A DNA stretch of 64,000 nt from Capsaspora owczarzaki ATCC 30864 (lineage: Eukaryota; Opisthokonta; Filasterea), in NCBI RefSeq assembly GCF_000151315.2, contig NW_011887310.1, positions 1,599 to 65,598 on the forward strand. The letters are read 5' to 3'. This document shows positions 1 through 64,000 of this stretch, one piece after another. The notes under the pieces were generated by a model that had not been told where the DNA came from, made no database searches, and was given only the letters and a program-made list of their open reading frames with translations. Numbering within the stretch: position 1 is the stretch's first letter; each line of letters begins with the position of its first letter. Position numbers and translations under genes: made by a program.

Positions 1-515
1 ATCAAAAAAATCACACAGCCGACGGAAAACACGCCTGCACCAGACACTCTAAACTGCTTTCGCCTGGATCTGCTCTCTGGATGGAGCTACACGAACGCTC
101 GTTGCAGTGTTCGAATGTACACACGCAGGACAATACACTGTCAAAGGCACAGAGCCCAGGGACGCGTTTTTATCGAGCTCGACGCAACGGGGTAGACCGG
201 TAAAACGGTTTCTTTTTTCACTGTGGAACCCGGTTATTTCACTCATGCATTACACACGTTAGCACTACACCCCAAATATTATGTCATGGCACACGACTCT
301 AGGCCTTCGAAAGCGAAATTCAAGTCGGCCCAAGAAGCAGCCAACAATGAAAGCTTGTTTATTGGCGCACACTGCTCGCTCGGTGTAACCTTTGACTTTG
401 TTTCCATTGTAAAAATATATTTACAAGGGATCCGAACCAGGCAACGACTAACTACCGCGGATTTGCCAGTGATACGATCAAGGAAAGTGACCGATTTGCG
501 CTCACTCATTTTTTT
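1..515. other. Left-edge sequence, no gene recognised
   Basis: Open frames here overlap on both strands and resemble no family I know. A CACTGTGG motif at 219 could be the left end of the CACTA-like element that follows, but no convincing partner was found. Confidence 0.4.
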
Positions 516-2334
516 ATGTCTCAAGCTTGGCGTTCCTTTGAGCGGTGCATCTGCAGCCAGTGCGGAGACGACTTTCACAAAGATCCATGTACTTCGGTAC
601 ACGTATGGATGACAGATGAAGCGAGAAGTCGCCATCGCCAGAGCAATCAGCCGAACACGGGAGTCTGCCCATGTCATTACTGCACCGTGTCGGCCATCAA
701 GCAGTTCGCTTTTGGCAACGGCCCTTTCAAGCAAGTTAACCGGTCAACTTTCTACAACCACACCAAAACACGTCCATATGCAACCGTCGCTTCTGTCCTC
801 GAGGAATTCCCCGCGATGCAACAGCGCTTCGAGGCGCACTTTGGAGTGGGGCAAACTGTTCCCATAGAGGTAGATCCTGCTCTCTCGGGTCCGCCACCGC
901 TCGTATCCGAGCCAGCTGCCATGGAAGTGGATGACTACGGTGATGACTCTGGCGACATTTCTCGAGACTCAATGGTAAGGGTTGCCGCGAAGCTCGCAAC
1001 GAGCGGTGCGAGCACAAACAGTCATCACTCATCCTTCTGTTCTTCTGTTCTTAGGATGTCGAACGCGACAATGACAATGATTACGAAACGGAAGGCGAAG
1101 CTAACGAAGCTGACGTTACTGAGAACGATGCCACGAACAACGCCACGAGCGAGCCGACTGCACCACCGGCAGCGCCCGAACCCGAACCACAACCGACAAG
1201 CCCTAACGATCGCCTGGCTGCTGCATACCGGCTTCTTATCCAGTCTCTGCATAGCATCAAAGATAAAGTCACAAAAGTTGTCTTCATCAACATAAACGCC
1301 TGGAATCCATCAACTGGCCTTCCTTTGTTATGCGGAAGCCTCGACAGTGCACTGTCTACCACAAGTCGTACAATGCCGAGGAGATGCTCAACTTCGTCCT
1401 GGTTTGCGGCAAGCACATCTTTCTGGGATTGGTGACCAAGAGCGTGCAAAACATCTGGTGGAACTTTTCAGAAATGACGCGAATCGCCATGTCCAAGGTG
1501 GTTCAGGTCGACAACGACTCGATTACCTCGCTCGCGAAACTGTCAAACGAGACCATCAAGAGCGTTGCTGCAGTCTTTGGGACTTGTCATGTGCCCATTA
1601 CTACCCACCATCTGTCCCATCTGGCCTGGGCTTGCCAGCAACACGGCCCGCCTGCACATGTATCGACATTTCCGTTCGAGCGCGCAATCAACCGCTACGG
1701 CCGCCTCATCCGTCCTGGTCCACATGATGACATTGTTCCAAGACTGGTAGCCAGAATAGTCAAGCACGTCGACGATGTGGTTCCCTACGTTGCTGGTCGC
1801 GAGTTTGGCGTGCTGACTCGCTGTCCTGTTACTCCAGAGAAGGTCGATAACATCGTGACCAGTGTGCTCACACGCGAGAATAGAGGTTCGCCTGTTACGG
1901 TCTTCACAGCGGCCCTGCGGAGGGCGCAACTCCAGGGACAAGTTCACGCGTTCAAAACGTTGAAGATGTCATTGTGGGGCTCGCGATCTGTTTCGCTCGC
2001 CAAGGTCGGCTGCGAGGCCGTTCTTCAGATTGGGCCCGTGTTTGCCAAGCCAGCCATGTTTTGGCGTGTCGAGCAAACGATCTACGTTGAGATTGAAGTG
2101 TACTACCGGCCGACCGGTTTCGAGTATGGCAGAAATCCCGTTTACACGTCACGGACCCCCCACACCCACGAAATCGCGCTTCTCGAACCATTTGGCTGCA
2201 GCGGCTACTGTCACGCATTAACACCCGACCAACTCGAGGGGCTGAGGCAGACATTCCCACTGGAAGACCGTCCGTCAAGCTTAAATGAAAACCTATTCAT
2301 CTTCGTTCCATGGCATTTGAATATGCGTGACTAA
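516..2334 (+). pseudogene. CACTA (EnSpm-like) transposase remnant without catalytic core
   Basis: Two blocks typical of CACTA-superfamily transposases are present. Block 1 (516-974) encodes a Cys/His-rich N-terminus with CICSQCG and then RSTFYNH, the zinc-binding region that opens these proteins. A GT-AG intron at 975-1054 joins it in frame to an acidic stretch from 1055. Block 2 (1330-2334, 334 aa) is a C-terminal DUF4218-like region; the H-x2-HLAW segment followed by STFPFERAINRYGRLIRP matches the conserved HL...FPFE pattern of that domain. The DDE catalytic core that should lie between them (several hundred residues) is missing. The two blocks are also in different frames, with the reading frame from block 1 closing at about 1435. 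It is an internally deleted, inactive DNA transposon copy. Family level is fairly sure; the element ends are not. Confidence 0.65.
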
Positions 2335-3257
2335 TAGGTGTTCATTGTTGAGTGTATTTGTCTATATTCTAATAGAATGAGAGCTATATCCTGAGTGGAG
2401 ATGCGGTGCAATTGGTGCAATCGGTGCAGTCATTTGGCTGGCGGGGCTCGACAGCGCTCCTGCGTCTATCCGACCGTCCCCGTCCGCCCTCGCCTCGAAA
2501 ACAAGGTTTCCAGACCCGTGTCACATCATCCGACATGTAAAGGCGCGAGCTGAGCTTGCCTGGAGCGCAGGAGCATGGTTGTGCTGATCCCAATGGTCCG
2601 CCAGCCAATCCAGCCTCATCGTCGGTTTGCGGTCCAGCACGGTCCCTGCTGTCCGAATTCAACAACAGTGCACTACAATCGACACATATATCACAGTGCA
2701 AGTGAAAAAAGCGAGCCAAACTGACGAATTCGAGTCTCAAGACGATGAGGGGAAAACGAGCGAAAAAACTGGACTGACCGGAATCCGGTAAAATTTTCCA
2801 CTGTGCTTGTTGTTGATGTGTTTTTGATTGTTTTTCTAGTTTGTATGGTTGCTGGTTTGTTGTTTCCTTTGATTTTTCAATTTTTTTCGATTTCGCCCCA
2901 TTCTTCGTCCGCGCATGACTTTTGCTGCTGGACGAGTTGCGAGTTATTTGTTTTTATTCTTCTTCGACATGACACCTCGTTTGTTTTCTATATTGTCCAA
3001 TTTCTGCTGTAGTCGTTTGCTCTCAACCCGAACACTTTGGTTTGGCGCTTTTCGTTTGATTCTTCTTTGTTGCGTTGGTGGTCCAAGCGCAGCTCGAACG
3101 ACTTTTTTCCCAGGAACGCTTCACTTCCTTTGTTCGTTTGCTTCTCGTACGCTGTTTTCGTGTTTGCGCATGCTCCATGCATTTTGCGTTCCTTGTCACG
3201 CGAGTGTCACAATGCTCCCATAGTTCTTTAACGTTTTCACTTTATTCAAACATTTGC
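2335..3257. other. Intergenic, T-rich, nothing recognised
   Basis: The first half (2384-2740) is GC-richer with a random-looking open frame; 2800-3240 is strongly T-rich. No domain, RNA or repeat was recognised. It probably holds the decayed right end of the CACTA copy and the 3' flank of the LRR gene. Confidence 0.4.
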
Positions 3258-4737
3258 TTATTCATCGTCCGCTGGCGACTTTACATCGATCCAATCTTCT
3301 CTGTCTGCAATTCCGAGCAGAAGCTTCTGTAGCTCCTGCTCCTTCGCAGCGCGCAGTTGCCTTTCGTCAGCGAGCTCCTGATCCTTCACCGCGAGCTCCT
3401 GCTCCTTCATCGCGAGCTTCTGCCGTTCGTCAGCGAGCTCATGATTTTTGGCCGCGAGCTTCTGCCGTTCGTCAGCGAGCTCTTGATCTTTGGCAGCCAA
3501 CTCGGAGCGCAATTGCTGATTTTCAGTTGCAAGAGTGACGGGACTCTGAGGCTCAATGCTTGCGGCTGTCGCGGCATTCAGCGCCGACGTGGCGGGCGAC
3601 GGCTCTTTCTTGGGTTGGACTCTGTTCAACAATAGTTTCAGCCAATGCATCTAACCGTTGTGTTGCGCATTTTTCTTCTTGCGAATACTCAGAGTCTTAC
3701 CTCATGTTCTTCCAGGTAGTGCCTTTATTGCCCGTTTGTGTCAGTGCATCGATTGCACCTCGGGACAAGAAGTTCCCGTCCAGGCTGTTGTCGGATGATT
3801 CATAGCATGAGTCTCGTGACCGTCCGAGCATTTTACGCAATCAATCTTTACTCAAGCGTCTTCAGTGTCTTGTTCACTTTGAGTGCCTGAACAATCGATG
3901 GAACTGCGGCATCGCCTATTTCATTGTGCCACAGACTGTCCGTCCCGTCCCATCAGTGAGCCACTCTTGCTGTCTCTCTCCTGTAGTCACCCACGCGCGC
4001 TTTAGTGGCAGTGTATTGCCGTACCGGAGGTGAGTAAGCGTTGTGTTCACTTTGAGTGCCTCGGCAATCGCTTGCGCTCCGGCATCACCAATCTGATTGC
4101 CGCTCAGACTGCTCATACCCTCCAGCAGTCAGTACACACAATACCTTGCTGAGTCACCCACTCACATGCATCAGTCAAATCGAGATGCCTTACACGAGAA
4201 AAGCCAGCTTAGTGTTCACTTTGAGTGCCTCAGCCATCGCTTGAGCGCCGGCATCGCCAATGTGATTCCAGCCGAGACTGCCCATCCGCTCCACTCTTAG
4301 TGCCTTTTGCTGAATAGTCTCCCACTCCAGTAAATCCGTCCGACTGAGATGCCTTACTCGAGAAAAGTCAGCCTGGTGTTCACTTTGAGTGTCTCAGCAA
4401 CCGCGCGCGCTCCAACTTCGCGAATCTGATTGAAGAGCAAACTGTCCGTACAATCCATAGATAAGCTCTCTGAATGCTCTGCTGGATCACAAGCACAAAC
4501 ACACATGACTTACTGGATCATGGTCACTGTCGTGTTCACCTTGAGTGCCTCAGCAATCGCCAGTGCTTCAGCGTCGCCAATCTCTCTGTCGGACAGACTG
4601 TTCCCTCATTTCGTCAGTGCACCCACTGCCACATTCATTCCAATAAACTTGGCTTCGTACATGACTGTGTCGGGCTCACTCGAGACTTCGTCATACAGCT
4701 CGCGCTGCGTCTGATTCATTTTCGCATACATCAGCAT
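3258..4737 (-). pseudogene. LRR ribonuclease-inhibitor-type protein with coiled-coil C-terminus, one in-frame stop
   Basis: Exons in plus coordinates: 4514-4737, 4358-4441, 4194-4277, 4025-4108, 3852-3935, 3701-3784 and 3258-3621. The first exon runs from ATG 4737 (or 4719) through MNQTQRELYDEV into the first repeat. The five internal exons are each exactly 84 bp, phase 2 on both sides. The first four carry one 28-residue LRR of the pattern SLSGNQIGDAGAQAIAEALK; the fifth (3701-3784) is a weaker end-cap repeat. The last exon is a coiled coil of repeated KDQELADERQKLAA-like heptads with a TAA at 3258. Introns have clean GT-AG ends. A TGA (4606-4608) interrupts the first exon in the same frame as the LRR that follows. 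The start is only 55 bp from a Tc1/mariner insertion. The call may change to an intact gene if the TGA is an assembly error or an unseen intron removes it. Such proteins usually act as intracellular binding scaffolds; no specific role is claimed. Confidence 0.7.
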
Positions 4738-4794
4738 TCGAAGTGTGGTCAATCAACACAGCGAAAAACAGAGACTGCCTTCCGAACAGACGTA
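4738..4794. other. Short spacer between LRR gene start and transposon, with TA target site
   Basis: Only 55 bp separate the LRR start codon from the TA duplication at 4793-4794 that borders the Tc1/mariner element. If this gene had a promoter, it now lies in or beyond the transposon. Confidence 0.6.
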
Positions 4795-4825
4795 CTATCA
4801 CCCAAAAACAGATTTTTACATCGCG
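4795..4825 (+). repeat. Terminal inverted repeat, left end of Tc1/mariner
   Basis: Starts directly after the TA at 4793-4794. It is the reverse complement of the right end apart from a short indel in the A-run. Confidence 0.9.
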
Positions 4826-5085
4826 TTGTTTTCCCACTCCTCACCCCGCCCTGCGACCGTTTTGACCACAAATCTCCCTTTTCCCTCTCTACTGCATGTA
4901 TATATGTACCTTCTATGTGTTTAGAGTGAGAGGAGCGGAGGGGTGATGACTGGTACGACGGGGGAAGGAGAAAGGATGCAAAAAGGGACAAAACGCGATC
5001 GTCCAAAAAAGGGACTTTTTGGCGTTCTTTTTTCAACTTTCACAAACACAACACCATACGGACGCATGAGCCCCACCAAACCATT

Positions 5086-6204
5086 TCAATACTTGGTATA
5101 ACCACCATGGGCATCCAAAACTGCTTTGATGCGGCGCGGCATGGATGAAATGAGCGAGGTGCAGACCTCGACGGTGAGGACCTTGTGGTAGACCTCTTGG
5201 AAGCGCTCCCAGAGCATGTCTTGGTTTGTGATCTCCCGCTGCTTGTACACAGCGTTCTTGACCATGTTCCACGCATGCTCGATGGGGTTGAGGTCGGGGG
5301 AGTTCGCAGGCCACTCCAAGAGGGTGAGGTTCTGGTTGTTGAACCATTTCATCACGTCCTTCCGCTTGTGACAGGGCGCGTTGTCCTGCATGAAAATCAG
5401 GTTTGGGTCGTTTCCCCAAGCGGCCAGACTGTCTTTCAACTCCTCATTCAGAACGGAGAGGTAGACGTCGCCGTTCATGCGGTCGCCGAGCTCGGAGAAG
5501 AAGGAGATGCCGTAACGCGAAATCGCTCCCCACACATTGATGTGCCCTCCTCCGAACTTGACAGTGCCCTGGACCGACCTGTCGTCGAGCGGTGCACCCA
5601 CACACGCCACAAACAGACAGAGTTGTTGTTCCTGTACAGGTAGAGAGCGGTCTCGTCGGAAAAAACGACGTTCAACCAGGCCTCTACGGTCCAATTGGCG
5701 TGAGCGGGCGAAAGCCAGTCGGGCGTTTTTATGGCGCTGCAGCAGCCTCGCCTTTTTGACCTTCGCCGCACAAAAGAGACCCTCCCGCCGCAGCCCGTTC
5801 CTGATCGTATCTGTAGTGACATCACAGAGCTTCCATTTGCGCATGGTGGCGGCGACTTCGGTAGCTGTCTGCGACTCTCCGGTCTTAATCTGCTGCACGA
5901 TGTTTACGGCGGCAGTCGAAGAAACCTTGGTCGGACGTCCAGATCGCGGCGAATCCTGCGTCCCGCCCCTCGCCGAGTAGCGTACATGGATTGCACGCAC
6001 TGTGTGCCAAAGGAGACCGAGTTGGTCGGCGATCTGGCGGTAGGAGAGGCCGGCTTTGTGCAGCTCCAACACGTTCGACCGAATGACCTCCCTACTCGGC
6101 TTGATGACAGTGGGCTTCGGCGGCGATGGTGGGGATACATTGCCGCGTGTGACTCGCTTCACGGACGAAGACGGCGGGGACGAGGCACGAGTAGAACGAG
6201 CCAT
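5086..6204 (-). pseudogene. Tc1-family DD34E transposase, frame-shifted
   Basis: The start ATG is at 6204 (MARSTRASSPP) and the TGA at 5086-5088. An N-terminal helix-turn-helix pair (SYRQIADQLGL, then TTDTIRNGLRREG) precedes the catalytic domain. The second and third catalytic residues lie in QDNAPCH and SPDLNPIEHAW with 34 residues between them, the Tc1 DD34E signature. The first catalytic Asp (VVFSDETALYLY) lies in another frame: the reading frame shifts near 5705 and returns near 5590, so about 40 residues are out of frame in the long open frame. The reference frame continues to a normal C-terminus. Two indels therefore inactivate an otherwise full-length transposase, suggesting a fairly young but dead copy. 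Confidence 0.9.
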
Positions 6205-6438
6205 GGGGGCGTCGGACTGTGGAAATGAGAGAAAAAGGCGGGAAAAATTCAATCCAAAGCGCGCGCTTTGTTTCGATGTTGTTCCGCATCCACGCGGTCC
6301 CCACACGCACACTTCTCTTCCCGTCCCCGCTCCTCATCATTTTCCGATGTAGGGTACACCGACGCACACCCCACATGTGAAATAGGGCGAACTACCCGTC
6401 GTCACACGGAGATGGAGACTGAATTAACCAAAACAAAT

Positions 6439-6468
6439 CGCGATGTAAAAAACTTTTTTGGGTGATAG
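6439..6468 (-). repeat. Terminal inverted repeat, right end of Tc1/mariner
   Basis: Ends in GGGTGATAG directly before the TA at 6469-6470; pairs with 4795-4825. Confidence 0.9.
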
Positions 6469-6515
6469 TAACAAGTTGCACAACAACAAGAACACGAGCT
6501 CCACTTGATGTGCTT

Positions 6516-9500
6516 TCAAAGCATCGCACCAATTTCGCGGCTGCTCGTCCCGCCATCAATGCTCTTCATGGCTTTGACAAGCTGAGAAAAGCTCGGTCGG
6601 TATTCCGGGGTAATGTTCCAGCAACTCATCATCATGTTGTAGAGCTCTGGCATGCAACTTTCTGGCTGGGGCAGACGACCACCAGCCTGCACATGAGCCA
6701 GCGTATCCATGCCGTTCATCTCACCGTACGGCCTTGCGCCGTAACTAGAGCATTCCCCTACCAACAAGCACCAACGCAAGTGAGATGCAAGCACATAGTT
6801 CACGAGCAAATGGCACGCTCTACTCACAGGCTGTCACACCAAACGACCAAACATCGGACATGGTCGAGAACTTTCGGAAATTCAGTGTTTCCGGTGCCAT
6901 CCACTACAAATGCAAAGTTCAACAAAATCAGCGTCAGGCCAGCAAACAGCAACCTCGTTCACACCCTCAACTAACCTTCACGGGAAGTTTGCCACGCGTT
7001 TGCATTCGATAATAATCGTTCTCGTCGGCCAGCTCGCGAGAAAGCCCAAAATCAGCAATCTTGACCACCATTCCTTGTCCTACGAGACAATTGCGCGCGG
7101 CGAGATCACGATGCACAAAGTGGAGCGTACCCAGATACTCCATGCCAAGTGCAATCTGGCGAATGGCATGGATCTGCTCGTTCTGTGTCCACTCGAACGA
7201 CTGCTTTTTGGACTTTTGCAGCAGCGTCCGCAAGTCGCCGTACTGCACGAATTCAAGCAGAACGAGGTGCGGCTCTGACTCGACAAGAGCCGCGAGCAGG
7301 CGCACGACATTCGGATGCACAAATGGCGCCATCAACTTGGCCTCGCTCTCAAAGTCCTTGCGGGATTTCTCGTCTGCATCAGACTTGAGAGACTTGACGG
7401 CAACTTGCACGGATTCGGAAACTGTAGGTCCAAGCAAGGCTTGAGCTCGTGGCGGCAACACGTTGGACGGCACTTGCCCAAGGGATACATCGCCAAAGTT
7501 GCCACTAGCAAGGTGCTTCACAATGGTCAAGCCTTCACGAATGCGACGAGAGTTGCTGCCAGCGACATACGCGCTTGCATAATCGTAGACCACCTCTGGA
7601 GAGGTACTAGTAGTCGAAATGGCCTGGTAAACAGGCTCTGGCTGTTTTTGACCGACCGCAGCGTAAGCAGCGATGTCCTCGTCTTTGTGAGATCCGATTG
7701 CACGGGGCAGAGGAGAGATTGTCATTTCCACAGCCTCTTGATAGATGGGACCAGCAGAGTCCTTTGGTCGTGCAACTGAACGTCGTTGCGAACGCCGGCG
7801 TCGCAACACAATGAATACGATTGCAAGCATCGCAATAACTGCAACAGAAGCGACGGCAGCAGCGATGGCAGCAGCTGGAGATGACGATGAGTCTTGCGAG
7901 CCGCCTCCACTGCCGTTTTGTGCAATAGAGGACGCAACAGATGCAGCAGACGCCGATGCTGTCGACGCAGTAGATGCCGAAAGCGCCGAGGTGGCGGAAA
8001 CAAGCGACGCAATCGAGGCAGAGGCGGCTGAGGCAGCGGAAGCAGAAGCGAAGGAAGCAAACGAAGCCGACAGAGCAGATTGAGCAGAGGCGGTCGATGC
8101 AGTCGCGCCTGATGCAGCTAAAGCAGAGACGATGGAGGCAATCGATGCGTTGGTGGCGGCCGATGCGAGGCAGTAGCCGACCATCATAACATAGTCATCA
8201 TAGCACTGAGTGCAGGGATTGGTCGAAGTGCAGGTCAGACAATTGGTTGCACAACACGCACCAGACCCAGCGGCATAGCAGGTGGCACAGGCTGTATCAC
8301 ATTCTGCAATACAACAAGTCAGTGTCATAGTGTCATGCTCACAAACGAATTACAGTCATCTCGAACACTTACTGTAGGGCTGGGATGCACTGCCGTACGT
8401 GCTTGGCGGCGCGAGAGTATTCTCACCAAAAGTCAAGTTGTTGGGGCTCAAATATGGAAACGAATACGACAGACTCAAGGCATTTTGCAGGCCCTTGAAC
8501 AGACCAGGCGGCAAAGTGGTGAAGGGATTGTCGTTCAAAGTCCTGCAAGGACCGCAATGTAAAAGTCAAGTCGATTGTGTGCATTCATGAGAGCTTTGCT
8601 TACAAGTAAGTCAGTGCAGTCAAGCCTGTGAATGTGTTTGCAGACAGGCTGCTGATCTGGTTGCTGTGCAGAGCCCTGTAGATGGAATTGCGAACGGGTG
8701 AGCCAATTGTGAATGATATTCTTCATGTTGTTGACTGCGTACAATTGCGCCAGCAAACTCAGGTCCGTCAATGAGGCGGATATGCTGGTAATCTGGTTGT
8801 TGAACAGATTCCTATGAACAAAAACAACAACAAAGAATCGCAATGGAGTGAGTCGATGATGTGATTCTTCGTGTCCTTGCTCGCTTACAACACGGTCAGC
8901 ATGGTCAGGCCGGTGAATGCGTCTGCGGGAATACTGGTGATTTGGTTGGCGTCCAGTCGCCTGCAGCAATCGTGTCGCAAAACGAGTGAGCCGTTTGGTG
9001 CGACTTTTACGCACTGTGCTGCCAACCTACAGGTAAGTTAGCGCACTCAGGCCTATGAATGCATTTGCAGAAATGCTGGTGATCTGATTGGAGAATAGGT
9101 GTCTTCAGAAAGTATCGCCAACGAGTGAGCCGTTTGTGTGACCGAATTCATAGTCTTTGTCTTTGCTTACAATTGTGTCAGCGCAGTCAGACTCGTAAGT
9201 GCGGAGACGGGAATGCTGGTGATCTGGCTCTGACCCAAATGTCTACAGACAGAGTCAAACCGAGTGAGATGCGATTTGGGTGATTCTTCATCTGGCCTTG
9301 TATGGCTTTGCTGGCTTACAGAAGAGTTAGCGCAGGCAGGCCTGTGAATGCGTTGGCGGAAATGCTGGCGATCTGATTCTGATTCAACCACCTACAAGTT
9401 GCGTCGCCAGCGAGTGTGAGCCGGTTGGGTTTGATTCTTTATGCTGTTGCTTGCTTACAATTGTGTCAGCGCCGTCAGGCCTGTAAATGAGTCAGCGGGA

Positions 9501-11345
9501 ATGCTTGTGATCTGGTTGGTGTTCAGAAACCTGTCGACCAGTTGCCAATGAGGAGGGGAATGCTTCAGTTCAAGGTCCATTGAATAGGAACCACTGACAG
9601 AATCGTTGTGTTGACTGGAATTCCGCTTGGAATCGTTGGGAGAGATTTGCTACCGCAATTGACAGTCGTTCCCGAGCAAATGCAAACGCCGCCAGTTCCA
9701 CACGCAAGCGGCACGCATGATCCACTAATCATCAAAAAACCGTCATAGCACTGTGTGCACAAAGACGATGAAGTACAGAACAGACAATTGTTCGGGCAAC
9801 ACGAGCTGGACCCAGCGGCAAAACAGGTGGCGCATGCTGTATCACACTCTGGGGTACAAAAAATGTCAGTGTCATGCTCGCAACAGAATTGCAGTCATTT
9901 TGGAACTTTACTGTTTGGAGCGGATACAGTGCCATACGTGCTGGGCGGAGCGACAGTGTTTCCAAAGGTAAAGTTGTTGGGGGCCAGGTATAGGTTCGAA
10001 AGCGACAACGCCAAGCCATTTGGCAAGCCCTTGAACAGACCAGGCGGCAAAGTCGTGAGGGGGTTGTCATTCAAAGCCCTGCACGTTCCGCAAAGTCAGA
10101 GGCGACTCAAACACAACATGCACCTTGAGCTCTGTGCCTACACTCTAGTCAGCGCAGTCAGGCCGGCGAATGTGTTTGCAGAAATATCGACAACATGGTT
10201 GAGATGCAGGTATCTACAGATGGAGTTGCCAACGAGTGAGTTGTTTGCATGTGATCCTTCATGTCGTTGCTTTGCTTACAAGAAATTTAACGCAGTCAGA
10301 CCGGTGAATGCACTTGCAGAAATGCCAGTCAGCAGGTTCTGATTTAGATATCTACAGATAGTGTCGTAACCGAGTGAGCCATTTGCAGGCGATTTTACAT
10401 GTCTTGGCATGCTTACAGAGAAGTCAGCGCAGTCAGGCTGGCGAATGTATTTGCGGAAATATCGACAATCTGGTTGGCATGAAGATATCTACGGATGGAG
10501 TTGCAAGCGAGTGAGCCATTTTGCGTGTAATTCTGCATAGATTTGCTCGCTTACAAGATAGACAGTGCAGTGAGACCTGTGAATGTGTTGGCGGGAATGC
10601 GAGTGATCTGGTTGCCGTTGAGATATCTATCGATAGAGTCGCAAATAGTGAGTCGTTTGCGGGTGATTCTCCTGCCGAGGCGTGCTTACAAGATTTTTAG
10701 TGCAGTCAGGTCGGTGAATCCTGACGTGGCAATGCTGGTGATTTGATTGGCTTGCAGATATCTGCAGATGAAGTCCCCCCCCCCGCCCCCCAACGAGTGA
10801 GTCAGTCGTGAGTTTCTTCTTTCGTTGCGCGCTTACAATTGCGTCAGCGCAGTCAAGCCCGCGAATGCGCTTGCAGAAATGCTGGTGATCTGGCTGTTGG
10901 ATAAATCTCTACAGATGGGGTTGCAAACAAGTGAGGCATTGGAGTGTGATTCGCCACCTATTGTGCTTGCTTACAAATCAGTCAGCGCAGTCAGGCCTGT
11001 AAATGTGTTTGCAGAAACGCTGGTCATCTGGTTGCCGAAAAGAGATCTATTTCGAAAAAAAAAAAAAAAAAAAAAAAACGAGGTTATTGACCAGTCAGCC
11101 GGTTTCGAGTGATCTTCCTGCAATTGCTTTGCTTACAAGATTGTCAGGGAAGTCAGGTCTGCAAGCGCAACAGCGGGAATACTGGTGATCTTGTTGTTGT
11201 AGAGATGCCTACAAATAGTGTCGCAAACGAGTGAGCAGTTTATGCGTGAGTCTTCATGGCTTGGCTTACTTACAGGATGGTCAGCGCAGTCAGGCCCGTG
11301 AATGCCGACGCAGGAATCCCGGGGATATTGTTTTCGGGCAAAAAC
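6516..11345 (-). CDS. Receptor tyrosine kinase with two tandem LRR/Cys-rich ectodomain modules (5' end in gap)
   Basis: Exons in plus coordinates: 6516-6757, 6828-6903, 6976-8303, 8373-8542, 8604-8675, 8743-8811, 8889-8960, 9031-9102, 9171-9242, 9320-9391, 9459-9530, 9599-9848, 9912-10078, 10142-10213, 10280-10351, 10417-10488, 10555-10626, 10690-10761, 10837-10908, 10975-11046, 11137-11208 and 11274-11345. Together they give about 1127 in-frame codons. The signal peptide and first LRR-N cap should lie in the N-run at 11400-11569. Module 1 has nine LRRs, a C-cap and a Cys-rich exon; that exon fuses directly to a second LRR-N cap (CGTGGVCICSG). Module 2 has seven LRRs, a C-cap and a second Cys-rich block. 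A Ser/Ala-rich stalk, a transmembrane helix (AVASVAVIAMLAIVFIVL) and RRRR follow. The kinase shows VAVKSL, HRDLAARN, DFGLSR, paired activation-loop tyrosines (NDYYRM) and KWMAPET. The glycine loop reads ASGNFGDV, so the first Gly is Ala. Juxtamembrane tyrosines include IYQEAV, YAAV and VYQAIS. The stop is 45 bp from a transposon. Confidence 0.88.
9599..9848 (-). other. Chimeric exon joining Cys-rich block to a second LRR-N cap
   Basis: This 250-bp exon begins like the last exon of the sister receptors (CDTACATC...CTQCYDG...SGSCV) and ends like their first exon (ACGTGGVCICSG...VNTTIL). It has no signal peptide at the junction. It is the seam of an internal fusion between two ectodomain units. 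Confidence 0.8.
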
Positions 11346-11399
11346 CTATCAAACCGGATGCCAAATAAGGAGGGGCGAAGGTTAAATTCAAACAAAACG

Positions 11400-11569
11400 N
11401 NNNNNNNNNNNNNNNNNNNNNNNNNNNNNNNNNNNNNNNNNNNNNNNNNNNNNNNNNNNNNNNNNNNNNNNNNNNNNNNNNNNNNNNNNNNNNNNNNNNN
11501 NNNNNNNNNNNNNNNNNNNNNNNNNNNNNNNNNNNNNNNNNNNNNNNNNNNNNNNNNNNNNNNNNNNNN
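11400..11569. other. Assembly gap (N-run) hiding the receptor kinase first exon
   Basis: 170 N. The flank at 11581-11619 resembles the sequence just upstream of the sister receptor's ATG (42682-42715), so the missing ATG is predicted just inside the right edge of the gap. Confidence 0.9.
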
Positions 11570-12686
11570 AAGCGAATCCTTGGGTTGTCATTCTGAATCA
11601 GAGACATTCACGGTTCAAAGTGAGCTCCCGGCGTCAAAGCTTTGAGCAACAATCAATCGCCACATCGCATTGTTGCTCGTCAGAGGCATGTTTGTGGGTG
11701 GACGGGTTCAAGCATTCGTCCAACAATGGAGCGACAGAGACAGACAGCGAGTGTGATGGCCCGCCCGCCGTGTCTTGCCTGCCTCGTCCTTCCCCTCCAA
11801 CGCGCGCACACCCCCTTCCAAGAGCGTCCACTGCTATCATTCATAGACTGTTCCCTCGAGCGAGGGGCGGAAGTCGGCGGCGGCGACACAGCATGGGTGA
11901 GTATTTTGCGTGGCTGTTCCATTGCCCATTCACGGGCCAATCGCAGCCAGGGGTCACCCCCCCCCCTCCCGCAGTTCCGCCCTCGCTCTTTGAGCAGCTC
12001 GCTGTGACAGAGACGGGGCTCATCAGAAGCGCATGGCGGTGAGGGGAGCGGGGCTGCGGGGCGAGACAGCCAGCGTGCAATGCCGCAATGCTGCAGTTCT
12101 GAGGTTCCGCCTCAGCACGCACACCTTCCTTCCTTCCCCCATTGCCGTTCATCTGCTCATTCTGCCGACTTGTTGCCACGACTGCAAATTAAGCCGAGAC
12201 AATCGACAGAGAGCAGTGGAGTTGATTTTGCTACTTGTGTTTGGCTCACAGTTCGTGTGAAAGACGATGGAAAAAAAAAAAAAAAAAAAGTGATCTAGAT
12301 TTTCAATTCGACGCGCAGCGTTTGTCAATGGTGATTGAGCGGTACAGAATTTGCAAAGCAATCCGACAACCACTTTCTCAGCTCAGCAAGCACTTCGTTG
12401 ACGGTGTGAGCATTGTTTACTTCAAATCCACATCGGTTTTGACAACTCATACACACACACACACATGCACACAACGCGTAAAACAAAGCACATACGCCGT
12501 GAATTCAAAGCCTCAAAGCAAAATCATCCATCACCGAAATAACATCAAATCCAGAACACAAACACACGAGATGCCAAACCAATTGGCCCCGTTTTTTCAA
12601 ATCTCACATTCAAACATCAGCAAAAAAACGAAAACAAATCAAACCGCACTCACACACGCACACACACAAATCTTGTCGCCAAATTA
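11570..12686. other. Intergenic between two minus-strand receptor genes
   Basis: Holds the presumed promoter and 5' UTR of the receptor kinase (11570-12000) and the 3' flank of the 7TM gene. It contains an A-run at 12270-12289 and a short CA repeat at 12449-12464. No gene was recognised. Confidence 0.5.
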
Positions 12687-15600
12687 CTACTCCTTCTGCT
12701 CGACACTCGACGAAGTGTTTGAAGCACCCTCCTTGCGCTCCGAGGACGACTTGTTTGGCTCTTCCCTGACCTTGGACTGGAAGACGCTGTGTTTGTTGTG
12801 GGTCTCGTAGCTGAGCGAGTGTGAGAGGTGCATAAGAATGGCTGCCAAGCTCTCGAAAATGTCGTTAAAGTCGCGAGACGAATGGTGAACGGCGGCCGAA
12901 GTCAGCCGCGAGACAAAGCTGGCAATCTGCGTCCACTGCTCTGCGTTGGCCTCTTGCACGTTGACGCGAAGAGCCTGGGTGAGCTTGCTCGAAGTGGGCT
13001 TGGTCTCTTCTTTGTTTGCCACAATGCGCATGACCTTTGGCACGAAAATAATGGCGAGCGTGACAACAAGCGCAAAGAGAGTGCCAAGGGCGGCAATCAG
13101 ATAGATGGCTGTTGCGGTCGCATCCAAGGCGAGAACCAGCGGAATGATGATGCACGACACAAACGTCAAGTTGTAGATGGCAAAGCCGAGCTGCTTGGAC
13201 TCGTTGAACTGGTTGGCAACATGGCGGCACATGACAGCCAAGTACACGCCGTAGAGCAATGCTGCGCCTTTGATGCCAAGGTAGACGGCAGTAAAGATGC
13301 CAAAGTGCTCCGAGGTGCAGTCGGTCGTGAATGTCACCAAGGATTGCTTGGTCTCAAAGTCCTTGTACTCGAGATCCAGCGGATTGACACCGACCCAGAC
13401 AGCGTTCAAAATGATATCGTGGAAGGCAAAAATCACAATGCACTTGAGCATTTGGGCGTCGGAGAGTAGGAGACGACGCCGGGTGCGATCGTTGAAAATC
13501 TTGTGGATGCGCCAGGCCTTGGCGAGCATGGCACCGTAGATGAGATCAAACCCGAGGCCGAGCAGCCACGGGATGGTGCGGCACACCCGCGCGGCCGTGG
13601 GCGACAGCGAAGCAAGCGAGTTGCTATCAGAGCCGCTGTCAACGCCCATAATAAACACGCCAGCAAACACCAATGTGGAGGCGCCGAGCATGAACTGGAG
13701 CAGCAGCGGGCTGGAAGACCTGAGTGTCCAATGTGATCGATTGCGACGAATGAAAGCCAGACAGCCGAGTGTCGCAGCCGCAAGCATGGCCGTGACAATT
13801 TGAACGGCAATGAAGGCGCCGTCATCCACCGTTGACAGCTCCGCATCAACACAAATGGGATAGTGCACGAGAGGATTGATGGTGGCAACGTGCTCGACGG
13901 CCCCCTGGCCACAATCGGCAGTCGTGTTGAACTGGAAGACGAGCGGCGCAATTGTAGGAATGAGGCTGGCAGAGGCGTCCGTCACTTGGATGGTCAGCAG
14001 GAAAGACGTTGCAAACTTGCCAACAAAAGCCAACGAGCTGGAAGCGCCGCCGGCCGTGAAGGGGACTGGAGCATAGCCGAGCAAGGCGCCGCCGTTGCTG
14101 GGGTCGAACGTTGCAGTCAAGCGGTACGAGCTGCCAACCACGGGGAGCGCGTTGCCAAGCGCGTCAACAATGGCAATGCTCAGACCGATGGCATCGCCAG
14201 GAACGAGCGCCACCATCGAGACGTAGGGGTTGGCGACCGAACCGTTTCCGCCACTCGCAAAGTTCAAGTTGGACGAATGAGCAGTCACGTCAAGCTGACT
14301 GGGAGAGCTAAAGATGGCGGATGCGACTGCGGGCCCAGTGTTGACATTGTCTTGGTTGTTTGCAAGCACGACGCATGTTGGGCAGGTGTGGGCGGACGCC
14401 GGCACGTTGTAGTTGACGACACCGCCGTTGAGCGCGCCGGCGCGATTGTTGTCAAAGTAAGCGTTGGTCATGGCCACAGTGTCCACCACAAACACACCGC
14501 TGCCCTTGGCTGAGGCAAAGTTGTTGCGGAAGATGACATTCTTCAATGTCAGCGTCGCCAGTGCGCCCGCCGCGATACCTCCGCCATAGGTGGCCGTGTT
14601 GTCTGCAATGGTCATGTTGTACGCGTTGGACACGGTGAGCTTGGACTTTTTGTCCGAGACAAACAGGCCGCCTCCCATAAACCACGCATGGTTGCCGGCA
14701 ATGACCGTCTTGGTGCCAGAGACGGTGACGACGCCGCCGTTAATGACAAAAATGGCGCCTCCGTACTGGGCCGTGTTGTTGGTAAAGACAACGTCGACAA
14801 TCGTCACGACTGCGCCCGACTTGGCAACGCAGATGGCGCCACCACTCAGCGTGACGGGCGACGCGATGGTGACGAGCGGGTCGTTGGGGGTGGCAATGTT
14901 ATCGCGCATGGTGCAGTTGTTGACTGTGGCAATGCCCGACGTCGAAGCTGAAATGGCTGGACCGGCCAGTGCAATGTTGGCACGGAAGGTGGAGTTTGTC
15001 ACGAGCACCGAGCCGCCATTCTTGACATAGAGGGCAGCGTGGTCGCCGGCGTTGTTGCCAATAAACTCGCAGTTGGCCACCTTGTCTTGGACGCCGCCGA
15101 CAAGGTTGGAGGCCGTGATGAGCACGGCAGAGCCGGACTGGACGTTTTGGTTGTACCGGAAGGAGCAATCGTGCATGACCAGCTGGACTTGAACGGTAAA
15201 TACACAGGTTCCGTCCAACTGGGCAGAGTTGTACAAAAATTCTGTCGAGTAAATGTTGACAGTCGAGAGCGACAGGTACAGAGCGCCGGCGCCCAGGCTG
15301 GAGCAGTTCACGACGTGCGAGTTTCGCATCAGCAGGTTGGAGGCAGCCATATAAATGGCACCGCCATTCTCGCCCTGTGAGTTGGCCAGCGTGACGCCGT
15401 CCAGCACGACTTGCGACGAGCTGATGATAAACAAGGTGCCACCGTTGATCGCCGCGTTGCCGTCCATGGTGACGTCGGTGAAGGTCACATTGGCGAGCTC
15501 GATCTGCATGGCGCCGCCGACACTACCAGACGAGCAGTTCTTGATGAGCATGTCCGCGAACGATGCAGATACAGAGATGCCAGACACAGTGACGGCGCCA

Positions 15601-16422
15601 GAGTCGCTCGGGGAGTAGCAGTCACGGATGGTCATCGCCGACAGCAACGGGGAGCCAAACGAAATGTCAAACGCAGGCCCGTACAGACTGCCACACGAAA
15701 GGATGGTGTTTTCCCTGCTCTCGCCAACAATGTCCAAGTCCTTGGCATCGAGGTTGACGCCAATGTTGTCCATGCCCGTGTAGAGCCCGTCGGCCAAGCG
15801 GATGGTGTCGCCATCCAGCGCGACCGACAGCGCCTTGCGAATGGATGCAAACGGGGTGGCTTGGTCACCGGTGCCCGTCACGTCGTCTCCGTCATTCGAG
15901 GAGACAAAGCGGTCTGTGTTGGAGGGGAGGGTGGAGAAGAGATGAGCAAACAATCAAAAACAAACAACACAAACAGATCAAGCAGACAGGTCGTGAAGGA
16001 CTGGGGGCAGGAGCAGGAGTTTGTGGCTTTTTTGTTGTTGTTTTGTTGTGGGGGTTTTGAGCTCGTAGTTCGGGTGTGGCGAGGTGTAAAAAGCGAATAC
16101 TAATTTACAGCAAAAGGCGAAATGGGGATTGTTGTGCTGTTGTAAAGCAGGCTGCTGAGACTGCCTCACAGTGATGCTTCTTCTCCACTTTGCCCTTGCT
16201 TGGTCTGCACCATAAAAGCGCTCTGCTTTGTCGAGGAGCAGCAGCAGCGTCAAAGAGTTTGGGCTTGCTGTTGCTGTTTGTTTGTTTGTTTCAAACACTC
16301 AATCCCCACACACTCTCGTCAACTCCGACGATGACGCTGTCACTGCATCGTTACTCACCAGTGGCAACGGTACTGGCAGCCAGAAGGACGAGCGCGAGCA
16401 CAATGCAGCGCCACTGAGCCAT
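12687..16422 (-). CDS. Class C-like 7TM receptor with parallel beta-helix ectodomain (copy 1)
   Basis: Exons are 16359-16422 and 12687-15913, joined by a phase-1 GT-AG intron; about 1096 aa. Exon 1 encodes only a signal peptide (MAQWRCIVLALVLLAASTVA), which fixes the start. Residues about 25-600 are repeats of the GGAIY/NNTAxYGGAIF type with regular NC/NN turns, as in right-handed parallel beta-helix (pectate-lyase or polymorphic outer-membrane-like) proteins. A sandwich-like region follows to about 715. Seven hydrophobic helices span about 718-980. SSPLLLQFML, CRTIPWLLGLGFDLIYGAMLAKAWRI and a final FVPK match the 7tm_3 (GABA-B/mGluR) family, and the C-terminal tail is about 115 aa. There is no Venus flytrap domain, the usual ligand-binding module of class C receptors. 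Ligand and coupling are unknown. A close paralogue lies at 20466-24573. Confidence 0.88.
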
Positions 16423-17851
16423 TGGATTGGTGGTTGGGTTGAGATTGCGCTTGTCGTGCTAAAAATATGGAACCGCAAAGCAGCTTGATGCGACTGACTG
16501 GGACCGCGATGGAGAATGCTGCAGCGTGGATGACGAGTTTTGTCAACGGCGACATGCCAGGTGAAGCAGCGCAGCGCACAGAGGGAACGAGGCCAAGCCA
16601 GGCGCGATGAGACGGAGGGCCGAAAGCGGGATCGGGCCATGTGAAACACAATCACAAAGAAGCGAATTTTGCAAGGTCTGTGAGTCAGAAATGCAAGAAC
16701 AACAACCAGCATGGGCAGCAACTGGGACGAAGGCGGCTCACACAATCAAGGGGAAGGCGGGGGGGGGGGTTACGCTGGGAGATGTGTGATCACAGCGTGG
16801 GGCGAAACAGGTGGAGGCTGCTGTGAGGAAGGGGAGGCGCGGCAAAGTGTAAAAAACAAAAAAATAAAAAAATAAAAACAATCAAACGGAATGAAAAGTC
16901 GAATAAAAAACGAATGAATGATTTTTTTTTTAAGTTCTTTTTCATTTTTTTTTGAATGTTTTGTGTGGTTGTTGTTATTGTTGTTGTTGTTGTTGTTGTT
17001 TTGGTATTTTGTTTGTGATTCAAAGTTGCACCAGTGGAAATGTTTGCTCTGCGGTTTTTTTCTTGTTGCGCGTTAATGAAGGCCAAGCAAGCGTACGCTG
17101 GCTATTTTTTCTTGTTTGTGTAAGTCTTTCACAGCGATGGGAAAACAATACCCAAAGTTGATACATTTCATGCCAATCGAAGTACCAGTGTATTCGCACC
17201 AATGGTCCACACCTGTTGGGACTGTGACGGTCGAGACCGAGGCGGAGGAAACCCAACAACAAGGGGAGGGGCTCGCGAGATCCCGAATTGGGGGTTTTGT
17301 TTGTTGTTCGCGATCACTGTCGATCAACCAATCGATCAACCAATGGAAAGACAACCGAAACACGCAAAAATTCCGATCGCTGCTTGTGGCTCGAGTGGCT
17401 ATTTTTCACAATCAACGAGCGTGTCAAATCATCACATAGCAAAGTGCAGGAATGACACATTCGCACTTGATTCGCAGCGCGTGCAGCCTGCAGTCGCCCC
17501 TTCGCCTTTCTTTCCACACCCCCCCTCTCCTCGGTGTTGTCCCAGCGTGGGGGTTTGACTACAAGTTAAAAACCCAACCTCATTCCCACGCTGCGTGCTG
17601 TCGATGAGAATGAGCTCGTTTGAGTGGTGATGGCCTGCGGTTTGGCAATGTTTTTGAACTCACAAAAAACAAGAGCGTGGGAAAACGTTCCCATCCGCCC
17701 AAAACACGCCCAGATGTTTCTTCACAATACCATTTGTGGTTCTGAGGGTTTGCCGCCATTCAAAAGGCGCCCCAAAATTCCGCAAAGCCGACTTAGTCAC
17801 TTTTTTCTTTTGTTTTTGTCTTCCTTCTTTTTCCCATTCTGATCCGTCAAA
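16423..17851. other. Divergent intergenic region (7TM receptor / acid phosphatase promoters)
   Basis: About 1.4 kb between two divergent start codons. It contains a G-run near 16761, A/T-rich stretches and a GTT-type repeat at 16971-17001, and a pyrimidine-rich block just before the phosphatase ATG. No gene was recognised. Confidence 0.5.
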
Positions 17852-19940
17852 ATGCGATCTGCAACTCTCGTCCTCGCCGTGCTGGCGATGGGTGCCGCGC
17901 TTGCCAACGCCACCACCTTCCAACTGTCCACCAAGACTCCCTACGTTCCTGCCGACGTTTCATCCAACTATGCCGCCCCTCCGGCCGGCTGCTCGGACGA
18001 ATTCACATCCATGTTCATCCGCCACGGCGCCCGTTACCCCACCTCCAACGACAACAAGAAGCAGGCCAAGCTGACCCAAGCATCCGGTGGCTCTATTTCT
18101 GCTGCTCAGCAGGCCACTATTGCCGCCAACGGTGAGCAAAGTTGCTGCAGTGTTGTTGAGACATACGGGGGTTGTTTTGTGTTTTGTATTGTTTTTATCT
18201 TCTTTTCTTTTTTTGGCGGAGGGGTACCCTGGTAGCCTTGCTTCACCACTACTCTATTTGCGCGATGATACATCTGCTGCCCTGTCGACTTGTGTGGAGG
18301 AGCATCGGTGACAAACTGTTGAGCACTTTGTCTCGCGCGTGAGAATTTCGTTCCCCTGTCCTTTGTTTTTTTTTTCCATTGCGTTTGAATTGTTATTGTT
18401 TTCTTTTATTTCTCGCACTGCGGTTTTGCACTGCCCAAACATGGAAGCACTTCCCAAACTTGGACGAATGTTTATGAACACATCGTTTTTCTGTTTTGAA
18501 ATCTTGTCATCTTTTCATTATTTCGTTGTTTTCAACTGGCATTCCTCTCGCCATTGCTCACCGCGTCCTGTGCAACACTTTAGGCTTTGCGTGGCTCCAG
18601 GGCTGGGTTCCTCCGTACGACATCAGGTACCAGGGTGATCTCGTTACCGCCGGTATGACCGAGCAGTACGACATGGCCAAGCGTCTCAAGGTTTCCTTCC
18701 CGTATGTAGCCTCTACGTTTCTCGGACCATGCACCATCATGGTTTGCATTGCATTTTTTGGCTCACCTCTTGTTCTTCCTCTCCCTTCCATCTCAGGAAC
18801 TCGTTCGCCAACACGCTGTACACTCCCGAGGCCTACGCGTTCGCCTCTGCCAACGTCCCGCGCGTCATCCAGAGCTCTGCCGCCTTCTCGTACGGTCTCT
18901 TTGAAGGCAGCGGCCCCATGCACGGCGGCTACATGCCCGTGCAGGTCACCACCCAGGATCCCCAGGACGACGTGACGATTGCCTTCAAGGACAACTGCCC
19001 TCTCTGGGGCTCGTCTGTGGACGGCAACGCTTCGGCCATCCTCGAGTACACTGCCTTCACCAACACAAAGCTGGCCCCTGTCATTGCCAAGATCAAGGCC
19101 AAGCTCAACTCTCCCACGGATGCCGGCTACAACCCGTCGTCGGCTGACGTCCAGGCCATGTACGCTGCCTGCTCGTCCGAGTACTCGATCAACGGCATTG
19201 CAAACCAGTGGTGCTCGCTCTTTGACGATGACGACTTTACCACCATGCAGTACTGGGATGATCTTGACAACTGGTATCTGTACGCCTACCCCACCGTCGG
19301 CTACCAGCAAGCTGCCAACCTGCTGCAAGCCATGGTCCGCGACATCACCACCCACATTGCCACCCCGTCGATGACCCGCGCGTCCGTCCGTCACGGCCAC
19401 GCCGAGGGCATCATTCCGTACACCCAGCTGCTCCGCCTGTACCGCGAGTCTGCCCCGCTGACGGCCAACGCTGACGCCACCACCATCGCCAACCGCAAGT
19501 TCCACGGCGACAAGATTGTGCCGTACTCTGCCAACATTGCCATGGTCCTGTACACTTGCTCCAGCGGCGACAAGTACATCAAGCTGCTGCACAACGAGAA
19601 GGAGGTTGCCGTCCCCGACTGCGCCCACCCCGTCAACACCTTCTACTGCCCTGTTGCCGACTTCCAGGCCACCTACGCTACCGAGCTTGCTCTGAACTTT
19701 GCCACTGTCTGCCAGGTGCCCGTTGTCCCCGCTACCGTCACTGCGACCGTCACCCAGACGTCGACCCAGACCCAGACTCAAACCTTGACCTCGACCCAGA
19801 CCCAGACCCAGACTCAGACTCAGACCCAGACTGAGACCGTTACCGTCACTGGCCATCACAACGCTGGTGTCACTGCTCAAGTCGGCACCGGCCTTCTTGC
19901 CATGACCCTCGTCGCTGCCTTGGTTGCCGCCGCCTTCTAA
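17852..19940 (+). CDS. Secreted, probably GPI-anchored histidine acid phosphatase (MINPP/phytase-like)
   Basis: Exons are 17852-18131, 18584-18701 and 18797-19940, about 513 aa. A signal peptide (MRSATLVLAVLAMGAALANA) leads the protein. The catalytic RHGARYPT motif lies near residue 57. The proton-donor motif is of the HAE type (RHGHAEGIIPY), which groups it with multiple inositol polyphosphate phosphatases rather than HD-type acid phosphatases. Family members remove phosphate from inositol phosphates or other phosphoesters. The C-terminus is a Thr/Gln repeat (TQTQ...) followed by a short hydrophobic end (LLAMTLVAALVAAAF) with no charged tail, typical of a GPI-anchor signal. It lies between two paralogous 7TM receptors on the other strand. 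Substrate is not settled by the sequence. Confidence 0.9.
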
Positions 19941-20465
19941 ATCGGCAGTGTTTCTATGCATAGCGCTGTGGCGTCTACAGACTATCGTATGACGACACAG
20001 TGAGCTTTTACGATTTGTAATCTGCTGGATGCTTTTTGTGTTGCCTTGTAGAGCAAGGCCGGTCGTTGTGAATACAGCTTTTTCCGTGCTTTCACCCAAG
20101 GTCCGTTCAGCATTCATGTGTGTTTCATGAATCCAATGCACTACGGTAGATCACTTTCGCATCAGCACATTGTATTTTTTATACACATGTACAACCGTAC
20201 AGTAACAGCATGGCAAGCAGGAAAAATCCTTTGTGCTCAGCGCGAAAAGGAAACTCCAACAGATCGCAAACAGATCGAAATGACACCAATTTTGAGCAAA
20301 AAAGCGAGCACACACACGAAAAGTCAACCACAAAAAGACTCACAAGGTACAAAAACAAGCTCCTAATCTCACACAGTAAAATAAGAGCACAATCGCAACA
20401 AAACAAAAACAAATACCCCCAAGCCAAACCAAAAGGGGTAATAGTACAACATGCAAAAACAACAC
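19941..20465. other. Convergent 3' flanks
   Basis: 525 bp between the phosphatase stop and the 7TM copy 2 stop. A-rich, no gene recognised; should hold both polyadenylation sites. Confidence 0.5.
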
Positions 20466-23400
20466 TTAAACAGCAACCACAACTGCCTCAGCCGACGCCT
20501 TGTTGCTCACTTTGCTCTTCATTTCGTGTTCACTGGTGGGGCCTCCTTGGCTCTTGTGCGATCGGCTCTCGGATCCCTCATAAGCGGTGGAAAGATGCTC
20601 GAGAATAATGGCGAGGCTGTCAAAGGCATCGTTGAAGTCGGCCGCCGAGCGCTTGAGGGTTGCGGCGTTCAGCTTGGAGAGATGAGCGTTAATCTCGGCC
20701 CACTGGGTCTCAGAGGCATCGGAAACATTGACGCGCGGGATGGTCGCGTTGGACTTGCTCGAAGTGTTTTGCACGCTCGTATCGGCGCCAGAGTAGACGA
20801 GCACAATCTTTGGCACAAAAATGATGGCGATCGTCATGACCAACGCCAGCAGCGTGCCGAACGCGGCAATGAGATAGACGACCGTCGCGGAGGCCTGGAT
20901 GGCCAGCACCAAGGGGATGATGATGCACGAGATAAAGGTCAAGTTGTAGATGGCAAAGCCCAGCTGCTTGGATTCGTTGAACTGATCCGCAACGTTGCGA
21001 CACGCGATGGCGAGGTAGATGCCGGCAAGCAAGACGGCGCCTTTGAAGGCCAGGTAGATGGCCAAGTAAATGCCAAAGTTGTCCGAGCGGCACTGGCTGG
21101 TGACGGTCGTGCCAGAGGACGAGGACGAAAGGACGTGGTACTCGAGGCCAAGCGGATCCACACCAACCCAGACGGCATTGAGAATAATGTCGTGCATGGC
21201 GAAAATCACAATATGCTTGATCAGATTGCCATCCGTGAGCATGATGCGACGGCGCAGGCGGTTGTTGAAGATTTTGTGGATGCGCCACGCCTTGGCCAGC
21301 ATGGCACCGTACACCAGGTCAAAGCCAAGACCCAGGAGCCACGGGATGGCGCGGCAAATGTTTGAAGCAACGGTCGAGAGGCTGACAAGGGAGTTGTCGT
21401 CTGATCCAGAGTCCACGCCCATCAAAAAGATGGCCGCGTAGACCAGGACGGTCGAGGCCAGCATAAACTGCAACAGCACCGGACTGGACGCGCGGATGGA
21501 GCTGTGCGAGAGATGGCGGCGCAAAATGACGAAAATGACAATGGTGCCAACGGCGCACAGGCTCGTGACGACCTGAACGGCAATGAACGCAGAGGTGGAC
21601 ACGGTGGACAACTCGGCGGGAACGCAAATGGGGTAGGTGAGACCATTGGACACGGTGGTCAGTTGCTGCGTCTTGTCCTCGCCGCAGTTGGAGCTCGTCG
21701 AAAAGGCAATGGTCAAGGGCGCCACAGAAGCCAGCAGCGCGCCAGACAAGTCCACGACCTGGATGGCAAGGGTAAACGGCGAGTTCAGGTAGCCCACAAA
21801 GGTGATGGACACGGACGCCGCGCCAGCGTTCAAGGTCACGGCAGAGTAGCCAACCAGCGCGCCGTTCAAGATGGGGCTCAGGGTCGCGACGACCTTGTAG
21901 TTGGTGCTGACCGACTGGATGAGGTTGCCCAACGCGTCGCGCACAGTCAAGTCGAGCTCGATGGTTGTGCCGCTCACCAGGTCGGCCGAAACGAGCGGGT
22001 TGGAAGGAGTGCCGGCGCCGCCAGCGGCAAAGTCCAAGTTGCTGGACGACACGGACAGCTGGCTCGGCGCGCTGGTGATGGCCGAAGGCGTCGGGGTGCC
22101 GCTCGTGTCGTCGACGTTGTCGGGCAAGACCACGCAGGTCGAGCAGTTTTGCGCATGATTCGCAGAATAGTAATAAACCACGCCGCCATTCATCATCGTT
22201 GCTTGGTTGTTGGAAAAGTAGCCTCGCGTCAAAATCAGCGTGCCAACCACATAGCCCGCGCTGCCCTGGTGCGCGTGGTTGTTGCGCATGATGACATTGT
22301 TCATCAGAAGCGCTCCATCGACGGCCGAGGCAAAAGCGCCGCCGTACAGGGCCGTGTTGCCCTCCATGGTAATGTTGTACGAATTGTCCATGGTGACGGA
22401 GGTTTGAACGTCTTCGACGTAAATGCCGCCGCCCATAAAGGTTGCCGTGTTGTTGGCAATCAGCGTGTTGGCGCCCGTGATGGTGACCACGGCAAAGTTA
22501 ATGGCAAGGAGGGCACCGCCGAGCTGGGCAGTGTTGTTCACAATGACGCAGTTGTGCACCGTCAACAGCGCACCAGCCTTGGCCGCATTCAGCGCGCCTC
22601 CGCCGTCCGACGTGACTCCAGTCACGGACGGGGCCGTGCCGGCATAGGTGGCAACGTTGCCTCGGAGCTCGCAGTTGTCGAGCGTGACGGTGCCGTTGAA
22701 GGACACCGAGACACCAGCGCCACTGATGGCAACATTGTCAAAAAACTTGCAGTTGGTGAGGACGACGGTGCCGTTGCTCTTGACGTAGACGGCACCGTGG
22801 TCGCCGTTCGAGTGCCGGAAAAGATGGTGTTGGTCACTTGATCCGGCACGCCGTTGAGCATGGCAGAGGAGAGAATGGAAAAGCCGGCGCCAGACTGGCT
22901 GTTGTAGTTGCCCTTGATGAGACAGTCGTCCATGACAAACTGCACTTGGTTGTTGTAAAAGCAGGTGCCGTCGCCAACCGCCGAGTTGCCAAAGAACTTT
23001 GAGCTGTACACGCTCACGGTGGAGAGCGACATGTACATGACGCCGACAATCGACGCGACGCACTGGCGGACGATCGTGTTGCGAATGACAATGGTGCTGG
23101 CGTACGCCATGATGGCCGCGCCGTTCTGGCCCGTCGCATTGTAGACGGTCACATTGTTCAGGCTGACAGAGAGCGAGCTCGTCACGTACAGGACGCCGCC
23201 GTTCAGCGCCGAGGTCGAGTCAAACAGCACGTCCGTGAACGAGGCGTTGGCCAGGGCAATCTGCAGCGCGCCGCCAACCAGCGACGATCGGCACTTGCGG
23301 AACACCATGTTGGAGAAGGCCACGCTGGTCGAGCTGCCAGAGACGGTAATCGCGCCAGCAGCGCCCGACGACGCGCAGTTGGCAATGGTCATGTTGGAGA

Positions 23401-24573
23401 TGCTGCTCGCGCCGAGCGCCACGACAAGCAGGGGTCCAGGAGTGGTCCCGCAGTCAATGACGGTGCCAGCCTTGCTCGCGCCAACGAGGTTGACCGTCTT
23501 GTACGCCAGCGACAGACCAATGTTGTCTGCGCCCGTGTACGTGCCGTCCGCCAAGAAGATTTGGTCGCCGGTCGTTGCGCAAGTGTCGATTGCCTTTCGC
23601 AGCGAGGCAAACGGCAGTCCAGCGCTCCCGGGGTTTGTGTCCAGGCCCGTTGACGGATTGACAAAGTAGTCTGTTTTCAAAGCCACATAATGTAAATTTT
23701 TGTTGATGAGACACCGATCCATTTAAGCAGCGTTATTCAGCAAGCGAACGTTTTGTTTTTATGTGGTTTTTGTTGTTGTTTAAAGTGCATTCTGTTGTTG
23801 TTGTTGTTTATCTGTGGTTTGTTTTTGTGATAATGTTTACACGAATCGAGTTCCCACATGTGGGATTCCAACAATTACTGAAACCGCAGATTTTGGCAGC
23901 CATAAATAAAACATTCCAGGTGAATAAACCGAAAATAAACAGTAAAATAAAACAAAACAATGGCAGCTGGGATTTCAAAGTTAAAAAAACCCGCAATCCG
24001 CTTTGTGTGATTGTGTGTGTGATTGTGTGTGTGTGTGTGTGTGTGTGCTTGGCAATCGTGGGTACAATCCAATCCAGCGTGGTCGACAGAGAGAGAGAAG
24101 GTCGTCGATGAAGGTGTGATGCAAAAGCGCACGAAAAAATGTCGCACTGATGAGAAAAAAAAAAAACAGCCCAACGAATAAATAATAATAAAACAACACG
24201 ATGATTTTTTTTGCTTCACCCTTTTGTTCTTCCTCTCTCGCGCGCATTTCAATCACTCTCTTTCTCTCTCTCGCTCTCTCTTGTGCTCTCTTGTGCGTCG
24301 CTCTCTACAAATGCCCCCGACTCGCATCATACATCTCGACTTGAAGACAGCCGCCTCGCTCTGCAAGCGTGCGCTGGGACGGACGCTCGCTCAGGCTGTC
24401 CGACACACGAAAAGCGAATGTTGTGTTTCGCATTGCGCGGCGTCGATTCTCTTTGTTGTTTTTTTGCTGATGTTACCTGTTGCGACAGATTGCCGTGCTA
24501 ATGCAACGAGAAGCAGCACTAGTGCAAGGACAGAAGAGTGGCACACGCCGCTGGCACGGCTGCGTGAAATCAT
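20466..24573 (-). CDS. Class C-like 7TM receptor with parallel beta-helix ectodomain (copy 2, one apparent frameshift)
   Basis: Exons are 24477-24573 (signal peptide, with core VLALVLLLVALARQSVA) and 20466-23670, with an 806-bp phase-1 intron at the same place as in copy 1. The ectodomain repeats, the 7tm_3 core (CRAIPWLLGLGFDLVYGAML, IIFVPK) and the cytosolic tail align with copy 1 throughout. The reading frame breaks once near 22811-22825: upstream it reads QVTNTIFSG, and the homologous continuation HSNGDHGAVYVK is in another frame. A one-base indel or sequencing error explains this; there are no splice signals there. Everything else is open and conserved, so I list it as a gene, with pseudogene as the alternative. 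No ligand can be named. Confidence 0.8.
24007..24048. repeat. GT microsatellite
   Basis: TGTGTG-rich run inside the first intron of 7TM receptor copy 2. Confidence 0.85.
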
Positions 24574-24830
24574 TGAAGAAACAAACAAAAAGAAGAAACA
24601 CAAAAAAAAAAAAAAAAGTGTGACTGAGGTGGGTGCATTTGGGCTTGGTTTTCGGGATTTGGCAGCATTGTAGATTGAGCGAAAAAAGTGAAGAGAGTAA
24701 TGCTGAATGCAGTTTCGCCTACTGGATGGAATGGGACGCGTCAAACGGAATGGTTTCGATGGTATTGGTTTTCGCTGGCTGTTGCATTCGAATTATGACG
24801 CTTTTTGCCCACCCACTAAAACATCAACAT

Positions 24831-24912
24831 GTGGTTGTGGCGGAGCTGGTCTAACGCGTCAGATTAAGGCTCTGATCACTTCGGTGGCCTGGGTTCGAAT
24901 CCCAGCAACCAC
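24831..24912 (+). tRNA. tRNA-Leu: tRNA-Leu(AAG)
   Basis: 82 nt. The acceptor stem GTGGTTG pairs with CAACCAC. The internal A box (TGGCGGAGCTGG) and B box (GGTTCGAATCC) are intact. The anticodon stem TCAGA/TCTGA closes the loop TTAAGGC, giving anticodon AAG, and a long variable arm (class II) fits leucine. No intron. A T-run follows at 24914-24924 as RNA polymerase III terminator. CCA is not encoded. Confidence 0.95.
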
Positions 24913-24913
24913 A

Positions 24914-24924
24914 TTTTTTTTTTT
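24914..24924 (+). terminator. Pol III T-run terminator of tRNA-Leu
   Basis: Eleven T residues directly after the tRNA acceptor stem. Confidence 0.85.
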
Positions 24925-25361
24925 GGTTTTGCACTTTTTTTTTTTTTTTTTTTTTTGGTCCTTCCCTCGTCAATGTTCGCCTCTTACCATGTCACTTTCA
25001 TTGCACTTCGATCTACATTTCATCTTTTTTTCTGGTCTGGTCTGCTCATTGTGTGCGACTGAAGAGTGAATGAGTGTTTTGGTTTGGTTTTCTAGATCGA
25101 CTTTCCGTCACGCTCGTTTCCCACGTTGACCCGATTGATCCACTTTTGTCCCTGCTGTACTTGTCGAGTGCCAATGCAGCGTTCTGCCATACTTTGTCAC
25201 ACACCCCTCAGTCTCAGTCTCAGTCTCAGTCGCTATTTCTTCTTCTTTCTTTGTTTCTTCTTTGTCCTACCTTCTCTAACTGCGATTCACTCTCACTCAT
25301 TGTGCTGCGCGTTCCAACCCCCTCGCCCACTCGCCTCGCCCCGTCCTCCATCCCTACCAAC

Positions 25362-28300
25362 ATGCTCGAAAACCTCGTCGCTGGCTTGCTCAACAAGTAC
25401 CTCGGCCAGTTCGTGCAGGGGCTGGACACCAAGCAGCTCAACCTCTCGCTCTGGAGTGGTAATCACATTTTAAACGCACAAAACTGCGCGCCCTCCCCAC
25501 CCCATCGCTCCTCATCATGCGCATAGACTCATCCTGATAAGTGACTGGCTTCTTGTGTGTGCCGCTTGGTGTCTTTGTCGGCGGCGGCGGCGGCGGGAGG
25601 GTGGCAGGGGAAAGAACAAATCGCTGAACGCATTTCGACACCCACTCCAACGTCCCAGTCATTCAGATGGATCTGCGTTGCCATACAGTATTCCATTGAA
25701 TTTGTCGATCATCGTGCAAATCTAAGACAATTGCATCGAATCTGCGCAAAACTCTCCAAATCTCAGATTTGATCGCAGTTTTGTTTCTGGTTTTTGTTTT
25801 GTTTTTTTGCCTCGCTCCTTGACTAATCCTAAATCCGCCAACTTTTTTGTTTGTTTGATTTTGTGGCATGATACAAGGCAACCTGGTGCTCGAAAACCTT
25901 CAAGTGCGCGAAACTGCATTCAGCGAGCTCGACCTTCCGATTTCAGTCAAAGCAGGCAAGTCCATCACTACAACGGAACTCTAGGATTGGCATTGCGCCG
26001 CAATTTCACAAAAAAAGCAAACTTGCGATCGGCTTTTGGCATTTTCGCGTTTCATCTGACGGGGGCGCGATGTCTATGTGTGTGTGGGGAAAATGGGGAG
26101 AACTTTTCGAAAAGCTGCCACCAAACGAACTTCTGCTCGGCTTGTCTCTGCGTCATCGGGGGGAAATACTCGCATTGCCATGAGAACGTTGTGCAAACAT
26201 CGCTGCAAGTGTGGTTGGATTGAGGGGTTTTGGTTCCGTTGCTCACCAAACCACCAACCAACCAACCAACCATCGGAAACAGGTACCATCGGCACGCTGA
26301 CACTGAAAATCCCATGGAAGAACATTACGACCGATCCCGTCGTTGTGCTGCTCGATCAAGTGCTGGTTTTGGCAACCCCGAATCTCGATCTCGATTACGA
26401 CGCCAAGCTCCAAGAACGCATTGCCGAGCGATCCAAGCGCAGCAAAATTGCCGAGTACGAGTCGCTCAAGCTTCAACGCGAGGTGCGACAGCTGTTGGAG
26501 GCTCGTTTGTTTGTGTGCACTTTACTTCATGATTCACTCTCGCTCACTCATTCTCTCACACAATTCGACTTGCTAGGAGGCGGAACTTGGCGCCCAGGAA
26601 AAGTCCGATTCCTTCGCGGTCAAGATGGCGACGAAAATCATCGACAACATTCAAGTGAAAATCAGCAACATTCACGTTCGACTCGAGGGCGACAAGATCA
26701 ACAATGCGGTAAGTTTGGATCGCAACGATTGGTTTGCCTTGTTTTCGGTTGTTGTTTTTTTTTTTCCCTTCTCTCATCAGGCCCCTCATATTGTGTTGCT
26801 TTTCGCAACTTTCTTTCGCTCGTAGCTTCCTTTCGCTGGCGGCTTGACCCTCGCTCGCCTAGACCTCCACTCGACGGACCAGACGTTCGAGATCAACTCT
26901 TCAAACACGTCGGGCGACTTGTTCTACAAGCTTGCCGTGCTCGACAGCCTGTCGGTCTATCTCAACACTGCAACCGACATGCTGAATGGCATGGCCGCCG
27001 CGCAACTCTTCCCTAAGCTTGCCAATCAGGTATTACAATTATTTTGCTAAGAGGCAAATAGATGTTGCGAGCGACTCATCGTTCGACGCTCAACCATTGT
27101 TCTCTTCTTTGTAGATCGCCCGTCGTGATCACGCGGCTCCCCACAACTACATTGTGGAGCCGATTTCTTTTACAGCCGAGGTAGGTTGAGTTGCTTGGCN
27201 NNNNNNNNNNNNNNNNNNNNNNNNNNNNNNNNNNNNNNNNNNNNNNNNNNNNNNNNNNNNNNNNNNNNNNNNNNNNNNNNNNNNNNNNNNNNNNNNNNNG
27301 GACAACATCTTATTGCATCCATAAACAGCTTCGCGTCAACCGCCACTCCGGACGCAACTTGAACTACCCCAAAGCCATCATGCGACTGGTCCTCGACAAG
27401 ATTGGAGTCGTGCTCGATCGCACGCAGTATCATACCGCACTTTCGACTGCCAACATGTTTGCTCGGCTGCTGACGACACGCTCCCACCGAAACCTGCGCT
27501 CAACGGTTGCGCTTGGAAAGGGCACTGGGAAGGTGTGGTTCCAGTACGCGGCCCGCACCGTCCTGGAGGACGTGCAACGTCGAGCCAAAGCCTGGTCTTG
27601 GCCAGCGATCAAGGCCCGTCGTGACACGCGTGTCGATTACAAAAAGCTGTACATGAGCCTCCTGACTCTACGCCAGCAAACAACGTCCGAAAAGAACGAG
27701 GCAAAGATTTTGCAGGCGCTTGAGAAAGCCGAGGAGCCCATGCATGTCGACGACGTTTTGCGCTACCGTCAGCAGTGCGACCTGCAGCTTCGCAAGGAAG
27801 AGCTCATCAAAGCCAAGGCACTTCTCCAACAGCATCAGCAAAAGCAAAGCAACAGCTCGTCCTCGTCGTCCTCTGCCGTCGCTTCTCCCGCCCCTGTGGT
27901 CACCGGCGGGTTCTTTTCCAACTTTTTCAAGAGCAAGGCCGAAAAGGAAGTGGATCGCAAGCGCCAAGAACTTGTCAACAAGCTGCACCAGCAGCAACAA
28001 CAGCAGCAAAAGCAACAACCAGAGGAAGTCACCGCCTCGTCCTCGTCTTCCTCGTCCTCGTCCTCGTCCTCGCCCTCGTCGTCCCAGATGACCGATGCTG
28101 AGCGCAAGTTCTTGTACAGCGCCATCGACTACAATGAAGACGAGGATGTCACCACCTCTGCAAGCTCTCTCCTTCCCAAAGATTACGTTGCCGTCAAGGT
28201 TGCCGTTGAGGTCGAGCGCAACCTCAGTGTTTCGATCAAGGACGGAGCAAGCACTGTTGCTGTTTTAGCCCTGGACAAGCCCGAGCTGCACCTCTTACAG

Positions 28301-31300
28301 CGACCTGGCGCGGAAGCTCTGGGAGTGGCTGTGAACATTGCCGACATGGAAATCTCCTCGCCGTGCGCAAAGAGCGCGCGCTTCCCGTTCGTTCTGCGCC
28401 GAAGCCCGTCAACTTTGACCAACAGTAACAGTAGTGCCGCCACGCCAGCCCTTTTCTCGGTCATGTTTGAGAAAAACCCGGCCAGCGGTGTTGCAGATGT
28501 GCTGGTCAAGGCAACCTCGCGACCGATCGAGGCAGTGTACAGCCGGGCGCTCGTCGAACGTCTGCTCGCCTTCGTTGCCCTCCCGGCATCGCTTCGTGTG
28601 GACGATGTGTCTGCGGCCGCTTGGCGACGCTTCGAGTCGTTGCAGCACTCAACCCGTGCTGGTCTCGAGCACGCCATTGCCACACATAAAACCATTCAGC
28701 TGGACATTGACCTGCATGCGCCTCAAATTCTCATCCCAGCGCATCCGCGAATGGCTACTTATAGCGGCTCCGATTTCGACGCCCTTCATTCATCTGATGC
28801 CGCGCAAATGGTCGTGATTGATCTTGGCAAGCTCAATCTCACGAGCAAGCCTCAGACTGCTGGTGCGGAAGACTTGCGTGCAGCCACGCTGGAGCAAGTT
28901 CGCGAGCTGGTCTACGACCGAATGGATTTGAAATTGCAAAACATTCAAATCTTTCTGGCATCCTCGCGGAGCGAAAACGATGCCCTCTGGCGTAAGGCGA
29001 CCTCTTCAGCCGCAGCCAACGCACCGTCAACATTAGAGATGGTCGCCCCGAGCGCAGTCTCGTCCTTGCTTCATCCCTTCACAGTTGCGCTACACCTTCA
29101 GGTCTGCAAGGCTGCCACGCAAGTCGACCTGCCCGTGCTGAAGCTTGAAGGTCGATTGGACGATAGCTTGCTGCAATCGAGACAGCTCAAAGTTGCCATT
29201 TCGGACGACAAGCTTGCTCAGCTGCTATCCGTCGTGATGTCGTCCATTCCAGTCCAACCATCCAACGCGACACCACGCTCGATTGCGCCCTCGCCGTCAA
29301 GTGCCACCCTGTTGACCGACCTTGCAACCCAAACCTCTGTCAATCCAGAGGACCTCGTTGCCACCACTATTGATGAAGCTTCTGCAGCAGTGATCAAGGA
29401 GGGCGACAAGAACGCCAAACAGCAGCTGGAGGAGATCCAAAAGCAGAACGAGCAGCGAGTGCTCGCGTTCGTTCACTTCGAGCTCAACTCGATTGCCATT
29501 GTTCTCTCCAAGTTCCGTCCCAATGCTCCAGACCTACCTGTGCTCGAGTTGAGCTTGAACGAGGTGGTGTCAACGCTTCAAAAGCGCAGTCACGACCTCT
29601 CGCTTAAAGCCAGTGTCGGAGGGCTGAGTGTCATCGATCGGCTCGCCGAAGCATCCCCCACATCGTCAACGTCGTCTTCTTCTGCAACGGGTGCTCCTCA
29701 TGCTGCTCTTGGTGAGCCGACTTACATTGTCAGCTCGTCATGGCAAGGCTCGGGCGCGCGCAATTCGTCCCCCTTGATGGACTTTGCACTGATGCAAATT
29801 CAGCCCGATTCGACACAATACAACAATGTTGATGTTGCCGTCAACGTCAAGTTTGGTCAACTGGGCGTCGTCCTGCGGAACGAGTCGCTTGTCGACCTCT
29901 TGCGGTTTGCGCTGCACGATCTCCAACCCACCCTGGCCAAGTCTGCTTCGCCCTTCCAGCCCTCACCAGCTTCAACCGTTGCCGCCGCCGCTGGCACCAG
30001 TCCCGCCACTGCAACTGCTGCTCCTGTGACCACAACGGCAGCCTCAAGAGGCTTGAGCAAGCTTGAATCGCAATTTGCCAAGCTGCTGCCGTCTGCCCCG
30101 CGTTCGACTCGTCCAAAGTCGCCCGTCGTGCAATTTGCCGTTGCAGCGACCGTTGAGCAGGTCCAGGTTGTGCTGAAGCGCGATAATGCCAGTCTAGTGA
30201 CGACCGCGGTTGCAGGACTTGCAGTTCAGGCGTCGCTCGGCCGCGACGACGTGACCCTGAAGGCGTTGCTCAAGTCTGTCAGCATTGAAGATCACACGGC
30301 CAAGAATGCCCTCCACCAGCAAATCCTTTCAGTCCTCCACACAGTTGACACGGCTGGAGGAGAACTGTTCGAGCTGCACGTTCATAGCTTTTTGCCTGGA
30401 TTTATCGGACCTCAAAATCCTCACGAAGTCGACATCAAGGTCCGAGTGAACGGCCTGCGACTCGTAGTCATGCGCCGCTTCATCTGCAATGTGATCAACT
30501 TTGCCGTTCCGTTCCAGCGTGCACTCGCCAACTCGTCGCCTGCCTCTGAATCATCATCAGCGAAAAGCAAGGCCACCCCAGCTTCCCTCGCTACGCCGTC
30601 AACCGCCTCGGGTGCCGCTCCACCAACTGCCTCTTCCGACCCCTCTGTGGCCGGGGAGATTCTGCTTCACCGTCCTTTGCCTCGAATCAAGCTCGATGCG
30701 CAAATCCAAGCGCCTGCCATCATTGTGCCCCAATCCTCGAACGATTCGCGCTGTCTTGTGGCCAACTTTGGTCGCATCGAGGTGACAAATGGCTTCACCG
30801 TGGCTGGTCAAGACATTCAGACCTACATCGACACGATGAAAGTCAATCTGACCTCATTGAGCGTCTCCATCCGTAACTTGAGCCGTGACGACGGGCCCGC
30901 TTCAGCGCTCAGCTCCCCACCCAGCCTTGGAAATATGCTCACGACGACGTCGTCCAAGCCCGGGACACTCCTCGGCTCTCCGGCCTCTCCTGTCTCGCCG
31001 TCGGCATCATCCACATCGATTGGCAATACGTCAAGCGTCGAGCTGATTTCGGACGTCAATGTGGCAGTTGGCATTGAGCGCGTGCTCAATCCCGCCTACC
31101 GCGCGCAACCTCAAAATCAAGTGGCCGTGCTCATTCAGGACATTCAGCTGGCAATCCGCCAGGCCGACTACGTGTTTGTCCTCCTGACCCTTCAGGGCAA
31201 CTTTAAGGAAGGCACGATCGATGTGATTGAACCCGATGCAGCAGAAGTCAAGCTGCAGCTCGCACAACAGCGTGCTCTGGAAAAGCAACTCCGCGCTGAT

Positions 31301-34300
31301 GAAAAGCGACAGAATGCCCGTCCCGACCGTCTCAAGGCACAGGATGAAGCTCCGTCGTCGTCTTCTGCCTCTGGTGCTGTCGACGAAGGCTGGACTGTTG
31401 CCGCTGTCCAGTTTACCCTCAAGAGTGTTCAGCTTGCCCTCGTCCAAGAGCTGGCGCCAGAAGTTTCCGCGCAGGTCGCGGTGGCGCGCATTGTTGGTGT
31501 GTCTGGCAATCTCTCCGTGTCCAGTGAGAGCTTTGTTGAACTGCAAACGCGCATTGATGCAGTCCAGATCGAAGACACCCATCCGCTGCATGACTCTGTT
31601 GTGCCAGCCTTCCGCAAGGTGATGGACATGGTGCCCGACCCGCGCGCGAGCTCAAGCGCTCTGGCAGCGCTTGTTCCTCCTGCACTGACCCTCCGCTTCC
31701 AACAGGGCCTGTTCTCTCAAGCCATTTCGGCTTCCTGCCGCGGGCTGTGTCTCACGTTGTATCCCACCTTCCTGATGACGCTCAAAGAGTTTTTGGACAC
31801 TGGCGTTGAGATGATGGACCTTGCAACTGCCACCGCCGAGGAGGAGGCCTTCCATCAGGCCACAGACGCGACCGATTCGGAATTGCTCAAGGAGGAAGAG
31901 TTTGAGCTGGAGCGCCTGACTGCTCGACAACGCGAGGCGCTGGAGCGACTGCTTCGTGCAAACCGTCGCGCCGCCAAGCGCGTCGAGCAGCAACGGCGTG
32001 TCGCTGCAACCGCCAACACGAGTCGGTCGGTCAAGATTCAGCTCACCATCAGCGAGCCGCAGATCATCTTGATTGAAAACCCCAACAGCGCCTACAGCCA
32101 CGCCATGTCGTTGAGCTCGGAAGTCGCCGCCAATTTCGCAATGAGCCATGGCCAGAGCAACATTGACACGCAAATCACCGATTTGACCGTGCGCTCGGGC
32201 GCTGCCCTTGTCCTGCACAAGCGTCTGCAGCGCGAACGCCGCAATGCCTCCACACCTGCGCCAAGCGTCACCTCTGCAATGAAGCCTGCATCTGCTGTTG
32301 AGACGTCCTTCTCGGCTGAAGACATTGAGGCTCTCAGTCTCGGCGCCACCAACATGCTCGCCCCGTGCTCTTTGCATCTGTGGCTCAAGGCAAACCCGCC
32401 GCCTGCGACCGGAGGCTTGCAAACCGACCCGCTGGTGTTTACCGTGTCCTACCAGGACCTGGTAACCCTGGCGTCCATCGCAACGATTTTCTCGACACTG
32501 GCCGCTGCCGCGTCCGGCATGCAAAACATTGCCAACATGTCCGAAGAAGTTCGGCAAATCCATGAGTCTCTTGCTGCAATTCGCCAGCGCAAACGTGATC
32601 GGCAGCAGTCCGCCGTGCGCGTGTACGAGTGCCATCCGGCGAGCAAGTCGCAGTGGTTTTTCGGCTCGGACGGCAGCTCTGATGACGCCATTTCCGTCGA
32701 TTCCATGAGTGTCGCAAGTGTCCAAAGCGACACGGATTCCGCCATCATTGAAACGGTGAGTTCTTAGGGTTTGACAGTTGGGGGGTCTATGTTTGTTGTT
32801 TTCATCGTTTTGTTTGTTTGTTTGTTTGTTTGTTGGCTTGTTTGTTTGGGCGCTGCTCCGGAAGCGCCGGGGAAAGGGAGGGGAGGCTTTTCAGTGGGGG
32901 GGTTGCCGTGCGTTTGGTACTTCAGTTCTCATGGTTATGCTTCGTTTTTGTTTTTCTTTTTTTTTTTCGGCTTTGTCTTCTCTTTCCAGTTTGACATCTT
33001 CACGGAACCAATCACGCTGACGCTCGTTGATGACTGTAATGGACGCCACAACCCTCTTTACGCCGTCAAGGTGGAAGTGAGCGGCGCCGTCAACAACTGG
33101 ACGACTTTGGTAACGTATTGTTTTTGTTTTTTTCGTTTCTTGTAGTTCCTTTGAACCAACAACCCTTTTTTGTTCCGCTCAACAGATTGGTGGCGCGTTG
33201 CAAGTTTCGCTTGGTGCATCGTTCTTCAATTCTGCGATCGATGTTTGGGAACCCGTGATTGAGCCGGTTGCTGTCGATGGCAAGATGGTGCCGTGGACTG
33301 TTTCCATTAATGTGAGGTGTTTTGATGTTTTTGGTCGTTTATTGGCGTCGCTTTGGTTGTGTGTGCTTGTTGTCGTCCATTTCACGCACAGCTCGTCGTG
33401 TTCAACTGACTGACTGACTTCTCTTCATCGCGTTTGATTGACAATCCACAGCTGGAGCAGCAACGCAACTCGGACCACACCCTGCTCAACCTCATCGCAC
33501 TGACCACCTTGCAGCGCTTGGAGCTTTCCCTTGAGCACTCTGCACTGGAGCAAACTGTCAACGTGGCCAGTGAGTGGGCTGCAGAGCTTGGAGCTGTGCT
33601 CGGTTCGGTCAAGCAGCAAACCGCCGTGGCCATCGCACGCTCCAAGTCAGTGTCCACCTCGGCGTCCTCCAGCGCTCTTTCTGCCATGTTGGCCGAACCG
33701 TCGGCTGCGTCATCGGCTCGTGCGCCCGCCAAGTTTGCGGTTGCCTATCGCCTGGCCAATCAGACCGGTGTCGCGATGCTGTGGTGCCGCGCCCATACCA
33801 TGCCAAAGCAAGGCCATCTTGCGGTTGGGCGTGAGGCCAACGCTGCGCTGTTTATCTCCGAGTCCACGTTGGCTGAGGCGAGCGATTCCACGGCTTCATC
33901 GAAAGCATCGCCCACACTCAAAGCGCAAGAACTTGATCGCGCCAAAGAGCTCCTGTTCCGGCTCGAGCACGGACAGAGCCAACCGTTCTCACTTGTCCAG
34001 GATGCCACGCAGTCCAATCCTTTCGACTACCGCAGTCGAGCGCAGAAACAACAACAACAGCAGCAGCAAGAACAGGACCGGGCTTCTTCGAGCAAGGCTC
34101 CCTCGCAGGCCAACACTGCTGCGCTGGGTCTCCCGTCCATCTCTATCGAGTTTGAAGGGTTTGCCCCATTGAATGGTGTTCGTGTGGACAAGATTGGCAG
34201 CTTTGTCTACTCGCTCGAGCCGCTTTCCTCCGCCATGAAGAGTGCCACCGGCGGAGGTGTTGCACACGTTGCGTGCCACGTCGAGCTCGAGCAAGGCGTG

Positions 34301-37300
34301 AAAACGCTCAAGTTCCGCTCGCCCTACGTTGTGGAAAACCACCTCCCCGTGTCACTCGCGCTCGGAAAGCGTCGTGTCTCGGCAAAACCGTCGAGCCCAG
34401 CCGACATTGACGACTTTGTCGTCCTTGCTCCAGGCCATGATTTCCCGCTGCCGCTGCATGAGATTTCTGCAATTGAACGACTGCACGTCCGGCCGATTTC
34501 AGCCTCGAACGACCCCTCCTCGCTCGCCCATGAGTGGTCAAACTTTGCGTTGGACTGGTCCCCGTGCAGCCTTGTACAGGCAGAGAATCGCACGGCCGCG
34601 CCAGTGGTCGCAAGTCAGCGCGCGCTTGTCCGAGTACTGAGCTGCTCTGTTGGAAACGTGCCCAGCTTTTACATGGCGACAAACCCGATTCGGCATCCGC
34701 TGGAGACGCCGGATCAGTTTGGCACGTCATTGCTCCACGCGGCCACCGCTCTGGCCATTCTGCCCCCGCTCATGTTTGTCAACTTGCTGCCAACGCCTGC
34801 ATCCTTTGCCATCTCAGACAGCACGACGCAGCAAGCTGTCAGTTACACGGAGGGTGTTGTGTTTGGCCAGCGCCTCCCGCTCTTTGACGTTGACATTACG
34901 CGCGACTTGGTCGTGAGCGTCGAGCTGGGCCAGACGGCCAGCCAGCTGGGTCATGAAGAGTCCTTCCGCTCCGAGCCGACCCTGTTCCATTCGCGAAACA
35001 GGCCGCTCAACGTGGACAGCGTGCGACTTGCTCTGCGTGACATGTCCAACGCCAACTGCGCCTTGTCGGTCAGTCTCTGCAACGCGCCAGTGGTCGGACA
35101 ACAGGGTCTTGCAGGCCTCGAGTTCTTCCTCCAATGCCCGTACTGGATTGTCAACAAGACGTCCATGCCGCTGGCCGTGCACCAGGCCCTCGCTGGTGAC
35201 GCTGTCGGTCAATCGACCATCCGCACCATCCAGCCCAACGCCTCGCCGGTCATCTTTGCATACGGGAAGGATGTGCTGTTCTCGAAAAAGAAGGCCGCGT
35301 TGGCCGTCCTCCCCGCTCCTTTGAAGGCCGGCGCGCCTTTGCCAGCCGCCTCCAGCCTGTCATGGAGCGAACCATTCAGCATGGACGCTGTGGGCAGCTC
35401 GGGCATCGTGCGCGCCAAGTGGGAGGTTGAAACCGCGCCCAACCAACGGTCGACCATGTCGTCCGAGTTTGCCGTCAGCCTTCATTTTGGTGCTGCGCGA
35501 CTGAGTCGCGTTGTGACTTTTGCACCACGGCACACCCTGATCAACCACTGCGGTACCGATGTCTTGTTCTCGTGCTTGTCCTCCGACCAAGAGAATCAGC
35601 AACTCAGCCAGGACATTTTGTCGGGACGTGGTGCTGGTGCTGGTGCTGGTGTCTTGCCCTGTGGGACGGGATGGATTGCACGCCAGCAGCGGCAGCCAGT
35701 CACCTGGCTCGAAGGGGCAGGGCGCAAGCTCCGTGTCCGCATTCGCCTGCCGGATGGCTCGCTGTCTCTTCCTTCGGAGCCCTTCTCCATTGATGCTCCG
35801 GGTACGCTCGTTTTGAAGGTGATTCATCAGGACACGAATCAAATCGTCGGCAATGTTTCAATCTTGCAGGTCGAGGTCGCCATGTCCGAGAGCACCGTCT
35901 CTGCGACCCTGTCCATCAACAACAAGGCTGAGCAAGTCCGCGTTGAAAACCACACGCGCTCCTCGACCTTGCTCTTCCGCCAACAGCAGCCAGAGTCCAA
36001 CAGTGCGGCTGCTCCCCACCCGTTGCATCGAGTGGGCGCCCAGTACGCCATGCCGTACGTGTACGACTCCTTTGAAAGCAAGCACTTGCTGCACGTCAAT
36101 GTCGCGGAATTCAAAATGCAGGAAGTCGACTTGGACTTGGACACTTTTGGCGTGACCGAGCTGCGCGATGCGTCGTCACGCAAGCTCAAAACCGCTCCAA
36201 CGCTCGAAACGCTAGACCTGGACGATTTCGACGGGACCATTTACGCCGTTGTCTTCCCGGACGGACCTAAACGAGTGGTTCTCTTCACGGACGATCAGAA
36301 CGTCTCCAAGCGGCTAGTCGCGTTGTTTGGTCTCTCTGTTCTGGAACAAATCAGCAGACGCTCTGTGCGTGACACGGCCCATCTTCAAGTGGATGTTCGC
36401 CTTGCTGGAGTTGGCATTTCGCTGTTGCAAAGCAATCCGCGTCCCCGCGAGCTGTCTTACATTTGTCTCGATACGATTTCCAGTGATATCGTGCTGTCGG
36501 ATTTGGCTCAGCAGCTTCGCTTCTCGCTGCAACGCCTGCAAGTGGACAACCAGAGCTACAGCGCCCGATTCCCGTGTGTGCTCTCCCCAACTCCGGTTGC
36601 CAAACGCGACACGCCTGTTGATTCGTCAGCCAGCTCCTCGACCACGTCACTGAACTCGGCTGCCGCCGACCAGAGCGCTCCGGCCCTTTCGGATGCACCT
36701 CCATTCGTGCAGGCGCTGATCGTCAAGTCACCGGCGCACGGCGCTGCCAATGTCCTCCTTTTCCGGTACATTTCCATTCTCATTCAGGCCATGGACGTCA
36801 AGCTTGACGACGTGTTTTTGATGGACGTGGTCGATTTTGCCCTGATTCGTGCGGTTTCGCCGGCTGTTCTCGCCGCGCGCCAAGCCTCGCGACTCGCAAT
36901 CATGGATGGCAACAATCGCGCTAGTGCCGCGCGCACTGCTACTGTTGCCCAACAAGGATCGCAGCTGCTCGCCCAGCCAGCTGTGGAGGCGCTTGAGGAG
37001 GAACTGCAGTGGAGCCGGTCCTTGCTCGTGGCCTACGACACCACTAGCAGCAGCGTGGTAACCGCGTCCGCGCACAGCTCACAGGCTGTCTCGCATTCCG
37101 CCTCCACTGCGAGCGATCTCAATAGTTTGGCCGGAACCTCATCCATCTCTTCGCAGCAAGCCCATTCCGAAAAGCCGGCAGCCCCGAGTTTGCGTGTGTA
37201 CATTGAGTATCTTGAGCTCCAACCTCTCCGCTTCAACTTGAACTTTAGCTTGGTTGGAAGCAGCAGCAACAGCAGCAGCGGCAGCGGCAGCAACAGCAGC

Positions 37301-38956
37301 ACTCCATCCGAGTCGGTTTCGCGCTCGTCCTCCCACGCGAGTTCCAGCTCTCCTGCACCTGGGAAATCCAGCTCCGCCGCGCGGTCGCCGTCGCTCGTTG
37401 GCTCGGTGCAATCTGCGACTACCACACTGGTCAGCACGGGTGCGGCGGCCATTGAGAATCCCGTGCGACTCATCTTCAAGTCGATTGGGCTGACCGTGGC
37501 TGACATTGACAATGCCCCCATCCGACTCAACGCTCTGGTCTTGACGCACGTGTTTGAATCGCAGACTACCCTTGCGGGCATTGTTGTCACCCACTACCGC
37601 GAGTACGTCATTCGAGAAGTCTACAAGGTTTTGGGCTGCTTTGATTTCCTCGGCAATCCAGTGAACATGTTTACCAATCTCAGCACCGGTGTCAAGGACT
37701 TTTTCTACGAGCCCTTCCAAGGCATCGTCAAGGGTCCTGGCGAGTTTGGTGCCGGCCTCGCTCGCGGCACTCGCAGTCTGGTCAGCGGTGCGCTGGAAGG
37801 CACGATGGGTTCGGCTGGTCGCATTACGTCGTCGCTCGGCAAGGGCCTGGCTGCCATGACCTTTGACGACGAGTATCGCGAGTCGCGTCGTCAAGCCTTC
37901 CAGGATCGCCCCGATACAGTGGCTGGCGGTCTTGCGGTCGGCGGCAAGCAGTTTGTGAAGGGCCTTGCAGGCGGTGTGGCCGGTGTCTTTCTATCCCCGT
38001 TTGCTGGTGCCAAGAAGGACGGTGTGGAAGGCTTCATGAAGGGCCTAGGCAGAGGCCTGGTGGGTGTTGTGGCCAAGACTGTCGGCGGCAAATGTGGAGT
38101 TGGACACGGGAACGCTCAAGAAGCATAGCAAACATCGCGAAGGCCGATCAACCGTAATCGAGCTCAGTCGCATACTTCGCTATAGTTTACGGTAGGTGGA
38201 AGAGGAGGGGAGGCGGAAGCCACTAGAGGGGTGTGTGACGCATAGATCAGTTATAGGAGGGAGGCGGAGGAGCGAAAGACAATAGGGGTGGATGAGAAGA
38301 CGGAGTTGCGGTTGTTTGATATTCGTTCGTGGAGCCACATAGTGATCAAGCTGACCGCAACAGCGTGAGATGAGACANNNNNNNNNNNNNNNNNNNNNNN
38401 NNNNNNNNNNNNNNNNNNNNNNNNNNNNNNNNNNNNNNNNNNNNNNNNNNNNNNNNNNNNNNNNNNNNNNNNNNNNNAGAGGACAGTCTTCTGGTGCCGT
38501 ACAGCGCGCTCGAGGCGTTTGGAGCGCACTTTCTCAAGATCCAAACTCGAGGACGGGGCTTTTAGTGCCGACGAGTATATCGCGCACCTGGCCATCCGAC
38601 ATTCGACCGGCAATCCAGACAAGGATGCCAAGGAAGGAAAGCAGACGTGGCTTGTGTTCACCTCCAGTCGCCTCATCATTCTGCTCAGTGAGAAGGATGG
38701 GCGGGCAAAGCCTGAGGCCTACGTTGCGCGCTCTCCAACTTCCATCTTTGCCGTGACACCGACACAAAATGGTGTTGACATTGATGCCGAAATGTTCAAC
38801 GCGTCCTCTGTTGTCGGAGCCATGGAGTTGTTCGGGATGGCCAAAGCCAAGCGTCGCAAGATCACCATTCCCATGACAGATGGCCCCGCCCGGCAGCTTT
38901 TGTGTCGCACATTTGCCCGTTGGATGCCTGTCGCCAAGGACTCTAGCGCGCCCTGA
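25362..38956 (+). CDS. VPS13: VPS13 bridge-like lipid transfer protein
   Basis: Exons: 25362-25458, 25878-25955, 26283-26482, 26577-26708, 26826-27029, 27115-27180, 27329-32755, 32990-33109, 33186-33311 and 33452 to about 38090, then a 3' part ending at 38956. About 3,850 aa. VPS13 proteins move phospholipids between membranes at contact sites through a long hydrophobic groove. The N-terminal chorein motif is clear (MLENLVAGLLNKYLG), followed by a long central region, the VAB/SHR-type segment (YWIVNKTSMPLAVH; FAPRHTLINHCG), the ATG2-like C-terminal helices (NPVNMFTNLSTGVKDF; EGFMKGLGRGLVGVV) and a final PH-like region (LLVPYSALEAFGAHF; WLVFTSSRLIILL). The second intron has a GC donor (25956). 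The gap at 27200-27299 falls wholly inside an intron. Near the 3' end the frame shifts around 38090-38125 and again near 38555, on both sides of the 38378-38477 gap, so the final joins are uncertain. Low-complexity Ser and Gln runs interrupt the middle. Confidence 0.93.
27200..27299. other. Assembly gap (100 N) in a VPS13 intron
   Basis: The flanking exons end and start in the same phase, so no coding loss is implied. Confidence 0.9.
38378..38477. other. Assembly gap (100 N) in the VPS13 3' region
   Basis: The coding sequence resumes immediately after the gap (EDSLLVPYS), so part of an exon or a splice site is missing. Confidence 0.9.
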
Positions 38957-39476
38957 AGGGGTGGTGTTTCTGGTGTGTGTTTGTTGTTGTTTGTTGGTGT
39001 GAGTGTTTGTTGTTGTTTGTTGGTGTGTTAGTTGTTGAGGTGTTTTGTTTGAAAGTGAGTTTTTCAGTGCTGTTGTTGTTTGTTTGACTGTCAAGTGAAT
39101 ACTCCAAGCATGCGCTTTGTTCTGGGCGTGTTCATTTTGATCATTTTTTGTGCTTTGATTTCAACAAAGCAAGCCACATGTCAGGCTCGGTACCCATGCT
39201 GGCGAGCTGATTCGATTCTGCCTCGCGCTCCGGATGCAGTTCTGTGACCTGTGCACCGACGAAGCGTTTTTCGTGTTTTTTCGTGTCAGTGCAGTGACGT
39301 GGGGAAATCAATAGCGTTTAGTTGCTCAAAACAACAAGACCCGTCGAATTGAACATCAACACAAGCAGACATCAATGTGAAAAGCACAAAAAGATATGGG
39401 AATCATGCACGGCCAGGCAGAATCTACAAAGAGGCAGAGTTTTTGGGAAAGGGGCAGGCAAAAACCGACAGGCAAG
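38957..39476. other. Convergent 3' flanks with short GTTT-type tandem repeat
   Basis: A roughly 27-bp unit rich in TGTTGTTGTTTG repeats at 38968-39030. From about 39275 the sequence nearly matches 43673-43868, the 3' flank of the neighbouring receptor. No gene. Confidence 0.6.
39275..39476 (-). repeat. Duplicated receptor 3' flank (copy 1)
   Basis: Nearly identical to 43673-43868, including CAACAAGACCCGTCGAATTG and GGCCAGGCAGAATCTACAAA. It shows that the two receptor genes share a recent duplication reaching beyond the stop codon. Confidence 0.85.
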
Positions 39477-42400
39477 CTAGTTTTTGAGTTCGGCGTAGTC
39501 GACATTCTCAGCCTGCTCGGTCTGTGAGGAGGGTGCGACAGTCACTGCTGCGTAAGGGGTGGGCGAGAACGTGGGCGGCGCACGAACATTCGATGCGTTA
39601 AGCAGTAAAGGATCCGCGTACTCGACGCCGCTACCCGACGCTTGCGCTGTACTGGATGCAGACACAGATGCTTCGGCATACACCTGTTCCGACGAACCGA
39701 CAGAAGGAGCCTGGGGCTTTGAGCCGACATCTTCGTACAAGTCGTGCTCTCCAGGAGCAGACACAGCTGCGTATGTGGGATTCGCAACATTGGACGCTCT
39801 GTGATCAACAGACTGGTAGGTCGGTTCCGTGCCAGATGCAGATTCGCGTCGTTTGTTGGCCGTGCCAATGGGTGCAAAGGCATTGGACGAGCGACGACGT
39901 CGAAGGGCCACAGCCAGCGCAGCCAACAAGATGAGTGCCAACAGACCAAGAATGACTCCGAGAATAATCGGCCAAGAATCTGAGTCACTTGAATCGTTTG
40001 GAGCATTGGACGCGGCAGATGCAGCAGATGTCTGCCACACAAAAGAAGCACTGGCAGCTGATGCAGACGCCTGGGATGCAACGGAAGCTGAAGACACCGT
40101 AGCGAGGGAAGCAAAGGATGCCGAGGAAGCGGAAGCATCGGAAGCGACAGACGCGAATGAGGTGCTTGCAGCAGATGCAATCAAAGCAGATGATGCGGAA
40201 GCGATGGAAGCAAAGGATGCCGAGGTGGCGGAGAGATCAGAAGCGACACTTGCGGACACCTGCGAGGCAATTGAGGCTGAAGACACCGTAGCGAGGGAAG
40301 CAAAGGATGCCGAGGAAACGGAAGCATCTGAAGCGGCGGATGCGTGCGACGCGCTGGCAGCAGAAGCATCAGAGGCAAACGAGGCGGACACCTCGGAGGC
40401 AACTGACGCCGAAGAGGCAGTTGCAGCGGAGGCAAACGATGCGGAGACCTCGGAGGCAATTGAGGCTGAAGACACCGTAGCGAGGGAAGCAAAGGATGCC
40501 GAGGAAACGGAAGCATCTGAAGCGGCGGATGCGTGCGACGCGCTGGCAGCAGAAGCATCAGAGGCAAACGAGGCGGACACCTCGGAGGCAACTGACGCCG
40601 AAGAGGCAGTTGCAGCGGAGGCAAACGATGCGGAGACCTCGGAGGCAAGGGACACTGATGACGCGGAAGCGATGGAAGCAAAGGATGCAGAGCTCGCCGA
40701 AACAAGTGACGCAATCGAGGCGGATTGCGTGGACGCGACGGAAGCAAGGGAAGCAAGGGAAGCAAGCGACACGCATGATCCACTCATCGGAACGTAACCT
40801 TCATAGCACTGAGTGCACACAGTGGATGAAGAGCAGTACAAGCAATTGTTCGGGCAACACGAGCTGGACCCAGTAGCATAGCAGGTGGCGCAGGCTGTAT
40901 CACACTCTGCAGTTACAACAAGTCAGTCAAACAATTCCCTGGTGATTGTAGTCATATAGGAACTTACTATATGGAGTGGCTGCGCTGCCGTATGTGCTGG
41001 GTGGAGCAACAGAGTTTCCACCAAAGGTAAAGTTGTTGGGGGCCAGATATGGGTAAGAAAACGACAACGCCAAGCCATTTGGCAAGCCTTTGAACAGACC
41101 GGGCGGCAAAGTCGTGAGGGGGTTGCCATTTAAAGTCCTGCAAGTTCCGCAAAGTCAGAGGCGAATCAAACACAACATGCACCTTGAGCTCTGTGCCTAC
41201 ACTCTAGTCAGCGCTGTCAGGCCGGCGAATGTGTTTGCAGAAATATCGACAATCTGGTTGAGATGTAGATATCTACAGATGGAGTTGCCAACGAGTGAGT
41301 TGTTTGCATGTGATCCTTCATGTCGTTGCTTTGCTTACAAGTAATTTAACGCAGTCAGACCAGTGAATGCATTTGCAGAAACGCCAGTCAGCAGGTTCTG
41401 ATTCAGATTTCTACAGATAGTGTCGTAACCGAGTGAGCCATCTGCAGGTGATTTTACATGTCCTGGCATGCTTACAGAGAAGTCAGCGCAACCAGGCCTG
41501 TGAAAGCGTTCGCAGAAACGCTGGTGATCCAGTTCCCATTCAGATATCTACATGTCGTGGTGGCAACAAGTGAGCTGTTTGTGTGTGATCCTTAATGTCT
41601 TGGCTTGCTTACAGAACTTTCAGTGCAGTCAGGTCTGCAAATGCATTGGCTGGAACGCTGGTGATCGGGCAGTATTGCAAATCCCTACAGATAGAGTTGT
41701 TAACGAGCAAGCCGTTGGTACGAGATTCTTGCCGTCTTTGCTTGCTTACAATTGTGTCAGCGCAGTCAGGCCTGTGAATGCATCGGAGGGAATGCTGGTA
41801 AATTTGTTGGAAGACAGACTTCTACAGATTGAATTGCAAACGAGTGAGCGTTTCGGTACGTGCTTTTTCCTATCTTTTTGCTTGCGTACATGAAATACAG
41901 CGCAGTCAGGCCTGCGAATAGCGAGGAGGGCATGCTGGTGATCTGGTTGGTGCCCATGTATCTACAGACCGTGTCGCCAACGAATGAGCCGTTTGTATGT
42001 GATTCTTTTCGGGTCTTCACTGGCTTACAAGAAGTTCAACGAAGTGAGGCTGGTAAATGCGGTTGCGGGAATGCTGGCGATCCCGTTGCCTTGCATATTC
42101 CTACCAGACAGTATGGCAAACGAGTGAGCCGCATTTTGGGTGTGCGGTTGGGCATGTCTTTTGCTGGCTTACAATTGTTTCAGCGCCGTAAGGTCTGTGA
42201 ATGCAGCGGCATCAATGCTGGAAATGTGGTTGTCTTGCAGAATCCTGGAGATACATGTAGTGAGGCCAATGAGTGAGCCGTTTGCGCGTGAGTCTTCATT
42301 GCTTGGCTACTGACAGGACGGTCAACGCAGTCAGGCCGACAAACGCAGAAGCAGAAATGGTGCTGATCTGGTTGTCCTGCAGATACCTAAAAATCGATCG

Positions 42401-42667
42401 TAATGGCAACAAGCAAGGTCAATTGGCATCTAGTTAACAACTTGACGACGGCAACACTTACAGTATCGTTGTAGTCGCTGGGATTGCGGTTGGAATGTCT
42501 GAGAGACCCAGGTTTTGGCAATCGACAAGCGTTTCCGAGCAACTGCATACACCGCCAGTTCCACATGCGTTGGCTGCCTGTGCCAACTGGACGTGATTGA
42601 CCACGCAGAGCAGCAGCAAAAGCAGCAGAAGCAGCAGACCAAAGGAGGAACGTCCTGTTGGCGCCAT
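39477..42667 (-). CDS. Kinase-less LRR receptor with Ser/Ala heptad stalk and seven-tyrosine tail (copy B)
   Basis: Exons: 42462-42667, 42315-42386, 42173-42244, 42029-42100, 41890-41961, 41750-41821, 41613-41684, 41476-41547, 41339-41410, 41201-41272, 40968-41137 and 39477-40906; 817 aa. It has a poly-Leu signal peptide (from MAPTGRSSFG), an LRR-N cap (CGTGGVCSCSE), nine 24-residue LRRs each on its own 72-bp phase-2 exon, a C-cap, and a Cys-rich block (CDTACATC...CTQCYEG). About 260 residues of SAS-x-AS-x heptads form a stalk. The transmembrane helix (about 653-676, ILGVILGLLALILLAALAVA) is followed by RRRR. The 140-aa tail holds TYQSV, TYAAV, LYEDV, VYAEA, EYADP, PYAAV and a terminal VDYAEL. 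VDYAEL fits the ITIM consensus and TPYAAV the ITSM pattern. No catalytic domain is present. It is likely a cell-surface binding protein whose tail is phosphorylated and docks SH2 proteins; the function is inferred. Confidence 0.88.
40270..40647 (-). repeat. Perfect-looking 189-bp tandem duplication in the stalk
   Basis: Two copies (40270-40458 and 40459-40647) read the same base for base by eye, equal to 63 residues or nine heptads. A more diverged copy begins near 40085. Confidence 0.85.
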
Positions 42668-42842
42668 CTGTTTGACGATTATGGGTTGTGAGTGGCGAGA
42701 TATTCACGGTTCAAAACAGTGCGCCAATGTCAACTGTCAACATTTTCAATTCCAAAGCGCTGAAATCCAGTCATGCAATATGACTTGGCGCATTTTTTCC
42801 CCAAGCTGTGAGGAGATAGATTGTGTGTGCGTGTCTGTGTGA

Positions 42843-42844
<2 letters not shown>

Positions 42845-42883
<39 letters not shown>
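42845..42883. repeat. GA microsatellite
   Basis: About 19 GA units followed by a G-run. Confidence 0.95.
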
Positions 42884-42889
<6 letters not shown>

Positions 42890-43672
42890 ACAGCGTGTGG
42901 CTTGGCATGTGGCGAAATGCGGGCCTTTTCTTTTGTTCTTTCCCCACCTCCCAGCTTCTCCACAGTTGCCTGCCCGCCCGCCCGCCCGCCCGCCCTTTCC
43001 TTCTGTTTTGAATCCCTTCCACTCGTTTTGTCATGCGTTGACGGACATGTGCGCAGTGTCAATCGCAGAAGCAGCAGAAAAAAAACAGTGGCAAACTGAC
43101 TGCGGAGGATTTCTGTTTCTGTTTTTGTCTGCCATTCCATTTCATTCTTGACACGACGAGAGCCCCAGCCGCAGTCGCAAGAGAGGGGGGAGGGGGCTTC
43201 CACTGTTTGCTCGCTCTGCTCCGTCGCGTCTTCTGCTTGATTCAATATCCAGATTGGTGCAACAGCGCTCAACACGGGATACGCGTGCGTGGGAGGGGAG
43301 TTGAGTGAGAGAGTGCGACCCGCACGTGGACCATCATCCACGTCGCCACACGCTCGTGTTTTGTGGTTGCTCATTGCCGCCATGTTCGCAACAGTTGCAG
43401 GAGATCAACTTTGCACAAGTTGCAATCTCATTTGACGGAGAGGCGCGAATCGCTCTTGCGGTGGGATTGACGTACTAGTGGTCAAAGCGTGAAAAAGGCA
43501 AAAAAACAAAAAAAAAAACAAAAAAAACCAACAAAAAAATCAACAAAAGGAGTGATCGCGCACATTCAGTCTCGATTTGTTCGCAATGTAATTCAGTCTG
43601 ATAGTGAAGTACCATTTGAGACGAATCAAACTCACGTGCAGCTGAGATGTTCGGGATGTGGTGATTTTTCGT

Positions 43673-43868
43673 GTCAATGCACTGACGTGGGGAAATCAAT
43701 GAATAGCGTTTAGTTGCTCGAAACAACAAGACCCGTCGAATTGAACATCAACACAAGCAGACATCAATGTGAAATGCACAAAAAGATTTGGGAATCATGC
43801 ACGGCCAGGCAGAATCTACAAAGAGGCAGATTCGGGAAGGCTTTCGGACTGCAATAACCAACAGGAAC
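43673..43868 (-). repeat. Duplicated receptor 3' flank (copy 2)
   Basis: Partner of 39275-39476; differences are scattered single bases and small indels. Confidence 0.85.
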
Positions 43869-43869
43869 G

Positions 43870-46761
43870 CTAGTTTTTGAGTTCGGCGTAGTCGACATTC
43901 TCAGCCTGCTCGGTCTGCGAGGAGGGTGCGACAGTCACTGCTGCGTAAGGGGTGGGCGAGAACGTGGGCGGCGCACGAGCAGACGATGCGTTAGGCAGCA
44001 AAGGATCCGCGTACTCGACGCCGCTACCCGATGCTTGCGCTGTAATGGATGCAACCGCAGATGCTTCGGCATACACCTGTTCCGACGAACCGACAGAAGG
44101 AGCCTGGGGCTTTGAGCCGACATCTTCGTACAAGTCGTGCTCTCCAGGAGCAGACACAGCTGCGTATGTGGGATTCGCAACATTGGACGCCCTGTGATCA
44201 ACAGACTGGTAGGTCGGTTCCGTGCCAGATGCAGATTCGCGTAGTTTGTTGGCCGTGCTAATGGGCACGAAGGCATTAGGTGAGCGACGGCGTCGAAGGG
44301 CCACGATCAACGCAACCAGCAAGAGGAGGGCAAACACGCCACCAATCACTCCGCCAATAATCGGTCCAGACGATGCATCACTTGACTCGTTTGGAGCATT
44401 GGACGCAGCAGATGCAGCAGATGTCTGCCATGCTGATGATGCACTAGCAGCTGATGCAGACGCCTCAGAGGCAACAGAGGCTGAGGACTCTGTGGCGAGG
44501 GAAGCAAAGGACGCCGAGGTCGCGGAAACATCGGAAGCGAGAGATGCGTACGACTCGCTGGAAGCTGATGCAACGGAAGCTAAAGATGCAGCAGCGATGG
44601 AAGCGATGGATGCTGAGGTAGCGGAGACTTCCGAAGCAGCAGATTCTGAAGAAGCGCTGGCAGCAGATGCAATGGAAGCAGATGATGCGGTCGCAAGGGA
44701 AGCAAAGGATGCCGAGGTAGCAGAAACCTCAGATGCGACAGATTCTGATGAGGCGCTGGCAGCAGATGCAACAGAAGCTGAAACTTCAGTAGCAAGGGAA
44801 GCATGGGACGCCGACAGAGCAGAAGCGGCGGACACAAGGGAAGCAATCGACGCAGAGGCGGTAGAGGCAGTCGCATCAGATGCGGCTGAAGCGGAAGAGA
44901 CGGAAGCGACTTCAGCAGACGCGACGGAAGCGACGGAAGCTGAAGCGGCGGAAGCGAGCGACACGCATGATCCACTCATCGGAACATAACCTTCATAGCA
45001 CTGAGTGCACACAGCGGATGAAGAGCAGTACAAGCAATTGGTCGCGCAACACGAACTGGACCCAGTAGCATAGCAGGTGGCACAGGCGGTATCACACTCT
45101 GCAACACAACTGTCAGCGAAATGTTCTGAAGCGGGAAGCGGGGGGGGGGGCAACGACAGTCATCTCGAACACTTACTGTATGGAGCGGCTACAGTGCCAT
45201 ATGTGCTGGGCGGAGCGACATTGTTGCCATTAAAGGTAAAGTTGTTGGGGTACAGGTATGGGGGGTGTGTCTGCGACAAAGTCAAGCTATTTGGCAAGCC
45301 CTTGAACAGACCGGGCGGCAAAGTGGTGAAGCGATTGCCCTCCAAAGGCCTAAGCAAAAGCTCAAAGTAAGAGGCGGACAGGCAGACACATGCACCAAGA
45401 GCTCTTGCTTACAGATAAGTCAGCACAGAAAGACCCGTGAATGTGTTTGCAGGTATTTCGGTGATCCTGTTGAGATTCAGATAGCTAGAGATAGAATTTG
45501 CAATCGAGTGAGCCATTTGCGTGTGATTTTGCACAGCTTTTGCTTTGCTTTGCTTACATGGTTGTCAACGCTGTCAGCCCTGTGAACGCGTTTGCAGAAA
45601 TGCTGGTGATCACGTTGAAGTACAGATTCCTACAGATAGTACCAGAATACAGTGAGCCGCTTGTACGTGATACTTCATTAACTTTGAGTTCTTACAGGAA
45701 AGTCAACGCAGTCAGGCCAGTGAATGCAGTGGCAGGAATGCTGGTGATCTGGTTGGTTGTCAAATCCCTACCAAAACCAAAGAAAAAATGAACAAAAACA
45801 AAACGAGTCGGCCAACGACGTACTCGTGACTCATCCTGTCTTTTGCTGCTTACAATTGTGTCAGCGAAGGTACAGCTGAAAATGCATTGGAGGGAATGCT
45901 GGACAACTGGTTGCCGGACATCCCTCTAGAGATATAATCGAGATCGAGTGAGCTGTTCGTACATGATTGTTCCCGTCTTTTGCTGGCTTACATGTAATTC
46001 AGCCGAGTCAGGCCTGCAAATGCAGAGGAGGGAAACGCAGTAATGTCGTTGTCGTGCAGATATCTACAGAACGTGTCACCAAGAAGGGGTGAGCTGTTTG
46101 TGCGTATTTCTTCAAGCCGCTGCTTTGCTTACAAGTATTGCAACGCAGTGAGAGCTGTGAATGCATTCTCGGAAAAGCTGGTAATCAGGTTGCCATACAG
46201 ATTCCTACCGATTGAATCGCAAACGAGTGAGACATTTGGATTTGGGCAGCATGGCTTTGGTTTGCTTACAATTGTGCTACCGCAGTCAGACCTGTGAATG
46301 CAGAGGCATCAATGCTCGTGATCTGGTTGCTGAACAGAATTCTACAAAGAGAGTCGCGCATACGAGTGAGCCGTTTGCATGTGAGTCGCTTCACCAGTTT
46401 GCTCAGCGTACAGGTTTGTGACGCGAGTCAGGCCTGGAAATGCATTTGCAGGAATGCTGGTGATCTTGTTGTTCTGCAGATACCTGTTAAACCGTGTGCT
46501 AGTCAGAAACAGATATGCGGGGTTTTTTTTGCTTCGAGCTCAAGCTCATAAAGGCAACACTTACAGCATCGTTGTCGCAACTGGGACTGCGGTTGGAATC
46601 TCGGTGAGATTCTTGTTCATGCAATTGACTGTCGTTCCCGACGAGCAATCGCAAACGCCGCCAGTGCCACATGCATTGACTGCCTGTGCCAACTCGATGC
46701 GATACATCACGCAGAGCAGCAGCAGAAGCGGCACACCAAAAGCAAGTCCTCTGGTTGCCAT
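43870..46761 (-). CDS. Kinase-less LRR receptor with Ser/Ala heptad stalk and seven-tyrosine tail (copy E)
   Basis: Exons: 46565-46761, 46412-46483, 46270-46341, 46133-46204, 45992-46063, 45854-45925, 45696-45767, 45558-45629, 45413-45484, 45177-45349 and 43870-45098; 724 aa. Signal peptide MATRGLAFGVPLLLLLCVMY, LRR-N cap (CGTGGVCDCSSG), eight LRRs on 72-bp phase-2 exons, C-cap, Cys-rich block, shorter Ser/Ala heptad stalk, transmembrane helix (IIGGVIGGVFALLLLVALIV) and RRRR. The cytosolic tail is almost the same as in copy B with all seven tyrosine motifs kept, whereas the LRRs differ clearly and one repeat is absent. Conserved tail plus variable ectodomain suggests different ligands feeding one signalling output, or recent gene conversion of the 3' end. 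No enzyme domain. Confidence 0.88.
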
Positions 46762-47294
46762 CTGTTTGAGAGACGTTGTGCAGAACCAAAAACCAGTGAG
46801 CTCTGCAAGTTTTGAAACACAAAAACAAACACTCAGAGTCCTGCGAAAAGTCGGATGTATCTTTGTGAATGGATGGTTCTTCAAAGCAACTTGTCCAGCC
46901 ATCAGTCATTGGAGAGACAGACAACCCCTCTCCCGGGCGCACATCAAAATACAGCCGCAACTACGCATGTTGTTCGTTCGATCTGCATGTTCTTCTTCTT
47001 CTCTTTTTCTCCTCATCCCAACGCGCTTCTTTTGAAACCACTTCCATTCGATTCTTGTTGTTTCTATTGATAGCTCAACAATGCAATGCAATGCATGAAC
47101 AAAGTCGAAAGTACGTTGTTTTGTGATGGCTTTTGTTTTTTTGTTGTTTGTTTGTTGGGGGTTTGGTTTTTGCGGGTTCCTGTTTGTTGACTTTGAGTAA
47201 GGATGGACTCTTTGTGCTGCGGCTTCTTCAGTCAGACTTTCACACTCACTATCTTGCAATGAGCTGTGCTTTGCTGATGTCAGAGTCACAGAGT

Positions 47295-47365
<71 letters not shown>

Positions 47366-48597
47366 CGAAAAAGTGTGTAAGCAAGCGAAAGAATGCAGTA
47401 AGCCGTCGTTGTCGTCGGGGTTTTCCTTTTGCTTCTGCGCTCGTTCAGCTTACTCATCACTGTCGCCGCCGATTCGCAAATGCAGCAGATTCTCCAATTC
47501 CAACAGAGAAAGCACCGTTCACTGACATTGAAGCAAGCGCGGGGGTTGGTCGCTTCCGTTTGCTGCTGCTGCTGCCTTGAGTCGAATGCATGTTCGATTG
47601 TCGGCTGAGCGGTCGGTCGCTCCATTGTGTCCGCCTCCACCTCTCACACGACACTGCCCACGTCCCAAAAACAAAAACAAAAAAGCACCGCGCCGTCCCA
47701 TCGCTCTCCGCGCTTCTTGAATCAATGCCACTTTGATTCATTGACACGGACGCCCTTCCAGCGAGCGAGCGAGCGATAGAGAGTGACAGGCGACGCACAA
47801 CAGCAAGCGAAACCACCGAAATCGGGGCATTTTGCCCTTGTTTTAAAAATGTGTTTGTGTTTATTTACACTTGTGCATGTTTGTTTTTAAAACCCGTCGC
47901 CCAACTGTAGTCTCTGGAAAAAACCCTCCTCTTCTGGAGTGTCTTCAGCTGGATACGACCAGATGGATGCAACAGGAAGCGCGTCCGAGGATCAGAGGCG
48001 GTGGGGAGGGAGGGGGAAAGCAGAGGAAGAGTGTCCGACTGCCCACCTTTGAGCTATTAAACTGCCGACCATTGCGATGCGCGCAGAGCAGATCACGTCG
48101 AAAGAGAAAGACAAAGACAGGCATCAAGAGAAAAGAGCGTGGATTTATTCATTTGGTGGTGTTTGGCTTACCGTTGCTGCGTGATGATGGGAGAAGGAGC
48201 AAAAAGGGACAGACGGCAAAAGAAAGAGTGCGCTTTTGCCAACCGACGAAAATCGAAAATGGGCGAACCTCTCCAATTCAAACGAAATGCGTGATTGAAG
48301 ACTCGTGATGAATGCAAAACAAAACAACAGCAAGAAGCGATGAAGAAGCAGCAATGCTCCATCGCTCAATTCGAGGGTTTGGGAGTGCTGAAGCTCCCCC
48401 GTTTTACACGTCGGACATGTCTTGCCAATCTCATCTCCATTTCAGTATAATCTCAGCGTCTCCAGATTTCACTATTGTTCACGCATCTGATTTCCATCTC
48501 AGTACAAATAAAATCTCAGTTCGTCAGTCTTCCAATTTTCATTCTGCTATCGAAGAGGAACACCCCCAACCCCCATTTCCTTGCATAAGCTGCTCTG
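46762..48597. other. Divergent intergenic region (receptor E / ZIP transporter)
   Basis: 1.8 kb with a long GA repeat at 47298-47363 and no convincing coding frame. It should contain both promoters. Confidence 0.5.
47298..47363. repeat. GA microsatellite
   Basis: About 33 GA units. Confidence 0.95.
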
Positions 48598-50710
48598 ATG
48601 AATATCTCGGCCTTTGCAGCGTGTCCGGATCCCACGCTGTGCGAGGACCACGCGAACGGGGACGAGAATGTTGGCCTCGCGTTCGGCCTGACGATCGCTG
48701 CCGGCATGGCGACGAGTGTGGGCGCGATGGTTCCGTTCCTGCCGTTCATTCGGCACAACGACATGCGATACCTGGCTGCTGGTCTGGGGGCCTCGGCGGG
48801 CGTCATGCTCTACGTCTCGTTTGTTGAGATTCTGAGCAAATCAGCAGACTACTTTTGCTGCGTCACGCCAACGCACTTCCGACTCGCCTCCGTGCTCCTG
48901 TTCTTTGGCGGCGCGCTCTTCACCGTGCTGCTCCATGTCTGTGTGCACGCCATCCAGCACCTGGACGGGCGATGCTGGCCAGCGCGGCTCTTCCAGCGAA
49001 TGAGGACGAGAAGAAGGAGCGCTGTCGGCGATTCTGATGACGCTCGTTCTGTTCGCAGCGCAGCCCATGCAGGCGCTGCAGGCGCAGGTGCAGCAACAGA
49101 CATGCAGCAGCCGCCGAGCCCAGACTCCTGCTTGGTGCTGCCAGCGACGCCAACGGCAGCCCCGTCGACCAGTCCAGCAACTCCGACGCTCGTCTCGTTC
49201 GATGCGAATAGTTCGCCGAGTTTCAACTCGTCGTCCGCTGCGGCATTCAACACCATGTCGGGCGCTGCGATGATGATGATGACGACGATGATGCCGCATG
49301 CTTCGTCTGCCGGTGGTCGAGCGACGGGCAGTCACGACGAGACGCTGGACAATGCGCGCGCACATCCGCAATTGGAACTGGCCACGTCCTCAGCTGGAGC
49401 AAGTCACGGAACACGTCCCATTGGATCCGACTCGAGTGCGAGCATCCCACCAGGATTGTCCTCCAGCTTTGATGCTGCTGCTGGTGGTGCTGGATCAACG
49501 GGCGAGGCGCGCTACAGTGCAAGTCGTCCGGGTTCGTGGTCGGATTCGACGCAAGGCACGCTGCATCGCGTCCACCACAACCACCACCACCACCACAACC
49601 AGCATCATGACCATCATCAGCAGTCGCAGCATCCTCATCACCGCGATTCATATGCAGAGCAGCAGCACTCTGCCTCGCTGCATCATCATGAAAACAAGCC
49701 AAACGCTTCCTCCTCCTCCTCGTCCTCCTCCTCCTCCTCCTCGTCGACTGCATCGACGGTAGGTCGCAGTGTCGGTGTCGATTCAACCAGTAAGCTTGCT
49801 TCATTCGACGAAGAGCCAGCCGACAATGTATCGCTGCTCCATCGTCGTACCAAAGCGTCCGAGCCACTGTCGCCGCCGCTGACCAAGCTCGAGCGCAAGA
49901 TTGCTGCCGCCGCGGCTGATATTCTGAGCAACACCATGCAGATTGATGCCCAAGAGTTGCCAGAAGATGCCCTCTATCGCCATCACAGCCGTGGCGACGG
50001 GTATTCTTCGCGTTCGATCGCCACCAGCACCGACTTTGAGCACAACCTCGAGATGGCCAATCCGCTCTACCCGCAGGATGACGAAGACTCGCGGCGACTT
50101 CGCAACATGGGCATGATGACGGCGCTCGCCATTGGCATTCACAACTTCCCCGAGGTAAGTGGGTTATTGGGCAAAAATGAGAAAGCGTTGGTACATGGCT
50201 GTTTGTTTCGTTGCGCTCGTCGTGCGTGGATTTGGAATGGGTGGTGATGGCACTGACATGGCATGTCTGGTGTTTTGCCTTCTTCTGCTTGCTTGGACCA
50301 AAAAAAAAAACCAGGGCCTCGCAACGTTCATTGCTGCGCTCGCCAATCCTTCCCTGGGTGTGACGCTGTGCGTGGCAATCGCGCTGCACAACATTCCCGA
50401 GGGTGTTGCGGTGGCCTTGCCCGTGTACTATGCGACCCGCAGCCGGAAGAAGGCCTTCATGTGGGCGTTCCTGTCAGGAGTGTCGGAGCCGATCGGCGCG
50501 CTGCTCGGCTGGCTGGTGTTGAAGGATGCGATGGGACCCGCAGTGTACGGCGTCATGTTTGGCATGGTTGCTGGCATGATGGTGTACGTGTGCATCCGGG
50601 AACTGTTGCCCACCGCCCTTCGCTACGACGCGCAAGATCGCTTTGTGACTGCCTGCTTCATGGGCGGTGCGTTTGCCATGGCGATGAGTCTGGTTTTGTT
50701 CCTGTACTGA
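48598..50710 (+). CDS. ZIP-family metal transporter with long His-rich cytosolic loop
   Basis: Exons are 48598-50154 and 50315-50710; 650 aa. Three N-terminal membrane helices (from GLAFGLTIAAGMATSVGAMV) are followed by a loop of about 370 residues and then by the metal-binding helices. These carry HNFPEG (split exactly at the intron) and HNIPEG, the signature pair of ZIP proteins of the GufA/ZupT/ZRT3 branch. Further helices end at the C-terminus VLFLY. ZIP proteins move zinc, iron or manganese into the cytosol. The loop is low-complexity with a His cluster (HRVHHNHHHHHNQHHDHH), poly-Ser and acidic segments, a probable zinc sensor or regulatory region. Bacterial ZupT relatives lack such a loop. 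Metal specificity and location (plasma membrane or vacuole) cannot be read from the sequence. Confidence 0.9.
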
Positions 50711-52066
50711 TGTGCATTCCAGCGGCCAGTGTGTTTTTTGCTGAGTGCCTGTGAGTATGGTGAGATTGTTGTTGTGCCTGCGTTTTTTTAGGCTTTATCA
50801 GAGGTTTTGGCTTTTCTTGTCCCGCTCCCTCCCATCTATTTTATTTCATCCATTCCATGCTCATCAGCACATGTCCCCGAAAGCAGCACTGCGGCGTAGA
50901 CCTGGAGTTTGAGCGAGTCACTTTTTGGGTTGCATTTTTCGTTTTTCCAAAGGATTTCAGCATTTCGGTGTGCTTGTACTTTCATCTGTTCCACTTCTCC
51001 AGTCATTGCATACAGTATCCCTTTTTGTTCACTCAGCACACTCGGCGCACACTACTCTCTCCGGTTCACTCGAATTCAGCTATTTTCCAAGGACTTCAGC
51101 ATTTGGTTTGTCTTCTTGTCCCATTCATTCCCGCTCGCCTCGTTTATTTCATCTGTTCCACCTCTCCAGTCATTGCATGTCCCCGATTGTTCACTAAGCA
51201 CACTCGGCACAAACTGCTCCGGTTCACTCAAACTTCGTTATTGCCAGCTTTTCCCTGCTTTTTTCTTCCCCCCTTTTTCTTTTCCCCTTCTCCGCGTCGC
51301 TCCTTCTTTTTTGATTCTCGTCATTCTCTTTCATTCTCAGCTTTCATCTTTTTCATCTTTTTCATCTTTTTTTGACTTTCACTTCATTGTTCATTTTTTT
51401 TTTGTGTGCGTCACAAAAGCCGGTATTTTTTTTTTTTTTTTTTTTCCTACCGTTTTTTTTTTCTTTTCTTTTCTTTTCTTTTCTTTTTTCTTTTCGTTTC
51501 GTTTTTCTCAATGCAGCACTCACTCGTTGAAGCGATGCTGAGCACTCACAAACACGCATCACTCGCACTTCCATCCCCCTTGCTGAACATGAACATTGGA
51601 ATCCCACAAAAACCAAAAAATGAAAAAAAAAAAAGCGCTGAGAGAGCGAAGTGTGGCAGTTTTTGCCGCCAAAAAAAAAAAAAAAAAAAAAAATCAAAAA
51701 AATTCAAAAAAACCCACCTTCCTCCTCCTTGTCAGTCTCCTTGTCAGTCTCTCTCTCTCTCTCTGTGCTCTGTGCTCTGATGAAGTCCCCCCCCCTCTCC
51801 TCCGTTGTGCTGTCGTCGCTCGCTCTCTCTCGTTCCTTCTGCGCTTCAAAGAGCAGCCGAGTGTGAGAATTTTCTTTTCAGCCAGTCATCATCATCCCGC
51901 CTTTCCTCTCTCTCTCTCTCTTTCTCTTGCTTCACAGCACTCCTCCTCGAACGCGGGGGTGTGACTTCGAACTCATCCTACAAGCACTCTCTTCTTCTTC
52001 TTCTCTCTTCTCTTCTCTCTTCTTCGTCATTTTCATCCATTCAGTTTCAAAAAAAAATGCGTTTTG

Positions 52067-52097
<31 letters not shown>

Positions 52098-52372
52098 GAT
52101 CGCAGTTTCAGCAAACGTTCCTTTCGTTCTTTGACTCTGACTCTCTCTACTCTACTCTGACTCTGACTCTCTACTCTGACTCTCACTCTCTACTCGTAAC
52201 TCAATATAAAACGCTTCATTCTCGCTGTTCGACTCTCACTCTTCTCGTTCTCTTTTTCCATGTGTGATTCATCACTTTGTTGTGGATTTCTGCTCTACTA
52301 CGTCACACTCATCCTCATCTCACTTTCACTCATCTCACTTTCACTCTCTTTTTGTTGCAGACCAAGTAACAA
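50711..52372. other. Intergenic with imperfect tandem repeat and homopolymer/pyrimidine tracts
   Basis: Holds a two-unit repeat (50942-51238), T-runs near 51427-51460, A-runs at 51671-51693 and 52069-52093, and CT-rich stretches. The last part (a pyrimidine tract ending in GCAG at 52360) looks like the acceptor of a 5' UTR intron of the next gene. Confidence 0.6.
50942..51238. repeat. Imperfect tandem duplication, about 140-155 bp per unit
   Basis: Units 50942-51081 and 51082-51238 share TTTCATCTGTTCCAC, CTCCAGTCATTGCAT, AGCACACTCGGC and CTCCGGTTCACTC in the same order. Confidence 0.8.
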
Positions 52373-53057
52373 ATGCCCAACTTTAGCATCTTCAAGGAGC
52401 CCCGCGGCTTCATCCGCATCATCCAACTGGTAACAAGTGCACACTCATTCGTCACGACAAACAAAACGGCACATCCACTCATCATCATCACTCATCGTCA
52501 CTCACTCCAATCCCTTTATTGTTGTTACTGTTGAACAGATCTTTGCCATCATTGCATTCGCCGCGGCGGCGAGCGAGGAGTGCGGCGCAAAGTTCAGCGA
52601 CTTTGGCAGCGGCAAGGAGAAGGATCGCTTCGCCTTTTTCATTGCAACGGGTGTCATTGCCTTCCTCTTTGACCTCGCCATCCTCGTCGTCTATGCCTTC
52701 CTGCTCGAGTCGCTTCCCCCGGTTACCGTCATGGCTGTACGTTTCGGTTTGTTTGAACGTTCGAAAACACAATGTATCGATTCTCATTCCCTCTTCACTC
52801 TTTTTCTCTCGCATCAGGAGCTCGGTTTCACCGCCCTCTGGTCCTTCTTCTGGCTGCTCGCATCGTCCCTGCTTGCTGACACCGTGAAGGACATTTCCGA
52901 CATTCCCGGATGCGAGCCCTCGTCGTGGCAAGCGGCTGTCGTGTTTGGCTTTATCAACCTGATCTGCTGGGTGGCCAACATCTACTACCTGTTCAAGGAG
53001 ACTAAGGCTGCCCCGCCGGTGACCAACCCTGCCGACAGCGGCCCGGCTGCAGTGTAA
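52373..53057 (+). CDS. Short synaptophysin/synaptogyrin-like MARVEL protein
   Basis: Exons are 52373-52429, 52539-52736 and 52818-53057; 164 aa. The N-terminus FKEPRGFIRIIQLIFAIIAF closely follows the synaptophysin pattern KEPLGF-[IV]-K-V-L-x-W-x-FAIFAF. Four membrane helices are present (residues about 13-30, 52-76, 86-106 and 126-148), with the termini facing the cytosol. Family members are cargo of small transport vesicles. The first luminal loop is very short (EECGAKFSDFGSGKEKD) and the cytosolic tail is brief and Pro/Ala-rich, without the tyrosine repeats of animal synaptophysin. A pyrimidine-AG site just upstream suggests a non-coding first exon. Synaptogyrin is the main alternative. 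Confidence 0.78.
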
Positions 53058-53392
53058 AACCCAAACACAGACACAAAACGGAATAAACAAAGATTCAGTT
53101 CCAAACCAACATCTTCCACAATGTCAACGCTCTTGCGCATGTTCTTTTTTTTTCTCTCGTTATTGTCTTTTTTGTTCTTGTTGTTTGGTTTGTGCGCACG
53201 TTTGCCTGTGCACTTTGTCTGCATTCGATTCCAAATCATGTCAGTTCCTGTCACCCCTCTGATGCCTCCCCCCTTCCACTTTCCCCCATTTATGATGTTT
53301 TTTGAATGTTAAACCCTACAACTCTTAGTTTCCCATCCCATCTCAGATCGTCAGTCCTCTTCCTCTTCTTCTTCTTCCAATTCCAAAGCAAA
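53058..53392. other. Short intergenic, T- and C-rich
   Basis: 335 bp between the MARVEL gene stop and the phosphatase ATG; pyrimidine-rich before the ATG. No gene seen. Confidence 0.5.
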
Positions 53393-55682
53393 ATGAAGTT
53401 TAGCTTTGTGGCTTTGGTTGCGGTTGTCGCTGTGCTGTCGTCTTCGGCGGCGACTGCGCATCCCGTCCAAGCGACTGAGGTGCCGACGCAGATCCGTCTT
53501 GCGTTTGCTGGCGTCGGAGGCAAGTCTCGTGTATCTGGGGGGAAGGCGCTTTGACTCGTGATGGAGCTCGATAGAGAGAGAATGAAGAAGCAAGACCCGA
53601 AGCACTCTCTCTTTCTCTCTCTTTGCACACTTCCACTCTTATTCACAGCACACACACACACACTTGCTCGTTGTTTATGACGAGGGCCTGCACACTTACG
53701 CAGTCACAGAGTGAGAGAGTGGCAGAGTGGGAGTGATGTGCCCCCCTTTGTCTCCCACTCCCCTTCTCCCTCGCTCCCCTTCTCTCTCCTTCTCGCTCTA
53801 TCCTTCTCCCTCTCGCTCTCGCTCTGATTTTTTTTCCTTTTCATCTTTCGTCTTCCATGCTTCATCAAACAGCACAACATTCAAATGCAAAAGCAATCGC
53901 TTTTTCTTCCCAATTTTTTCAAGCGTGTCACATTGCAATATTAGTTTTCAACCAGCGATAAAAACTGCTGTCAAACAAGCATGTTTGTTGTAATGCTTTG
54001 CGATTGAAAAAAAACCACGCTTCAAAAGAACTTCAACAAGACGACATTGAAAACAAAAGTGACATCATTGAAGGAAAAAAGTGAAGGAAAAAAGTCAAAA
54101 GCAAAAGCAAAAGCAAAAGAAAAAGAAAAAGAAAAAGAAAAAGGCGAAAGTTCGCTTCGCGGTTTTGAGGTTTTTTTTCATTATCGATTATTTTATTATT
54201 TTGTTCTTTTCTTTTCTGTTTTTATTCTGCTTTTTCAACGAAACTGAAAACAAAAACTCGGCGTCCAAAGAAAGAAACTCAGATCGAATCATAATAAAAA
54301 AAAAAGTTCAAAGTGAACGAGATTCAAAGTTGAAAGTTGAAAGTGAAAAAACAAAAGAGTTGAAAAAGCTTCAAACGCACATGCTTGAATTTGCCAAAGC
54401 AGACCAATGAGCGCGCTTTGTACTGCCACGATCCCACTCAAATCACTCACTCAGTCAATGAAGCACGCAATGACTGAAATTGGATGGTTGAAAAACTCGT
54501 GCGAATATCAACAAAATACTTGTTTGTGCTCAGATTGCTCAGATTTCTCAGATTTGCAGCATTCCTTCGTTTGTGTCTCACTATTTTGATTTTATTCTTG
54601 CATTGACTTTTTTTATCATACAATAGGCATGACCGTCTCGTGGTACACGGCAAACCAGCCCACTGCAACCCCGTACGTCACGTACGGAACGAGCCCCGTT
54701 GCCCTCACCTCGCAAGCTCAAGGCTCATTCACCACCTACGGCACTGGTAACTAGGCTACGCTACTACAACTAGCTCAACAATCTCAGAACAATTACAAAA
54801 CAAACATTGTGTCTGACATCCCTTTTCCCCCCCCCCCGCCCTCCCTCCACCAGGCTTCTTCAGCAACGTCGTCATCACTGGCCTCGCTCCCAAGACCGTC
54901 TACTCGTACCAGATTGTCGGTGACATGCAAATCCGCAACTTTACCACTGCCCCGCTGCCCGGCGACACGACCCCGTTCACCGTCGGCATTGTCGGCGATG
55001 TCGGCATCGTCCACAGCCCCAACACGATTTCTGGTCTTGCTGCCCATGCCGTCGACACCAACTTTTACTGGCTGATTGGAGGTAAACAACGCCTCTCAGC
55101 TTGTGGCAATGTTCGTTGTTCGCGAAGAGAGAAGCACTCCGTGTTAACCTCTTCTGTTTTTTGTTCTTTTGCTGTTGTTGCTCTGTTGCAGATCTCTCGT
55201 ACGCTGATGACTGGATCCTGCGCCCCATGTCCGACTACGAGGGCTCGTGGAACAAGTGGCAAAACATGATGATGCCCATGACCGCCAACCTCGCCACCAT
55301 GGTGCTCAGCGGCAACCACGACGTCACCTGCTCCGAGGCCACCCCGTTCATTTGCCCCGAGCACACCCGCAACTTTACGGCCTACCTGCACCGCTTCCGC
55401 ATGCCCTTCGCTGAGTCTGGCGGCATCAACAACCTGTGGTACAGCTTTGACTACGGCATGGTCCACTTTGTCTCCATCAGCACCGAGACGGACTTCCCTG
55501 GCGCGCCCGAGGGCCCTGGCTCTTACATGAACGCTGGCGGCTTTGGCAACCAACTCGAGTGGCTCGAGCAGGATCTGGCCCGCGCTCACGCCAACCGTGC
55601 CAATGTCCCGTGGATTATCGTCGGCGGTGAGGGGCTGTTGAAGAATGTCGTGTTTGGTTTGAGCTGTGGTTTTTGGTGTTGC

Positions 55683-55764
<82 letters not shown>

Positions 55765-56340
55765 GCTAGAGTAGTGGTGGTGATGGTCCTTGGACATGGC
55801 ACTCATTGTGGTACACGTGTTATTCTTGATTTTGGGATGGCCATCTCCAGGTCACCGCCCCTTCTACTCTGCTGGTGATGCTTGCGAGGCCTGCCGCAAG
55901 TCGTTCGAGCCCCTGTTCCTCAAGTACAAGGTTGACATGTTCCAGACTGGCCATGTCCATGCCTACGAGCGTCTCTACCCCATGGCCAACAACACGATCG
56001 TGTCCACCAACTACATCAACCCCCCGGCCCCTGTTCCGATTGTCATTGGCTGTGGTGGCAACGTTGAAGGCCACCAGGCAATCACCAAGAAGAACTTTGA
56101 TGTCGTGATCAACGATACCGACTACGGCTACGGTAAAACGAAAACTGTTGTGTCTTTGCTTTTGACAATCCCTGCAGCTGTGACTGTTTGCTGATTAGTT
56201 TTCATTTTGTTTTTTCCTTGGTCTTTCTTCTTTCCTCAGGTCGTCTGACTGTTTACAATGCCACAACTATGCATTGGGCGTTCTACAAGGCCGATGATGG
56301 CAGCATCCTTGATGAAGTTACCGTCGTCAAGACTCAATAA
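53393..56340 (+). CDS. Secreted purple acid phosphatase (metallophosphoesterase)
   Basis: Exons: 53393-53519, 54627-54746, 54854-55081, 55192-55626, 55851-56132 and 56240-56340, all junctions in phase 1; 430 aa. A signal peptide (MKFSFVALVAVVAVLSSSAA) precedes a fibronectin-like N-domain (GMTVSWYT). All metal-ligand motifs of purple acid phosphatases are present in order: VGDVG, GDLSYAD, SGNHDV, VGGHRPFY (completed across an intron) and TGHVHAYERLYP. It should hydrolyse phosphomonoesters outside the cell or in lysosome-like compartments. The first intron (53520-54626, 1.1 kb) has a GC donor (G/GCAAGT). The fourth intron carries a long TTG repeat. This is the second secreted phosphatase in the window, alongside the histidine acid phosphatase at 17852. 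Confidence 0.93.
55684..55765. repeat. TTG trinucleotide microsatellite
   Basis: About 27 units inside the fourth intron of the purple acid phosphatase. It makes a spurious poly-Cys/poly-Val frame. Confidence 0.95.
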
Positions 56341-56787
56341 GTTTTTTTTTTTGTTCTTCCCTCCTTACTGTGCAGTTACTCTATGTTTTTTTCCCTCTTG
56401 CTCTTTTGTTTTTCCCACATTCTGCCACACTCTCTCTGGACCGTGCGCGAATTTGGGACGCCGTGTGTTGTCGAACTTGTCGACAAACGTGCCGAGCAGT
56501 ATTATTCATGTCTTTATCGCTTCTTCCTGCTTGTTCTGTGCGTCAGTTCTCGGCATGTCCAGCGTGGCAACCGCCACTGATGATTGCAAATACAATGTTT
56601 CAAAGGTTTAGACATCCAACTGATTTTCAAGAACAGAGACACAAAAACAAACCGTCACGAAGGACTGACAAAAACACAAGCGACACGAGAAAACAAAACG
56701 TAAAGAACAGCTGCATGCAGAAACATAACAAGTGCATGCCGAAACATGACCAAAAAAAAAACAAAGAAAGCACGCCGCTCAAATCCT
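56341..56787. other. Convergent 3' flanks (phosphatase / Vav)
   Basis: 447 bp, no gene recognised. Confidence 0.5.
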
Positions 56788-59700
56788 TCACCAGTCATCG
56801 TCATCTTCAGCTCCGTCATCATCCGGGGGCACCTCGTACGTGGCACCTTCATCCTCGTCGTCATCGCGGGGCTGTTCGTACATCGGGGCACCGTCGTCGT
56901 CGTCATCGTCATCGTCTGGCGGGAGCTCATAGGGCCGCGGTTCGTCCACATCCGAGTACTCGGCCTGTGCGTTGACAATGGGATACATGGTCACAGGGGG
57001 CTTGTAGCCAGGAGGAGGGTTGCCGTGAATGTCGGTGACGTAGGTTGATGGGAAGACGCCGACTTTCATCGATTTGCCAATGATGCGACCCTTCCACCAC
57101 CCAGAGTCCTCCATTTCGTGCACCTCGATGGAATCTCCGATCGACAGCTCAAGTTCGTCCGGGTGCTTGGCCTGGTACGAATACAGCGCCTGAACAACCG
57201 GCTTCTGGTCTTTTGACCCAATGCCTGCATCTGCAGACGTCTGTCCCAATTTTGCAGCTGCTCGGAGAGCGGCTGTGCCAGCAAGCGGCTTAGATGAGTC
57301 TGTTCCTGGTGCCTTGCCAGTTCCAGGCCTCGGCGCAACCCCAGGACCGGCTGTGCCGATTGGCTTTGGAGCGACGCCAGGGCCAGCAGAGCCGATCGGC
57401 TTGGGCGCCCCGGGACCAGCGGGCTTTGGTGCCGCGGGACCGGATGGCTTTGGTGCCGCGGGACCAGCGGGCTTTGGTACCGCGGGACCAGAGGGCTTCG
57501 GTGCAGCGCCAGGACCAGCGGGCTTTGGTGCTACGGGTGCAGGCGCTACCGGGTTCACTGGTGACGATGGCAACTTACGCTCGGGAACGGCTGGTTCGTG
57601 AACGCCTGGAGGAAGCGGTGCCGTGAATGGCACGGGAACCTTGGTCTGCCCAGTCGAAACGGGCGCTCGAGGGGCTGAAATGCTTGGTTGTGGAGCAGGA
57701 GCAAGCCGCCTGGGGACGGTGGCCTTGAGTGAAAAGTCGAGCTGAGTAAAGTGTTGCGCGAGCGACTCCCGCAAGTAGTACGCAATCAAGTCTTGCACAG
57801 ATGGGAAGACTTTGGTGTCCGCCAAGCAAAATCCCGCGCCATCCGGACCAGGCTTGATGCGGACGTGCTTGAGGCCAGCCGCAGTGTTCAAGGACAGAGT
57901 GCACCCTGTACCTGTTTCCGATTGCCGCACCAAAAATGTACCAGGCGTTTCGTTCACCAGCAAATCGTGCGTCTGTACCTTGGAAATCGGTCCGTGGAAC
58001 CAGCTATAGCCCTCCAAGTCGCTCGAGGACGTTGGCGACGTTGCCGTGGGGCGAGGTGGTTGAGGAGCAGGAACGGGTTCTGGTGCCGGAAACCGCCTGG
58101 AACGCACGACATCCACAACAACATCAAACAAACAAACAACGCAACCAGAAGAGTGAGACACAAAAAACACACGCAACAACAAAAAAAAACAGATGGACTC
58201 ACGTTGAACCAGTTGGCTTGATTGGTGCAGGTTGAACAAGGACGGCAGGAAAGTATCCTTGACGGCCGCGGACAGAGCCAAGCCACCAATCTTCAGTGGT
58301 GCGCTCCAGCAACATGACCGTGTCGCCAACAGCAAAGTCGAGCTCGTCATCGTTGCTGGCGGCAAAATTCTCGACGGCAACAAAGGCGTCACCCGACTCG
58401 CCCTCGGGAGCAGCAACTGGCTGAACTTGGGGTTGCACCGGCTGGTTCGCTGGGGGCGGCTGATAGGGAGCCACTGGCGGGGGGAACAGGCCGGTGACGT
58501 TTGGACGGGGTTTGACAGCCGGACCAGGACGCGGCGACAGATCGGCAGTGGGGCCGTTTGGATCAGTGACGGCCGCCCCGCCCGTTGCTTTGCCCACCGT
58601 GCCTCCTCCTTTGACCTTGAGCCACGTGCGGGCCTTGGCAGTGAGGCTTCCGCCCTTGATGTCGGCGCCGTCCAGATTGTTGGCGTGCGTAAGGTGCTGG
58701 CGCGTCTCGGAGCAGTAAGGGTGGATCAAACCGATGCACTTGAGGTGAATGTCCACCATGCACACTTGACAGCGCAAGCCTTCGCCCCAAATGTAGGCAT
58801 GGCAGTAGAGGCAGCTCGCCTTGGGCATTTGCTTGTGGCGCTTGTACATGTGCTTTGATCCCTTGTGGATGCCTTGCGAGCTAGCCGCGTTCTCCAGCTC
58901 GGTCAGGTCATTCACAATCTTTTTGAGGACAGACAGCCACACACGCTTGGTCTCCTGCGTCTTGGCCATGAAGAGACAGTTCTGGGAATTGTCGGCCGTC
59001 TTGAACGACCAGGCATGAATCGGCAGACCCGGCACGGCGGCCACGTCTTCCAGCGTGCCGCCAACCAGGTTGAATGTCTTTTTAAACCGGTACTTGCTCG
59101 GCGAGATGATGCTGCATACAATGAGCGCCGTCTCAAACAAAAAGATGTAGCGTTGCTTGGGCTTGCTGTCGTCCTTGGTGCGGATTTCCAGATCGCCGTC
59201 GCGCAAGAGTTTTCCGTAGCTGATGAGTGGACCCTGTTGGAGAGAGCGAAGAAATACGAAACGAGTCAGGGAAATTTCCCGTCGGCAAGCCATCAGTTAG
59301 TCTCCGCAACACCAACTGCACATTGGAAAACTGTCAAACACTGGCCCGCCGATTCGTCTTACCGTGTCGCCCTCAATCCTGGAAAAAGCGCGGCACGGAA
59401 CGAAATTGGAAACAATCACAGCACAAACCAAGCAAGAACGGAGGTTAGAACGCAGATGCAGACACAAACGGGGCCCCTCAATTGCCAGAGTCATCATGCA
59501 GGTATGTGTTCTTCTTTTTTTTCTGTTCTGTACATGTCTGTCAGGTTGGCAGCGAGCGCCAAGTACTCTTTATCACGCTTGGTATCGTTGATGAACGTCG
59601 CCACACTCTCCATCGCCGTCATGGCTGCGGTAATGTTGTCAGAATCGGGATGAGACTCTGGCGTGCACTTCCGAAGCTCCTGCATGGTGTTTGAGGGATT

Positions 59701-61758
59701 GGAAAACCAAACCAAACCAAACCGAAAAAAAAAAAAAGCAGCAGTTAGCGCACAGATAGGAAAACAAAATTTCACAAAGGCGCCCTCAAAGCAAGGAAAA
59801 ACTCGCTTCGTACCTTCAGAAGCAAGGGATACTTGAGAATACGTTGCATCGGAATGTTGAGCAAGTCGCCCAAGCGGAACTTTTGCTGAGACTGCTCTTG
59901 GATGGCCAGCATTCGATTGACAAATTCCGGTCGCAGCTGGAGCTCTTGCAGCAGGTTCATGGCATCGGGAAGGTTGGCGCAGTACTCGCCATAGGCCATC
60001 AGCTGCTGGCTATGGTCGACGAGCGCTTTGGCAATGTCGTTGCCTTGGTTGTCTTCGATCGAGCTGATGAGCGCTTCCATGATGTCTGTGTGCACTTGGA
60101 GCAGCTGCTTCAGGTTGCAAAACAGGGTGGAGACAGTCTGGGCGTCGAGAAAGCTGACCAGCGGCTTGTAAAAAAAGTCTTCAATCATGTCGAGCGACGC
60201 GACGAAATACGCCTCGGTGCTCATCAGCTCGTTGATAATGTGCGAGCGCTTGCCCGTGTCGGGCAGGACCGGGATGGCGTCTCGCTGAGCATGCGAGATG
60301 GTGGAAAGCCGGGCAGTGTGCTTGGCTGCCTGCTGCGCCTTGTTGGTGGGCTGCTGGCGGCGGACGGTCGTGCCACGCGCACGCTGCAAGTCTTGCATGC
60401 CCTGGTACACATCGTCGATATCCGATGGCGTCGTGTAGTCGTCCATCAGGCCGGGGATGGACTGCGGGCCCGCCTGCGCCCTGTTGGACTTGGCCTGCGC
60501 AGTGTCGAGCATGTCTGGCAGCGTTCCGTACAAGTCTTCCGCGGGAGTCACAGGCCGTGCCGCAGTGGGCCGGCGCGCCGCAGCGTTTCCTTGCGTACCG
60601 CCCGTTGCCGCAGATGGCAGAATGCCCAGCAGCCCTGCCTGCGCCGAGAATGGCGTTTTGGAGAGCTTGTCGAGCGTCGTGATGATTTTGCCAAAGTTGC
60701 TGCCATAGTACAAGTCCTCCGTCGCGAACAACTCGGCGCGCTTCAACCCGAACGTCTTGACGCATGCATCGAGGAAGTTGGCAATGTTTTCATAGCACAG
60801 GAACTGTTTGAGAAGAGCAAGATGTGGGAAAGCGGTTGAGCGCGGCGTTTTCAAAAGTGTGCAACCAAACGTAGTTAGCAGGCGGCTCGTCCAGCGTGAT
60901 TGATTGTTTTGCAACTGTTGTCTTGTTCTTGGAGCTCTCTTCTTGATATCCAAAGTCACGTCAAGTGATGGGTTACCTGCAATCTGGGCTGGCGATGCAC
61001 TTTGCTCACAGATCCAGCGAGAATCCGGTTTGAGAGTGCGCAGAGCACGGTGCCGTCCTTGAGTGCGACTGCGAGGTCGACGAGCTCGGCATTGCCACTG
61101 CCAACACATAAACAGGAACGAGCGAGGGGGAGAGTGAGAACAACAAGCAAAAAAACAGAAAAACAACATAGTCAATAAAAAGGTAGCATTTGACGTGCCA
61201 AATAGTGACCCAAGCGTATGTGAGAAAAGCCTTTTTTTGTCGCTAATGCTACTGAAGCGTCATGAGCAAGGATTTCAAGCCTTCCGCTCGTCGTTTGAGC
61301 GGTTCCTAACCCCCCCCCCCCCAAATCTGCCAATGCTCGCTCATTGAAGATCACTCTCCACTTTCAGTGTCGAGGGGTCAGGGGTCAAGGGTCAAGGGTC
61401 AGAGCGCGTCACTTGTGCTAAAAGCCAGTCGAACTGGTCGACCATCTCCCCGCCCAAGTCGCCGTCGCTTCAACACCAAGCTAGCATCAAGGATTGCTAG
61501 TTCCGTGCCAACCCCCGGGCTGAGGTCGCGTGGAAGTGGGGAGGGGGGGGGGCGAGTCCTCAACCATATGAAGATTGAACAACCAGAGCGAGCTGTTTTA
61601 CGTCACATAGAACGACCGCCCCCCCCCCCCAATGGACCATTTGAACGGGGGATGAAAGTGCTGTTTTATGATCGACTCAACTTGTTGCAGGATGAGTTGG
61701 ACGGAAGCGCGCCGGCACGCACGAGCCAGTCGCGAACGAGCTTCCAATCGTCCGCCAT
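56788..61758 (-). CDS. VAV: Vav guanine-nucleotide exchange factor, CH-Ac-DH-PH-C1-SH3-SH2-SH3 plus acidic tyrosine tail
   Basis: Exons: 61682-61758, 60977-61097, 59814-60803, 59534-59679, 59363-59378 (16 nt), 58203-59233 and 56788-58096; 1,229 aa with every junction in frame. Domains: CH from MADDWKLVRDWLVRAG to FGLKRAELF (1-115); an acidic hinge with EDLYGTL, MDDYTTP and DDVYQG (Tyr 158, 189, 199, like the autoinhibitory tyrosines of animal Vav); DH (about 250-445, FRLGDLLNIPMQRILKYPLL); PH; C1 with the full H-C-C-C-C-H-C-C set (578-624); SH3 (FVAVENFAAS); SH2 (WFHGPI, FLVRQS with the phosphotyrosine-binding Arg); a Pro-rich linker of about 150 residues (PKPAGP units); and a second SH3 (ALYSYQAK). 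Beyond that SH3 comes an acidic tail with EYSDV, PYELP, MYEQP and TYEVP. Vav activates Rho/Rac GTPases downstream of tyrosine kinases. The start is chosen because MADDW begins the CH domain. Confidence 0.93.
59363..59378 (-). other. 16-nt micro-exon of Vav (M/IEGDT)
   Basis: Flanked by TTTTTCCAG and GTAAGA on the coding strand. It joins the DH end (phase 2) to the PH start (phase 0), adding five and a third codons; skipping it would break the frame. Confidence 0.8.
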
Positions 61759-63090
61759 ACAAAGAAAAAAAAAAAACAATAATAACTGAACAACAAAGAA
61801 AGAACGAAACCAATATGGAACACAATTGAATACAAGTTGAATGCAAGTTGAATACAAGTTGAATGCAAGTTGAAATGATGAAATGGTTAGAGAGCAGACA
61901 GCAGCTCAGAGACAGAGCAAAAGCAATTCTGAGAAAGCAGAGAACTTCGCTGCCCTTGGCGAGATCCGCCCGAATAAAAGCCCAGTGCGGTCGAGCTGGT
62001 AGTGCCAACGCACTTGTCATGGTACGTCCGAGATTGACGAGGCGCAGGACGCGGTAAGCAGGGTGGAAATTGTTGTCGGCGTTGATTCAATTTCCCGCCA
62101 AGTTTTAGCGTTGCTTTGCCGAGTCAACCATCTCCCATGTTCGTTCGCGCTCCGTTCGTAATTCCAAGGCTCTGAGAATGAAACAAACAAATCTCAGGTG
62201 TAGATTGTTGATCGAGAGCTCTGCTGCCTCGCTCGAACCTCGCATTGCCTGGCAACCAAATCCACCAACCAACCAGAAAGTCTTGGATTTTTTTCAATCC
62301 TCAACGTCAATCACACATTCAGGCATGAAATAATTCCTGCCAAAGTATCCCAGCCTAAGCCGCAAAGAGCAATAAGAGCAATAGCTCAACAGCGGGTGAG
62401 GTGGATGAATAATTTTACAAAGCTCGATTTTCAACGTTGGAACAAAAACCCAATTCGGTCGGTCGACTGCTCGGCCTCTCTTCTCTTTGTATGTCCGACA
62501 TCCATCCGCATCCGATCGCCTATCCGATAGAGTTGACAGTTCTGTAGCCGATTGCGACAAGAAGGGGAGGGGTTGCAATGGACAGAAGGGGAGATACAGG
62601 CGTGCAAAGTTGCGGAAGGGAAGCGGGTTGACGAGCGATTGATTTTTTTTTTCGTGGCCGTCGTTGTGCAATGGCGTTTCGCGACCGTCTGCGCCCTCGC
62701 CCCGTCGTTCTTCCGCCCCTGTTCCGTGGGCGCCATGCTACACGACGTGCTACGCGTCTCCCGTGCGTCGCAGGACCAGCAGCAACGGGCTCGTTTGTTC
62801 TGTGCAAGAGCGAGACAGCGAATTTTTGCTCTTTTTTTTTTTTTTTTTTTTCATCTCGTTTTTCTGCGCTCTGCTTTCTTGCTGTCCGGCGCCCAGCCCA
62901 CCCGTCTGAGTGATCGTTCCGCGCCATCGCTCTCCTTCCTTTGTTCATGAGTCGTGGGGGAACGGCCTGCAGCAGAGCAATCGAACGGCCCTTTTTTTTT
63001 TTTTTTTTTTTTCCTCTTCCTTACCCTTTGTGCTCTTCTTCGTCTCACTTGTTCCCCGCCTTTTCTCAACCTCTCTCGCAGCGCCCAGCA
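61759..63090. other. Divergent intergenic region (Vav / RPS10)
   Basis: A 22-bp unit is repeated at 61827-61873 (GAATACAAGTTGAATGCAAGT). Long T-runs lie at 62829-62851 and 62993-63012; the latter and the following pyrimidine tract ending CGCAG at 63081 suggest a 5' UTR intron acceptor for RPS10. No other gene recognised. Confidence 0.55.
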
Positions 63091-63746
63091 ATGTTGATCT
63101 CCAAGAAGAACCGCCGCGCGGTCTACGAGTACATTTTCAACGAGGGTGTTGCCGTCGCCAAGAAGGACTACCACCTTCCCCAGCACGACGTCCTGACCAC
63201 CGTCCCCAACCTTGAGGTCATCAAGGCCCTCCAGTCGCTCCGATCGCGTGGCTTTGTCACCGAGAAGTTCTGCTGGCGCCACTTCTACTACTACCTGACC
63301 GACTCTGGCGTCGCTTACCTCCGTGACTACCTCAACGTCCCCGCTGAGGTCGTCCCCGCCACCCAGAAGAAGGTTGCCCCCCGCCCCGCCTCGCGCTTCG
63401 GTGCCCAGGCCCCCGGCTCCCGCCCACCCCGCGACGGTGAGCGCTCCGAGCGTGGCGAGTACCGCCGCACCGGTGCTGGCTTCGGCGGCGACAAGGCTGG
63501 CGCTGACTCTGGCTTCAACCCCGAATTCGTACGTATTTTTCCGAGTGTGTTGGGTGTGTTGGTTGTTATTGTGTGGCGTTGGAGAAGGGACGTGAAGAGA
63601 GTGCTTGTTGTTATCTGCGATCATTCCTGTTTTTTATTCTCACTTTTTTTTTTTTGGTTTTTTTTGCTCCTTCTTTCAATGAACAGCGTGGCGGATTCGG
63701 CCGTGGCCGTGGCGGTGCTCCCCGTGCTACTCCCTCTGCCCAGTAA
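63091..63746 (+). CDS. RPS10: 40S ribosomal protein S10 (eS10)
   Basis: Exons are 63091-63528 and 63687-63746; 165 aa, the usual length. [20 protein letters not shown] is the conserved start; the winged-helix core continues with [16 protein letters not shown] and [17 protein letters not shown]. The tail is the usual basic Gly/Arg-rich stretch, and the second exon gives [18 protein letters not shown]. It is a structural component of the small ribosomal subunit head. Codon use is strongly biased to C-ending codons, as expected for high expression. The pyrimidine-rich upstream region fits ribosomal protein gene promoters or a UTR intron. Confidence 0.97.
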
Positions 63747-64000
63747 AATGTCTCTTTGTCCCGTTTAAGAGCCAAATCGTGTGTGTTTCCGCGAGTTGCT
63801 TCCGTGCCCCCCTGATTGTCCCAAATTAGAAACACGTTCTGAAAGCGAACTCTTTCATTGTTGTCCACTCCATTTTTGTTCATTGATTGTCCTTTTGAGC
63901 AAGTTTCAGTGCGCGTGGAGCTGGGCGTTGGAGCACTGACAATATTCGTATTTGATGGATGAATCGAAACCGCCCAGACGCAAGCAACCACCACGGGAAC
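63747..64000. other. RPS10 3' flank
   Basis: Nothing recognised up to the window edge. Confidence 0.5.

Follow-up and report, generated by a model that had tools for sequence, protein, structure and literature searches.

A Capsaspora family of kinase-less LRR receptors with conserved tail tyrosines, candidate docking partners of receptor tyrosine kinases

Two genes of Capsaspora owczarzaki, A and B, are members of a family of about 30 kinase-less surface receptors. We read the family, with a probability of roughly 0.6, as leucine-rich repeat (LRR) receptors that share their ectodomain with receptor tyrosine kinases (RTKs), carry a conserved tail of predicted phosphotyrosine docking sites, would be phosphorylated in trans and would tune signaling through SH2 proteins. 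A and B themselves would then be phosphotyrosine docking co-receptors paired with RTKs. Both genes lie on the minus strand of the window, the whole 64,000-nucleotide stretch of DNA analyzed. The initial annotation, made from the letters alone, had taken the host for a probable unicellular holozoan, and so it is. The genome matches a published coWts targeting arm of Capsaspora at 100/100 positions and a GAPDH primer exactly, the latter in what looks to be a GAPDH exon; the second GAPDH primer did not occur in the 301 bases retrieved, and a 90-nt coYki arm (PMC9170242) had no match, but the positive results were given more weight.

Anatomy and family size

Gene A (39477..42667, minus strand) encodes 817 residues in 12 exons (42667-42462, 42386-42315, 42244-42173, 42100-42029, 41961-41890, 41821-41750, 41684-41613, 41547-41476, 41410-41339, 41272-41201, 41137-40968 and 40906-39477) with no internal stop. 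Gene B (43870..46761, minus strand) encodes 724 residues in 11 exons (46761-46565, 46483-46412, 46341-46270, 46204-46133, 46063-45992, 45925-45854, 45767-45696, 45629-45558, 45484-45413, 45349-45177 and 45098-43870). These were the two family loci for which full gene models were built. Both models are open and in phase with GT-AG introns of 61-86 bp, and their outermost ends fall exactly on 39477 and 46761. The splice models and hydropathy confirmed the layout first proposed for these proteins: a signal peptide, LRRs, a Cys-rich block, a Ser/Ala stalk, one transmembrane helix and a tail with seven tyrosines. In both genes each 72-bp exon encodes one LRR. Gene A has nine of them, all in the same phase and each specifying 24 residues (41201..42386), and Pfam LRR_8 matches the ectodomain at 5e-70. 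The Cys-rich block (40758..40906) was delimited by the splice model, by hydropathy and segment reading and by genome matches to the C-cap plus Cys block. The stalk of A (39972..40757) has 262 residues and that of B 195, and Ser and Ala make up 36-38% and 32-35% of these segments. Hydropathy gave for both proteins an N-terminal hydrophobic stretch and a single strong internal helix (residues 654-676 in A, 561-583 in B) followed by RRRR. The helix of A, PIILGVILGLLALILLAALAVAL, is encoded by 39903..39971 (hydropathy 3.1) and that of B by 44296..44364. A short second hydrophobic stretch of A, barely above the cut, falls within the LRRs (windows from residue 76).

The cytoplasmic tail of A (39477..39902), delimited by hydropathy and the genome-wide tail search, has 141 residues and seven tyrosines (codons 39816-39818, 39771-39773, 39735-39737, 39678-39680, 39618-39620, 39552-39554 and 39495-39497). 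The B tail (43870..44295), also of 141 residues and seven tyrosines, is 93% identical to it over the 143-residue query. In both genes the tail exon terminates at a stop codon. Pfam scanning of the gene A tail matched no family and no TIR domain, and a scan of the gene A ectodomain and tail (the stalk lay outside it) returned LRR families only, with no SH3 or FAT-like domain. A Pfam PTB (PID) search matched nothing anywhere, controls included, and hence has no bearing on PTB binding. For 36 of the 37 tail places, the 6 kb that follow downstream on that strand held none of the 150 kinase matches listed of 176; the exceptional place is 3.7 kb from an RTK, with the Cys block of that RTK between them. 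Splicing of the tail exon to a downstream kinase was therefore rejected, and the kinase-less designation was borne out, as no kinase match among those listed belongs to a tail. A and B are single-pass membrane proteins without a catalytic domain of their own.

When searched genome-wide, as the initial annotation had suggested, the tail was recovered as strong matches at 35 loci. Twenty-five of these are open from Cys block to tail, four are open from membrane helix to tail and the remaining six appear incomplete or disrupted (C3:944, C13:81, C13:859, C9:1085, C12:88 and C11:710). Two weak places, C9:919299 and C11:53692 (E 0.03 and 0.3), are not among the 35. A divergent member used as query matched only places already among the known tail loci, and two divergent members (48% identical) preserve most of the motif order. 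The family search covered the Capsaspora genome alone among holozoan genomes. PMC5043372 mentions transmembrane proteins of Capsaspora, a subset of which has YxxP repeats; this family might be among them. None of the titles and abstract openings surveyed names such receptors in this organism, although the genome, phosphotyrosine and phosphoproteome papers of 2012-2016 may describe kinase-less relatives.

Ectodomains of the kinase-less receptors and RTKs

An RTK gene of the same window (6516..11592, minus strand) has two LRR-Cys modules of the A/B kind and juxtamembrane tyrosines. Its model is partial; the first kinase match is at 6976-7530, and a gap of N letters (11400-11569) lies near the start. 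The resemblance to this gene that had been noted from the sequence holds at the nucleotide level: gene A 40762-41497 and RTK 9704..10438 (minus strand) share 88% identity across 742 bp that take in introns as well as exons. A query of the C-cap plus Cys block, run exon by exon, gave 179 matches genome-wide. Among the matches listed were 81 Cys blocks, of which 32 lead to a kinase-less tail and 27 to a kinase; the first 79 listed kinase matches gave this assignment and 71 further ones changed nothing. In a tree of ectodomain ends the two types are intermixed: the RTK-type ends, which include locus L029 as an RTK by virtue of its juxtamembrane alone, do not form a clade (AU p 0.008), and label changes number 8 versus 8.9 when shuffled. 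These data suggest that one diversified LRR-Cys ectodomain, exchangeable between the two types, serves the kinase-less receptors and about as many RTKs. A weak RIFIN match on the RTK frame, below the cut-off (20.5 vs 32 bits), was rejected as low complexity.

A common ectodomain on different intracellular modules within one genome is the arrangement of paired receptors, and Capsaspora has it. CEACAM1 and CEACAM3 are described as similar outer parts on different cytoplasmic modules (PMC5112662); unlike that pair, the other half in Capsaspora carries its own tyrosine kinase.

Tyrosine sites of the tail

Among 18 aligned one-cassette tails, one of them (C13:81) from a partial or broken-looking locus, Tyr is kept at S2 in 16/18, S3 in 18/18, S4 in 17/17, S5 in 18/18 and S6 in 18/18, so four of the seven tyrosines are invariant wherever the site exists; S1 keeps its Tyr in only 10/16. 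On average the seven Tyr columns scored 0.90 for conservation and the other columns 0.72 (permutation p 0.003), and five Arg columns stood above them at 0.94. The site finder was too lenient in windows lacking Tyr, and only Tyr rows were used. In gene A, S5 is GVEYADP, a YxxP site (Tyr codon 39618..39620), S6 is TPYAAV (39552..39554) and the terminal S7 is VDYAEL (39495..39497). TPYAAV and VDYAEL, which gene B has as well, fit the ITSM and ITIM patterns, respectively, printed in PMC8631942, as the initial annotation had read them. The ITSM-like label holds family-wide: in 33 tails with 281 Tyr (two short fragments excluded; C3:944, C13:81, C13:859 and C9:1085 retained) the literal pattern TxYxx[VI] occurred 42 times versus 3.0 in shuffles (maximum 11). 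The ITIM label, in contrast, sits on a less conserved site, and the bulk count of strict ITIMs (24 versus 14.7 shuffled, maximum 31) was not significant. Chance was thus rejected as the source of TxYxx[VI] and holds for bulk ITIM. Note that these counts are not independent since the tails are related paralogs, and gene conversion may contribute to their conservation.

YxxP was found at 40 of 46 S5 sites and 44 times in the 33 tails. The S5-S6 spacing is 22 residues in 40/41 cases and S2-S3 is likewise fairly constant (12 in 24/32), whereas S3-S4 and S4-S5 vary more. Least variable are YEDV, YAEA, YADP (YxxP) and TxYxx[VI], a set that suggests a tail for docking several adaptors and not one devoted to inhibition. 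In seven RTK juxtamembranes, which together hold 36 Tyr, there was no TxYxx[VI] and one ITIM, indicating that the kinase-less tail is a distinct module. The seven came from nine RTK-type loci; L030, whose stretch stops within the stalk, and L029, which has no kinase among the matches listed, were excluded, and the juxtamembrane of L039 is frame-shifted relative to its membrane helix.

Predicted partners and competing readings

As the initial annotation anticipated in naming SHP-type phosphatases, the genome encodes an SHP2-type tandem-SH2 phosphatase: the first SH2 exon matches PTPN11 end to end (E 8e-89) and a phosphatase domain with HCSAGIGRTG lies downstream. A CRK ortholog is reported in Capsaspora, and choanoflagellate CRK SH2 binds phospho-YxxP (PMC5043372). 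In the docking reading, a ligand or neighboring cell would join a kinase-less receptor with an RTK or Src-type kinase, the tail would be phosphorylated in trans and each SH2 protein would bind at its own position: GVEYADP would take CRK, TxYxx[VI] would take the SHP2-type phosphatase (together with the terminal VxYxx[IL] in tails that have it) and LYEDV perhaps a Src-type SH2. The docked proteins would then tune or redirect the kinase signal.

A narrower reading takes the family as dedicated checkpoint-like inhibitory receptors, in which the ITSM-like and ITIM-like sites bind the SHP2-type phosphatase bidentately so that co-engaged RTKs are dephosphorylated. PD-1 and BTLA have Ig ectodomains and carry the ITIM first. 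Their SHP2-recruiting tails combine TxYxx[VI] and [SIVL]xYxx[ILV], as do those of A and B in a genome with an SHP2-type phosphatase, but their ITIM and ITSM tyrosines are 25 residues apart (PMC8631942), whereas in Capsaspora the ITSM-like site comes first, 16 residues ahead of the ITIM-like site in 20/25 tails, and five further sites are conserved. Amphioxus BbLcLRR gives a precedent for such a function: it is a membrane LRR receptor whose ITIM or ITIM-like tyrosines act when phosphorylated, and Lck phosphorylation and SHIP1/SHP association were tested (PMC8211107). It is, however, a single animal immune receptor, whereas Capsaspora has a protist family known from sequence. The abundance of TxYxx[VI] and the ectodomains common to RTKs fit inhibition, yet the terminal site fits ITIM at only 15 of 35 loci (7 have another Yxx[ILM]) and is lost or cut at 8 and without its region at 5. 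Moreover, animal SHP2 often promotes RAS/ERK signaling, so predicted SHP2 binding alone is no proof of inhibition. We consider this reading doubtful.

Less probable still are adhesion or endocytic receptors whose NPTY and YxxPhi sequences are phosphorylation-independent sorting signals, the tyrosines serving traffic rather than signaling. YxxPhi is also compatible with endocytic sorting, and NPTY with PTB or clathrin signals. A hydrophobic residue at +3 (Yxx[VILMF]) follows 166 of the 281 tail tyrosines versus a shuffled mean of 47 (maximum 68 of 1000), and S2 retains an NPxY-like sequence, with Phe in the 2/18 tails lacking Tyr there. Against this, S4 (YAEA) and S5 (YADP) are not YxxPhi and yet keep Tyr throughout the aligned set, and to our knowledge sorting requires neither the fixed S5-S6 spacing nor the Thr at -2 of S6. 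Sorting signals as the sole explanation were rejected since S4 and S5 are left unexplained.

It is very improbable, and already disfavored, that the receptors derive from kinases whose kinase exon was lost and now act only as ligand competitors, as decoy or dominant-negative RTKs would: the ectodomains are intermixed with those of RTKs, and L029, whose RTK-type juxtamembrane ends early with no kinase after it among the matches listed, indicates that such decay does occur, but the tail is not an RTK juxtamembrane, has its own membrane helix and a motif set conserved over 35 loci, and would be needless in a passive decoy. Truncated RTK pseudogenes were likewise rejected, as the gene models are open and the tail is distinct and conserved.

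Extending the docking reading, we tentatively propose a pre-animal paired-receptor system, in which some 30 receptors without a kinase and about as many RTKs would draw on a common pool of diversified, exchangeable LRR ectodomains, and predicted recruitment of the SHP2-type phosphatase and CRK to the kinase-less half at fixed-spacing sites would decide whether recognition of self, non-self or prey has a positive or a negative outcome. If so, immune checkpoint receptor logic would predate animals or have arisen independently. Transfection and gene disruption are available in Capsaspora (PMC6001378, PMC9170242, PMC10959527), and both receptor-level docking (possibly with phosphatase control of receptor kinases) before animals and the use of a diversified receptor repertoire for recognition in a single-celled animal relative become testable.

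According to PMC5043372 (2016), it was unknown which substrates FAK, SRC and ABL had before animals. The family supplies about 30 specific candidates, for which both sites and partners (the SHP2-type phosphatase and CRK) are predicted. Choanoflagellate transmembrane proteins with YxxP repeats, and the BCAR1 substrate domain, resemble the Capsaspora tails in having YxxP sites with a CRK ortholog in the same organism (PMC5043372). The choanoflagellate proteins have other ectodomains, however, and BCAR1 carries 6-25 YxxP per protein (PMC5043372), more than each Capsaspora tail, where 1-2 YxxP stand among other motif types.

A family of tyrosine-rich tails on kinase-less receptors

The initial annotation described genes A (window 42667-39477) and B (46761-43870) as a pair of leucine-rich repeat (LRR) receptors that carry tyrosine tails in place of a kinase. 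A search of the Capsaspora genome with the A tail gave 53 matches at 37 places, and the 35 tails with E values of 0.0061 or better were extracted for family comparison. An open frame runs from the Cys block to the tail in 25 of these loci and, within the stretch fetched, from the membrane helix to the tail in four; six loci appear partial or broken. The tails share an order of seven tyrosine sites: EPTYQSV (S1), NPTYEAL (S2), HALYEDV (S3), EQVYAEA (S4), GVEYADPSLPNASSVR (S5), PTTYATI (S6) and, near the C-terminus, NVDYASI (S7). Several tails contain a second cassette of these motifs, and tyrosines number up to 13. Among 18 aligned one-cassette tails the tyrosine was kept in all 18 at S3, S5 and S6, in 17/17 at S4, 16/18 at S2, 13/16 at S7 and 10/16 at S1. 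Most of the motif order was retained in two members sharing only 48% identity, and one of the two, when used as query, matched known places only. The claim is thus stronger than first made, extending to 35 strong loci rather than just the pair, and the reading that stands is that A and B belong, as judged from sequence, to a conserved family of putative docking-tail receptors sharing ectodomains with receptor tyrosine kinases (RTKs) in a unicellular holozoan.

Both genes are on the minus strand in head-to-tail arrangement and were modeled with GT-AG splice sites as 12 and 11 exons encoding 817 and 724 residues, respectively. Exon 1 encodes the signal peptide and N-cap, and the LRRs are specified one apiece by 72-bp exons of identical phase (nine in A, eight in B). 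Downstream of these are a C-cap exon and a single long last exon that holds the Cys block, a Ser/Ala stalk, the membrane helix and the tail. The A ectodomain matched 280 PDB sequences, with the IGF-binding acid-labile subunit, LRIG1, LGR4/5 and TLR3 at the top among the best 60; the A tail had no match in Pfam. The A stalk contains internal near-repeats (40250-40760, minus strand), and stalk length differs widely among family members. Long (AG)n simple repeats are found upstream of A and B (near 42843-42886 and 47297-47363).

Ectodomains in common with receptor tyrosine kinases

The proposed match between the A ectodomain and that of the LRR-Cys RTK gene of the window (6516-11592, minus strand) was confirmed, the C-cap to Cys region being 88% identical over 742 bp, introns included, with the remaining blocks mostly 70-77% identical. 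A is a mosaic within the window, and its tail region is 85% identical to that of B. When 27 kinase-less and nine RTK-type loci were compared, only three blocks of at least 150 bp reached 85% identity, two of them short; recent exchange is therefore seen in the window, though not demonstrably often. The RTK start cannot be modeled because a run of N (11400-11569) falls inside its 5' part; other N runs are at 27200-27299 and 38378-38477. Directly downstream of the RTK is a Tc1/mariner-type transposase-like frame (5086-6333, minus strand), recognized by eye.

The assignment to Capsaspora owczarzaki agrees with two sequence matches in this genome: a 100-nt coWts targeting arm from PMC10959527 is identical at 100 of 100 positions, and a Capsaspora GAPDH primer from PMC9170242 has one exact match, in an apparent GAPDH exon. 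A 90-nt coYki arm had no match. The genome (27.5 Mb, 29 contigs) gave 176 exon-level matches to PF07714, a profile that spans Tyr and Ser/Thr kinases. From among the matches listed, 81 Cys blocks were selected manually and the next element downstream was noted. This tail came next in 32 of them and a kinase in 27; six led to another LRR-Cys module, and 16 had nothing listed after them. The remaining listed kinase matches left these counts unaltered. A tree built on the C-cap and Cys regions of 34 sequences was weak, with 22 of 31 inner branches open and an unsettled bootstrap. In it the 10 RTK-type modules, from nine genes, did not group as a clade (AU p 0.008). The RTK-type label required 8 changes versus 8.9 when shuffled, a scatter like that of the shuffles. 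The membrane helix of the RTKs is unlike that of the kinase-less receptors. RTK juxtamembrane tyrosines occur in PIYQEAV, AYAAV, PVYQAI and VVYDYASAYV, and none of 36 tyrosines in seven RTK juxtamembranes fits TxYxx[VI]. Two RTK-type loci appear decayed or shifted: L029 (G000:C6:1214159 region) terminates inside the juxtamembrane and has no kinase among the matches listed, and L039 has its membrane helix and kinase in different frames.

Motif enrichment and spacing in the tails

The 281 tail tyrosines were held fixed and the remaining residues shuffled in 1000 rounds. TxYxx[VI] occurred 42 times versus a shuffled mean of 3.0 (maximum 11 of 1000), and Yxx[VILMF] 166 times versus 47 (maximum 68). 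The strict ITIM pattern occurred 24 times versus 14.7, a count inside the shuffled range (maximum 31), so that this motif class shows no overall enrichment. The C-terminal site fits the ITIM consensus in 15 of the 35 loci and another Yxx[ILM] in seven; a stop directly follows YA in three, the tyrosine is lost in five and the region is absent in five. Behind the three stops (G000:C12:168395, C4:1267104 and C12:88238) an IA-like continuation is still readable.

In a small background of 157 tyrosines from 13 long window reading frames, which include the RTK and may include frames that are not genes, TxYxx[VI] (4/157, versus 42/281 in tails) and YxxP (8/157, versus 44/281 in tails) were rarer. Of 46 S5 cases in the tails, 40 have the YxxP pattern. 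S5 and S6 are 22 residues apart in 40/41 cases, a constant spacing which suggests joint reading of the pair. The S2-S3 distance is 12 residues in 24/32, and S3-S4 and S4-S5 vary more than S2-S3 and S5-S6; S6-S7 is 16 residues in 20/25.

Candidate readers and direction of signaling

Among the motifs, LYEDV looks like a ligand of Src-type SH2 domains, NPxY is bound by PTB domains and YxxPhi serves as a signal for AP-2. Exon by exon, the genome gave 34 SH2 and 16 tyrosine-phosphatase matches. At C13:292722-294496 a pair of SH2 matches is followed on the same strand by one phosphatase match. Of the SH2 exons there, the first (151 residues) matched PTPN11 end to end (E 8e-89, versus 3e-64 for PTPN6), the phosphatase frame contains HCSAGIGRTG, and frames beyond it contain the YxN-like tyrosines YGNI, YENL and YENI. 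This tandem-SH2 phosphatase gene (L066, G000:C13:292400-295300) is likely a protist SHP2 ortholog. According to PMC5043372, Capsaspora has a CRK ortholog, and choanoflagellate CRK binds phospho-YxxP.

We infer tail phosphorylation, binding partners and the sign of the output as follows. Through their common outer parts, the kinase-less receptors would cluster with RTKs or Src-type kinases on shared ligands and be phosphorylated in trans, with CRK gathered at S5 and an SHP2-type phosphatase at S6/S7. A purely inhibitory function is possible but is not the favored reading, given that 13 of 35 loci have lost the ITIM-like site, cut it short or lack the region, and that SHP2 in animals often promotes signaling. 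The resemblance to animal immune receptors noted initially is a fair analogy of logic rather than membership in that class. Near the receptors, a Vav-like gene (56788-59296, minus strand) is a candidate reader of the tail sites; neighboring frames hold PH-, C1-, SH3-, SH2- and SH3-like parts, the SH2 found by profile search and the others recognized by eye. The end of this gene is tyrosine-rich and acidic.
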